A DNA stretch of 40,810 nucleotides from the IMG/VR virus record IMGVR_UViG_3300026089_000016, positions 1 through 40,810 of that record. One strand, 5' to 3'. This document shows positions 1 through 40,810 of the stretch, one piece after another (position 1 is the stretch's first letter; every line of letters begins with the position of its first letter). The position numbers and the translations under genes are program-made. Source of the stretch: a virus. Under the pieces are notes generated by a model that saw only the letters and a list, made by a program, of their open reading frames with translations, was not told where the DNA came from and searched no databases.

Positions 1-1
1 A

Positions 2-244
2 AAGATTCCGAGCAATGTTAAACAATACTATGATCAAGCACATAATCATGTAATGAGTGCAACAAATGATGGAATCTATAAACAGATAGGCGCAGGAGGG
101 AAATCACATTATACTTGTCCTACTGCTGCATGGGCTGGATGGTGCGATAATGCGCATTATGGATATCTATTATATACAATAAAACCAGATGGTAGTACTA
201 CTAGTTCATTCAAGGATTACAATGGCAAGGAGTTGCATCAATAG
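2..244 (+). CDS. C-terminal part of a probable calcineurin-like metallophosphoesterase (5' truncated)
   Basis: The frame is open to the left edge, so the gene starts outside the window; the internal ATG at 53 is unlikely to be its start. The visible 80 residues include GAGGKSHY, an aromatic and Cys-containing stretch, YGYLLYTIKPDG and a final NGKELH. This pattern resembles the last strands of secreted purple-acid-phosphatase-like or calcineurin-like phosphoesterases (GxGG, then YGYL...DG). The catalytic motifs would lie upstream and cannot be checked, so the family call is an inference. The next gene begins 2 nt after its stop, so the two are probably co-transcribed. Confidence 0.5.
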   Translation, partial: KIPSNVKQYYDQAHNHVMSATNDGIYKQIGAGGKSHYTCPTAAWAGWCDNAHYGYLLYTIKPDGSTTSSFKDYNGKELHQ

Positions 245-246
245 AA

Positions 247-1269
247 ATGACAATCACAATTAATTTAGTAGATAAAGCAACTGGTACCATAAATGTACCC
301 CTTCATATTCAAGCAGTGATAAGTTCAACAAATCCTATTAAGGGTATACAATGGTTATGTGATAAACAGGTTAACTATACTGTTGACTTAAATAATACAC
401 AACTTAATTTCACACCTTCTATCAATGGAGAATATACTTTTACTGTTACAGTTACAGATACTGTTGAATCAGTTTCTAAAGCAATTAAGGTTACTGTTGG
501 AAGTGTTACTCCGACTCCAACGCCAACACCAACTCCTACACCCACACCAACGCCTACCCCGACGCCGACACCTACACCAGCACCAGGAATATTAATTTAT
601 AATTCAGACACTGATATTGATTGGTCACATGATCAAAAGATAACAGATGTTTATGGAACATTCAAACCAAATGGCAAATACTTTAGAATGAAGGCATCAG
701 GTAGTCCAAGAATGTATATTGTTGCAGCAACTAAAGAACTGATTCTAGAACATGATGGCAAATATGGAAGAGCCTATTTCGGAGTATGCAATTATCAATC
801 AAGACTTGAATTAGAATTCAAACTAGAATCATGTGCTCATAATTGTAGTCTTAAAACAAGGAATAGACATCAATATGCTGATATTGTTCCAAATGCACCT
901 GATGCACAAAGACAGGGCGGAATGGGTAATGCGTGGCATTGTGATAGTGTAGAAAATGATTTGGAAATAGTTCATGGTACAGGCGGAGAAGGCGGAGCAA
1001 GTAAAGCATTAAGTCCAAAACTAGAGGCCAATAAATGGTACAAAGTTAAATTCACTCAGACAGACAATAATGGTAAAATACATATCAAAGATGAAATTGA
1101 TAGAGGAGATGGACAGGGCTTCAAAGTTGCCAATGAAGGAGACGTTCCAGCACCTAGCCAATTCTTTAATAAAGCAGAATTTGAATCATGGTCTGAATTC
1201 TGGATAAGATTGAATGCAGACAGTGGTGGCAGACTCTACTTGAGAAACATCAAGATGTATTCGCTTTAA
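247..1269 (+). CDS. Modular surface/adhesion protein: Ig-like domain, Thr-Pro linker, lectin- or lyase-like C-terminal domain
   Basis: 340 aa. Residues 1-87 look like an Ig/PKD-type beta sandwich (GEYTFTVTVTD). A linker of about 12 Thr-Pro repeats follows, then about 230 residues of strand-rich sequence with a jelly-roll or concanavalin look, ending in FWIRLNADSGGRLYLRNI. No signal peptide is visible, which suits a virion component better than a secreted enzyme. The C-terminal domain resembles the protein at 38136-39005 (RNRHQY/RSNHFG, LEIVHG/IEIIHE and a similar last strand). Likely role: glycan binding or degradation at the host surface. Start: ATG 2 nt after the preceding stop, without a clear Shine-Dalgarno sequence. 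Confidence 0.6.
   Translation: MTITINLVDKATGTINVPLHIQAVISSTNPIKGIQWLCDKQVNYTVDLNNTQLNFTPSINGEYTFTVTVTDTVESVSKAIKVTVGSVTPTPTPTPTPTPTPTPTPTPTPTPAPGILIYNSDTDIDWSHDQKITDVYGTFKPNGKYFRMKASGSPRMYIVAATKELILEHDGKYGRAYFGVCNYQSRLELEFKLESCAHNCSLKTRNRHQYADIVPNAPDAQRQGGMGNAWHCDSVENDLEIVHGTGGEGGASKALSPKLEANKWYKVKFTQTDNNGKIHIKDEIDRGDGQGFKVANEGDVPAPSQFFNKAEFESWSEFWIRLNADSGGRLYLRNIKMYSL
508..579 (+). repeat. Thr-Pro coding hexanucleotide repeat
   Basis: About 12 tandem ACN-CCN units encode a (TP)n linker between the two folded parts of the 340-aa protein. Third positions vary (ccg, cca, acg, acc), so selection appears to act on the peptide rather than on recent slippage. Confidence 0.9.
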
Positions 1270-1278
1270 CTTTATTTT

Positions 1279-1383
1279 TTATCCTCTATATCTTCTTCTA
1301 TTTTTTTCCCTACAATCCTTGCAATGAAGATAGTCTATTTCACATTTATATTGGTGACAAGCCAAACATAGGTAATTATTCAT
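1279..1383 (-). CDS. Zinc-ribbon microprotein, 34 aa
   Basis: Encodes a 34-aa peptide beginning MNNYLCLACHQYKC with a second CKDC pair, which together would bind one zinc ion; its tail is basic (NRRRYRG). The ATG directly follows the stop of the upstream minus-strand gene (TAAATG) and is preceded by GAGGATGAG, the recurrent junction of this genome. Last gene of the 2669-1279 minus operon. Function unknown. Confidence 0.65.
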   Translation of the reverse strand: MNNYLCLACHQYKCEIDYLHCKDCREKNRRRYRG

Positions 1384-1542
1384 TTACTCATCCTCTCTTA
1401 GTATTCTATGTATAATACAATCACACTCTTTTTTCTCTATCTTGCCTTTGAATCCACAATTCAAACAATTTAATCCATCATATTCAGGATGGTCCAAATT
1501 AACACGTTTCACATTACTAGAAGCACATTTAGCACAAATCAT
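1384..1542 (-). CDS. Zinc-ribbon microprotein, 52 aa
   Basis: Starts MICAKC and has a second CLNC pair, a classic two-knuckle ribbon, followed by another CDC and the acidic end REDE. The start lies 7 nt after the Cas4-like stop, behind GGAGATAAAAAGTAAATG. It resembles the microprotein at 32644-32748 (MICPEC ... CNNC). Unknown function; probably nucleic-acid or protein binding. Confidence 0.7.
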   Translation of the reverse strand: MICAKCASSNVKRVNLDHPEYDGLNCLNCGFKGKIEKKECDCIIHRILREDE

Positions 1543-1549
1543 TTACTTT

Positions 1550-2254
1550 TTATCTCCTATATCCAAAATCATCTGGTAATCCATTGTTTTTATCCCCTTT
1601 AAACTTCACAGCATTTTCTTTTATTCTCATTTCTTTACATGGATCAGCATAAGGACAATAGCGGCACTTCCAGTTAAGAGTTAAATCAAAATTGATATGT
1701 CTTACTAGACTAGGGTCGGCATTCATAGTACCAGCCTTTAATTGTGTTGCATCTTGTTTTAGTTGTTCCATTGTTGCGTCCAATTGTTCATCAGTCATTG
1801 TATGTTCAAATTCTATGAATGGATTTTCTTCATAGTTAAGTAAACATTGTACCAGAATTATTCCTTTGTTAGAATCTGTTAGTGCCATATATGCCTCTAA
1901 CTGTTTTAGATAATGTGCTTTTGGTACTTCCATCGTTTTAACCCTTGCACTTTTGGCTTCAATTGGAACACCATAAGTTTTATCAAATAAATCGATATGG
2001 CCTACAATGTCACCAAACTTTACTTCTTTCTCAATTTCAAATCTGTCTGGATATTTTTTGAGTAATGATTGTAGTGCTTCGTGTATTGCTTTTCCTGAAG
2101 TAAAGAAATTAAGGTCAGTATTGGTTAGTGGTTTTGGATCCAGTTTACGGAAACAGGCTTCTCTAGGACAAAGAGTAATATCAGAAACATGAATTCCAGG
2201 CCTTTCTTTATTATATTCTTCATAAAGTGATTCATAGAGTTGTTCTAGGTACAT
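1550..2254 (-). CDS. Cas4-like PD-(D/E)XK nuclease with four-cysteine Fe-S site
   Basis: 234 aa, close to the usual Cas4/RecB-like exonuclease length. Visible residues in order: Cys29 (CPREAC), His58 (GKAIHE), Asp88 (GHIDLF), Glu99-x-Lys101 (IEAKS), Gln118 (QLEAY), then Cys197, Cys200 and Cys206 (CRYCPYADPC). These match the PD-(D/E)XK core plus the split [4Fe-4S] cluster of Cas4/AddB-type nucleases. No cas1, cas2 or CRISPR array is near, so a viral recombination, DNA-end processing or anti-defence role is more likely than spacer acquisition. The start overlaps the upstream gene by 10 nt and has the junction GAGGACAAAAGTAAATG as its ribosome site. Confidence 0.88.
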   Translation of the reverse strand: MYLEQLYESLYEEYNKERPGIHVSDITLCPREACFRKLDPKPLTNTDLNFFTSGKAIHEALQSLLKKYPDRFEIEKEVKFGDIVGHIDLFDKTYGVPIEAKSARVKTMEVPKAHYLKQLEAYMALTDSNKGIILVQCLLNYEENPFIEFEHTMTDEQLDATMEQLKQDATQLKAGTMNADPSLVRHINFDLTLNWKCRYCPYADPCKEMRIKENAVKFKGDKNNGLPDDFGYRR

Positions 2255-2478
2255 TTACTTTTGTCCTCTTTTAACATCTTAATTTTGTTCTCTGCTTCTT
2301 TAATGCGTCTTTTTTTCTCATCCTGTGTTATCCCAAAACCTTTTAATACCGATTTACTACTACATTTAAGAAAAACAATATCTGCTTCCCATACGTATAT
2401 GATTTCTTCCTTTGTTGGTTTTCTATTAATATATTCTTGAAATTTCTTCCAATCATCATCAGATAATAAAATATCCAT
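2245..2478 (-). CDS. Unknown 77-aa protein with DDWK motif
   Basis: Mixed-charge small protein beginning MDILLSDDDWKKFQEY and followed by TKEEI; the C-terminal half is Lys/Glu-rich and probably helical. The N-terminal half matches the 47-aa product at 32819-32962 (DDWKAFLKYA...TKEDL), also the first gene of a minus-strand zinc-ribbon operon. Its end overlaps the nuclease start. No known family recognised. Confidence 0.7.
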   Translation of the reverse strand: MDILLSDDDWKKFQEYINRKPTKEEIIYVWEADIVFLKCSSKSVLKGFGITQDEKKRRIKEAENKIKMLKEDKSKCT

Positions 2479-2669
2479 TACTTTTTCCCAACAATGTTCA
2501 ATAATATTTCAATCAGTTCATCAATCATTGCATACAACATTTCCCTATCCATAGATTCTCTATCTCCTTCCCTATATTGCAAAAATAATGCAGATGCTTC
2601 TATATTCGATATTTTGTGACCATGTATTATAACATCACCGTTTTCAGTTATTGTTGATGGATTTTTCAT
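2478..2669 (-). CDS. Unknown 63-aa helical protein, first gene of the minus operon
   Basis: The N-terminus resembles a short beta hairpin (GDVIIHGHKI) followed by a long amphipathic helix (MLYAMIDELIEILLNIV). Stop and next start overlap as TAATG. The ATG lies about 27 nt from a TATA-like box, with no Shine-Dalgarno sequence, suggesting a leaderless transcript. No family recognised. Confidence 0.65.
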   Translation of the reverse strand: MKNPSTITENGDVIIHGHKISNIEASALFLQYREGDRESMDREMLYAMIDELIEILLNIVGKK

Positions 2670-2690
2670 ATAATCTATTTTACTATCTAT

Positions 2691-2700
2691 CTATATAAAG
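2691..2700 (-). promoter_or_regulatory. TATA-like box of the 2669-1279 minus operon
   Basis: On the minus strand the sequence reads CTTTATATAG, centred about 27 nt before the ATG at 2669. That spacing places the predicted transcription start at or next to the start codon, typical of leaderless archaeal mRNA. Inferred from sequence only. Confidence 0.55.
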
Positions 2701-2742
2701 AATGAAGCACTAATAGTACTGTAGGGTACTAAAGGTTATCTA

Positions 2743-2755
2743 CACTTTATATATA
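2743..2755 (+). promoter_or_regulatory. TATA-like box of the 2776-7023 plus operon
   Basis: ACTTTATATATAG is centred about 27 nt before the ATG at 2776, again giving a leaderless arrangement. It diverges from the minus-strand promoter at 2691-2700, so this roughly 105-nt region is a compact bidirectional control point for two microprotein operons. Confidence 0.6.
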
Positions 2756-2775
2756 GTGGTTTTGACGTTATCCTA

Positions 2776-2901
2776 ATGTTAAGTCAAATGTGCAAGTGTG
2801 GACATCATCTTTATGAGCACAAATATTTACACCTTCAAAACAATTGGGGGATGTGTTTGAAAGATGATTGCAAGTATGAATGTAAGGAGTTCAATGAATA
2901 A
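2776..2901 (+). CDS. Cys/His-rich microprotein, 41 aa
   Basis: Contains CKCGHHLYEH near the start and a later CLKDDCKYEC, enough ligands for one zinc site. First gene after the TATA box; an internal ATG lies four codons in. Its TAA shares a base with the next ATG (TAATG). Function unknown. Confidence 0.65.
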   Translation: MLSQMCKCGHHLYEHKYLHLQNNWGMCLKDDCKYECKEFNE

Positions 2902-3050
2902 TGATGGAATTGTTATCAAACCATTGTTTAAGATTGAATCCAAAGATAGTTCAAGTATATGATGAAATGAGGGATAAAGAATACATGGCTAGAATAATGA
3001 CAGCGGAAACAATGTTGAGAAGAAGATTACATGAACGGGGATTGATTTAA
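2901..3050 (+). CDS. Unknown 49-aa basic helical protein
   Basis: No cysteine pair; the C-terminal half (MARIMTAETMLRRRLHERG) is likely a basic helix. Overlaps both neighbours by one base as TAATG, which supports translation by coupling. No family recognised. Confidence 0.55.
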   Translation: MMELLSNHCLRLNPKIVQVYDEMRDKEYMARIMTAETMLRRRLHERGLI

Positions 3051-3460
3051 TGACTGCTCGTGAGTGCAAAAATGGATGCGGACGTATGATTGAATGGAAT
3101 AATGAATTACGTTATTTTGAAGAAACTGCAACTGGTCAACGTCATAAGTGCCCTAATTATAAAGCAAAACAAATGAGTGAATATGAATCTAATAAGGCAA
3201 AATATGGCCAATCAAATCAATCAGTAGTAGACATATCACAAATAGAAAAAAAGATAGAAGCAATACTTGATAGAGTAAATAATACAGATGTGAATATCTT
3301 GGGAATGCTAGGTGTTCAACAGAATATACTAAACAAGGTAATGGGTGTTGAAAATGCAGATGAGATACTACGATTGGAAGGTGAAATAACAGAATTGAAA
3401 GAGGCATTAAAGACACTACAAAACGAGAAAGGATTCAAGAATGCTGGTGAGTTACAATGA
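3050..3460 (+). CDS. Zinc-knuckle plus coiled-coil protein, 136 aa
   Basis: The N-terminal 40 residues hold ECKNGCGRMI and HKCPNY, a plausible Cys/His zinc site. From about residue 60 the sequence is heptad-like (QIEKKIEAILDRV, then EILRLEGEITELKEALKTLQ), predicting a coiled coil and oligomerisation. Stop and start overlap (ATGA) with the next gene. Probably an adaptor or DNA-binding scaffold; the function is not known. Confidence 0.65.
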   Translation: MTARECKNGCGRMIEWNNELRYFEETATGQRHKCPNYKAKQMSEYESNKAKYGQSNQSVVDISQIEKKIEAILDRVNNTDVNILGMLGVQQNILNKVMGVENADEILRLEGEITELKEALKTLQNEKGFKNAGELQ

Positions 3461-3669
3461 GAACCGAATCTGAAGAACGTATTCCAACAAAACGAGAACT
3501 GATAAGAACATTTGGATATGATAAATTTCCTAATGATAAAGCAGATGATTGTTGTGGTGGAGAAAACCATTACTTAATCGATTTCATAACACATAGAACA
3601 CAATATCATAACCAACCATACAAAGAAACAATCAGAGAATTAGAACAGTTTTTGGAGGAAATAAAATGA
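3457..3669 (+). CDS. Unknown 70-aa protein
   Basis: Charged small protein with a central CCGGENHY and a C-terminal helix ending FLEEIK. ATGA overlaps at both ends place it in the operon. TTGGAGGAAATAAA before the next ATG, within its own 3' end, acts as that gene's Shine-Dalgarno sequence. No family recognised. Confidence 0.6.
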   Translation: MRTESEERIPTKRELIRTFGYDKFPNDKADDCCGGENHYLIDFITHRTQYHNQPYKETIRELEQFLEEIK

Positions 3670-4049
3670 GAACTCTATTCTTATTTATATCACTAGCGAT
3701 AATAATGTTATCTGGAATTTGTGTTGTAGTATTTGCTGATGGTGGAAATAAAAGAGAATGCGGTTCAATGAGGTGGACCGACAAAGGACATGGTGATAAT
3801 AAACCAAAAGAGAAACTAAAACAAGAATCTAATTCTAAAGATATCTGCACGTTAAGTAAAGATATTGATCAGATGAAAACAAAAGGGGCGATAAAAGATT
3901 GGACTCAGTTTAAACAATCAAAGGTTTACAATACATCAACAGAAGAACAAAAGAAATGTCTAAAAGAAGGGTTTGATTCACCAGATTCTAACCATAAAAA
4001 GAATCTAGCAGAGTATGAAATTCAGTATTGCGGAACTGATAACGACTAA
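3666..4049 (+). CDS. Secreted or membrane-anchored protein, 127 aa
   Basis: Residues 1-24 form a hydrophobic signal-like segment (LFLFISLAIIMLSGICVVVF) followed by ADGG. The remaining hydrophilic domain has four cysteines (CGSM, CTLS, CLKE, YCGT) that could form two disulphides outside the cell. No catalytic motif seen. A good Shine-Dalgarno sequence (GGAGG) precedes the ATG. Could be a viral envelope-modulating or superinfection-exclusion factor, but that is only a guess from location and signal. Confidence 0.65.
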   Translation: MRTLFLFISLAIIMLSGICVVVFADGGNKRECGSMRWTDKGHGDNKPKEKLKQESNSKDICTLSKDIDQMKTKGAIKDWTQFKQSKVYNTSTEEQKKCLKEGFDSPDSNHKKNLAEYEIQYCGTDND

Positions 4050-4243
4050 TGAATACATTCCAATTTGCTGTTATAACAACACTGCTGCTTTACATCGCTA
4101 TGTTCATAACAATACATGCACATGGTGAAGAGTTTAGAATGACACCACAATTAAATAAAGAAACTAGATTGTTGCAGACTTGTATAATGTTTAACATAAG
4201 CGATATACATTGTAATAGGATTTATGGAGGTCCAGTAGGTTAA
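4049..4243 (+). CDS. Small secreted or anchored peptide, 64 aa
   Basis: Hydrophobic residues 5-25 (FAVITTLLLYIAMFITIHAHG) look like a signal peptide or anchor; about 40 polar residues with two cysteines follow. Overlaps the preceding secreted protein gene by one base, so the two may act together outside the cytoplasm. Unknown family. Confidence 0.6.
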   Translation: MNTFQFAVITTLLLYIAMFITIHAHGEEFRMTPQLNKETRLLQTCIMFNISDIHCNRIYGGPVG

Positions 4244-4438
4244 TTGGAAATCTGCGATCGTTGTAAAGACACAAAGAAATATTGTATAACTAAAGCCGTG
4301 GTAACAGTTCAAGGTGGAGATTACGATACAGGTTATAGCCCATCTGTAAGAGAATATTCATTATGTCAGGATTGTAACCACGAGTTGTATATGTTATTTA
4401 ATCCACAATTAAACAAAAATGAGGATTATAAGAAATGA
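4244..4438 (+). CDS. Zinc-ribbon protein, 64 aa
   Basis: TTG start placed immediately after the previous TAA. CDRC at residues 4-7 and CQDC near residue 44 form a treble-clef or rubredoxin-like ribbon; a third Cys follows in KKYC. The next gene overlaps by ATGA. Probably nucleic-acid or protein binding. Confidence 0.7.
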   Translation: MEICDRCKDTKKYCITKAVVTVQGGDYDTGYSPSVREYSLCQDCNHELYMLFNPQLNKNEDYKK

Positions 4439-4956
4439 CAGTACAACAATTATCAAAGACATTCAAAAAAGGTGAAAGTCCCGATCACATGCTGGCCGTT
4501 GATAAAGTATATGCATTTCTAGAAGATAGAAAGAAGGGTAATTGGATTATCAGTATTAATACTCCTGTTAGTTATCCTCAAGAGATTATAGACCAACTAC
4601 CAGATAATAGAATACACAAAGGACATACTTTTGATGTATCAATAAATAGACCCATTATTGATCCAGATAGTAAACGTCTTATTGATGTGAAAACAATAGC
4701 ATTCATAGAAATTAATGGAAATATTGGATACAAATATTATGATTATGTTGGCGCAATAAGAAGAGCCAATCCAACAAAACATTCAAAAGAATTGCAAAAA
4801 AGAAATGACAAGATAAACAAAAACTACTGCGAATTAAAAGGCATAAAGTATATAACATTACTAAAAGAAGAGATTAATGGAGATATTGCGGATGAGGATA
4901 GAATTAAGAATACGACACAATATTTGCAAAGGGAGTTATTGGAATTTATAAAATGA
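4435..4956 (+). CDS. Possible PD-(D/E)XK-type endonuclease, 173 aa
   Basis: The second half reads IAFIEING, then a His (HSKELQKRNDKINKNYCELKG) and IKYITLLKEEI. This order (acidic strand, G, H, Q/R-x-D-x-K helix, then 'GIKYI' strand) resembles Vsr/DUF559-type nucleases, in which an E-x-D/N-G motif is followed by a conserved Asp-x-Lys helix. A second acidic candidate lies upstream (FDVSINRP, LIDVKT). The classic E-x-K is not obvious, so the call is tentative; an inactive relative is possible. ATGA overlaps on both sides. Confidence 0.45.
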   Translation: MTVQQLSKTFKKGESPDHMLAVDKVYAFLEDRKKGNWIISINTPVSYPQEIIDQLPDNRIHKGHTFDVSINRPIIDPDSKRLIDVKTIAFIEINGNIGYKYYDYVGAIRRANPTKHSKELQKRNDKINKNYCELKGIKYITLLKEEINGDIADEDRIKNTTQYLQRELLEFIK

Positions 4957-5183
4957 CTGCCACTATCAACCCAACTGGAGGAATAGATTCAGATGGACCA
5001 CCTATTGATAATATTAGTATTTACAACGATGTAGATTTTGATTCACCAATATATCTCAAAATATATAGATCTAGAATGAGAATGAGCCTTGCAATAACAG
5101 TAGATGCCGAACCATTTCAACCAAGATTTGATAGACTACCAGAAGATTACTATAGAATTTCTGAAGAGATAGAATTAAAATGA
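4953..5183 (+). CDS. Unknown 76-aa acidic protein
   Basis: Acidic N-terminal half (DSDGPPIDNISIYNDVDFDS) followed by a basic hydrophobic stretch (LKIYRSRMRMSLAI). No cysteine and no family recognised. Overlaps its neighbours by 4 nt at both ends. Confidence 0.55.
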   Translation: MTATINPTGGIDSDGPPIDNISIYNDVDFDSPIYLKIYRSRMRMSLAITVDAEPFQPRFDRLPEDYYRISEEIELK

Positions 5184-5338
5184 ATATCAATTATAACATA
5201 TTCGTTTATTGTGCAGGATGCGATATAAAACAGAAAAAGAAATATGGTCATAGCCAACGCTGTCCAGAATGTAAACTTGTGATGAGAAGAACCCCACGAA
5301 ATCTAATATTCAGAGAGAAAGAGGTTAAAAGATACTGA
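5180..5338 (+). CDS. Zinc-ribbon microprotein, first of a tandem family, 52 aa
   Basis: MNINYNIFVYCAGC...CPECKLVMRR...KEVKRY. First of five adjacent paralogues sharing two CxxC knuckles and a (K/R)RY C-terminus. ATG overlaps the previous stop (ATGA). The next member appears to start at the CTG in its own CTGA stop region. Unknown role; the basic tail suggests nucleic-acid binding. Confidence 0.7.
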   Translation: MNINYNIFVYCAGCDIKQKKKYGHSQRCPECKLVMRRTPRNLIFREKEVKRY

Positions 5339-5502
5339 CATATAATCTAAAACTATTCTGGCAAACTAGACATAATCTAATGTCCTATTGTGGCAATTGT
5401 GGAACATGGCAACATAAAGGATTGAATTGTCCTGAGTGTGGTTTACAAATGCGTAGAGGTCCAAGAAAACTTAAATCAAAAATAGAGGTACGCCGATATT
5501 GA
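5335..5502 (+). CDS. Zinc-ribbon microprotein, second of a tandem family, possible CTG start
   Basis: From the CTG at 5335 the product is 55 aa; from the first ATG (5380) it is 40 aa (MSYCGNCGTWQHKG...). Two knuckles (CGNC, CPEC) and the end EVRRY match its neighbours. The CTG is favoured because every other member starts within a 4-nt overlap with the preceding stop (ATGA or TTGA), and here the same position reads CTGA; the added N-terminus (TYNLKLFW) also resembles NINYN and NINYH of its relatives. CTG starts are rare, so the ATG remains possible. Confidence 0.55.
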   Translation: MTYNLKLFWQTRHNLMSYCGNCGTWQHKGLNCPECGLQMRRGPRKLKSKIEVRRY

Positions 5503-5705
5503 ATAAAGAAAGATATTGGGCTAGACAGCAACAAAGGCTAGTATTAGGAATAAGACAATATGAAAGAACACCTGATTATAGTAAAGAATCACTTTGTAGA
5601 AAATGCGGAACCATATGGCCTAAATGCTCTCATTGTCCTAAATGTGGAGTGAGAGTTAAGAATACACAGAAGTTCAGAAAAAAGGATGACGTGCATCGAT
5701 ATTGA
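5499..5705 (+). CDS. Zinc-ribbon microprotein, third of a tandem family, 68 aa
   Basis: TTG start overlaps the previous stop (TTGA). It has a longer N-terminus rich in Arg/Gln (WARQQQRLVLGIRQY), then CRKCG and CPKCG knuckles, and ends DDVHRY. Basic overall. Same family as its neighbours; unknown function. Confidence 0.7.
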   Translation: MNKERYWARQQQRLVLGIRQYERTPDYSKESLCRKCGTIWPKCSHCPKCGVRVKNTQKFRKKDDVHRY

Positions 5706-5851
5706 ATATTAATTATCATACACATAATTACTGTCGTAGGTGCGGAACATCATATCCAAAAAATATTGGATATTGGTGTCTATTTTGCCATTATAGAATG
5801 CGTACTATTCCACATGATTATAAAACTGAGAGAGTTGTATATAGATATTGA
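5702..5851 (+). CDS. Zinc-ribbon microprotein, fourth of a tandem family, 49 aa
   Basis: TTG start within TTGA. Encodes NINYHTHNYCRRCGTSY, a second knuckle WCLFCHYRMR, and ends VVYRY. The N-terminus NINY is shared with the first member, supporting duplication. Confidence 0.68.
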   Translation: MNINYHTHNYCRRCGTSYPKNIGYWCLFCHYRMRTIPHDYKTERVVYRY

Positions 5852-6003
5852 AAGCAGGGCGTGTTGATTATGATAAAGAATCATATTGTCCCAAATGTGG
5901 AAGACAACCTAAAACAATACGCTGTATTCATTGTGATGAAAGAGTGAGAAACCATCCTAGATATATGTTACCTCATAATAAAAGAGAGCATAAACGATAT
6001 TGA
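5848..6003 (+). CDS. Zinc-ribbon microprotein, fifth of a tandem family, 51 aa
   Basis: TTG start within TTGA. Knuckles YCPKCG and CIHCDERVR, basic end EHKRY. Closest in its N-terminus (DYDKES) to the third member (DYSKES). Confidence 0.68.
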   Translation: MKAGRVDYDKESYCPKCGRQPKTIRCIHCDERVRNHPRYMLPHNKREHKRY

Positions 6004-6239
6004 AAATCAAATGTCCTTTCTCTAATCTCAATGGTTGTCAGAGAGTTTTTGATGAATATCATTTTGATATGACAATGCATCTAAGAAAAGAACATGGTGA
6101 TACATGGACTTATGTAACTAGTAAATATGTAAGATTATTGAGGAAAATCCATGAAAAGATAGAATCTTTTGAAAATAGTGAATGGGCAGAAGAACGAATT
6201 ACACAAGAATTGAAATCTCTTTTGGAGGATAAAAATTGA
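6000..6239 (+). CDS. C2H2 zinc-finger protein, 79 aa
   Basis: KCPFSNLNGCQRVFDEYHFDMTMHLRKEH has the Cys-x7-Cys...His-x4-His pattern of a C2H2 finger with the usual aromatic (F) and Leu spacers, followed by a helical acidic tail ending LLEDKN. TTG start in TTGA. Its 3' end carries GGAGGATAAAAATTGA, both its stop and the Shine-Dalgarno/start of the next gene. Probable DNA-binding protein. Confidence 0.75.
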   Translation: MKIKCPFSNLNGCQRVFDEYHFDMTMHLRKEHGDTWTYVTSKYVRLLRKIHEKIESFENSEWAEERITQELKSLLEDKN

Positions 6240-6334
6240 CAGGCTACAACAAAAAAACAGCAGGCAAATATCAATGCGGATGCTGCCTTAAATTCTATTC
6301 ATTTAATGAGTTGATGGAACATATTGATAGTTAA
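6236..6334 (+). CDS. C2H2-like micro-finger, 32 aa
   Basis: TTG start behind a strong GGAGGAT. The peptide contains KYQCGCCLKFYSFNELMEHI: Cys pair, Phe/Leu core and one terminal His, a minimal or degenerate C2H2 finger. Short but well placed (4-nt overlap with the previous stop). Confidence 0.55.
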   Translation: MTGYNKKTAGKYQCGCCLKFYSFNELMEHIDS

Positions 6335-6434
6335 GTGCATATATTGTCGAAAATGCAAAAGACTTATGATAAACTACAATGATCCAATATGTTATTATGA
6401 AGACTGTAGGACTGATAACAGTGCAATGCTATAG
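6324..6434 (+). CDS. Cys-rich microprotein, 36 aa
   Basis: MIVKCIYCRKCKRLM from a TTG, then CYYEDC: five cysteines. It overlaps the end of the previous ORF by 11 nt. The start is uncertain because no better codon is available; the cysteine pattern is the main support. Confidence 0.5.
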   Translation: MIVKCIYCRKCKRLMINYNDPICYYEDCRTDNSAML

Positions 6435-6516
6435 ATGCAAATCAAATATGTGTGATACCGTAATGGTTATAGACGAGTATTGCTCATGTTGTAGGAGGAA
6501 GCACGTTAATAAATGA
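6421..6516 (+). CDS. Cys-rich microprotein, 31 aa (paralogue of 13034-13129)
   Basis: From a GTG the product begins MQCYRCKSNMCDTVMV and continues EYCSCCRRKH. Seven cysteines in the same positions as the 31-aa product at 13034 (CFRC...KCNTVIV...CECCQRRH), which establishes it as a real gene family. An in-frame upstream ATG at about 6397 would lengthen it. Overlaps its neighbours (ATGA at the end). Confidence 0.65.
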   Translation: MQCYRCKSNMCDTVMVIDEYCSCCRRKHVNK

Positions 6517-6665
6517 CATTAGAAGAAGATATTAAAATACTCAGGGAGTTACGAAAGAGTAGTGATATAGAAGTGGCGCATATGAAAGCAGATGACATAA
6601 TATTAAAATATGTACCAAGAGAATTAGCAAAAGAATATAATAAAATAGATAAGTGGTATGCATGA
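6513..6665 (+). CDS. Unknown 50-aa helical protein
   Basis: MTLEEDIKILRELRKSSD... is likely two helices, with no cysteine. ATGA overlaps at both ends; the GGAGGAAGCACG upstream could serve as ribosome site. No family recognised. Confidence 0.55.
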   Translation: MTLEEDIKILRELRKSSDIEVAHMKADDIILKYVPRELAKEYNKIDKWYA

Positions 6666-6850
6666 GTTACAAAAAAGGCAGTGATTTAAAAATAAAAGGT
6701 ATTGAAAACCTGGAGGGAATGCCAGACATGACTATATATAAAACTGATAAGGTTGAATCTATTGAGGCAACTATTGGACATATACTTTATAATCTTCCAC
6801 CAAAACGTACGGGATTTTGTGAAATAAAGATACAGAACATAGATCAATAA
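6662..6850 (+). CDS. Unknown 62-aa protein
   Basis: The ATG at 6662 gives the usual 4-nt overlap with the previous stop and is preferred over the in-frame GTG at 6653. Begins MSYKKGSDLKIKGIENL; mixed alpha/beta look, no motif recognised. Confidence 0.55.
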   Translation: MSYKKGSDLKIKGIENLEGMPDMTIYKTDKVESIEATIGHILYNLPPKRTGFCEIKIQNIDQ

Positions 6851-7023
6851 TGATAATAACTACACCATGTCCTACTTGCGGAGCAGGAGAGCGGGATATT
6901 TTTCGTTTCGACCTATTTGAATGGCAATGTAGTAAATGTCATGAATGGGTTAAACCACTACAAGGTTTGGAATGTCCTAAATGTCATTATATGATCATAG
7001 CACGTAGAGAAATCCCACACTAA
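6850..7023 (+). CDS. Triple-knuckle zinc-ribbon protein, 57 aa
   Basis: Three CxxC pairs: CPTC, CSKC and CPKC. Last gene of the long plus operon; TAATG overlap with the gene before. Followed by a 90-nt AT-rich gap with a new promoter. Likely nucleic-acid binding. Confidence 0.7.
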   Translation: MIITTPCPTCGAGERDIFRFDLFEWQCSKCHEWVKPLQGLECPKCHYMIIARREIPH

Positions 7024-7072
7024 CCCCTTTATTTCCACTCCAACATTTTCATTTTTATTATAATAATAAGTA

Positions 7073-7106
7073 AACTATAAATACATAATACATAATACAT
7101 ACATAC
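7073..7106 (+). promoter_or_regulatory. TATA-like box and short ATACATA repeats before the RHH gene
   Basis: AACTATAAATACATA is centred about 30 nt before the TTG start at 7110, and ACATA/ATACAT units repeat five times directly downstream (7084-7106). The repeats could be operator half-sites for the ribbon-helix-helix protein they precede (autoregulation); this is an inference from position. Confidence 0.45.
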
Positions 7107-7109
7107 ACT

Positions 7110-7445
7110 TTGAGTAAGGAAATAAATGAAATTGGAAAAAGCAAACAAATGATCACAATGCAGTTACCAATTTCTCTTTTATTAAGAGTTGACAGTTTCG
7201 CAGAGAAAGAAAATTATGAATCTCGGACATCAGCATTTAAGGAGTTGTTGAATGTGGGTTTATTTATTTCAGAGAGAAAAAAAGAGTTTGAGACAATTTT
7301 CAAGAATCCTGAATTAATGGATGAATTAAATACTCAGTTAAGGGAAGGTGGATTGGTTGATTTCGTTCAGCGAATGAAATGGAATGAATTTCAAGTTGTT
7401 TGGTCAATAATGAAGAATGAAGCAAAAGATAGGAAACTTGTATAA
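7110..7445 (+). CDS. Ribbon-helix-helix (CopG/Arc-type) transcription regulator, 111 aa
   Basis: Residues about 15-50 (MITMQLPISLLLRVDSFAEK, then SRTSAFKELLNVGL) form a beta strand followed by two helices with the SR/T-x-A turn typical of RHH dimers. The C-terminal half is a charged helical extension. TTG start, no Shine-Dalgarno sequence, behind its own TATA-like box. A likely regulator of early or accessory viral genes. Confidence 0.75.
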   Translation: MSKEINEIGKSKQMITMQLPISLLLRVDSFAEKENYESRTSAFKELLNVGLFISERKKEFETIFKNPELMDELNTQLREGGLVDFVQRMKWNEFQVVWSIMKNEAKDRKLV

Positions 7446-7895
7446 TTGTCTTGGTTTAATTTGGATGAGACTGATCCAGAAGAATCTAGAGATTTCTTAG
7501 TCAGGACAAAAGAAATGAAAGGTAGATTAGTAAAAGTCTATGATGATGAAACTGGACAAGAGTTAACTGATGATGAAATCAAGGAACTTGAAGAATTTAG
7601 TGATATGCATCCGTTCTTCCTACCAATGTTTGATCCAGATAATGAGAAAATTAAAGAGGTTAAGATTAAAAAACCTAGAAAATATAAATCTAGAATACCC
7701 ATACCATCACAATTGAGAAAAGCAATATTAGAATTCAATAACAGTCAATGTTCAGAATGTGGTAGGCCTGATGCCAATCAACTACATCATAAAGATGAGA
7801 ATCCATCAAACAATGCAGAAGAAAATTTACAATTATTGTGCTATCAGTGTCACCAGAGAAAACATAGAAAGAGGATCATTGAAATAAGAAAATGA
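7446..7895 (+). CDS. HNH endonuclease, 149 aa
   Basis: C-terminal HNH/treble-clef: CSEC (102-105), LHHKD (113-117), N123 in the AEENLQLLC helix, CYQCH (132-136). The N-terminal 80 residues are acidic, with no recognised domain. TTG start directly after the RHH stop. HNH proteins next to terminase modules often aid packaging, but this one lies 6 kb upstream, so a homing or nicking role is equally possible. Confidence 0.82.
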   Translation: MSWFNLDETDPEESRDFLVRTKEMKGRLVKVYDDETGQELTDDEIKELEEFSDMHPFFLPMFDPDNEKIKEVKIKKPRKYKSRIPIPSQLRKAILEFNNSQCSECGRPDANQLHHKDENPSNNAEENLQLLCYQCHQRKHRKRIIEIRK

Positions 7896-8041
7896 GACGT
7901 TTATGTGGTAAATGCAGGAAGGAGATGACATTCTTTATCAAAAACCAAGAATGGAAATGCAAGTGCGGCTTTACTTCAAAAGAGGGAGATCATCAGACAA
8001 AGTTTGAAGTGTATTGGGTAAAGAAGTCTGGTGAAAAGTAA
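7892..8041 (+). CDS. Zinc-ribbon microprotein, 49 aa
   Basis: MRRLCGKCRKEM and WKCKCG provide two knuckles. ATGA overlap with the HNH gene; ends in GGTGAAAAGTAAATG, a variant of the recurrent junction leading into the next gene. Confidence 0.65.
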   Translation: MRRLCGKCRKEMTFFIKNQEWKCKCGFTSKEGDHQTKFEVYWVKKSGEK

Positions 8042-8176
8042 ATGAGAAGATTAAGAATTGAAGAGATGTGGGAATATACATCTAGAGATGGGGGTAAAAC
8101 TTGGTCGTTTGAACCTGTGATAAAAAAGTATAGAAGAAATCAGTATAGTAAAAAGACATTGGAGAAATATAGGTGA
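8042..8176 (+). CDS. Unknown 44-aa basic protein
   Basis: Very basic, aromatic peptide (MRRLRIEEMWEYTSRDGGKT..., ending LEKYR). Start directly abuts the upstream stop (TAAATG); its TGA overlaps the following GTG (GTGA). No family recognised. Confidence 0.5.
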   Translation: MRRLRIEEMWEYTSRDGGKTWSFEPVIKKYRRNQYSKKTLEKYR

Positions 8177-8505
8177 CGATAAGTAAAGCGGAACGCTCCA
8201 AGATAAACAAACGTAATAGAAAGTTAGGTTATAGAGCAGAATATGACAGCGTTTTATTATTAAGAGGGTTAGGTTATTGGGTTATGCGCCTGAGGTCAAG
8301 ACAGCAAAGAGGTGAGATGGCTCCTGTAGATGGATATTATTGGGATCCTATTAGACAAATGTTCGGATTTTTCACTACAAAGATTAGAAAAAGCCTGATA
8401 ACTAAACCAGAAATAGAATCTTTGAAATACCTATCTAAAAAATATAGATGTGAAATACTATTCTTTTGGAGAGAAAGAGGAATGAAGTTTGAAGTTATTT
8501 CTTGA
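8173..8505 (+). CDS. Hjc-like Holliday junction resolvase fold, possibly catalytically altered
   Basis: 110 aa, GTG start. RKLGYRAEYDSVLLLRGLGYWVMR has the G-x-x-x-E helix and 'G-y-v-x-R' strand of archaeal Hjc, followed by RSRQQRGEMAPVDGYYWD, aligning with the S...PD-x-x-A region. The later strand reads FGFFTTKIRK where Hjc usually has an E-x-K; the Glu is replaced by Thr. It may therefore be a binding-only relative or only a fold homologue. The gene ends overlap convergently with 8495-8839. Confidence 0.5.
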   Translation: MTISKAERSKINKRNRKLGYRAEYDSVLLLRGLGYWVMRLRSRQQRGEMAPVDGYYWDPIRQMFGFFTTKIRKSLITKPEIESLKYLSKKYRCEILFFWRERGMKFEVIS

Positions 8506-8839
8506 TGAATACACCAGTGATGTCTAATTCAGTACCATACTCAATACCAGATATATCATCTTCATCCCTTAATTCTATATCACAAACCGAATCAATCAAC
8601 TTGAAAATCTCTTCTTTATCCATTGGTTTATCATCTGAATGATACAAGTAATTCGTGGGGTATGTCTTACCATTAATCTCTTCGTTACTAGTATCTCTCA
8701 AATACTTTTCACGACTCTTAATATTCTTCTTTGCCTTTTGTTTACGTTCCTTGCCAACATTGGGATCCTTCAATATTTGAATTTCCTCTAATAATTGTTG
8801 TTCAGCCTTCTGTATAATATCCGTGTTTTTACTTACCAT
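8495..8839 (-). CDS. Unknown 114-aa charged protein
   Basis: Highly charged N-terminal helix (IIQKAEQQLLEEIQIL...KERKQKAKKNIKSREKYL) followed by an acidic strand-rich end (DEDDISGIEYGTELDITGV). Single minus-strand gene convergent with the Hjc-like gene and divergent from the 9036 operon. AT-rich upstream DNA (8848-8900) holds TATA-like stretches, but spacing to the start is not ideal. No family recognised. Confidence 0.6.
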   Translation of the reverse strand: MVSKNTDIIQKAEQQLLEEIQILKDPNVGKERKQKAKKNIKSREKYLRDTSNEEINGKTYPTNYLYHSDDKPMDKEEIFKLIDSVCDIELRDEDDISGIEYGTELDITGVFIKK

Positions 8840-8907
8840 AGATTCAATATAAAGATATCCTATTAGAAAAGCATCAAAAACGGTAGAATACTTAAATATA
8901 TGCTACT

Positions 8908-8923
8908 ATTTATACTTTATAAG
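8908..8923 (+). promoter_or_regulatory. TATA-like promoter before the structured leader
   Basis: ATTTATACTTTATAAG would place transcription initiation around 8940-8945, giving an unusually long leader of about 90 nt for a genome in which most promoters sit about 27 nt before the start codon. Confidence 0.5.
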
Positions 8924-8940
8924 CGTTGATTTTTTCCCAA

Positions 8941-9035
8941 AGTGCAGGGCACGTTAGAAGGGTTCTGGGTTAGGCAAAAGCCAACCCTCCAAATCTTATA
9001 CTTCCCTTACGCAAAAAGTAACAACTTTTTGTATA
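8941..9035 (+). ncRNA. Structured 5' leader (candidate cis-regulatory RNA)
   Basis: GC-rich for the region and contains two clean hairpins: GGGTTAGGC-aaaa-GCCAACCC (8967-8987, eight pairs with one bulged A) and CAAAAAGT-aaca-ACTTTTTG (9012-9031, eight pairs). The second ends 4 nt before the TTG start at 9036, so it could control start accessibility. No ORF with a start codon occupies it. Might also be a small stable RNA; no known riboswitch class recognised. Confidence 0.45.
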
Positions 9036-10472
9036 TTGGAACAGTTAGAAGGACAGTTAACACAACTACAAGAACGTTACATTTTTCTGATAAAGGAAAT
9101 TGTTATACAAGACAAGTCATCATATGGTAGATTAAAAAAGAATGTAAAAGAAGCCGAGAGAATCAAGGTACAACAATTTCAATCAGGTGAATGGGAGGGA
9201 CCATTAGAACGTATAGGTTTACAAATAAAAGAGGATTTATTAAATGAAGGATATAGATCAACACAATTACGTGTAATCTATGAACTTATCGAACAAGATC
9301 ATAAAAGAAAATGGGAAAGTGGTGAAAGTGCTGATCAGCACTTTGATGACTCAATATTTGATCAGACAGAAGAATGGGCACTAAAGGCGTTATCTGATCC
9401 ACAATTAGATAAACTATCACTTGCACAAGTCACTGAGGTTCTAAAACATGAAATAGACATGCGCAAGTCTAGAAAAACAATAGACAATGATAGAATAAAA
9501 CACCTTTTAGAATATGCAAAAAAAAGGACAATTCAATTAGTAAATAAGGTAACTAAACAGCAAACAAACCCAGAAGATCAAGGATTATCAGAAACCTTTG
9601 CACTGTTGGGAGAATTAGGAGGTATGTTCAAAGTGTTATCTGATATGTGTTATGATTTACAAAAGAACGTCTATGTTTTCAGACCAAGCAAAGTTAACGA
9701 TAAGAAAGCAGTAGAAGAGTTAAACAAATTCATGGTTAGTACATTAGCACCATTATCTAAAATACTGATAGAACATTGTGAAGGAACAAAAACAATTCTC
9801 AGAAATATCACTGATGAAAAATACAGTAATACTAATAGGCAATGGATGCAAAATGCGGAAGACAAGTTCCTTAATTTCGGCAATCATGGTAGTGGTGAAG
9901 TCAATGCAGTTCTCACAAACAAGGTAGTATTCAAACTAGATAGTAGAGAAGTCAAAGATGAAGAGGGTAATATAATCAAAACAGTTCCAGTTATTGTTAA
10001 GACATGGGTTAAACGTGAAACCACTAGAGAAGAAGAAGGCGATAAAACAATATTCCAATTACAAGAGTTTGAGGGACAGGTACACGTAGAATGTCCTGAA
10101 TGTAAACTAAAGTTCAACAAACCAATAGTTCCAGATGAACAAATGGACCTGATAGCAGGTGACTTATTCCACCAGGCTAAAACCATTTTGTTAAGAGATG
10201 GACTATCGAACGCTATAGATATTCTAGCCAACAACGTAGTAACTGAGTATGTTAAAGATCCAATAGAATGGATGAAAGAAGAATATCAGCGCAAATACAA
10301 GAGGGAGCCAACCGAGCAAGAGTTAAAAGACGTAGAAATAAGAGAAGATCAACAAAAGATAAAGGATGTTGATATTGATCCAAACGATGTAGGAGAAAAA
10401 AGACATAGTATGCTTGGAAACATTGCGACAAGAAGATTAGAGAAGTCCCAGCATTTTAGTGATCAAGCCTAA
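9036..10472 (+). CDS. Unknown 478-aa protein with zinc knuckle, after structured leader
   Basis: Mostly helical and charged (N-terminal coiled-coil QLEGQLTQLQERYIFLIKEI; repeated basic/acidic helices), with one CPECKLKF knuckle near residue 352 and a charged C-terminal segment. The length and a position before the packaging module could suit a replication, helicase-loader or DNA-binding role, but no P-loop, polymerase or nuclease motif is visible. TTG is the first possible start after an in-frame TAG upstream; no Shine-Dalgarno sequence, and a hairpin lies immediately upstream. Confidence 0.7.
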   Translation: MEQLEGQLTQLQERYIFLIKEIVIQDKSSYGRLKKNVKEAERIKVQQFQSGEWEGPLERIGLQIKEDLLNEGYRSTQLRVIYELIEQDHKRKWESGESADQHFDDSIFDQTEEWALKALSDPQLDKLSLAQVTEVLKHEIDMRKSRKTIDNDRIKHLLEYAKKRTIQLVNKVTKQQTNPEDQGLSETFALLGELGGMFKVLSDMCYDLQKNVYVFRPSKVNDKKAVEELNKFMVSTLAPLSKILIEHCEGTKTILRNITDEKYSNTNRQWMQNAEDKFLNFGNHGSGEVNAVLTNKVVFKLDSREVKDEEGNIIKTVPVIVKTWVKRETTREEEGDKTIFQLQEFEGQVHVECPECKLKFNKPIVPDEQMDLIAGDLFHQAKTILLRDGLSNAIDILANNVVTEYVKDPIEWMKEEYQRKYKREPTEQELKDVEIREDQQKIKDVDIDPNDVGEKRHSMLGNIATRRLEKSQHFSDQA

Positions 10473-10561
10473 TGTCAGAAGAAAATCCACTTATAGATGA
10501 TTGTGAATGTGAAGAATGTGGAGAGGAGGATTTGGAAGTGATAGAAGAAAATGGTCAATAA
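10472..10561 (+). CDS. Acidic Cys microprotein, 29 aa
   Basis: MSEENPLIDDCECEECGEED...: very acidic, with CECEEC forming a compact metal site. TAATG overlap with the 478-aa gene. Its 3' half overlaps the next start by 11 nt. Confidence 0.5.
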   Translation: MSEENPLIDDCECEECGEEDLEVIEENGQ

Positions 10562-10724
10562 AATAGTAATTAGAGCACAATATTGGGAAGATGATAAAAT
10601 CATATCAGATCATAACGGCGCATTTATGACAGATAATTTAACAATAGTTCAAATACGAGAAATTGCAAAAGATGCATTCAGAAATAGTTTAGCCAGCGTT
10701 CTAACGGATTTGTTGACAAAATGA
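10551..10724 (+). CDS. Unknown 57-aa protein
   Basis: Short alpha/beta protein (KIVIRAQYWEDDKIISD ... IREIAKDAFRNSL). ATGA overlap with the following gene. No family recognised. Confidence 0.55.
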   Translation: MVNKIVIRAQYWEDDKIISDHNGAFMTDNLTIVQIREIAKDAFRNSLASVLTDLLTK

Positions 10725-11296
10725 ATAAGCCAGAAAAGATATTTGCATTCGACGATGGCTCACTTGAGAGTAAAGTTATGCAGCATGAACTAAAGAATAC
10801 ATATGATATTCAACCAATCAAAGTAGAAAAATATGATGATTTACCAACATGGCTAGAAACGGCAATCAAGTACACAGAAGGCGCATTTACAGGCATTATC
10901 AAGATATTCCTACATTTCCCATTTGAAGATTATATTCAAAAAGATATTCGTACAGTAATACAGGAAGCAGAACGCAAGAATCCCAAGTTAAGGATTATTC
11001 CCTGGTATGAACAGGCACATAGACAGGGACTGCAAAACAGAGCAGCCAATTATGGCATAACGACAGAAATCTATGATAAAACATTATTGAATAAAGATGT
11101 AGTGGAGAAGGAACCGTTAGAAAGAGAATATGATAAAAAATATTTAGAGAAAGCGGGCGATTCATTTACAGATAATAAAGAAGTGGCTGATGATGTTATG
11201 AAGGAAATAAAACTATCAGAACCAACAGGCGAATATTCCATAGATAAATCAAACAAGGTAAAAATAAAAAAAACAAAGAAGAAATTTGGAATATAG
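10721..11296 (+). CDS. Unknown 191-aa protein with Lys-rich tail
   Basis: N-terminal 120 residues look like an alpha/beta (Rossmann-like) fold: KIFAFDDGSLESKV, IKIFLHFPFEDY, LRIIPWYEQAH, NYGITTEIYD. The C-terminal 70 residues are charged and end KVKIKKTKKKFGI, likely disordered and nucleic-acid binding. It could be a receiver-like or primase-associated domain, but no catalytic motif supports that. ATGA overlap with the gene before. Confidence 0.65.
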   Translation: MNKPEKIFAFDDGSLESKVMQHELKNTYDIQPIKVEKYDDLPTWLETAIKYTEGAFTGIIKIFLHFPFEDYIQKDIRTVIQEAERKNPKLRIIPWYEQAHRQGLQNRAANYGITTEIYDKTLLNKDVVEKEPLEREYDKKYLEKAGDSFTDNKEVADDVMKEIKLSEPTGEYSIDKSNKVKIKKTKKKFGI

Positions 11297-11441
11297 AAAT
11301 TTATGGCAAAGACAGGTAGTAAATAGTTACAACAATAGCCGCAATATATCAAATTATCCTAAAATAATCCGTTGTAACAAATGTAATACTTGGAGTTATC
11401 GGTATTTAGATTCCATAAATTGTCGAATATGTAATTCTTAA
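11286..11441 (+). CDS. Zinc-ribbon microprotein, 51 aa
   Basis: TTG start inside the end of the previous gene (11-nt overlap). C-terminal knuckles CNKC and CRIC separated by an aromatic SYRYLDSIN. Asn/Tyr-rich N-terminus. Confidence 0.55.
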   Translation: MEYRNLWQRQVVNSYNNSRNISNYPKIIRCNKCNTWSYRYLDSINCRICNS

Positions 11442-11465
11442 TATTAAATTTAACGAAATAGGCAT

Positions 11466-11600
11466 ATGCAAGTAATACAAGGTGAACCACTAGGAACACC
11501 CAACATGAATTTATATGTTAGAAAATGTTTAAAATGCAGGCGCTATTGTTATTTTTATAATGATCAATGCTACCCATGCAATGAGGATAGGTTAAAATAA
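11466..11600 (+). CDS. Cys-rich microprotein, 44 aa
   Basis: MQVIQGEPLGTPNM..., then CLKCRRYC and CYPC. AT-rich DNA just upstream (11441-11460) could hold a minor promoter. First of a run of tiny genes extending to 13967. Confidence 0.6.
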   Translation: MQVIQGEPLGTPNMNLYVRKCLKCRRYCYFYNDQCYPCNEDRLK

Positions 11601-11602
11601 AA

Positions 11603-11689
11603 ATGATGTTCGAGATATTCTTAGTCCAATTTGGTGTTATTGTAACAATAGGATTTTTAGCATTAGTAAAAACTGAGTTAGAAAAGTAA
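11603..11689 (+). CDS. Single-helix membrane microprotein, 28 aa
   Basis: MMFEIFLVQFGVIVTIGFLA forms one transmembrane helix, with a short polar end (KTELEK). The next gene is a probable paralogue (same length, matching LALV end). May be a holin-like or membrane-modulating peptide; inferred only from hydrophobicity. Confidence 0.5.
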   Translation: MMFEIFLVQFGVIVTIGFLALVKTELEK

Positions 11690-11694
11690 ATAAA

Positions 11695-11778
11695 ATGATA
11701 AGTTTAATTCTAATTCTTGTTACAGTCGTGTCAATAATAGGATTAGCAGCATTAGTGCTAGCGGAGACTGACAAATAA
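11695..11778 (+). CDS. Single-helix membrane microprotein, 27 aa
   Basis: MISLILILVTVVSIIGLAAL plus VLAETDK: one hydrophobic helix and a short charged end, like the preceding peptide (GFLALVKTELEK vs GLAALVLAETDK). Confidence 0.5.
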   Translation: MISLILILVTVVSIIGLAALVLAETDK

Positions 11779-11779
11779 A

Positions 11780-11890
11780 ATGACTCTAATTCAGATAGTT
11801 TTTGAGAGTGTTTTATTGGCTGCAATCATAATAATAGTTGCATTAGTATTAGTAGAAGAAAGAAACTGGAATAAAGAAAATGGCAAATAA
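11780..11890 (+). CDS. Single-helix membrane microprotein, 36 aa
   Basis: A hydrophobic segment (VLLAAIIIIVALVLV) is flanked by a polar N-terminus and a charged C-terminal tail (EERNWNKENGK). Starts one base after the previous stop region and overlaps the next gene by 11 nt. Confidence 0.5.
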   Translation: MTLIQIVFESVLLAAIIIIVALVLVEERNWNKENGK

Positions 11891-11984
11891 ATGCTTCAAA
11901 TGTGGCAGACCAATAAACAACCATCCAGGAGTTAAAACCAGATGGGCTATATGTGAGTGGTGCAAGCAACATAAGGATACTTGA
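11880..11984 (+). CDS. Zinc-ribbon microprotein, 34 aa
   Basis: MANKCFKCGRPINN... and CEWCKQH give two CxxC knuckles. Overlaps the preceding membrane-peptide gene by 11 nt. Confidence 0.6.
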   Translation: MANKCFKCGRPINNHPGVKTRWAICEWCKQHKDT

Positions 11985-12051
11985 AAAAATATTCATAATA
12001 GCAGCAATACTCTTAATTACAACAGTGAATATAATATGGTGGTTTGGATGA
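11953..12051 (+). CDS. Single-helix membrane microprotein, 32 aa (start uncertain)
   Basis: From a GTG the product reads MSGASNIRILEKIFIIAAIL and continues with hydrophobic residues to WWFG. The frame is open and hydrophobic, but the start lies inside the previous gene; a shorter product is possible. Confidence 0.35.
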   Translation: MSGASNIRILEKIFIIAAILLITTVNIIWWFG

Positions 12052-12110
12052 TTAAATTGGCAACAATAAAACAAATGAAACGCAGTAGAAGGAGAGAAAA
12101 TAGAAAATGA
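12048..12110 (+). CDS. Basic micro-ORF, 20 aa
   Basis: MIKLATIKQMKRSRRRENRK starts in an ATGA overlap and ends in another. It may be a real basic peptide or simply a coupling ORF carrying GGAGAG, the ribosome site of the next gene. Confidence 0.35.
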   Translation: MIKLATIKQMKRSRRRENRK

Positions 12111-12214
12111 ATCTTATTGGATATATAATAGCACCATATCTTGTTTTTCTGTTCTCAATACTTATTTTTCAAATGATAATATCTTATAGGAGAGAAAGAA
12201 GATGTATGAAATAA
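12107..12214 (+). CDS. Single-helix membrane microprotein, 35 aa
   Basis: A hydrophobic helix (IIAPYLVFLFSILIFQMII) is followed by the basic SYRRERRCMK, predicting positive-inside orientation. ATGA overlap upstream; overlaps the next gene by 13 nt. Confidence 0.5.
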   Translation: MNLIGYIIAPYLVFLFSILIFQMIISYRRERRCMK

Positions 12215-12262
12215 TATGGGTTCCAGCAACAATATTCTTGGCAGGATTAGCAGTAATGATTT
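12202..12262 (+). repeat. 61-nt exact repeat, copy 1 (inverted partner at 21001-21061)
   Basis: Base-for-base identical over 61 nt, third codon positions included, to the complement of 21001-21061. It covers the first 20 codons of a membrane microprotein gene; flanks differ. Confidence 0.9.
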
Positions 12263-12294
12263 ATGGTAGTTTGTATCAGGTAAAAAGTAAATGA
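12202..12294 (+). CDS. Single-helix membrane microprotein, 30 aa, duplicated at 20975-21061
   Basis: MYEIIWVPATIFLAGLAVMI followed by a short polar end (KSK). Its first 61 nt are identical to the minus-strand gene at 21061-20975, proving a duplication and supporting this as a real gene. The end GGTAAAAAGTAAATGA is a junction variant in which the TGA overlaps the next ATG. Confidence 0.65.
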   Translation: MYEIIWVPATIFLAGLAVMIYGSLYQVKSK

Positions 12295-12431
12295 CCTTGC
12301 CTAATTCGCTTCGCTCATGTATCAGACATTGTTGGCACAGTTTGGATTTATTTCATGATGGTTTACCAGAGTTTAAAATGATTCAACTATGCTGTAAATG
12401 TTTGAAAGCGAGAAATCAGGTATGGAAATAG
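12291..12431 (+). CDS. Cys/His microprotein, 46 aa
   Basis: MTLPNSLRSCIRHCWHSLDL and later CCKC provide Cys/His ligands. Its end also contains a 7-codon ORF (12422-12445, MEIEEKK) that carries the junction GAGGAGAAAAAGTAAATG to the next gene. Confidence 0.5.
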   Translation: MTLPNSLRSCIRHCWHSLDLFHDGLPEFKMIQLCCKCLKARNQVWK

Positions 12432-12445
12432 AGGAGAAAAAGTAA

Positions 12446-12559
12446 ATGATTGGTATTTGTTGGATTTGTAAAAAAGAGTATAAATCATTTTATTGGGCAC
12501 ATAAACATCTCGAAAAATCTGGTCATGGTTCAATGAATTGGAAAGAGGATAATAAGTAA
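12446..12559 (+). CDS. C2H2 zinc-finger microprotein, 37 aa
   Basis: CWICKKEYKSFYWAHKHLEK plus SGHG: Cys pair, aromatic spacer and His residues as in C2H2 fingers; ends KEDNK, the junction-encoded tail. Confidence 0.65.
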   Translation: MIGICWICKKEYKSFYWAHKHLEKSGHGSMNWKEDNK

Positions 12560-12718
12560 ATGAAAGTTAAATCATTTCGTATAGAATGGAATAATCATCT
12601 AAGAGAGAGAAGTCGCTATTCATGGGAACCAATTGTATTAGTATCAGATGGTAAAACGGTTTCATGGGAATTTGTTTTAGATGATGGAACTATCATAAAA
12701 GGAGAGGAGAAAAACTAA
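12560..12718 (+). CDS. Unknown 52-aa beta-rich protein
   Basis: Contains alternating strands (SWEPIVLVSDGKTVSWEFVL and DDGTIIKG), no cysteine, and ends GEEKN at a junction variant (GAGGAGAAAAACTAAATG). No family recognised. Confidence 0.55.
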   Translation: MKVKSFRIEWNNHLRERSRYSWEPIVLVSDGKTVSWEFVLDDGTIIKGEEKN

Positions 12719-12892
12719 ATGAATTTTTACAAAAGTTATCCAGTTGGATGTTTATATGATTTAAAATGCCCAAAATGTAAACATCATTTAAGAAATTGTA
12801 TTGATGCATTAACAGGGGGATTCGGTAATGTATATTTCTGTCATGAATGTCCTAATTGGTGGTTTTTTCATATGAATGAGGATAAAAAGTAA
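12719..12892 (+). CDS. Zinc-ribbon microprotein, 57 aa
   Basis: CPKCKHH and CHEC knuckles with aromatic residues between (GGFGNVYF) and a hydrophobic WWFF after; ends NEDKK. Confidence 0.65.
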   Translation: MNFYKSYPVGCLYDLKCPKCKHHLRNCIDALTGGFGNVYFCHECPNWWFFHMNEDKK

Positions 12893-13033
12893 ATGAGAAA
12901 GTGTAATTATTGCTCCCATGTGTATGCCGATGATGATAATCGTTTGGTTGTCACGGCCCATATAATGAAATACCATGAAAAAGAATTTGACCGAGATTTA
13001 CGTAATTATCTAAAAAAAGAGGATGAAAAGTAA
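12893..13033 (+). CDS. C2H2 zinc-finger microprotein, 46 aa
   Basis: CNYCSHVY, then HIMKYHEKEF: Cys-x2-Cys...His-x4-His. Ends KKEDEK at the junction. Confidence 0.7.
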   Translation: MRKCNYCSHVYADDDNRLVVTAHIMKYHEKEFDRDLRNYLKKEDEK

Positions 13034-13129
13034 ATGACTAACTGTTTTCGCTGTTTAACTGATAAATGCAACACGGTAATTGTTAAAGACGATGATTGTG
13101 AATGCTGCCAGAGGAGACATAAAAAGTAA
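13034..13129 (+). CDS. Cys-rich microprotein, 31 aa (paralogue of 6421-6516)
   Basis: CFRCLTDKCNTVIV and CECCQRRHKK keep all cysteine positions of the product at 6421 about 6.6 kb away in a different operon, good evidence for a functional family. Confidence 0.7.
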   Translation: MTNCFRCLTDKCNTVIVKDDDCECCQRRHKK

Positions 13130-13252
13130 ATGATGGTTGATAAACCAGATTCTTTTGAATGTCCTAATTGTGGTATGATAGTAAAATACACTATAGAAGA
13201 TGTTAAGAATCACGTTTGCAACCCAAATACAATAAAGGAGGAGAAAAAGTAA
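13130..13252 (+). CDS. Zinc-finger microprotein, 40 aa
   Basis: ECPNCGMIVKYTIEDVKNHV then C: a C-x2-C...H-x-x-C pattern. Ends KEEKK with GGAGGAGAAAAAGTAAATG before the next gene. Confidence 0.65.
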   Translation: MMVDKPDSFECPNCGMIVKYTIEDVKNHVCNPNTIKEEKK

Positions 13253-13453
13253 ATGAATATAATAGAAAATGTAATAATGAGAGGGATTGAGAATCAAGGA
13301 CTTCCTAAAGGATTTCGTCTAAGTACAATGGCATACGAAGATTTAGAGAACTGTTTAGCAAATATTCCAGAACAAGATAAAGTACCTTTCACAATAGCAT
13401 ATACTCGTGGTTATTCACTAGCAGTTAATGATTTTGGTAAGGATAAAAAGTAA
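13253..13453 (+). CDS. Unknown 66-aa protein
   Basis: No zinc ligands; helical (YEDLENCLANIPEQ) with a conserved-looking VPFTIAYTRGYSLAV. Junction sequences on both sides. No family recognised. Confidence 0.6.
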   Translation: MNIIENVIMRGIENQGLPKGFRLSTMAYEDLENCLANIPEQDKVPFTIAYTRGYSLAVNDFGKDKK

Positions 13454-13570
13454 ATGAATAATATTTGGACATGTGATAGATGTGGAACAGATTATACAGG
13501 TGATCATGAAAGAATCGGATTCACTCCATTTGTATGCAGGAAATGTTTAGATGAAGAGGATAAAAAGTAA
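13454..13570 (+). CDS. Zinc-ribbon microprotein, 38 aa
   Basis: TCDRCGTDY and CRKCL knuckles; ends DEEDKK, the canonical junction tail. Confidence 0.68.
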   Translation: MNNIWTCDRCGTDYTGDHERIGFTPFVCRKCLDEEDKK

Positions 13571-13720
13571 ATGACTGATTTATTAAAATGTCCTAAATGT
13601 AATAAGATTACTTTAGTTGTAGGGGATAGAATTATGACATGTGTTAACCCTAATTGTAATATGCAAATGATTCCACAAGACGAAAGTAATTCATGGTATA
13701 TAGAGGATAAAAGTAAATGA
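13571..13720 (+). CDS. Zinc-ribbon microprotein, 49 aa
   Basis: KCPKCNKI and CVNPNC. The junction here has one A fewer (GAGGATAAAAGTAAATGA), so the frame reads EDKSK and stops at the TGA overlapping the next ATG: natural evidence that junction length changes are tolerated. Confidence 0.68.
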   Translation: MTDLLKCPKCNKITLVVGDRIMTCVNPNCNMQMIPQDESNSWYIEDKSK

Positions 13721-13794
13721 TTGCTATAGTCATATTTAGTATATTTATTGTGTTTATTTGTTTATGGGAATCAGGACTATTGAGTGATATCTAA
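13717..13794 (+). CDS. Single-helix membrane microprotein, 25 aa
   Basis: MIAIVIFSIFIVFICLW followed by a short polar end. ATGA and TAATG overlaps on its two sides. Confidence 0.5.
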   Translation: MIAIVIFSIFIVFICLWESGLLSDI

Positions 13795-13967
13795 TGACAT
13801 CAACTAAAGAAGTCTATGAGTTTCTAAAAGATGCTCATGGAATAAAGCCAGCCATATGCAAACATTGTATGAATAGAGATGTAGAAGTATGGCAGGATAA
13901 CTTTGAGGGCTGCTACTATTGCTGGTGTACCTTATGTACTCCCAACATAACCCCACCCCCAGAATGA
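13794..13967 (+). CDS. Cys-rich protein, 57 aa
   Basis: CKHC, then CYYCWCTLC: six cysteines and many aromatics, ending in Pro-rich NITPPPE. Last gene before the packaging operon. Confidence 0.6.
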   Translation: MTSTKEVYEFLKDAHGIKPAICKHCMNRDVEVWQDNFEGCYYCWCTLCTPNITPPPE

Positions 13968-14007
13968 TAATTAGTTCATAATATTAATTGTCCCTAATTG
14001 TCCCTTA
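13968..14007 (+). promoter_or_regulatory. Candidate late promoter before the terminase operon
   Basis: TAATTAGTTCATAA followed by two direct copies of TAATTGTCCC (13985-14004 region). Similar (T)TAAT(A)GTTCCC elements stand 25-45 nt before most other structural operons. Confidence 0.55.
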
Positions 14008-14008
14008 A

Positions 14009-14422
14009 ATGCCAAACAAGGCTAGAGAGCAGGTACAACGAGAAATCAATCTCATTATTAGATTACAGGGCGAAGGATTAAAGAAAGAACAGATTATTGA
14101 TCAATTACAAATATCAGAAAGAACATATAAACGATATAAACGTAGAATAATTGCCCAGGTAGTCAAATCATGGAAACAAGAAAACAAAGATATTGCTGAT
14201 TATAGACTGGCACAATTTGAGCAATCATTAGAAGATTGCTATAACTCTAATCTAAAGATAGTTATCAATACTAATTCATCAGCAAGGGATATTCAAGAAT
14301 CTTCTAAAATTATGGTCACATGTAGAGCGCAACTGGCAAAACTGGCAAGAGATGGACCAGTATTCCAACCAGTGTTACCACGAGAGGTAGTTCCAATTGA
14401 AACAGCAGAAAGTACAATTTGA
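14009..14422 (+). CDS. terS: Terminase small subunit (DNA-recognition)
   Basis: 137 aa, a typical size. Residues about 12-47 contain a helix-turn-helix (LIIRLQGEGLKKEQIIDQLQ, then ISERTYKRYKRRI), as in TerS pac-site binding domains, followed by an oligomerisation helix. It lies directly before the large subunit and overlaps it by 26 nt. It should bind the viral genome end and load TerL. Start chosen at the ATG behind the candidate late promoter; no Shine-Dalgarno sequence. Confidence 0.8.
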   Translation: MPNKAREQVQREINLIIRLQGEGLKKEQIIDQLQISERTYKRYKRRIIAQVVKSWKQENKDIADYRLAQFEQSLEDCYNSNLKIVINTNSSARDIQESSKIMVTCRAQLAKLARDGPVFQPVLPREVVPIETAESTI

Positions 14423-15902
14423 GGACTGCGTTGATTGGTACCTTCGCAGCCCTCAAGATGAATCAAGTTCAAGCAATGGCGACAACAACCATCTTGTTGG
14501 TAGCACTGACAGCCTTAACAATATATTCAATACCTTTCTAGATAAACCTTTCTATATCTGGACACCAGAACACCAACAGGTAAAAGGCATTCATAATTGC
14601 TGCTTTTCTCATATGGTTGGCCTACCCTTGAAGAATGATGTAGAACACCCCTGGTACGATTATGAAAAAGAGATATTTGATGCAATGGAAGGCCCTTTAC
14701 ACATATGGATTAAAAAGTCTAGAGGCATCGGAGTTACCACATTTTTATTATATTATCTAACTTGGAAGATGTGCGTCTCCAATGACCTAGATAACAAAAA
14801 CATATTCATAATTTCGGGAACTAAAGAAGAGATGGCAAATGACATAAAGAAAAGAATGGAGAAGGTATTTGATAGAGGTTATCCTCTTTTAAGACTACAA
14901 TCTAAATATACAGAGTTATGGATTAAGAAAACATGGATTAAGGTATTCCCATCCAAGAATGTCAAGGCCATGAGAGGCTACATTGATGTAAACTATATAT
15001 TCGTAGATGAATCAGACTTCTTTGAATCTATTGAACAAAATGAACTCGAATTTGTTATTAAGAGTTACGAAGAAAAATCAAAAGGAAAAATTATTATGGT
15101 GTCAACACCCAATAGGCCCGACGGTTTATTTTATAAAATCGAACACGAACATAAGTTTGGTAAATCATACTTCAATAAAATTTTCCTTGACTACAGAAGG
15201 GGACTTGGTAAAATCTACGATGATGATTTTATTGCAAGAGAGCGTAACGAACCTTATTTTGAACGTGAATATAACCTCAAATATCTCGGTAAGATAGGCA
15301 ATGTCTTTTCAGCATCACTAATACAACAATGCACTGATTTAGGTGAGAAATATAGAGGGACCTGGATTAATCAGTTCTGCGCCCATCCAGTAGGTGTTGA
15401 TTATGGTTATTCAGATAGTAAAACCGTTATCTGTGTAGGAGAATGGCTAGAAGATGAGAAAGTATTAAGGATAATGAAGATGGAAGATTTTGGAGATACA
15501 CCACCAACCCCCGAACAGGTAGCAAATACCATGTTTGAAATATTCCTAGAGTATGGACCTAATACCCATTTCTTTGTTGATGGCTCACATGCTGCATCAG
15601 TTAATCAAGCAAAGATAAAATTCGGTGAGAATCTAAACTGGCGCAGGCAAGATGTTTACAGTAGAAGAGATAGAATCCACCCAATACATTTCGGATACAA
15701 TCAAGAACATAAAAGGTTATTAGAGAACATGTACCATCTAGCAAGTGATGGTAAACTGGCAATAGATAAAAGATATGAGAAACTTATTACTGCTATGAGG
15801 ACAGCGCAAATGATGGATGATTGGGATTTGCAGAAATCAGAAACTGTGTTTAATGATCATTTAGATGCTGCTAGGTTGATGTGTAGAGGTATTATAAGAT
15901 GA
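14397..15902 (+). CDS. terL: Terminase large subunit (packaging ATPase and nuclease)
   Basis: 501 aa. Walker A-like KSRGIGVTT at 107-115, Walker B YIFVDESD at 200-207, coupling motif STPN at 236-239. RNase H-like nuclease acidic residues: D335 (VGVDYG), D395 (FVDG) and D487/D490 (FNDHLDA). This is the standard two-domain packaging motor that cuts and translocates DNA through the portal. TTG start within the terS end; the first 50 residues are Ser/Asn-rich and may start later. ATGA overlap with the next gene. Confidence 0.93.
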   Translation: MKQQKVQFEDCVDWYLRSPQDESSSSNGDNNHLVGSTDSLNNIFNTFLDKPFYIWTPEHQQVKGIHNCCFSHMVGLPLKNDVEHPWYDYEKEIFDAMEGPLHIWIKKSRGIGVTTFLLYYLTWKMCVSNDLDNKNIFIISGTKEEMANDIKKRMEKVFDRGYPLLRLQSKYTELWIKKTWIKVFPSKNVKAMRGYIDVNYIFVDESDFFESIEQNELEFVIKSYEEKSKGKIIMVSTPNRPDGLFYKIEHEHKFGKSYFNKIFLDYRRGLGKIYDDDFIARERNEPYFEREYNLKYLGKIGNVFSASLIQQCTDLGEKYRGTWINQFCAHPVGVDYGYSDSKTVICVGEWLEDEKVLRIMKMEDFGDTPPTPEQVANTMFEIFLEYGPNTHFFVDGSHAASVNQAKIKFGENLNWRRQDVYSRRDRIHPIHFGYNQEHKRLLENMYHLASDGKLAIDKRYEKLITAMRTAQMMDDWDLQKSETVFNDHLDAARLMCRGIIR

Positions 15903-16114
15903 TAATTGAGATAACTACTAGTATTGTATTATTTATCGCATCAATAGTAGTATTTGTTTTAACAATACCCCTCATCATTGAGATATATAAAAACAAAAAG
16001 GATGGGTTTAATGATTTAGTAGTTTATGGTATAATGCTACTATTATTCATTTTTACAATTGCAATTGCCATGATGCTAATGTCATTAGGCCTATTGGAAT
16101 TCATAACAAAATGA
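15899..16114 (+). CDS. Small two-helix membrane protein (possible holin)
   Basis: 71 aa with two hydrophobic segments (residues about 6-28 and 43-66) separated by a basic/acidic loop (EIYKNKKDGFND). Size and topology fit small holins, but its location between terL and portal and the absence of an endolysin nearby make this tentative. ATGA overlaps at both ends. Confidence 0.55.
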   Translation: MIIEITTSIVLFIASIVVFVLTIPLIIEIYKNKKDGFNDLVVYGIMLLLFIFTIAIAMMLMSLGLLEFITK

Positions 16115-16515
16115 ACAGTAAAAAAAGAAAACCAGCAATTAGTGTTATAGGTGATGAATACACTGATGAAGATGAAATATATTGTCCAATGTGTAAAAAG
16201 GTAGGAATAAAATCAAAGATGCAACCACTGGATCCAATAGAAGCGCAACAGAAACAATATCACGCAGATGAATATCTTTACTGCCCTTATTGCAAAAGAG
16301 ATTCACCAGTTCATACAGTTCAAGGAGAAGGTGGATACCAACCAGCATTTGATTTAGTTAAAACTCATTATGAATCAGGATCAGAGTTTGCCAGTGTAGA
16401 ACCTAGAAAGAAAAAGCCTAAAAGAAATGCTAATAAGATACATCAAACAGATGATCCAGATATATTATCAGAAAAAGGTAATGTTAATGTAGTTTTTGAT
16501 AGCGGCAATTATTAG
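16111..16515 (+). CDS. Zinc-ribbon protein between terminase and portal, 134 aa
   Basis: YCPMCKKVG (about 28-31) and YCPYCKRD (about 58-61) form a ribbon; the C-terminal half is basic (RKKKPKRNANK), then polar. It could bind DNA or the packaging complex; no family recognised. Last gene of the terS operon before the candidate late promoter. Confidence 0.65.
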   Translation: MNSKKRKPAISVIGDEYTDEDEIYCPMCKKVGIKSKMQPLDPIEAQQKQYHADEYLYCPYCKRDSPVHTVQGEGGYQPAFDLVKTHYESGSEFASVEPRKKKPKRNANKIHQTDDPDILSEKGNVNVVFDSGNY

Positions 16516-16539
16516 TTCCCTAACTTATTAGTTCGTTAA
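16509..16539 (+). promoter_or_regulatory. Tandem late-promoter-like motif before portal gene
   Basis: Two direct copies 16 nt apart: TTATTAGTTCCCTAA (16509) and TTATTAGTTCGTTAA (16525). The portal GTG start is 8 nt after the second copy. The spacing of one to two helical turns suggests a protein-binding site. Confidence 0.6.
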
Positions 16540-16546
16540 TAAATAT

Positions 16547-18124
16547 GTGCAACGATATCCTGACCCAACATGGTATGATAATGATTATACTAATAATATA
16601 AATGACCAGGTTAAACAAAGAAAACCAAAAGAACATGAATCTGCTTTTAGTTCAATAGCCAAACGTAATTTTGCTAAATCAGAAGTAACAGGCAATAAAT
16701 CACTTGCTGCTGCTTCAATAGATAATCTAGTCACTGTTCTTAAAACTGATCAACTAAAACAATGCGGTCTTGCTTATATCAATAATGGAATAGTTCGAAC
16801 AATAGTAGATAGAACAGTTTACTTTATCAATCCAGAGCGAACAGATTTCGTAATAGAACCTAACGATGAACTTACAACAGGATTAGACGATGACGCAATA
16901 AAGAAACTAGAAAAACAGATAGATGATGATACTCTAACTGATGAGGAAGGCAACTCATTAAGAATCAAAGAGTTAAAACAAAAACTTACCCGTATTAATA
17001 AGAGAGTCAAACTTCATAGCAGTTTAGATAAACTGTTGGCTTCGACTCTAATATTCGGTAGAGGCGCTTTAAAGATAGTCAAGTTTCCAAATACACCAAA
17101 TGAAGACGGTAGTGCAACAAAAGGAGAACCAAGAGCATTATTGCACCTGGCAAGTATGAGAATCAAAGAAATTATTGCAGATGAAGCAACTGGACAATTT
17201 GTAGGATTAAAGTATGATGATGGTAAAGCGCTAGCAACTGGACCTAAAAGATACAATGCAGATGAATTGATACCAGCATTTAATGATGATTACAATATTC
17301 TAGATAACTCTAACTATTCAGGCTTATCAGCAGTATGGCCCATCCTAGAAGCAGCCAATGTTATAGATGTCATACTAGCAGAAGATATGCCCGAGATAGC
17401 AAGACAAGCACATTCCAAATTCGGTATAATGTATGCTGGTACTAGTAAGAAGTCAACGATTAAGAAACTCAAAGAAGAACTTGAAGCGGGTACATGGCTA
17501 GTCCACAACGAACAACAGTTGACAGCAGATGTTCATGATTTATCACTAGATCCAATGAGACTAATGGAAGTCATAAACGCATTAGCAAAACATATGTCTA
17601 TTTCTATGAATCTACCTTTATTCATGCTTTTTGAAGATACTACCAATTTTGCAACTGCCAACCAAGTGATGCAAGTGTATAAAACTGGTGTTCTAACACG
17701 TTATCGCACATGGCTTCAGGGAATTTTGGAAGACTATTGGTATGATCCAATTTTAGCAGATCACTTAGGTATTGATGTAGAAGACGTAATAAGCGCACCA
17801 ATACGAATTAAAGCAATATTCCAGGATATAAACTTTGAAACAAGAAAAGATATCATTGATGCAGATAAGATACTGATGGATGAAGGTGTATTTACCAATG
17901 TTGACACAGCAAAAGATATTGACCGTAAGGATATTGCAAACAGGCTACAACTAGAAGAGACTGAGATTAACAAAGCCGTGACAGTTCAGCGCCAGCAAGA
18001 TATTCAAGCGCAAGCACTAAATAATCCTAATAATAATAACAATGGTGGAAACCAACCAAATAAACAGCCAGCAAACAATTTCAATAAAAACAGGAATCAA
18101 AATGCTCGAAACACACAAGGTTAA
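16547..18124 (+). CDS. Portal protein
   Basis: 525 aa, a normal size. It sits between terL and the MuF-like gene. The core contains the long helical stem region and acidic segments usual in portals, with IVRTIVDRTVYFINPERTDF and ...AEDMPEIARQAHSKFGIMYA typical of archaeal and phage portals. N-terminal KSLAAAS at 51-57 matches motifs in the protease/scaffold and major capsid proteins and may be a maturation cut. The last 30 residues are Asn/Gln-rich and probably disordered. GTG start; the competing ATG two bases upstream is out of frame. Confidence 0.85.
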   Translation: MQRYPDPTWYDNDYTNNINDQVKQRKPKEHESAFSSIAKRNFAKSEVTGNKSLAAASIDNLVTVLKTDQLKQCGLAYINNGIVRTIVDRTVYFINPERTDFVIEPNDELTTGLDDDAIKKLEKQIDDDTLTDEEGNSLRIKELKQKLTRINKRVKLHSSLDKLLASTLIFGRGALKIVKFPNTPNEDGSATKGEPRALLHLASMRIKEIIADEATGQFVGLKYDDGKALATGPKRYNADELIPAFNDDYNILDNSNYSGLSAVWPILEAANVIDVILAEDMPEIARQAHSKFGIMYAGTSKKSTIKKLKEELEAGTWLVHNEQQLTADVHDLSLDPMRLMEVINALAKHMSISMNLPLFMLFEDTTNFATANQVMQVYKTGVLTRYRTWLQGILEDYWYDPILADHLGIDVEDVISAPIRIKAIFQDINFETRKDIIDADKILMDEGVFTNVDTAKDIDRKDIANRLQLEETEINKAVTVQRQQDIQAQALNNPNNNNNGGNQPNKQPANNFNKNRNQNARNTQG

Positions 18125-18263
18125 CTTTCAAGGTATTGCAGAGATAAAAGAGCAGATTAAACTAATCCAATCTTTATTAGGCCAAGCATATGAAGAAATC
18201 AACAAGTTATCTAATATGGGTATTACATTAGTGATAGAACATGATCAACAATCAGAAGATTGA
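18102..18263 (+). CDS. Small helical protein overlapping the portal end, 53 aa
   Basis: ATG at 18102 gives MLETHKVNFQGIAEIKEQIK, a predicted helical hairpin. A longer in-frame start at 18042 lies deep inside the Asn-rich portal tail and is less likely. Overlaps portal and the next gene. No family recognised. Confidence 0.55.
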   Translation: MLETHKVNFQGIAEIKEQIKLIQSLLGQAYEEINKLSNMGITLVIEHDQQSED

Positions 18264-18414
18264 ATGTCGTATATGCGGTAGAGATGTTAGATTCATAGGC
18301 GGTTTTGGGTATAGTAGAACAGGTGCAAAGCCATTATGTAATGATTGTATAGGAAGTCCTGAACATGAAAGGGAATTAAATGAATATAAGAAAAACCAAC
18401 AGAGAGATAACTAA
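18241..18414 (+). CDS. Zinc-ribbon microprotein, 57 aa
   Basis: ECRICGRDV and CNDC knuckles, then a charged helix. Overlaps both the preceding gene (23 nt) and the MuF-like gene (35 nt). Confidence 0.62.
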   Translation: MINNQKIECRICGRDVRFIGGFGYSRTGAKPLCNDCIGSPEHERELNEYKKNQQRDN

Positions 18415-19138
18415 AAAACTAGGAACAATTGAAAACGCTCTCAAAAGGAAATTAAACGCTTTCTATAACAATAATATCAAAGGTTCCATAGCACCAATCG
18501 AATCATTACAACTAAAATACAACACAACAATCAGAAACATAATTAGGAAAACCGTTCAAGACGGATATCAGGCAGGCAGCAACCTAGTCACAGACCAAAT
18601 ATCAAATATCAATTCAGATTTTGTACCATTTATATCAGTTACAGATGTTCAAAATATTCAATTGGTTACAGACAAAGTTAGCAATCAATTCTGGAAAACA
18701 TCGGGTAGATTGCATAGAAGAGAAACCGAATTCATAGCAAAACCAGAAGGATTAGATTTAAAGCCACAGTTTGATACTACAGCAGCAATGATTGGATTAT
18801 CAGCATTTGCAACATTTTCAGCATTTAATAACGCCGTTATATCAAAGATGCAAATACTCAATAACCCATTTGAATTAGGTATTGGATTCGGTAGTCTTCA
18901 AACAGTAGGAGAAGGTGAATTATCTGTACAAATAACTGACTTATCAACAATGACTGGTAGAGTTATGTTTCTCACTCAAGAAGATGCAGTAGTGGATCCT
19001 GAAATATGCGCACCTTTGAACAGAACGGTTTATGACCCATCTATTGATCTAGATATACCTGAACCACCACTGCACAACCATTGCAGATGTAGATTAGTAC
19101 CATTCATAAATGAATCCAACGATATAGGTCCACTTTAG
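18380..19138 (+). CDS. MuF-like minor head protein
   Basis: 252 aa. The C-terminal motif PPLHNHCRCRLVPF (about 229-242) and upstream VDPEICAPLN (about 205-214) match the phage head-morphogenesis (Mu gpF) domain, which has C-x-x-L...LHP-x-C-R-C. Position after the portal is canonical. Helical N-terminus; probably an internal head protein involved in assembly or ejected with DNA. A hairpin with T-run follows its stop. Confidence 0.85.
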   Translation: MNIRKTNREITKKLGTIENALKRKLNAFYNNNIKGSIAPIESLQLKYNTTIRNIIRKTVQDGYQAGSNLVTDQISNINSDFVPFISVTDVQNIQLVTDKVSNQFWKTSGRLHRRETEFIAKPEGLDLKPQFDTTAAMIGLSAFATFSAFNNAVISKMQILNNPFELGIGFGSLQTVGEGELSVQITDLSTMTGRVMFLTQEDAVVDPEICAPLNRTVYDPSIDLDIPEPPLHNHCRCRLVPFINESNDIGPL

Positions 19139-19141
19139 TAC

Positions 19142-19167
19142 CTCACTATTTAATAATGAGTTTTTTT
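19142..19167 (+). terminator. Hairpin plus T-run after the MuF-like gene
   Basis: CTCACTATTTAATAATGAG forms a stem (seven pairs, one C-A mismatch) followed by seven Ts. A T-rich run alone suffices for archaeal termination; it closes the portal operon. Confidence 0.6.
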
Positions 19168-19178
19168 ATAGTAAGATT

Positions 19179-19355
19179 ATGAATTTGGAACAACGAAACA
19201 ACCTGAGAAAATTATTATTAGATGTCATTGCATATGCACAAGTGAACAAACATATAAATAGATTAGAAGTCGAGGCTCTGATTCAATATATATCAGATCA
19301 AGAAGCATATAGAATAGTTCAAGAAAAATACAATCCATTGGATAATCGGAAATGA
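19179..19355 (+). CDS. Unknown 58-aa helical protein
   Basis: MNLEQRNNLRKLLLDVIAYA, then EVEALIQYISDQEAYRIVQE: two or three helices, no cysteines. First gene after the terminator; ATGA overlap with the next. Confidence 0.55.
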   Translation: MNLEQRNNLRKLLLDVIAYAQVNKHINRLEVEALIQYISDQEAYRIVQEKYNPLDNRK

Positions 19356-19489
19356 GATACCAATGTAAGAAAGGATCGTTCATTGATAAATTTAGATTTA
19401 CAACTGGTGAGAATTTGGATTATAAATATGAGGTTGCTAAAGAAGTTGATTTTGAAATAATCTTAAAGAAAAAAGAAGAAAGTAAATGA
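19352..19489 (+). CDS. Unknown 45-aa protein
   Basis: Basic-acidic strand-rich peptide (KFRFTTGENLDYKYEVAKEV) ending KKKEESK, a junction-type tail; TGA overlaps the next ATG. Confidence 0.5.
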   Translation: MRYQCKKGSFIDKFRFTTGENLDYKYEVAKEVDFEIILKKKEESK

Positions 19490-19662
19490 AATCTTGGAGA
19501 TTTTCTACAAAAGGCATTTCCATAGAATTACTAAAACCAGAAAATGATGAATACTGGTTTGATATCAGGAGTGGGCGAATGGGTGGTAATTTTTCGATTC
19601 CAAAAGATGAATTAAAGAAACTTGAAGTATTTATAAAAACAATATTAGAGGATAAAAAGTAA
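19486..19662 (+). CDS. Unknown 58-aa protein with junction tail
   Basis: Beta-rich N-terminus (WRFSTKGISIELL ... YWFDIRSG) followed by a helix and LEDKK; canonical GAGGATAAAAAGTAAATG at its end. Confidence 0.55.
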   Translation: MKSWRFSTKGISIELLKPENDEYWFDIRSGRMGGNFSIPKDELKKLEVFIKTILEDKK

Positions 19663-20190
19663 ATGACCATAGTTCCTAAACTGTTACAACAATCCAATCT
19701 ATCATTAATGGATAGCACTATACAAATAATAGAAGTCGAGCATCCAGATTATAACAGTGAAACAAAATGCAACAATTGTAAAAGAACTGGATATTGGAAT
19801 AAAGGTGTAATTAATAGGAAGACCAAGAGGCTAGCATTACTTGAAGAACCTTATAGGCCTGACGCAGGAATCTCACCTAAACGACATCTATGTATGAAAG
19901 ATGGCGTAGACAAATGGATTAACAAGTATGAGAAAATAAATATGCGTTTATATGACTATAAGCAACAACATTTTATGTGTATTGAATGTGCTAGAGAATT
20001 CAATAAAGAGATTTATCCTTTATGTCCAAGTTGCTGGAAAATGGAATGTCGACAATGTCATGCTAGAGTACCCTGGCGAGCAAATAAAGAATCATATTGC
20101 GTTGATTGTGGCTATGAAAAGAGAGATGCAGTTCATGTCTGGCGCTCTATGTATAGACTTTATGGTAAGCCTAAGGAAGTGGAATTATGA
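19663..20190 (+). CDS. Multi-zinc-knuckle protein, 175 aa
   Basis: Eleven cysteines arranged as pairs C36/C39, C106/C109, C121/C124, C129/C132, C146/C149, plus C77: probably two or three zinc sites, the last four pairs resembling interleaved ribbons (double zinc ribbon). The largest zinc protein of the microprotein arrays. No catalytic motif seen. Ends ATGA over the next gene. Confidence 0.7.
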   Translation: MTIVPKLLQQSNLSLMDSTIQIIEVEHPDYNSETKCNNCKRTGYWNKGVINRKTKRLALLEEPYRPDAGISPKRHLCMKDGVDKWINKYEKINMRLYDYKQQHFMCIECAREFNKEIYPLCPSCWKMECRQCHARVPWRANKESYCVDCGYEKRDAVHVWRSMYRLYGKPKEVEL

Positions 20191-20285
20191 TTTGTGAGTT
20201 ATGCGGTAAGTTAGCAGAACACGATAGTAATATTTGTATCAAATGTTGGAATGAAATAGTAATTAATGAAGAGGATAAAAAGTAA
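20187..20285 (+). CDS. Zinc-ribbon microprotein, 32 aa
   Basis: MICELCGKLA and CIKCW knuckles; ends NEEDKK at a canonical junction. Confidence 0.66.
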   Translation: MICELCGKLAEHDSNICIKCWNEIVINEEDKK

Positions 20286-20462
20286 ATGCTAGTGAAAATA
20301 GTATGTTCAGAATGTGAGAAAGGCAATCATAAACAATGCCATGATATTAGAATCGATCAGTTTAAACATCAGAAATTTTTTAGCACAAAAATAGATTGTC
20401 CTTGTAGAGTAAAGAATCATGAAGGTTTTGGTCTTTTAAAAATAGAAGAGGATGAAAAGTAA
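20286..20462 (+). CDS. Cys/His-rich microprotein, 58 aa
   Basis: CSECEKGNHKQCHD and CPCRVKNHEG: many Cys/His ligands, enough for one or two metals. Ends EEDEK at junction GAGGATGAAAAGTAAATG. Confidence 0.65.
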   Translation: MLVKIVCSECEKGNHKQCHDIRIDQFKHQKFFSTKIDCPCRVKNHEGFGLLKIEEDEK

Positions 20463-20570
20463 ATGACAGTAGTCTGTCCTAATTGTAAAAAAGAAACTGT
20501 AATAATAGAATATCCTAGCGAACATTTCTGTTCATTATGTATGTATCAATTTTGGAGAAAAAGTAAATGA
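20463..20570 (+). CDS. Zinc-ribbon microprotein, 35 aa
   Basis: VCPNCKKE and CSLC knuckles; the junction variant GGAGAAAAAGTAAATGA makes the TGA overlap the next ATG. Confidence 0.65.
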   Translation: MTVVCPNCKKETVIIEYPSEHFCSLCMYQFWRKSK

Positions 20571-20689
20571 GATTCTTTTGTTGCTGTCAGTGTAACTGTC
20601 CACCAACATGTCCATGCCAATGTCCTTGTGATTGCAGTCGTTGTATAATAATTGTAAAAGGTGATAATAGAACCTATGAATATGACTAG
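20567..20689 (+). CDS. Metallothionein-like Cys-cluster microprotein, 40 aa
   Basis: Residues 5-26 contain 11 cysteines in C-C-C and C-x-C runs interspersed with Pro (CNCPPTCPCQCPCDCSRC). The density and C-x-C spacing are like metallothioneins (multi-metal thiolate clusters), not single zinc ribbons. The remaining tail is hydrophilic. Converges with and overlaps by 4 nt the minus-strand gene at 20686-20829. Possible metal storage or redox buffering, or a metal-cluster protein; not assigned to a known family. Confidence 0.6.
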   Translation: MRFFCCCQCNCPPTCPCQCPCDCSRCIIIVKGDNRTYEYD

Positions 20690-20829
20690 CGCAACATAGA
20701 TAATTTAAAACCACAAAAAGGGCAATATTTGAAGTGAAAGACATCTTGCGCTTCTCTAACAGTCCAGGGCTCTTCATTACCACTATCAGCCAGTTCTTCT
20801 AGTAGTTCATCACAACAATAGAAAGTCAT
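20686..20829 (-). CDS. Zinc-ribbon microprotein, 47 aa
   Basis: YCCDELLEEL near the start and YCPFCGFKL at the end give a ribbon separated by an acidic helix. Last gene of the SprT minus operon; start overlaps the upstream stop (ATGA). Confidence 0.62.
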   Translation of the reverse strand: MTFYCCDELLEELADSGNEEPWTVREAQDVFHFKYCPFCGFKLSMLR

Positions 20830-20969
20830 ACTTGAATTCCACCCTCATTGTCACTATCATCCCTATAAAATCTATCAAACATTCTATCCTGTCTTTTCAC
20901 AGTAAACCATATCGTAGTCATAGTAGCCAACATTATAGCAATACCAGTTAAGACATATAGCCAATCCAT
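20826..20969 (-). CDS. Single-helix membrane protein, 47 aa
   Basis: MDWLYVLTGIAIMLATMTTI begins a hydrophobic helix, followed by KRQDRMFDRFYRDD. An upstream in-frame ATG (73 aa) exists but overlaps the preceding gene; the MDWLY start is favoured. Confidence 0.55.
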   Translation of the reverse strand: MDWLYVLTGIAIMLATMTTIWFTVKRQDRMFDRFYRDDSDNEGGIQV

Positions 20970-20974
20970 TATTT

Positions 20975-21061
20975 TTATTTCACCGAATACAGACTTCCCC
21001 AAATCATTACTGCTAATCCTGCCAAGAATATTGTTGCTGGAACCCATATTATTTCATACAT
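20975..21061 (-). CDS. Single-helix membrane microprotein, 28 aa, duplicate of 12202-12294
   Basis: Same first 20 residues as the product at 12202 (61 nt identical), then WGSLYSVK instead of YGSLYQVKSK. Start overlaps the SprT-like stop (TAATG). Confidence 0.65.
   Translation of the reverse strand: MYEIIWVPATIFLAGLAVMIWGSLYSVK
21001..21061 (-). repeat. 61-nt exact repeat, copy 2 (inverted partner at 12202-12262)
   Basis: Identical to copy 1 in opposite orientation. Different flanks show that the gene, not a larger segment, moved or was copied. Confidence 0.9.
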
Positions 21062-21468
21062 TATTTACGCTTACGCCTCATATTCTTATACTCTTTCCCC
21101 ATGAGAATCATTCCCAACTTCTTCCAGAAATCCTCCCCATGTTCTAATCTAGGAAATCTAACATGCAACATTTCATGCGCTATTGTATCTTCCAATTCTG
21201 CAATAGATTTATGATACTCTAAATTAATAATCATCAAATGCGGCTTTTTAGAACCAGAGATACATGTAACAGCAGCATATTTTTTATACGCTCGTACTGC
21301 CCTATTCTTCAAGGCTTCTTTTGGTATATTATCAAGGTTAAAGAATACATAGGGCGCTTTATTTATTCCAAGTTGCTTGTTATACTTGGCAACTGTCTCG
21401 TCGATCCACTCAACAACAGCAGGTAATTGCTTCAATAATCCTTTTATTATCTTGAATATACTAGACAA
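21061..21468 (-). CDS. SprT-like zinc metalloprotease
   Basis: 135 aa with TIAHEMLHVRFP (HExxH at 98-102) and the third ligand candidate in EHGEDFWKKL (H110), the pattern of SprT/Spartan-like or WLM-like metalloproteases; short for the family. Such enzymes cleave DNA-protein crosslinks or process proteins. It leads a minus-strand operon with two membrane peptides and a zinc ribbon. TTG start; the N-terminal 20 residues are helical. Confidence 0.75.
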   Translation of the reverse strand: MSSIFKIIKGLLKQLPAVVEWIDETVAKYNKQLGINKAPYVFFNLDNIPKEALKNRAVRAYKKYAAVTCISGSKKPHLMIINLEYHKSIAELEDTIAHEMLHVRFPRLEHGEDFWKKLGMILMGKEYKNMRRKRK

Positions 21469-21472
21469 GTAA

Positions 21473-21619
21473 TTGAATTGTACTTGTGGTCATAGAGAAG
21501 AATCACATTGGATTGTATGCGATGGCGACAGGCCCTGTTTAGTAGACCTTTATAATGATGATGTTTGTTTATGTACCAACTTTTCCACCGCTAATACTTC
21601 CCTAGTTGGTAATTCATGA
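21473..21619 (+). CDS. Cys/His-rich microprotein, 48 aa
   Basis: From a TTG: MNCTCGHREESHWIVC ... CLVDLYNDDVCLCTN. It shares a C-x-C-x-H...G/D-x-C-L-C pattern with 26687 (C-terminus) and 27016. Divergent from the SprT gene. Polar Ser/Thr end without ligands. Confidence 0.5.
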   Translation: MNCTCGHREESHWIVCDGDRPCLVDLYNDDVCLCTNFSTANTSLVGNS

Positions 21620-21893
21620 TTATAAAAATACGTCAACTGAGCGAAATTTCATAATAGAAGATAAAGATAAAATGTTATTCACTTTAATGAAAGTAATAGT
21701 GGATGCTGACTTTCCACCCTTAGATGATATTCGCTGTATTGCAATGATGGCCGAACTACATAGAAGAAAAAGAAAATATGCATATAAAGAACTCAAAGAC
21801 GGCACCATCTATATCCATTTCCCACGAATTAATCCCATAGAGTTTATCTGTCAGTGTTTATATAATTTAGGGATGAAGCGATTACGAAAATGA
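21606..21893 (+). CDS. Unknown 95-aa protein
   Basis: Predicted alpha/beta (DKMLFTLMKVIVDADFPPLD, RRKRKYAYKELKDGTIYIHF). The TTG start at 21606 overlaps the previous gene; an ATG at 21672 would shorten it by 22 residues. ATGA overlap downstream. No family recognised. Confidence 0.55.
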   Translation: MVIHDYKNTSTERNFIIEDKDKMLFTLMKVIVDADFPPLDDIRCIAMMAELHRRKRKYAYKELKDGTIYIHFPRINPIEFICQCLYNLGMKRLRK

Positions 21894-22030
21894 TTAAAAT
21901 AGATTCCAAAACATTCTACAAGGACAACTACATGATATACAATTCAAACAGAAAATCATGGGTTTGTGATTGTGAAGGTTTTAGATATACTGGTGATTGT
22001 AAACATATTGAAGAGGCTAAAACACTATGA
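21890..22030 (+). CDS. SWIM-type zinc-finger microprotein, 46 aa
   Basis: WVCDCEGFRYTGDCKHIEEA contains the C-x-C-x(n)-C-x-H signature of SWIM zinc fingers, usually seen as modules in helicases, transposases or recombination factors. Here it is almost the whole protein, preceded by a short strand-rich segment. Function unknown; DNA or protein binding likely. Confidence 0.72.
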   Translation: MIKIDSKTFYKDNYMIYNSNRKSWVCDCEGFRYTGDCKHIEEAKTL

Positions 22031-22122
22031 ATTGTTACAGATGTGGTGCAGAATTAAAAAGTATTGCCTGTAAATCTAAATGTCTTAATTGTGGTTATAG
22101 TTTGGATTGTTCTGATTTTTAA
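22027..22122 (+). CDS. Zinc-ribbon microprotein, 31 aa
   Basis: MNCYRCGAELK and CLNCGYSL; a minimal two-knuckle ribbon. Its stop is embedded in the next late-promoter-like motif. Confidence 0.65.
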   Translation: MNCYRCGAELKSIACKSKCLNCGYSLDCSDF

Positions 22123-22130
22123 TAGTTCCC
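22119..22130 (+). promoter_or_regulatory. Late-promoter-like motif before the methyltransferase gene
   Basis: TTAATAGTTCCC, 27 nt before the GTG at 22157, the same 12 nt as at 23803-23814. Confidence 0.6.
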
Positions 22131-22156
22131 ACAAATAAACAAAATTAATTGTTTAT

Positions 22157-23680
22157 GTGTTCTTACGGGGAGATAGCAAACAAGTCTTATCTAATTTTGC
22201 AGACAACACTTTTGATCTAATAGTCACTGATCCGCCTTATGGAATATCATTCATGGGTAAGGATTGGGATAAAGCACTACCTGATCTTGAAGTTTGGAAG
22301 CAATGTTTCCGAGTATTAAAGGAAGGTAAGTTAGCATTTATCATGTGTTCACCAAGACAGGACGTATTAAGCAGAATGATTATAAACCTAGAAACAGCAG
22401 GATTTAGAACCAATTACACTTCTATCTATTGGACTTATGCCAGTGGATTTCCTAAAGCGGCTAATGTTAGTAAGTTAATAGATAAACGAAATGGTAGAGA
22501 GGAAGATAAACGCAAAGAATTAGCGAAATTTCTTAAAAACAAAATAAGAGAATCAGGTTATACAATCACTCAATTACGCAATCATTTAAATCATAAGTTA
22601 AAAGGTGGCGGTTTAATTCCTCATTGGATTACAGAAGACTCACAACCAACAGTTCCAACAATGAAAGACTGGAATGGATTAAAAGAGATTATAGATTTAG
22701 GGATGGAGTGGGATTGGTTTATAGAAAGAACAGAAGCAGAGAGAGAAATTATAGGTAAAGATAAACGCTCATTTAATTATGCTAGTTTTGATTTTGGTAG
22801 AGAATGGAACATCACAAAACCAGCAACAGATGAAGCAAAAAAGATGGAAGGTGCATATGTAGGATTTCAACCAAAACCAGCAGTTGAAGTTATCCTAGTC
22901 GTTAGCAAAGGTAAAACATTAACATGGTTAGATGATTGTCGTATTCCTTATCATAGTGAACAAGATAAAGGCGATGTTGAGAGATTCGATAAATCGGGTA
23001 ACTTGTCAACTTATAGGAAATGGTCACAAGATCATGGTTATGATATATTAAAGAAAATTCCATTTAAACCAGAAGTAAATCAAAAAGGCAGATTTCCAGC
23101 CAATCTATTAGTTAGTGATGATGTATTAAATGATGGTTCAATTAAAAAGAGTGGTTTTAGAACTCAGATATCACAAGAAGCAATGGATAATACAGCAGAA
23201 GGCTATCATAGAAAGAATTCATCTATGTATGTAAACAAAGAACGCATAATACAATATAATGATTCAGGTTCATATTCTCGTTATTTCTCACTTGATGCTT
23301 GGAGTAAAACATTTCCTTTTATAATTACACCTAAAGCCTCAAAGAGTGAGAGAAATAAAGGATGTGAAGATTTAGAAGGAAAAATGTTAATGGGCTTGAA
23401 TGCATCTCCTGTTGAATCTACTGGCAATCCAAGATTGCCAGTATTAGTAAAAAACCACCACCCAACAGTTAAACCCCTAAAACTATTTTCCTATCTAATA
23501 ACAATGGGTAGTAGGGAAGGCGATCTAGTTCTAGATCCATTTATAGGATCAGGCACAACTTATCTAGCATCTGTAAACTTGCATAGAGAATGTATTGGTA
23601 TAGAACTTAATCCAGAATATCTTGAAATAGCAAGGGCAAGAGTTAAACCGTTATTACAACAAACTAAACTAGAAGGGTAA
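22157..23680 (+). CDS. DNA (N6-adenine or N4-cytosine) methyltransferase, beta-type
   Basis: 507 aa. Motif IV DPPYGISF at 25-32 precedes the SAM-binding motif I DPFIGSGTT at 460-468, the order of beta-class amino-methyltransferases. A large central part (about 80-440) includes the target-recognition region and LDDCRIPYHS and PFIITPKASKSERNKG segments common in phage methyltransferases. No restriction gene is adjacent, so it probably protects viral DNA or controls gene expression. GTG start behind a late-promoter-like motif. Confidence 0.9.
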   Translation: MFLRGDSKQVLSNFADNTFDLIVTDPPYGISFMGKDWDKALPDLEVWKQCFRVLKEGKLAFIMCSPRQDVLSRMIINLETAGFRTNYTSIYWTYASGFPKAANVSKLIDKRNGREEDKRKELAKFLKNKIRESGYTITQLRNHLNHKLKGGGLIPHWITEDSQPTVPTMKDWNGLKEIIDLGMEWDWFIERTEAEREIIGKDKRSFNYASFDFGREWNITKPATDEAKKMEGAYVGFQPKPAVEVILVVSKGKTLTWLDDCRIPYHSEQDKGDVERFDKSGNLSTYRKWSQDHGYDILKKIPFKPEVNQKGRFPANLLVSDDVLNDGSIKKSGFRTQISQEAMDNTAEGYHRKNSSMYVNKERIIQYNDSGSYSRYFSLDAWSKTFPFIITPKASKSERNKGCEDLEGKMLMGLNASPVESTGNPRLPVLVKNHHPTVKPLKLFSYLITMGSREGDLVLDPFIGSGTTYLASVNLHRECIGIELNPEYLEIARARVKPLLQQTKLEG

Positions 23681-23800
23681 ATGTTCTTCTAACTTCTCAG
23701 ATAACAAAAATCTAGTCCAGCAATTCTTCCAATCCATATACATAGTTTCTAACATCTGACAGTATAGTAAGAATGATTGGATAAACTCTTTATTATACAA
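23669..23800 (-). CDS. Possible 43-aa peptide converging on the methyltransferase
   Basis: Minus-strand TTG ORF, aromatic and Cys/Met-rich (QSFLLYCQMLETMYMDW), ending EEHLPF. It overlaps the methyltransferase end by 12 nt and fills an otherwise empty 160-nt gap. No ribosome site; may be fortuitous. Confidence 0.3.
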   Translation of the reverse strand: MYNKEFIQSFLLYCQMLETMYMDWKNCWTRFLLSEKLEEHLPF

Positions 23801-23802
23801 TA

Positions 23803-23814
23803 TTAATAGTTCCC
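23803..23814 (+). promoter_or_regulatory. Late-promoter-like motif before the capsid operon
   Basis: TTAATAGTTCCC, 28 nt before the TTG at 23842; identical to the element at 22119. Confidence 0.62.
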
Positions 23815-23841
23815 ATTTTATTAAATAACAGAATTAATATA

Positions 23842-25002
23842 TTGCAAATACTAGAGCCACCTCAAACAGAATCATATACTAATGAAAAAGGACATTACAT
23901 AAAGACGTTCCTAATTTCAACTAAAGCAAATGAAGCAGGTTGGAAGGTAAATAGGGCAACAATTCAAGATAAGATAAACTCATTTATTGGAAAGCCATTT
24001 GTTATTATTCCAGAACACTTATCAAGCCAGAGACAAAAAGGACATATATTCGCTAATTCAAAAGAAGGCCTATTAGAAGAATACAAAAAACACACTCATG
24101 GAATTATAGAATCTATTTCTGAACCTTTCTCTTATAATGATGGAACAGACGATGTGTTTTATACTGCTAATATAAAACTCAATGATAGTAAAGCAGCATC
24201 AGCACTATTAGACAGTGGTGCTAAAACATGGGTTCCATTTGCTGTTTCACCTCATATATGGCATAGTGCGGGACCAGAAAATGATATTACTGATTGGGAA
24301 GGCATCTCACTCTCATTAGTACCAAAAGGCGCATATGGTCAAGAAGCAGTTATTAACAAATATTGTAAGGGGGACAAACCTTCATGCGATAGATCATTAG
24401 CGGCAGCAATATGTGATAAAGAGGATTCAAGTCTAGCCGCATCAATTACTTCCTTAGTTAGTCAAAGTGAAACTAAAGACATAATGAGCGCACAAGTTCA
24501 ACAAATTCCGCAAGTTACAGCAGGAGAACAAACAAAACAAGCAGTTCAAGAAGAACAAAAGAAAGATGTTGTCACACTAACACCAGAGCAATATGAAGCA
24601 CTCTTAAAAGATAAGAAAGATAAGAAAAATTTAGAAGAACAAATTAAATCAGTCCTCAGTGAAAATAAAACTAACAAATTAAACAATATATTCAAATCAG
24701 TAAAGGATGAGCAAACCAAAAAAACATTATTCGACAAGTACTTTGCAGATGAATATAATGTAAATCATTTGAATGATTTTTACAGCGATGTAGTGTCTAA
24801 CGTATTCCCAAGTTTAGTAGAAGAAGCAAAAGCAGAAGCAGCAAAAGAACTAGAGAAAAAAACTATTGAAGAGAATAAAGGCAAGAGTAAAGCAGCAAGT
24901 TTACCAAAAGAACCAAAAGTTGATGAAAGCAAGGCAGCGTCTATAGTTCCTAAAAGTGTTAATGAGATAATAAGATTTGACAGATTAATGAGGAACATTT
25001 AG
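23842..25002 (+). CDS. Prohead protease fused to scaffold-like domain
   Basis: 386 aa. Residues 1-175 look like a capsid maturation protease: GHIFANS (67-73), SPHIW and GISLSLVPKGAYG (154-166), the latter matching the 'SLVPxPAY' strand around the catalytic serine of S78-type proteases. Residues 205-370 are charged, Glu/Lys-rich and helical like a scaffold. S[LK]AA[SA] motifs at 116, 185, 197, 349 and 363 are candidate self-cleavage sites. The catalytic triad is not certain. TTG start. Confidence 0.72.
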   Translation: MQILEPPQTESYTNEKGHYIKTFLISTKANEAGWKVNRATIQDKINSFIGKPFVIIPEHLSSQRQKGHIFANSKEGLLEEYKKHTHGIIESISEPFSYNDGTDDVFYTANIKLNDSKAASALLDSGAKTWVPFAVSPHIWHSAGPENDITDWEGISLSLVPKGAYGQEAVINKYCKGDKPSCDRSLAAAICDKEDSSLAASITSLVSQSETKDIMSAQVQQIPQVTAGEQTKQAVQEEQKKDVVTLTPEQYEALLKDKKDKKNLEEQIKSVLSENKTNKLNNIFKSVKDEQTKKTLFDKYFADEYNVNHLNDFYSDVVSNVFPSLVEEAKAEAAKELEKKTIEENKGKSKAASLPKEPKVDESKAASIVPKSVNEIIRFDRLMRNI

Positions 25003-25004
25003 AA

Positions 25005-25475
25005 ATGGCAACAGCAGCAGCCGATTTATTTGGAGTAGTAGCATACCCAAGCATTTTCGATTTAGATAGAGCATTAGAAGAAGGTAGCAAAGTTACGACA
25101 AGCACTTTAGCAACTGGCCGAGTTGTAGTATTACCAACAGGAACAGGCACATGGGCAACTGGAACTTCAGGAAGTTCTGGACGTGCAGGTGTTATTCCGA
25201 AACTTTATTGGGGTAAGAATGTCAATTCAGCCGCATCAGATTCTAAGGTAGTCGTATTAACAGGAGAGGGAGCCGAAGTTTATGTTGAAGCAAGCGGTAC
25301 TATCCGAAAAGGCGACAGAGTAGCATTTGATGATGGAGGCAAAGTTAAAGCATACACATCAGGTGTAGTTGTAGGTCACTATGTAGGACACTATGGCGAA
25401 GCATCTGGAGCAGGAGAAACAGTAACTGATGCAATAGTAGGCGAAGCAATCCGTATCAGATTAGGAGGGAACTAA
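25005..25475 (+). CDS. Capsid decoration protein (DUF2190-like)
   Basis: 156 aa, Gly/Val-rich beta protein: GRVVVLPTG, AEVYVEASGTIRKGDRVAFD, GEAIRIRLGG. The 'GTIRKGDRVAF' turn and location between protease and major capsid gene match DUF2190-type head decoration or stabilisation proteins. Ends with AGGAGGG, the strong Shine-Dalgarno sequence of the next gene. Confidence 0.6.
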   Translation: MATAAADLFGVVAYPSIFDLDRALEEGSKVTTSTLATGRVVVLPTGTGTWATGTSGSSGRAGVIPKLYWGKNVNSAASDSKVVVLTGEGAEVYVEASGTIRKGDRVAFDDGGKVKAYTSGVVVGHYVGHYGEASGAGETVTDAIVGEAIRIRLGGN

Positions 25476-25480
25476 TAGTC

Positions 25481-26638
25481 ATGAATATAGTAAAGCAATA
25501 TAAGAATCCAATAATCCTCAACCCAGTTGATAAAATCATTTATCAGCATGATTTGAGCCCATTAGATGAATCTTATGAATATAGAAATCCAATTGTAAAT
25601 ACAGCACAGTATTCAATGGCCGCATCTGCAAAATCAGATGATCCACTGAAACTAACTGAAGTGTTTTACAACAACGGAACAGAAGAAACCAATTTCGCAG
25701 ATATGGCAAACACTATGTATTCAGGTCTTAATAAGGCAAGAGAAAGTGGTGACAAATCACTAGCAGCCGCTATCATTACTAGCAAAGAATATTCAATTAT
25801 AAATGATACAACGACACTATTAGGAACAAGAGAAGAGCCAGCAAGAAACGGAATACTCACACAAATATTCCAGGACGTAAACACACCAGAACTAACAGGA
25901 AAATACAGAACATTCGCTGACGACCTAGTTTACTTTACCAATCTACCAGAATCCAAGAGTCCAGAACCCACATTTGGAAGTGCAAGCGAAGTAACTGTTG
26001 AAGTACCAAAAATGGGAGGAGCAGTAGCCATAACAGACAGGGCAAGACAAGTTATTGCAGGAATAGATGCTGAATATAGACGACTTATACAAAGATTACA
26101 AGGTAAGAGACAAAAGGCAGAAAGCACAGTTGTAAGAAATGCAATTGAAGCCATTGCGTCAACTAATAATCAATCAGGTGTAGATTTTGGTGCAACAACT
26201 GGAACTCCAGCAGTAGCAACATATAATCCATCACTCTTATTGTGGCCAACTATACAGAACTTCTTTGATGGCAAGAATAGGACCTTTGACACATTCGTAA
26301 GCAAAGCACTACCATTCTATGAGTATGTAGGTAACTACAACACTAGAGGAACGGTAATAACACCACCTCAAACAGTGCCAGGAAACATCAATGAATCTAT
26401 CCGAAGCGCACCAGGACTTGAAGGCGTTAGATGGTTCGTTGACAACAGCATGTCCACGCTAACAGAAGGATATGCAATCGATAGTTCAATGGCAGGAAAG
26501 AACTTTAGAGGTCCAACCATAGCATATACTGTAACTGATCCAGATACTGAGACAGAAAAGTATGTGACCAAGAGCCACTTTGAATGTATCATAACAGATA
26601 CGACAGCAATAGCCAGAGTAACTGGAATACAGGCTTGA
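25481..26638 (+). CDS. Major capsid protein, HK97-like
   Basis: 385 aa, a typical size. The first about 130 residues are a delta-domain-like region with SMAAS at 45-49 and KSLAAA at 92-97, matching the protease/scaffold motifs. The rest has mixed strand-helix character (AVAITDRARQVI, then a long basic helix; late FECIITDTTAIARVTG). Order protease, decoration, capsid is diagnostic. It has the best Shine-Dalgarno sequence of the window (AGGAGGG 11 nt before ATG), consistent with very high expression. Confidence 0.85.
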   Translation: MNIVKQYKNPIILNPVDKIIYQHDLSPLDESYEYRNPIVNTAQYSMAASAKSDDPLKLTEVFYNNGTEETNFADMANTMYSGLNKARESGDKSLAAAIITSKEYSIINDTTTLLGTREEPARNGILTQIFQDVNTPELTGKYRTFADDLVYFTNLPESKSPEPTFGSASEVTVEVPKMGGAVAITDRARQVIAGIDAEYRRLIQRLQGKRQKAESTVVRNAIEAIASTNNQSGVDFGATTGTPAVATYNPSLLLWPTIQNFFDGKNRTFDTFVSKALPFYEYVGNYNTRGTVITPPQTVPGNINESIRSAPGLEGVRWFVDNSMSTLTEGYAIDSSMAGKNFRGPTIAYTVTDPDTETEKYVTKSHFECIITDTTAIARVTGIQA

Positions 26639-26647
26639 GCCCAGGCA

Positions 26648-26681
26648 GACTTATTTAGCCTAAACTTTTTATTATTTTTAA
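26648..26681 (+). terminator. Weak hairpin and T-rich tract after the capsid gene
   Basis: AGGC and GCCT flank an 11-nt AT-rich loop, followed by TTTTTATTATTTTT. Weak stem; the T-tract itself may terminate transcription. Confidence 0.35.
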
Positions 26682-26686
26682 GTAAA

Positions 26687-26989
26687 TTGTTCAAGAAGAA
26701 TAAAAAGAAGATTTTAAAATCAGAACCTAAACAAAAGAAAAGCACTTTTTCAAAATTAGCAGATGGAGAAGTAGAAGCACTGAAAAACATAAAATCAGGA
26801 AAGACCGAAATGGAAAAACAATCTGCTGACAAGTTCTTGAAAGAATTGAAAGAACTAGAGAATGTAAAGAAGGTTGAACAAGAACAACCAGTTAGTGACA
26901 ACTGTAAATGTTGTGAAGCAGGCTGCACTTGTTGCGATCATCAATCTGGTACAGTAGGTCATAGATGTGTTTGTAGGTGTCACGCTTAA
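26687..26989 (+). CDS. Lys-rich protein with Cys/His-rich end, 100 aa
   Basis: TTG start after TTTAAGTAAATTG. Residues 1-70 are basic then helical (KKNKKKILKSEPKQKK ... FLKELKELENVKKV); the end NCKCCEAGCTCCDH and HRCVCRCHA holds ten Cys and several His, a dense metal site like those at 20567 and 27016. Probably DNA or RNA binding. Confidence 0.6.
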   Translation: MFKKNKKKILKSEPKQKKSTFSKLADGEVEALKNIKSGKTEMEKQSADKFLKELKELENVKKVEQEQPVSDNCKCCEAGCTCCDHQSGTVGHRCVCRCHA

Positions 26990-27015
26990 TGACTATTCCA
27001 ATTTTTCCATTCTAA

Positions 27016-27096
27016 ATGTCAGGCAATCCAGACTGCGATAAATGTAGCCATCATACTGAATATGATGGTATTTGTTTATGTACCTGTCATGATTAA
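27016..27096 (+). CDS. Cys/His-rich microprotein, 26 aa
   Basis: CDKCSHH and GICLCTCHD. It repeats the ending pattern of the 100-aa protein just upstream (CDH...G...C-x-C-x-CH), suggesting duplication of this small metal-binding unit. Its stop overlaps the next late-promoter-like motif. Confidence 0.5.
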   Translation: MSGNPDCDKCSHHTEYDGICLCTCHD

Positions 27097-27108
27097 TTAG
27101 TTCCCTAA
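27093..27108 (+). promoter_or_regulatory. Late-promoter-like motif
   Basis: TTAATTAGTTCCCTAA, 27 nt before the ATG at 27135; the fullest version of the shared motif. Confidence 0.6.
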
Positions 27109-27134
27109 ATTTCTAAACTTAAACCTCTTTAATA

Positions 27135-27803
27135 ATGACCAAACAAGGTTTAAGCAACCAGGCTAGCGTATATTATCCTCCACACACAAATGATTTATTA
27201 GAGGAATTTGAACGCACACATCCGACATACAAATTATTCAAAGAAAAAGGATTAGATAAAGACAGAGTAGAAAAAGATGTTAATGGCAATGATGTAAGCA
27301 CAGTAAATAAAATTCTAGATGATGGACTCTTTAGAAGACTAAGAAGAGGCTTCCTAGTACAAATCGACCTATCAAAAGGTCCAATTGAGAGAAAGGTTAT
27401 CAAACTAGAACGCAGGCGTGACCTAGATCCAAACACAAGAAAGATGCAGGAGTATCTAGTTACTCATGTAGAATGGATTGGAAAAGATTTTCTTGGAAAT
27501 GAAATAGTATCAACTGAAGTATTAGAAGGAATGTGCAATAAACCAATAACACAAACAACTCTAGTTAAAGGAAGAAGAGTCACAGCATATCAGAATTGGG
27601 AGCCAGTTTATGATATTCCCTTTTCAAAAGAAGCAGTAAATGAAGCACTAGAGAATCAAACAAACCCAGCAGAATTAGTAAAATATATGGTTAGAACATC
27701 CAGATCCAATAGAGATGATACCTATTCACTAGAACAGTTTAGGGACTCAACATTTGAAGAATGTCAGGAAATAAGTAAACAGGGTAAAGGACAGAACCGT
27801 TGA
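27135..27803 (+). CDS. Unknown 222-aa protein preceding the glycan module
   Basis: Soluble, basic alpha/beta protein (RRLRRGFLVQIDLSK, THVEWIGKDFLGNEIV) with a charged end. It starts the operon that continues into the glycan genes, but its position after the capsid could also mean a structural protein. No motif recognised. ATG, no Shine-Dalgarno sequence. Confidence 0.6.
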   Translation: MTKQGLSNQASVYYPPHTNDLLEEFERTHPTYKLFKEKGLDKDRVEKDVNGNDVSTVNKILDDGLFRRLRRGFLVQIDLSKGPIERKVIKLERRRDLDPNTRKMQEYLVTHVEWIGKDFLGNEIVSTEVLEGMCNKPITQTTLVKGRRVTAYQNWEPVYDIPFSKEAVNEALENQTNPAELVKYMVRTSRSNRDDTYSLEQFRDSTFEECQEISKQGKGQNR

Positions 27804-28483
27804 AATGCGGTTTTTCAATCAAACATTTTAAAGAATGTATAGAACTTGCAAAAGATGAAGGTTATTCAATAGTTCCCCCTATTGGTCTAACAGAAGAACA
27901 AAAGAAGGTTATAGTATTAAGACATGATATTGACTGGTCCATAGAGAACGCCTATGAGTTTGCCAATATAGAATATGATTTAGGAATATGTTCGGCATAT
28001 TATGTTTATATGCACTCACCTACTTATAGTGCTCTATCACCCAAGAGTATAGAAATGATAAAACAAATTTACAATATGGGCCATGAAATAGGGCTTCATT
28101 ATGATTCTAGATATAGCATGAGTTATGAAACTGATTTACTAAGTAGGATCCACAACAAGGCAATATTTTCATGCAGTAGACATTATCCAGGATTTACCAG
28201 TAAAGAAACATATCAAGGGATATTAGATGTTGCAGATTTAGATTTAAAATATATTTCTGATTCTGGCCGCAATTGGAGAGAAGGTTGTTTGTGCCAGCAT
28301 ATAGGTAAACATAAAAAGATGCAAGTACTAATACATCCTGAATGGTGGGTGACAGATTCGACAAGTAGAATAGACGGAGTAAATAAATTGTTTACATCAT
28401 TGCAGGATGGAATGGCCCGTGAATTGCAGACAATAAAACAGGATTTAGTTACCTACTGTAAGGAATTAGGGATCTCCTATTAA
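27800..28483 (+). CDS. Polysaccharide deacetylase-like (NodB-fold) protein
   Basis: 227 aa. LRHDIDWS (40-47) is the metal-binding His-Asp motif, and GHEIGLHYD (94-102) the second motif with metal ligand His. IHPEWW (178-183) may provide the late catalytic His. This is the carbohydrate esterase 4-like fold that deacetylates N-acetyl sugars. Short for the family but complete. TTG start in TTGA overlap. Probably modifies a glycan of virion or host surface. Confidence 0.75.
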   Translation: MKCGFSIKHFKECIELAKDEGYSIVPPIGLTEEQKKVIVLRHDIDWSIENAYEFANIEYDLGICSAYYVYMHSPTYSALSPKSIEMIKQIYNMGHEIGLHYDSRYSMSYETDLLSRIHNKAIFSCSRHYPGFTSKETYQGILDVADLDLKYISDSGRNWREGCLCQHIGKHKKMQVLIHPEWWVTDSTSRIDGVNKLFTSLQDGMARELQTIKQDLVTYCKELGISY

Positions 28484-28517
28484 TCCGCTTTTATTCCTTC
28501 CGTCACCGAGGGATATT

Positions 28518-29132
28518 TTGGATGTAAAAGAATCAGTAGATAAACTAAAGATAGACAAATTATGGATAAAATATTATGGACAGGAAGAAGCATATAAAAC
28601 AGCAAGACAATACTTTCTAGAACATAAAGAATATACTCATCTGATAATACATCCAGATGATCTATTAGTTACACCATTGAATTTAGAATATCTTTTGATT
28701 GATAGAGATATAGTGATAAATGGTTGGTGCATCAATACAATTAGAGAAGACTGGAAACAATTAAACGAATCTAATATATCTGATTATTTACCTTATGAAA
28801 AACCAAGAGAAGCCACTTACGAATCATTTCGATTTATGCCAGTTGAACGCATTAACGATTTACTCAGAATTGGAATATCAAAGATAAAGGTAAAGTTTGC
28901 AGGATTTGCTTTAACTTCAATTCCAAGAAATGTAGTTGAACAAGTTCCCTTTATAGCAGATGGTGATTGTTGCATGGATTCAACATTTGCATTAGATTTA
29001 GATGCACATGGAATAGAGCAATATGTTAATCTACGAGTGAGAACAAAACACTTAAGGCGTAGTCCAGAAGAGATACAAACAGGTAAAAGAGAAAAGAGGA
29101 TTATATTTAGTCAGATGGTAGAATGGAAATGA
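28518..29132 (+). CDS. Glycosyltransferase-like (GT-A type) protein, 204 aa
   Basis: HLIIHPDDLL (42-51) has the strand plus acidic pair position of a GT-A DxD motif, and GFALTSIPR (129-137) followed by CMDSTFALDL matches the acceptor-side G-F-A region and acidic site of family 2/Anp1-like transferases. A late His (RTKHL) completes the usual metal site. Sugar specificity unknown. TTG start, about 35 nt after the deacetylase; ends over the FkbM start. Confidence 0.6.
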   Translation: MDVKESVDKLKIDKLWIKYYGQEEAYKTARQYFLEHKEYTHLIIHPDDLLVTPLNLEYLLIDRDIVINGWCINTIREDWKQLNESNISDYLPYEKPREATYESFRFMPVERINDLLRIGISKIKVKFAGFALTSIPRNVVEQVPFIADGDCCMDSTFALDLDAHGIEQYVNLRVRTKHLRRSPEEIQTGKREKRIIFSQMVEWK

Positions 29133-29833
29133 GAAAGATTGACATAGAAGGTTTTCAAATGTATGTTAGAGATAAAGAAGCCAATGGTTTACATCAAGGA
29201 TTCTGCGAACCAGAAGAAACCAAATTCATAAAAAACATAGTATTACCTGATTGGATATGTATTGACATTGGCGCTAATATTGGCTACTTTACTATACTCA
29301 TGGCAAGAAAATGTAAGCATGTTTACTCATTTGAACCTGAACCAAACAATTTTAAATTATTAGTATCTAATATTGGATTGAATCAACTTCTTAATGTAAA
29401 TTGGATTGAAGTAGCAATTTCAGATAACAGAGAAAGAACAAAATTATATTTATGTGATACAGATCATGGAATGCATAGGTTATACAAATCAAAATGGTGC
29501 AATGGTGGAAGTATAAAGGTTTTAACAAGGGATTTAGATAGTTTCACATTACCAAGAATAAATCTAATTAAAATGGATATTGAAGGCGCAGAATATGGAG
29601 CATTATTAGGAATGGTTGAACTACTCAAAAGAGACAAACCACTAATCATAATGGAATTCCACCCATTATCAATAATAGAATACGGAGTAGATCCAAGAAA
29701 GGTTTATGACTTTATCAAGAAACTAGGATATACAATTAGATTAATTCCCAATATAACACAGCCACTAACCTATGAAGAATTGTATGTATTAACAAGTGAT
29801 CCATCGGGAGGACGCAACATACTATGCCAATGA
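29129..29833 (+). CDS. FkbM-family SAM-dependent methyltransferase
   Basis: About 234 aa. ICIDIGANIGYFT is motif I (SAM loop), SFEPEP the acidic motif II, and IKMDIEGAE the typical FkbM motif. FkbM enzymes O-methylate sugars or other metabolites. The ATG at 29129 gives an ATGA overlap with the previous stop and is preferred over the in-frame ATG at 29123. Confidence 0.88.
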   Translation: MRKIDIEGFQMYVRDKEANGLHQGFCEPEETKFIKNIVLPDWICIDIGANIGYFTILMARKCKHVYSFEPEPNNFKLLVSNIGLNQLLNVNWIEVAISDNRERTKLYLCDTDHGMHRLYKSKWCNGGSIKVLTRDLDSFTLPRINLIKMDIEGAEYGALLGMVELLKRDKPLIIMEFHPLSIIEYGVDPRKVYDFIKKLGYTIRLIPNITQPLTYEELYVLTSDPSGGRNILCQ

Positions 29834-30348
29834 AAAAAGCACCACAAGGAATGACACGTTTCAGTTCAATAGGACAGGAAAAAGTGGATATTGGAATTCA
29901 AAGTACAATAGGTCCATTTTCTACAATAGGATTTGCAGGATTTGGATTTGAAAAGAATAAGGAAGGTACAGATTTTAGATATCCATTAAAAAGAAAGGCG
30001 CATGATTTTAAAGTAAAAATAGGAAATAATGTATCAATAGGTCAAGGCTGCAATGTAGATAGAGGCTCATGGCGTGACACCATAATAGACAATGGTACAG
30101 TCATAGATTCACTAGTACATATTGCTCATAATACCCAGATAGGTAGACATTGTGTTATTTGCGCTGGAACTATAATCGGTGGTTCCTGTGATATTGGCAA
30201 TAAAGTATTCATTGGTCTTAATGTTACGATAAAGGACCATATCAAAATAGGCAATAATGCAACAATTGGAAGTGGTGCCAATATCGTTCATGATGTTCCC
30301 AATGGCGTTACAGTAGTATCAGATAACAAGGCTCGAATACTGGAATGA
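29830..30348 (+). CDS. Hexapeptide-repeat (left-handed beta-helix) acyltransferase
   Basis: About 172 aa with [LIV]-G-x-x-x-x hexads: VKIGNNVSIGQGCNV, VIDSLVHIAHNTQIG, GTIIGGSCDIGNKVFIG and IKIGNNATIGSGANI. The HIAHN His is the probable catalytic base, as in LpxD/LpxA-like enzymes. Probably O- or N-acetylates a sugar. The ATG at 29830 overlaps the previous stop; an in-frame ATG lies 6 nt earlier. Confidence 0.82.
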   Translation: MKKAPQGMTRFSSIGQEKVDIGIQSTIGPFSTIGFAGFGFEKNKEGTDFRYPLKRKAHDFKVKIGNNVSIGQGCNVDRGSWRDTIIDNGTVIDSLVHIAHNTQIGRHCVICAGTIIGGSCDIGNKVFIGLNVTIKDHIKIGNNATIGSGANIVHDVPNGVTVVSDNKARILE

Positions 30349-31253
30349 TTGACGGTATTGGCAAAGTAGCATTAGGCTATTCTTATTTTAATTGCGTTGA
30401 AGAGATAGAAAGAGGATTAGATCCAATATACAAACAATTCGATAAAATATACTGTATAGATGGTAGATACATAAACTTTGAAGATAAACTTGGCAGGGAT
30501 TATTCAGAAGATGGTTCGACTGAACTTTTACACAAGTATCCGAACACAGTATTTGATAAAGTTAAACCATCATTTCAAACCGATAAAAGGCAGCGATATC
30601 TAGATTTAGCAGGAGAGGATAAGATGGATTATCTTGTTGTGTGGGATTCAGATGATATAATTTATCCAGATCCAAAATATCAGAACTGGAAGAAGTTCTG
30701 GAAACAACTCAAAATGTATTCTGAAAGATTCCCTGATTACAGACTATTCAAAATGAAATGCTGGATTCCAAGTGTAAAAGAATGGAGACGAGCCTATAAC
30801 GTAGTAGATGAAAACGTCTGGAACCCCTACATTAGAATTCATAAAGATCCTGGCAACATGCGTTATTGTATGTATTGCCATTACTGGTGGTGCCCAAAAG
30901 ATGCGACTGATGAAGATATTATCCTACAAAAGAAGGGAATGTATATTGCTGATCAAACTATTGACGGAGTTAGATTCACTACTAATTCTGCTCTAAGAGG
31001 AGAAGCCAAACTATTCATCAGAGATAGATGGGCTTGGAACAATGATTGTGAAGAGAAAAGGCGCTCTTATGTTAAATCAATGTCTCTAAAATACTGGGAT
31101 GATAAAGATAAACCAGAGTGGATGAATACAGAGTTAGATGGATACTGGCGTTATGATGATGTAGGCAGACCAACAACTCTGATATGCTATGAGGATGGAA
31201 CAATGCCTAAGAAAACAGTTTATTATAATAAACCTAGTTCCAGTGGAAAATAA
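30345..31253 (+). CDS. Glycosyltransferase-like protein, 302 aa
   Basis: GT-A features: FDKIYCIDGRY (first strand with nucleotide-side Asp), RQRYLDLA helix, and YLVVWDSDDII (96-105, DxD/DSDD metal motif). A later Tyr/Trp/Cys-rich segment (YCMYCHYWWCPKD) may bind the acceptor. Ends with a charged tail. Last of the five glycan genes; ATGA overlap upstream. Confidence 0.72.
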   Translation: MIDGIGKVALGYSYFNCVEEIERGLDPIYKQFDKIYCIDGRYINFEDKLGRDYSEDGSTELLHKYPNTVFDKVKPSFQTDKRQRYLDLAGEDKMDYLVVWDSDDIIYPDPKYQNWKKFWKQLKMYSERFPDYRLFKMKCWIPSVKEWRRAYNVVDENVWNPYIRIHKDPGNMRYCMYCHYWWCPKDATDEDIILQKKGMYIADQTIDGVRFTTNSALRGEAKLFIRDRWAWNNDCEEKRRSYVKSMSLKYWDDKDKPEWMNTELDGYWRYDDVGRPTTLICYEDGTMPKKTVYYNKPSSSGK

Positions 31254-31339
31254 GGTACTAAAGGTTCCTAATCCCTATATACTTGGGTGCTGTAGTTATA
31301 GTGTCGAAAAAGCAAAAACAGAAGATACAGAACTGGGTT

Positions 31340-31530
31340 GCAGATCGGTAAAACGGCCATCAAACAAGGCAAATGGTTGCAGTGTCACCGACATTAGGCA
31401 AACGGGGAAACTTGGGTTTTGAGAGTTTCGGCAAAATCTTATGGCAGATCCGAGCCACAGAATACCTCTGTCTAAATGACGGTTGTTGGGAAGGCATTCC
31501 CATAGGCGCAGGTTCCAAGACCTCGGACTT
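31340..31530 (+). ncRNA. Candidate structured non-coding RNA
   Basis: The 327-nt gap between genes has about 47% GC across 31281-31530 in an AT-rich genome and holds successive hairpins: CGGCCAT/ATGGTTG (31354-31379), AGTGTC/GACATT (31381-31395), GAAACT/AGTTTC (31407-31429), ACAGA/TCTGT (31457-31471), TGGGAA-ggca-TTCCCA (31487-31502) and AGGT/ACCT (31510-31523). TCCGAG (31449) can pair with CTCGGA (31522), enclosing the last hairpins in a junction. No known RNA family recognised; two short ORFs cross it but lack support. Confidence 0.5.
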
Positions 31531-31540
31531 ATATTAATTA

Positions 31541-31560
31541 CTAATTACTTCCTTATTCTA
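31541..31560 (+). promoter_or_regulatory. Late-promoter-like motif (divergent copy) before the neck genes
   Basis: CTAATTACTTCCTTATT is related to the TTAATAGTTCCC family, with C for G at one position, as at 39008 and 21591. It lies about 25-35 nt before the ATG at 31581. Confidence 0.4.
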
Positions 31561-31580
31561 AACAAACAATAATTTACTTA

Positions 31581-32015
31581 ATGACTCATATTTCAGATAC
31601 TACGGAATGCCGCAGATTAGCAAGAAACGTAGTTACAGCAGATTTTAATGATACTCAAATTCAATCCTTCCAAGACAAGGAGTATTCTCTTATTGCAACA
31701 TTAACAGATAAAGATGATTGGGATTCTGATGATAGAGAATATGGTGCTTTACAATTAATTGAAACTAGATTAGTAGCAGCCGATATCATACAGCATTATG
31801 GAGACGTGGAAACTATCCCAATCTGGCAAGCAATGAAACAAGATGCAATGGATATGCTGGTAGGTGAAGGTGGCATAATTGAAAACATGGATACTGAAAC
31901 ATCAGAGACAGACTTTCTAATTGAAAGAACAGATTTCAAAGGATGGGGTAAAAATACAGCAAATGAACCACCAAATAGACTAGGCCCAAGTGCAACGGAT
32001 ACTGAATCATTCTAA
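31581..32015 (+). CDS. Head-tail connector (adaptor)-like protein
   Basis: 144 aa, helical (CRRLARNV, ALQLIETRLVAADIIQHYGD) with an acidic polar tail. Size, helical pattern and position after capsid genes and before another small neck-like gene fit gp6/gp15-type adaptors. No sequence signature is decisive. Stop overlaps the next ATG (TAATG). Confidence 0.5.
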   Translation: MTHISDTTECRRLARNVVTADFNDTQIQSFQDKEYSLIATLTDKDDWDSDDREYGALQLIETRLVAADIIQHYGDVETIPIWQAMKQDAMDMLVGEGGIIENMDTETSETDFLIERTDFKGWGKNTANEPPNRLGPSATDTESF

Positions 32016-32539
32016 TGTCTACTTGGGGTGTTCCCGAACTAAATGGCGCAGACTTCAACTATGATTTTGAAGATACCATTATAAATTATATTTATAGTAA
32101 GTGGACTGAAACAGATCCAGCAAGAGGTTCACAGATGCAAACAGACTACGAGAGTGAACCTGATACCATATCATTTAAGCCAGGATTTCCAGATTATTTC
32201 AGGCCTTATGAATGCGCTATTGTGCAGACAAGAACAGAACCGCTAGAGAAAATAAATGGTAAATGGACCTTTTCAACTGGATTAGATATCATGCTTCGTA
32301 TGAAAAGAATAGAACGAGATGCAATTGATGTAGATCCACAACTAGAAAACATGGAGCAAGAAATACAGCGAATAGTAGAAGATTATGTTCCCAATGAAAT
32401 ACAGGGAATAATGGATCTAATTTATGATGATAATGTTTCTGCCGAGAGGGTGTATAACGCTAGAGATACATGGGCTAAAGCAGACTGGCGCTCAATAGTA
32501 CATATCAAAGTGTTCTATGAAAAAGAAGATTCATCTTAG
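32015..32539 (+). CDS. Neck or tail-completion protein, paralogue of 36588-36956
   Basis: 174 aa. After a 60-residue N-terminal extension, YFRPYECAIVQTRTEPL, KRIERDAIDVDPQLENMEQE, EIQGIMDLIYDD and ARDTWAKADWRSIVHIKVFY align with the 122-aa product at 36588. An alpha/beta fold like tail-completion proteins is plausible. Both may form rings of the neck. Confidence 0.55.
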   Translation: MSTWGVPELNGADFNYDFEDTIINYIYSKWTETDPARGSQMQTDYESEPDTISFKPGFPDYFRPYECAIVQTRTEPLEKINGKWTFSTGLDIMLRMKRIERDAIDVDPQLENMEQEIQRIVEDYVPNEIQGIMDLIYDDNVSAERVYNARDTWAKADWRSIVHIKVFYEKEDSS

Positions 32540-32557
32540 TCTATTATCATCATATTT

Positions 32558-32647
32558 TCAGCAATAGGTACAAGCCTCTTCATCATGATTGCAGGTATAA
32601 CTATCCTTTTGTACAAAATCATAAGTCTTGAAAAACTTACATTTCAT
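32558..32647 (-). CDS. Cys-rich microprotein, 29 aa
   Basis: MKCKFFKTYDFVQK..., CNHDEEACTYC. Last of four minus-strand genes; ATGA overlap with its upstream neighbour. A hydrophobic plus-strand frame over this region is its shadow. Confidence 0.55.
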   Translation of the reverse strand: MKCKFFKTYDFVQKDSYTCNHDEEACTYC

Positions 32648-32748
32648 TGAATCCAATTCCCACAATTATTGCATAGTATATTAGGAGTGTAACCTTCCCC
32701 ATCATCATAAGATTTTAAATCATCTGAACCACATTCAGGACAAATCAT
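32644..32748 (-). CDS. Zinc-ribbon microprotein, 34 aa
   Basis: MICPECGSDDLKS and CNNCGNW knuckles, related to the gene at 1384-1542. Start follows AAGGATAAGTAAATG directly. Confidence 0.65.
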   Translation of the reverse strand: MICPECGSDDLKSYDDGEGYTPNILCNNCGNWIQ

Positions 32749-32838
32749 TTACTTATCCTTTTTTCCATGCATTTCCCTGACATGAATCTCTATATCCTGC
32801 ACACTTAGATTATTAATTTCACAATAAGGACACTTCAT
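32749..32838 (-). CDS. C2H2 zinc-finger microprotein, 29 aa
   Basis: KCPYCEINNLSVQDIEIHVR then EMH: a nearly ideal single C2H2 finger. Its ribosome site is the junction GAGGATAAAAGTAAATG. Confidence 0.68.
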   Translation of the reverse strand: MKCPYCEINNLSVQDIEIHVREMHGKKDK

Positions 32839-32962
32839 TTACTTTTATCCTCTTTTTCAAGTAAAATTCGTAATCTTTTTCTAATTCATCCAAATCCTCT
32901 TTTGTTGATTTAGATTGTGCATACTTCAGAAATGCTTTCCAATCATCATAGTCTAATATCAT
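32819..32962 (-). CDS. Unknown 47-aa DDWK protein, paralogue of 2245-2478
   Basis: MILDYDDWKAFLKYAQSK, then TKEDLDELEKDYEFYLKKR; matches the N-terminus of the 77-aa protein at 2245. Leads a minus operon of zinc fingers, as that one does. TATA-like DNA lies about 30 nt upstream. Confidence 0.62.
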   Translation of the reverse strand: MILDYDDWKAFLKYAQSKSTKEDLDELEKDYEFYLKKRIKVNEVSLL

Positions 32963-32965
32963 ACT

Positions 32966-32999
32966 TCCTAAGTATATTTGCTAACTTAAAAGTTTTATA
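32966..32999 (+). promoter_or_regulatory. Overlapping divergent leaderless promoters
   Basis: Only 37 nt separate the minus ATG (32962) and plus TTG (33000). GTATATTTGC serves the plus gene at about -26, and on the other strand CAATATAAAAC serves the minus operon at about -30; AACTTAAAAGTT between them is an inverted repeat and could be an operator. Inferred from spacing. Confidence 0.5.
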
Positions 33000-33245
33000 T
33001 TGTCATTAGAAGGTGGGCGCTTCATATGTTATATGCACGAATACGAAACCTATGATGTTAAAAAATGGGACAAACACTGCTTTGAGAAAAACCATACATT
33101 AAGTGTAAATCAACAATGTAAGAAATGTGGTGAATGGAATGCAATACCAGATTATCCTATTCCTGAGCGATTTGTAGAAAGAAGCCATTCCAATAAAGAA
33201 GAAGATAAAGATGTTATAGTTCTAAAATGTCCTAAATGCGGATAA
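33000..33245 (+). CDS. Zinc-finger protein, 81 aa
   Basis: C2H2-like CYMHEY...HCFEKNH plus two knuckles (CKKC, CPKC at the very end). TTG start at the predicted transcription start (leaderless). Precedes the tail genes but looks like a member of the microprotein set. Confidence 0.62.
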   Translation: MSLEGGRFICYMHEYETYDVKKWDKHCFEKNHTLSVNQQCKKCGEWNAIPDYPIPERFVERSHSNKEEDKDVIVLKCPKCG

Positions 33246-33252
33246 AGTTTTA

Positions 33253-33723
33253 ATGAGATTTAATACTTCGGGCGGTTTCGTTACAGCAATAGTTAATAAA
33301 AAGGATGGGGAAAGTTCCTATTCAAGTCATTTTCAAAAGAATCTTTTAACCAACAATGGGCGAGATTTATTTCATCAACAGTGTTATACTAATACATCTA
33401 ACGGTACTCGTGGCGCTGGATATGTTGCCTTGACTACAGATACAGCCGCAGCATCAGCATCAGATACTTCACTGGCTCAAGAACTAGCATCTAACGGTTT
33501 TAGTAGAGCAGATGCAACGACCAAAAGCCATACTAACGGTACTAATAGTAGCACAATAGAACATACGTTTACAAGTTCTGGAACGGTCTCAAATATCCAT
33601 AAGAGCGGAACCTTTAACAATGCTTCTTCTACAACTTTATGTCACGAAGCAGTATTTGGAACAGATGCTTCTTTGATTTCTGGAGATACTCTTAAAGTTA
33701 CATGGACTTTAAACCTGGGTTAA
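33253..33723 (+). CDS. Virion structural (tail-associated) protein, 156 aa
   Basis: NLLTNNGRDLFHQQCY, GAGYVALTTDTAAASASDTS, then STIEHTFTSSGTVSNIHKSG and ending GDTLKVTWTLNLG. This arrangement (N-L-L-T-N-x-G, D-T-x-L-A-x-E, T-F-x-x-S, GDTLxVxW) is familiar from small beta-sandwich tail or fibre-associated proteins of many phages. Exact role unknown. Confidence 0.62.
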   Translation: MRFNTSGGFVTAIVNKKDGESSYSSHFQKNLLTNNGRDLFHQQCYTNTSNGTRGAGYVALTTDTAAASASDTSLAQELASNGFSRADATTKSHTNGTNSSTIEHTFTSSGTVSNIHKSGTFNNASSTTLCHEAVFGTDASLISGDTLKVTWTLNLG

Positions 33724-33730
33724 AATATGA

Positions 33731-34135
33731 ATGACTCAGTGGACTCCCGACACATGCGCTAATCCTCCCTGTATATTTCAATATACTGACGACGGTAACG
33801 CAACTTTAACAAATACTGTTAGAAAATGTTCTAGACATTCTGCACAATCAGATAGCGCAGCCTACACCAATGTTAAGGAAGAAAACCAACGTAAGAATAT
33901 CAGTTATCAATTTGTACTTGATAATTCACCGACTACAGCATTATTTGATACTCAACCAGATGGTACTAAAACTCTTAAAAATGGTATAACCTTTTCATGG
34001 TCATGGAGTGGAACGCCACCAAATACAGTTTTAACTATAACTTATACTGGTATTAGTTTAACTACTACTCAAAAGAATACTATCCAGTCAGCCCTTAACA
34101 CTCGATTTGGTAGTGGTAAGGTGTTGATTGCTTAA
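33731..34135 (+). CDS. Unknown 134-aa beta-rich structural protein
   Basis: Ser/Thr/Asn-rich (KNGITFSWSWSGTPPNTVLT), with CANPPC near the N-terminus. Lies between two virion genes; stop overlaps the next ATG (TAATG). Probable tail component. Confidence 0.5.
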   Translation: MTQWTPDTCANPPCIFQYTDDGNATLTNTVRKCSRHSAQSDSAAYTNVKEENQRKNISYQFVLDNSPTTALFDTQPDGTKTLKNGITFSWSWSGTPPNTVLTITYTGISLTTTQKNTIQSALNTRFGSGKVLIA

Positions 34136-36591
34136 TGGCAAAGACTATTTTAATGGCGGGTAATGCCAATGGAGGATCTACAACCACAGCAAATACAGAT
34201 GGATTTTGGAATCTATCTGGATTAGTAGGAATAGACAATACCACTGAAGCAAATAAAGAGATCAAGATTCAACAGGCCGGCACAATATCTAACCTTTATG
34301 CAGTTGTGGCTACTAACAGCATCGCATCGGCAAATACTACAATCATAACAAGAAAGAATGCTGGTAACGGTGGACAGACTCTAACTATCGGCTCAAGTGC
34401 TACTGGTGAATTTGAAGATACTACAAACACCGATTCAATAAGTGCAGCCGATAGAATATGTGCAAAATTTCATCCTGGCGCAGCAAGTGGCACACTAAAT
34501 ATTAGGCAAATATCTGTTTTATTTAACGCTACTACAGATACGGTTAGCGTACTATCATGTGATGGTCCAGTAAGTTTCACAACAGCATCTACTACTTGGT
34601 TCACGGTAATAGAAGGATATATTGCTAATCCACCACCCACTACAGAAACGTTTGCTAAATGTAGAATAAGAAAAACATTTACCGCTAAAAAACTGGGCGC
34701 TTATGTTTCATCAAACAGGGCGACCAATACAACCATTAGAACAAGAAAGAATGGTGCTAATGGTGGACAAACCATCACTGTCACTGGCGGTGGCGCTAGT
34801 GGATGGTATGAAGATACTAGCGGAACAGACTCATTAGCAGCAGGTGACGATTTTAATTACTCAATAGTAACAGGCACTGGAGCCGATACTCTGACTATCC
34901 AGAGGATCAAATGCGAGTACAATTCTACAGGTGGCGATGGTCTTTCCACTGGTGGCCGAAGCACAGGAACAGCAATAAATGATAATACCACTGGTTTTAG
35001 TCCTCTTGGTGGAATTGTTGATTTTAGCAATACTTCCGAATCAGTATCGCAGGGAAAAGCAAGAGTAGCATTCACATATTCTAATTTGGAAGTGATGGTA
35101 TCACAGAACGATGTCACCAGTGCAAGTACGTTAGATTTAAGAAAGGGTGCCGCAAGTCAGGCAGTAACCGTATCAATAACAGGAAGTGGTACAGGACTTT
35201 TTGAAGATACCACGCACAGTTATGCAGGTGCTACAGGAGATGAAATGAATTTTAGACTAGTTGTACCATCGGTTAGTGGTACCCATACAGTCACAGTGAC
35301 ATCAGCAACAATACATACTGCCGCCGCTAATGATTATACAGTAGCATTAAGTACTGAAACAGTTAGCATATCAGATTCTATTTCAAGATTACTAGCGGCA
35401 ACAAGAGTAAATACAGAAACAACAAACTCGACAGAATCACTTGCAAGAATGATAGCAGCAAACAGAGCGTTATCGACTGAGACTACAACCATATCCGAAT
35501 CACTGGCAAGAAGTAAAGGGCAAACTAGAACAATGGGCACAGAAACAGTTTCTAGTTCTGAATCTCTTAACAGGATGACAGCGGCAACCAGAGCACTACC
35601 AGAGACAACTTCAATATCAGAAACATTGGCAAGGATGCTAGCGGCTAATCGTGCATTAGGCACAGAATCAACAACAGTATCAGATTCAATTGCAAGAGTT
35701 AAAGGTGTAATAAGAGCACTTGCAACTGAAACTGTAACTATAGCAGAAGACTTGCAGAGAATGCTTGCAGCCAATCGTGCATTATCTACAGAGACTACAA
35801 CGATAAGCGATAGTATAGCAAGACTATTAGCAGCAACTAGAACCTTATCAGATACCACCGCAATATCTGATTCACTAAATAGATTAGTAGGATTTGTTAG
35901 AACACTATCAGATACTACCGCAATTAGTGATTCAATAATAAGAATGCTAGCCGCTACTAGGACATTGAGCGATACTACAGTAATTAGTGATTCACTGGCT
36001 AGAATGAAGGCAGCAACTCGAACATTAGTAGAAAATGTATCTATTGGTGAAACTCTTGCTAGAATGCTTGCTGCTATTCGTACATTATCGGATACCACAA
36101 CAATATCAGATGTATTAGATTATGTTAAATCTGGCGGCGGTACTTTTGTAAGAACGCTAACAGAAACTGTTAACATATCAGACTCAATAACCAGAATGTT
36201 CACAGGCTCAAGAACTCTAAATGAGAATGTAACTGTAAGCGATTCATTAGCAAGAATGCTAGGCTTAACACGTCTACTATCTGATTCTACCACAATATCA
36301 GATTCAATTAATAGAGTTTATGGCGCAGTTAGAACATTAACTGATAATACAGTAATAAGTGATAGTCTAGTAAAAGTCAAGGCAGTATTCAAGACTTTAA
36401 CTGAAAACGTTAGTATTTCAGATTCGGTACAAAGGCTTTTCAATGGAACACGTCAATTAGTAGATACTACAACAATAACAGATTCATTAGCAAAACTATT
36501 AACAAGACTCTCACCACCAACACAACTAAAGAAATTAAAAGATTTCATAATTGCCAAATATACCCTTAGTGGAGTTGATCCATCCCTATGA
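34135..36591 (+). CDS. 818-aa tail/fibre protein with three beta domains and 19 short repeats
   Basis: Residues 1-400 contain three related beta-sandwich domains of about 130 aa, marked by TRKNAGNGGQTLTIG...GEFEDTTNTDSI, TRKNGANGGQTITVT...GWYEDTSGTDSL and LRKGAASQAVTVSIT...GLFEDTTHS. Residues 406-790 are 19 repeats of 20-21 aa (consensus RTLSDTTTISDSLARMLAAT), predicted to form a long helical or beta-solenoid shaft. Asp/Ser-rich turns could bind Ca2+. A receptor-binding or stalk protein is likely. Confidence 0.7.
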   Translation: MAKTILMAGNANGGSTTTANTDGFWNLSGLVGIDNTTEANKEIKIQQAGTISNLYAVVATNSIASANTTIITRKNAGNGGQTLTIGSSATGEFEDTTNTDSISAADRICAKFHPGAASGTLNIRQISVLFNATTDTVSVLSCDGPVSFTTASTTWFTVIEGYIANPPPTTETFAKCRIRKTFTAKKLGAYVSSNRATNTTIRTRKNGANGGQTITVTGGGASGWYEDTSGTDSLAAGDDFNYSIVTGTGADTLTIQRIKCEYNSTGGDGLSTGGRSTGTAINDNTTGFSPLGGIVDFSNTSESVSQGKARVAFTYSNLEVMVSQNDVTSASTLDLRKGAASQAVTVSITGSGTGLFEDTTHSYAGATGDEMNFRLVVPSVSGTHTVTVTSATIHTAAANDYTVALSTETVSISDSISRLLAATRVNTETTNSTESLARMIAANRALSTETTTISESLARSKGQTRTMGTETVSSSESLNRMTAATRALPETTSISETLARMLAANRALGTESTTVSDSIARVKGVIRALATETVTIAEDLQRMLAANRALSTETTTISDSIARLLAATRTLSDTTAISDSLNRLVGFVRTLSDTTAISDSIIRMLAATRTLSDTTVISDSLARMKAATRTLVENVSIGETLARMLAAIRTLSDTTTISDVLDYVKSGGGTFVRTLTETVNISDSITRMFTGSRTLNENVTVSDSLARMLGLTRLLSDSTTISDSINRVYGAVRTLTDNTVISDSLVKVKAVFKTLTENVSISDSVQRLFNGTRQLVDTTTITDSLAKLLTRLSPPTQLKKLKDFIIAKYTLSGVDPSL
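35350..36510 (+). repeat. Nineteen tandem 60-63-nt coding repeats
   Basis: Units encode R-x-L-[ST]-[DE]-[TN]-[TV]-x-I-S-[DE]-S-[LI]-x-R-[ML]-x-A-A, with one unit interrupted by GGGTFV. Neighbouring units (8-11) are most alike, consistent with repeated local duplication. Confidence 0.88.
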
Positions 36592-36956
36592 GTTTCTTTA
36601 ATATCAGGGCTGGATTACGTGACTTTTTCAGACCATATAGCGCTGTAATATTACCAACTAGAACTACTGTTACTAGGTTAACAAATTACAAAGGAATGTG
36701 GAATGTATGGGCTGAATATGAAATATATGTTTCAAGTAGAAGATTAGAACGTGATAACGTAGACCTACAACTAGGTAATATAGAACGAGAAATAATGAAA
36801 GAAATGTGCCAGTATAAACCAGGACAAATTGAAGGTATAGAAGAAATCCAATATGGTGGCTACGAACGAATATATGATTCTCAGAATTGGGCCAAATCTA
36901 ACTGGTCATCTAAAACTTTCATAAGATGTAGATTTTATCATAACAATAGTTCCTAA
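36588..36956 (+). CDS. Neck/tail-completion paralogue, 122 aa
   Basis: FFRPYSAVILPTRTTVTRL, SRRLERDNVDLQLGNIEREI and DSQNWAKSNWSS match residues about 65-170 of the 174-aa protein at 32015. Placed between shaft and fibre genes, so it may be a second ring or a fibre adaptor. ATGA overlap upstream. Confidence 0.58.
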   Translation: MSFFNIRAGLRDFFRPYSAVILPTRTTVTRLTNYKGMWNVWAEYEIYVSSRRLERDNVDLQLGNIEREIMKEMCQYKPGQIEGIEEIQYGGYERIYDSQNWAKSNWSSKTFIRCRFYHNNSS

Positions 36957-36961
36957 GTTAA
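36942..36961 (+). promoter_or_regulatory. Late-promoter-like motif overlapping the end of the neck paralogue
   Basis: AACAATAGTTCCTAAGTTAA, 21-30 nt before the ATG at 36982. The motif is inside the 3' end of the coding region, as at 22119 and 27093. Confidence 0.55.
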
Positions 36962-36981
36962 TAAAATTTAGAATATTATTA

Positions 36982-38139
36982 ATGGTATGGAAGAAGGTTA
37001 TTAATGCCGATAGTGGTGATGCTGACCACCACGGAGGCGACTCACTTGATAAGGTTTCAGATTTATTTTCAGCCGTAGATGTTGATGATGTAGATATTAA
37101 TTCTGATTGGTGGTATAGAAGTGGAAAACTTAACATTTGGAATCCAGCACATACATTTGCATATAATGTAGTTGGAGCAGCACTAGCAGCAACTAGGACA
37201 TTAAATTTACCTTTATTAACTGGAACTGATACAGTAGCAGTAACAGACCTAGCACAAACCTTAAAGAATAAAACTCTAGATTCTACTAATGTTATTAGTT
37301 CTAGCGCTTCATTGCCTTCAGACACTGTAAGAACAAGTCGGGAGAATACATATGACGCTGCATATAATCAGATATTTCACAGTGGTAGACTGCATCTGCT
37401 CACTCCCGATAATAATGGTAAGTATTGGATTCATGGCCAAAACCTAGATGGTGAATATGATCTGGTTCTTCCACTTATAACCGATACTGTCACTTATACA
37501 GAGTATCTAGTAGGAATAAAAGCAACACAAACATTATCAAATAAAGTTCTTGATGCAACCTGTGATGTTTCCGATGCAATAGGATCATCTTCAGGAACTG
37601 GTATTGGTACACAATCAGGAGCAACAGTTGATATTAATACTACAAGTGCAGAAACAGATTTACTAAATTATACAGTAGTAGGAAGTGATATGTGCCCTAA
37701 TGGTTCAGCAGTATTTTTGATAAGTGGTTATCTACTTCAGAATCAAGCAACAGGAACAACATATACATTTGCAGTAAAGTTTGGCGGAACTACAATGTGG
37801 GCCGATGTCAGTCCAACAATAGCACAATCAGCGACTAAGATTCCATTTAGAATACAAGGTGAAGTATTTAATAAAAATGCAACAAATGCGCAGGGACTAT
37901 CAGGTATGATAAGAGTTAATGATACTACAGCAGCAACTACAGGTTTAGGTGATATATCAAGTGATACTAATACATCGCCACCAGCATTTTCAGGTAACTT
38001 TGATTCAGAAGGTGCAGACACTACAAAAGATACAACTATTGATCAGGTTTTACAAGTAACCGTTACTATGTCAGTTTCTAACAGTGCAACACATACGGTA
38101 GTCAAACATAAACAAGTAGAAGTGAAGAACGCATCTTGA
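36982..38139 (+). CDS. Tail fibre protein, 385 aa
   Basis: N-terminal module KKVINADSGDADHHGGDSLD, then LPLLTGTDTVAV...QTLKNKTLDSTN, a standard phage fibre pattern (T-x-x-LP-x-LTG-x-D ... Q-T-L-x-N-K-T-L-D). Repeats the QTLSNKVLDAT element later, and ends in a beta-sandwich head (TYTFAVKFGGTTMWADV). Its N-terminus is shared by the fibre at 39048, so both probably attach to the same base. Confidence 0.72.
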   Translation: MVWKKVINADSGDADHHGGDSLDKVSDLFSAVDVDDVDINSDWWYRSGKLNIWNPAHTFAYNVVGAALAATRTLNLPLLTGTDTVAVTDLAQTLKNKTLDSTNVISSSASLPSDTVRTSRENTYDAAYNQIFHSGRLHLLTPDNNGKYWIHGQNLDGEYDLVLPLITDTVTYTEYLVGIKATQTLSNKVLDATCDVSDAIGSSSGTGIGTQSGATVDINTTSAETDLLNYTVVGSDMCPNGSAVFLISGYLLQNQATGTTYTFAVKFGGTTMWADVSPTIAQSATKIPFRIQGEVFNKNATNAQGLSGMIRVNDTTAATTGLGDISSDTNTSPPAFSGNFDSEGADTTKDTTIDQVLQVTVTMSVSNSATHTVVKHKQVEVKNAS

Positions 38140-39005
38140 CACTGGATCAGTTTGGTATAACGGAGTTATATCCAACAACAGGTGGGGGTCTTGAATGGTT
38201 CTCTAACTGGCAGTCAGGTGTAGGCGGTCCTAGATATATTGCAAGTGATAATTATGATGCAACAGATGCTGATTTCGGTGCCTTAGTAGGACAGACATAT
38301 AGTGGAAAACTATTAGTACGTTGTGGTGAATGTAGGATAAAAGAACTCGGAGAATACAGACTCTTTGTTGATGGTCCCTGGACTAATACTGAAATGACAA
38401 TATTTGTTAAAGTGAAAGATACTACTACAAGCAGCATCCAACTTAGAAGTAGAAGCAATCATTTTGGAGTAGGACTAGAACCATATTCTGCAACCAATTT
38501 ATTTGTTAATCCTAATCCTCAAGGAGTACCAGATTACATGAGTTGTGGTTTTGGAAACTATTTTATAAGATGGGGTCAGGGCAACCCAATAAATTTTACA
38601 GATGCAGGAATTGAAATAATCCACGAACTTTATAAAACTGGTTTAGCATCAACAAGTTTTACCATGACAAATGACGTATGGATAGGATACAAACAAGTTA
38701 CTAGAACACTGGCAAACGGTCATGTAAAAGTAGAAGGTTATAACAATATGAATGCAGATAAGACTACATGGACACTTACAACAGAATATGATTTTGATGG
38801 TAGTAATGCAGCGGTAGATGCAAGTACATTATCATTCTGGAATTCATTCACAACATATTGTACTGGTAGGGGTGATAATCTATGCCCTGATGTTAATAAT
38901 CATCAACTATTTACAAATCAAGGCAAATGGTGTTTTATTCGTATCAACACAGCAAGTAAAATAGATTTGAAATATTTTTCAGTTAGAGAAATAGTGCCCT
39001 TCTAG
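38136..39005 (+). CDS. Lectin- or lyase-like fibre protein, 289 aa
   Basis: Strand-rich jelly-roll-like protein (LRSRSNHFGVGLE, IEIIHELYKT, GHVKVEGYNN, FIRINTASKIDLKYFSVREI). Related in pattern to the C-terminal domain of the 340-aa protein at 247. TTG start within TTGA overlap. Likely glycan binding in host recognition; no catalytic residues assigned. Confidence 0.55.
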   Translation: MTLDQFGITELYPTTGGGLEWFSNWQSGVGGPRYIASDNYDATDADFGALVGQTYSGKLLVRCGECRIKELGEYRLFVDGPWTNTEMTIFVKVKDTTTSSIQLRSRSNHFGVGLEPYSATNLFVNPNPQGVPDYMSCGFGNYFIRWGQGNPINFTDAGIEIIHELYKTGLASTSFTMTNDVWIGYKQVTRTLANGHVKVEGYNNMNADKTTWTLTTEYDFDGSNAAVDASTLSFWNSFTTYCTGRGDNLCPDVNNHQLFTNQGKWCFIRINTASKIDLKYFSVREIVPF

Positions 39006-39007
39006 GA

Positions 39008-39030
39008 TTAATACTTCCTTAGTTAATAAA
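39008..39030 (+). promoter_or_regulatory. Late-promoter-like motif before the last fibre gene
   Basis: TTAATACTTCCTTAGTTAATAAA; C replaces G in the core, as at 21591 and 31541. About 25-40 nt before the ATG at 39048. Confidence 0.5.
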
Positions 39031-39047
39031 AATGACATTTTAAGTAA

Positions 39048-40810
39048 ATGGGCAACGTACCGATGAAGAAGGTTGTCAATAGTGATCCAGGAGATTCGGA
39101 CCACGTCGGCGGAATTACTGAAAAGTAAACGCAAACGACTGGGATGATTTAGTAGATTACCTGAATAATGTTGACAAGACTGGACCAGTTAAAGTAAATA
39201 CTCGTACATATTTTCGAAGTGGTAAAAAGGAGTTAAGGAATCCAGCAGATACAGCAAGTTACATAGAAGTAGCAAGTGCAATATCAGCAAATAGAAATGT
39301 AACAGAACCTTTACTTACAGGTGATGATACTAGAGTTTATCAGGCACATACACAAACACTATCTAACAAAACTCTAGATGGAACATGCACGGTAGCAGCA
39401 GCAGCGAACGCAAAACCATTTCATACACTTTTAGTTAAATCAGGTTCTATTTATAGTGCAATTAAACATGATGGAACAGTTTTGAGTTCTAGCACTACTG
39501 CTGAAACAGTTATCGCAGCAGCACTAACAGAAAAAGGTACTATATGTTTTGCAGATCAGGGCGTAGATTGGTCACTATCAGGTTCATTTACAGGATTTAC
39601 ATTAACAACACAAACAAAGATAATATCTCAAGGTTTACTTACAGGAACTAGAATAGTTGTACCTAATGGATTCTCAGGAGTATGTTTTAAAATAAATGGC
39701 CAATGTGGTGACGGTGTAGGAATAAGAGGTTTATCATTAGAAGAAGCAGGAACACCCGCTAAATTATGGACAGGAATAAAGTTTGAAATGGCAGGAACAG
39801 ATAATATTTCACAATGTGTATTCTCTGATATTGTAATATATCACGCTAATATTGGAATAGAATTAGAGACATCTTCTGCTGGTGCATTTATTGAATCTAG
39901 TCACTTTAAAGATATTGAATTATTCAGTTGTAATATCAGTATGTTATTTGACCAGCAATCAGGTAATATTCACAGAAATACATTTACCAATGTCACAGCA
40001 CAGATGAATAGTCTTTCAAGTTGCACTAATGGATTCAAGGATGTTGACGGAACAGAAAACACATTTGTAAGTTGTATGTGTTGGGATCCAACAACTGCAA
40101 ATTCAGAAATGAATATCAAAAGTACGGCAGTCAAAACTTTGATAATTGGTGGAAGATTAACAGGAGATACAGGAACTTTTGTTAATCAAAGTAGTTCAAC
40201 ACTTATTATAGATAAAAATAGAAAACATAGTGCTGGAACCAATGTAATACAAAGTCCAGATTTAACAAAGGGTGGACAGTGGGGAGCAGCAGGACAAACA
40301 ACAGCAGACGGATTCCTAAATGGAAACCTTGCAAACATTGCTGTTGGTACTGCTACAGATGCAAGGCAAGCAGATTCAGGTGGATTTTATTGGTTATACA
40401 GTACAGGAGCAACAGTTAACTCAATAGCAGGAAACAGAATGAATCAAACTTATTTCAGACGTGTTCTTAATCCATATTTTAAAACGAATTTCTTTGTAAG
40501 CAGTAATGCAAACGTTAGGGTATTTGCAGGATTGGTATCAGATTCAGCAGCACCAACAAGCGCAGCAGATCCACTTAACGGAAAATCAGGAATAGCATTA
40601 TGGTTTGATTCAGCAGTAAACGCTAATTGGAGAATATTACATAATGATGGAACTGGCGCATCAGTGTCAGATGATACAGGAGTGGCCGTAGTTGCATCAA
40701 CATTCTATCCTGTAGAGATATATGGACATGGAGATAGCAAATTTAGATTCATATTCAATGGAGTTAGTACAGATGTAAGTACAGAAATTCCAGCATCTAC
40801 TACAGCACTT
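39048..40810 (+). CDS. Large tail fibre, 3' truncated by window, with apparent -1 frameshift near 39120
   Basis: The ATG frame gives MKKVVNSDPGDSDHVGGITE from the second Met and stops at 39126-39128. From 39122 the -1 frame is open to the window edge (563 codons) and continues logically: KVNANDWDDLVDYL, YFRSGKKELRNPAD, EPLLTGDDT, QTLSNKTLDGT. The two parts together match the fibre at 36982. The body has beta-helix character (GIGIRGLSLEE-like turns, repeated N/S/T strands). The cause could be an indel, sequencing error, phase switch or programmed slip at GAAAAG. Confidence 0.68.

Follow-up and report, generated by a model that had tools for sequence, protein, structure and literature searches.

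A short sequence that recurs at gene borders probably serves this virus as a standard connector between single-gene cassettes, at which genes are exchanged by recombination while coupled translation is kept. The window, that is, the whole stretch of 40,810 nt analysed here (IMGVR_UViG_3300026089_000016, positions 1-40,810), was compared with a related 59.7-kb virus, G3. Judging from this sequence comparison, the pattern is that single genes are gained, lost and moved with breakpoints at the junctions, and the virus appears to use standard connectors for gene swapping.

A recurring junction between small genes

The 18-base junction consensus, GAGGATAAAAAGTAAATG, combines ribosome site, stop and start. 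A pattern search of both strands of the window found 14 matches with up to three mismatches, whereas 0.11 were expected from 100 dinucleotide shuffles, and the core GAKRAAAAGTAAATG had 16 matches with at most one mismatch against 0.04 expected. Once degenerate forms were counted, the total reached 22. The ca. 20 copies on both strands reported in the preliminary description were thus confirmed, with coordinates right to within a few bases, and two were added: a variant, AGACATAAAAAGTAAATG, at 13115-13132 on the plus strand and a degenerate copy, GAGGATAAAAAATAAAGT, which the pattern search placed at 1269-1286 on the minus strand, where gene 1279 has its 3' end; G3 has the intact consensus at the homologous position.

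On the plus strand, the pattern search located exact consensus copies at 12878-12895, 13556-13573, 19648-19665 (ahead of gene 19663) and 20271-20288, together with copies at 12431-12448 and 13238-13255 (both GAGGAGAAAAAGTAAATG), 12545-12562 (GAGGATAATAAGTAAATG), 12704-12721 (GAGGAGAAAAACTAAATG), 13019-13036 and 20448-20465 (both GAGGATGAAAAGTAAATG), 13439-13456 (AAGGATAAAAAGTAAATG) and 20552-20569 (TTGGAGAAAAAGTAAATG). The same strand carries TCAGGTAAAAAGTAAATG at 12276-12293, the variant TCTGGTGAAAAGTAAATG at 8027-8044, and a copy with a 1-base deletion at 13703-13719, followed by a 25-codon gene absent from G3. On the minus strand lie GGAGATAAAAAGTAAATG (1540-1557, pattern search) and the variants AGAGAGGATGAGTAAATG (1381-1398), AGAGGACAAAAGTAAATG (2252-2269), AAAAAGGATAAGTAAATG (32746-32763) and AGAGGATAAAAGTAAATG (32836-32853).

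At positions -15 to -1, mean pairwise identity was 0.73 over 21 junctions and 0.31 at 81 other starts in the window; among the 24 of these 81 that have a Shine-Dalgarno (SD)-like motif it was 0.34, so that junction similarity goes beyond SD and AT bias alone. A GGAG/GAGG-type motif was present at 16 of the 20 junction starts counted, most commonly 9-11 nt before the start, and positions -9 to -4 (AAAAAG) were nearly invariant.

Upstream genes read the junction DNA in two frames, ending in E-D-K-K-stop or x-K-S-K-stop. Genes 12202 and 20463 use the +1 frame (at 12276-12293 and 20552-20569, respectively) and end in x-K-S-K, the stop being the TGA of ATGA, and a 1-base deletion in its junction gives the product of 13571 the C-terminus I-E-D-K-S-K. 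The use of two frames, together with this deletion, indicates that the DNA and not the peptide is conserved, and the E-D-K-K tail is a by-product of this DNA-level conservation. The tail had been described as independent of protein family; it does recur across mostly non-paralogous genes, but the products of 12202, 20463 and 13571 end otherwise.

The joined genes are small, and all-against-all blastp gave only weak matches (best E 0.004), mainly through zinc-ribbon Cys motifs. Tandem duplication, in which the array would have grown from one gene with the tails as a conserved remnant, could explain why many cassettes encode short Cys-rich zinc-ribbon proteins, and a true paralogous array with a common R-Y tail lies nearby at 5180-6003. 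However, the cassettes show no clear homology to one another by blastp, the non-ribbon genes 12560, 13253 and 12202 have the same junction, and upstream genes use two reading frames across it; we regard this origin as highly improbable. Whether the R-Y array represents another type of junction was also considered; this reading was dropped, since the genes there are paralogues of the zinc-ribbon kind.

Gene gain, loss and relocation between two viruses

Seven genes, namely six with junctions on both sides and 12202, which has one at the 3' end, showed dS values of 0.03-0.32 between the window and G3, whereas the other 63 orthologue pairs formed a diverged backbone with a median dS of 1.16 (Mann-Whitney p 1.2e-5; 1.7e-4 against small genes only). 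Four of the seven lie at other loci in G3, two of these on the opposite strand. In alignments of the two viruses, homology starts and stops at the junction: 13 of 16 block ends fell within 10 nt of one, and six of the eight exchanged blocks had both ends at junctions (p ~3e-4 to 8e-4 relative to randomly chosen genes or small genes), the events being few, not fully independent and drawn from two informative genomes. According to the preliminary description, the proposal of a modular cassette boundary would fail if general SD and AT bias alone explained the similarity and a comparison of genomes showed no precise breakpoints at the junctions; such breakpoints are present, and the proposal is supported.

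The 58-aa cassette gene at 20286-20462 (plus strand) corresponds to G3 5060-5236, in the other array (98.9% nucleotide identity, dS 0.03), and a four-gene block at 20187-20690 (plus) is missing at the orthologous G3 site. On the minus strand, the 34-aa zinc-ribbon-like gene at 1279-1383 matches G3 5594-5695 on the opposite strand (98% nucleotide identity over aligned codons, dS 0.07), as does the 52-aa gene at 1384-1542 with G3 5237-5404, among other neighbours (dS 0.26). Gene bodies stay the same where junction and tail change together; the tail of 1384 reads RILREDE in the window and RILRGYKANEM in G3.

In the plus-strand array, the 57-aa gene at 12719-12892 has two different neighbours in G3 (4886-5059, dS 0.17), and the 49-aa zinc-ribbon gene at 13571-13720 has a different upstream neighbour (G3 5703-5849, dS 0.19). 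Together with the 30-aa membrane-protein cassette at 12202-12294 (G3 4797-4889, dS 0.06), these genes keep the same order in both arrays, and the three may have arrived as one block with later gain and loss of cassettes. Five junction-bounded genes at 12893-13570 (12893, 13034, 13130, 13253 and 13454) have no G3 homologue. The 52-aa non-zinc-ribbon gene at 12560-12718 stands alone in G3, with a different tail, between two backbone genes (12262-12432); the corresponding site in the window (21893-21932, plus) is empty.

These rearrangements might be ascribed to translation only: an optimal coupled ribosome site would have arisen by convergence or been copied with genes, and illegitimate recombination followed by selection for whole-gene products would leave breaks at gene borders, which happen to be junctions. 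The junction does combine SD, stop and start, and many viral contigs among the matches listed, though unrelated, have one exact copy at a genuine gene junction. Several insertions, moreover, lie at non-junction gene borders: G3 12262-12432; window 12107-12214 (plus), where one additional gene for a membrane protein, absent from G3, stands at the left array edge; window 20978-21061 (minus), where the body of gene 12202 occurs a second time (91.7% match) between genes whose G3 orthologues adjoin; and window 29130-29835. However, other SD-bearing starts share far less of positions -15 to -1 (34% vs 73%), and AAAAAG is nearly fixed with no known need for it. Moreover, in a small-gene region used as an internal control (window 2776-7023), where standard junctions are lacking, each of the 11 genes that have a homologue in G3 was syntenic and had stayed in place. 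An account by translation only is thus fairly unlikely.

Chimeric metagenome contigs could also mimic rearrangement, and every record is a metagenome assembly. This explanation is already largely refuted and has practically negligible probability: a second record matches the window at 99.98-100% over its full length except for 7 bases lacking from the ends of the second record, a 20.5-kb record matches G3 at 99.995% over the covered part, array excluded, and the cassettes differ by real substitutions.

Proposed exchange and coupled translation at the junction

In the connector reading, each cassette would be an ORF that carries in its last codons the ribosome-binding site for the gene downstream and ends in a stop adjoining or overlapping the start of that gene, and the cassettes would sit in accessory operons of a tailed virus. 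When viral genomes meet in a co-infected cell, they would recombine by crossing over at non-allelic junctions, which is possible since the same 12-18 bases stand at many junctions, at several loci and in relatives too. Such crossovers would insert, delete or move single genes and leave the operon intact, and the ribosome finishing one gene would then re-initiate on the next.

Junction homology itself may guide the crossover. Since the ends of homology blocks naturally run into the shared junction, breakpoints are not placeable inside it; one shared 47-bp stretch (window 1537-1582, G3 5517-5562) extends ~25 bases upstream of a junction. The acting enzymes may be host RadA-type recombination or a viral Cas4/RecE-like exonuclease. 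A gene for a Cas4/RecE-like PD-(D/E)XK exonuclease lies between two junctions at 1550-2254 on the minus strand (PDDEXK_1 2e-10, Cas4 9e-6, phrog_1706 2.4e-22) and is syntenic but diverged in G3 (dS 1.11); its product is a candidate recombination enzyme. Our searches for annealing proteins of the RecT and Erf types gave no matches.

Integrons rely on a tyrosine integrase and on attC sites with inverted repeats. As with integron gene cassettes, the arrays here gain and lose single-ORF units at a border sequence that recurs. Unlike in integrons, a tyrosine integrase was not found (no PF00589 match in G002 or G003, while control genomes matched), a search of the two main arrays for inverted repeats gave nothing recurring at the junctions and no attC-like repeat, and the borders occupy several loci on both strands. 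Searches for Rfam families and tRNAs found nothing. A dedicated, integrase-free but integron-like system, in which a viral or host recombination activity prefers the junction and the recombination site is at once the translational connector, with a canonical form, GAGGATAAAAAGTAAATGA, that stops all three frames, is distinctly unlikely.

Adjoining or overlapping stop and start, with an SD upstream of the second gene, give the junctions the layout of coupled termination-reinitiation. In archaea, according to the account in PMC7531240 of Huber et al. 2019, termination-reinitiation is an established process in which the distal cistron depends on an SD; stop and start are likewise adjacent or overlapping there, and the SD lies in the distal cistron. 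By analogy with this mechanism, translation is probably coupled at the junctions. As presented there, and unlike the junction, it serves expression in general, is not tied to a fixed sequence and is not linked to gene exchange.

Distribution and comparison with known systems

This tailed virus is predicted to infect soil Nitrososphaeria (ammonia-oxidising archaea); its terminase has relatives in the Nitrososphaera provirus Nvie-Pro1 and among the sequences of 42 out of 400 Nitrososphaeria genomes. A search of host genomes, which the preliminary description had called for, gave 22 junction matches in these 400, near the reversed-pattern control and hence at chance level, and a host-derived motif was therefore rejected. 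In the same genomes, the 12560-type cassette protein had one weak match with stop codons inside, and the 20286-type protein had none in a search run without a positive control. Two scans of 2.9 million viral contigs yielded, among the matches listed, mostly single copies in unrelated contigs at ordinary gene junctions; among the contigs inspected from these matches, many copies occurred only in the present virus and one relative. Scans for relatives with the terminase, two conserved proteins (probably tail/capsid), a portal-like protein and one cassette protein returned only the two known viruses, G409, which is a second copy of G3, and one further fragment, from a third virus, that covers structural genes only. 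Proviruses with related terminases had little else in common, and the recurring junction was not found in them. Structure prediction for the conserved 478-aa protein 9036 gave a mean pLDDT of 40, too low for the model to be of use.

The passages on SAS in Pope et al. 2011 (PMC3203893) describe a 13-bp repeat of Cluster K mycobacteriophages, 5'-GGGATAGGAGCCC, which is short and asymmetric, occurs 11-19 times per genome shortly before the starts of genes from different families, includes the SD and sometimes the upstream stop, is confined to the non-structural half and is absent from the host. About half of the copies carry 17-bp inverted repeats upstream (ESAS), and a role in translation is proposed there. 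The junction is likewise short and asymmetric, has many copies a few nt before starts of different families with the SD included, lies outside structural genes and is at chance level in host-class genomes. Unlike SAS, it has its own sequence, GAGGATAAAAAGTAAATG, shows no recurring ESAS-like inverted repeats in the two main arrays, and doubles as the last coding bases of the gene before it, placed at synteny breakpoints; gene exchange does not feature in those passages on SAS.

Placement, copy number and avoidance of structural genes as in SAS would also fit a start-associated regulatory site, through which a viral or host protein or RNA factor controls translation of a regulon, with gene movement secondary, and the structural region of the longer record (G2 7104-25713) has zero junctions. 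Such a site, however, has no known binding partner, the repeat tolerates 1-base shifts and SD variants, and it also lies inside the upstream coding end, where gene content changes. We consider this explanation very unlikely.

The connector reading has a second counterpart in the conserved boundary sequences of lambdoid phages (Susskind & Botstein 1978; Clark et al. 2001), where, as cited in PMC3029335, short border homology leads to homologous recombination and mosaics. In both cases a short common sequence stands at module borders where homology between relatives changes. Unlike in lambdoid phages, one sequence stands here at some twenty borders and several loci, which makes non-allelic exchange of single genes possible, and the virus is archaeal. 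The preliminary description had considered the arrangement undescribed among archaeal viruses; no archaeal precedent was found in the literature searched, but the same idea is known for bacterial phages (PMC3203893, PMC3029335).

It has long been asked whether viral mosaicism arises by homologous recombination at short boundaries or by illegitimate recombination followed by selection. Since a single sequence marks most of the recent boundaries between the two viruses compared here, and does so at several loci, this question becomes directly testable. As far as the literature searched shows, this would be the first such connector in viruses of soil ammonia-oxidising archaea.

Conservation of the junction repeat

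The sequence GAGGATAAAAAGTAAATG was found in 14 copies in the window at up to three mismatches against 0.11 expected, and 22 junction copies were counted when degenerate forms were included. In the copy search of the window, these junctions, in which a ribosome site (SD), the upstream stop and the downstream start are combined, were spread over an array spanning 12.2-13.7 kb, another group between 19.6 and 20.6 kb, a lone copy at 8.0 kb and two minus-strand groups, one at 1.3-2.3 kb and one at 32.7-32.9 kb. The structural part of G002, a longer record of the same virus, carried none. Pairwise agreement at positions -15 to -1 was 73% in 21 junctions, compared with 31% at the remaining starts in the window and 34% at the remaining SD-bearing ones, and positions -8 to -1 were nearly invariant in the 21 junctions. 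The junction is more than a ribosome site alone.

The upstream gene usually reads the junction as GAG GAT AAA AAG TAA (E-D-K-K-stop). W12202 and W20463 (window genes are named by their start coordinates) read it one base further, as x-AAA-AGT-AAA-TGA (K-S-K-stop), and in W13571 K-S-K-stop arises via a 1-base deletion in the junction. Since protein-level constraint would not yield differing reading frames, conservation at the junction is at the level of DNA. The canonical junction followed by A, read directly, holds stops in all frames (TAA, TGA and the TAA within GGATAA). The joined genes, as called by a simple script, mostly encode small Cys-rich proteins lacking clear mutual homology; 12202, 12560 and 13253 are not Cys-rich, and 1550 and 19663 are larger. 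Separately, a paralogous zinc-ribbon gene array lies at 5180-6003, with every member ending in R-Y-stop and four genes overlapping the next TTG start via an ATATTGA-type overlap; a related array is present at 54.6-55.6 kb of G003, a related virus.

Gene exchange at and away from junctions

Single genes are gained, lost and moved at this repeat. Two genomes were informative, the window virus and G003 (59,656 bases), both metagenome assemblies; the array of the former is backed by two records, and that of G003 lies outside its second record. G002 (59,413 bases) was 99.98-100% identical along the full window (40,810 bases) bar 7 bases at the G002 ends, and because the window spans the end-to-end join of G002, the viral map is circular or permuted and ~59,420 long.

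Backbone genes of the two viruses had a median dS of ~1.2, while seven junction genes (1279, 1384, 12202, 12560, 12719, 13571 and 20286) had values of 0.03-0.32, derived from short genes (Mann-Whitney p 1.2e-5 against other genes and 1.7e-4 against other small genes). Genes 12202, 12719 and 13571 retain their order in the corresponding G003 array with different intervening genes, and the counterpart of 20286 lies in that array at 5060. The G003 array also holds 1384 and 1279 (window minus strand, 1.3-1.5 kb) on the opposite strand relative to the genome, and the G003 copy of 12560 stands alone at 12262 between two backbone genes, with the empty site at 21893 in the window. The preliminary description had proposed the junction as a modular cassette boundary, for which precise between-genome breakpoints should be sought; these were present, as homology began and stopped at the junction in pairwise alignments, with 13 of 16 block ends within 10 nt of one. 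Exchanged genes were junction-bounded on both sides in 6/8 or 6/7 cases (p ~3e-4 to 8e-4 under nulls of random genes or random small genes), values that serve as guides only because the exchange events are not fully independent. The region of small genes at 2776-7023, which has no standard junctions, served as an internal control, and each of its 11 genes with a G003 homologue was in a syntenic position.

Gene bodies relocate while their tails are replaced: the C-terminus of 12560 is IIKGEEKN in the window and IIKGKKEELND in G003, and that of 1384 is RILREDE and RILRGYKANEM, respectively. Since these bodies move with tails exchanged, the tail is a property of the border, in agreement with the earlier proposal that the E-D-K-K tail is set irrespective of gene family.

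Recombination also occurs outside junctions, because insertions were seen at other gene borders in the window (12107, a 25-codon gene after 13720, and, at 20978-21061 on the minus strand, a second, 84-bp copy of the 12202 gene) and because a 47-bp stretch that gene 1550, at its end, shares with G003 gene 5394 reaches upstream past a junction. Through this stretch, both proteins end in GLPDDFGY[KR]R. The last ten codons of G003 gene 5394-5593 match the end of nuclease gene 1550; a junction-like sequence comes next, along with a short remnant frame, and the region looks like recombination debris. The FkbM-type methyltransferase gene 29159 (29130-29835) is 95% identical to G003 19078-19783 with neighbours at ~70%, differs from G003 in surrounding gene order and has no standard junctions, pointing to a recent exchange without them. 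A syntenic 70-aa gene at 3457-3669 had a dS of 0.19 against ~1.2 in its neighbours, probably reflecting recent allelic exchange or strong constraint.

Host, occurrence and possible mechanism

The terminase matched that of the Nitrososphaera provirus Nvie-Pro1 (31%), and related terminases were found in 42 of 400 Nitrososphaeria genomes (best ~50% identity); the host is, therefore, likely a soil ammonia-oxidising archaeon. In the same 400 genomes, GAGGAKRAAAAGTAAATG at up to one mismatch gave 22 matches, near the reversed control, and no junction clusters in any genome. Among the matches listed, including those of a degenerate-form scan of viral contigs, unrelated viral contigs carried single exact or near-exact copies at ordinary gene junctions; among records searched whole, many-copy use was confined to the window virus and G003. 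Both viruses also encode a DNA methyltransferase (window 22157-23680; N6/N4 type, Pfam 1.5e-33), and no G003 homologue was found for the HNH endonuclease gene at 7446-7892. A promoter-like motif, TTA[GC]TTCC[CT]TA, lies 34-37 nt upstream of the SD-less starts of large genes, structural ones among them, in both viruses (window 16513, 27098 and 31546; G002 24674; G003 1551, 8304, 17701, 24029, 46260 and 51242) and may act as a late promoter for leaderless transcripts.

The repeat may guide crossing-over between co-infecting viral genomes at non-allelic junctions. Host recombination could participate, as could gene 1550 (1550-2254), a predicted Cas4/RecE-like PD-(D/E)XK exonuclease located between two junctions. 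Lambda Red-type phage systems recombine diverged DNA and are linked to mosaicism (PMC2327257); no annealing partner for such a system was recognised in either virus. No integrase match was obtained in the window virus or G003 (nor one for RecT or Erf) and no inverted repeats recurring at junctions were found, evidence that speaks against an integron-like integrase system. The stop-start layout suggests that translation would be coupled across the junction, and SD-supported termination-reinitiation is established in archaea (PMC7531240, citing Huber et al. 2019).

The nearest kind of element is the Start-Associated Sequence (SAS) of Cluster K mycobacteriophages (PMC3203893), which resembles the junction in copy number and placement, contains an SD and sometimes the upstream stop, and has a suggested role in translation. 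Assignment of the junction to SAS itself was rejected, as neither the SAS sequence nor the extended inverted repeats described there were found when tested. The junction unites two known ideas in one element, the SAS and the conserved boundary sequences, short homologies at the module borders of lambdoid phages.
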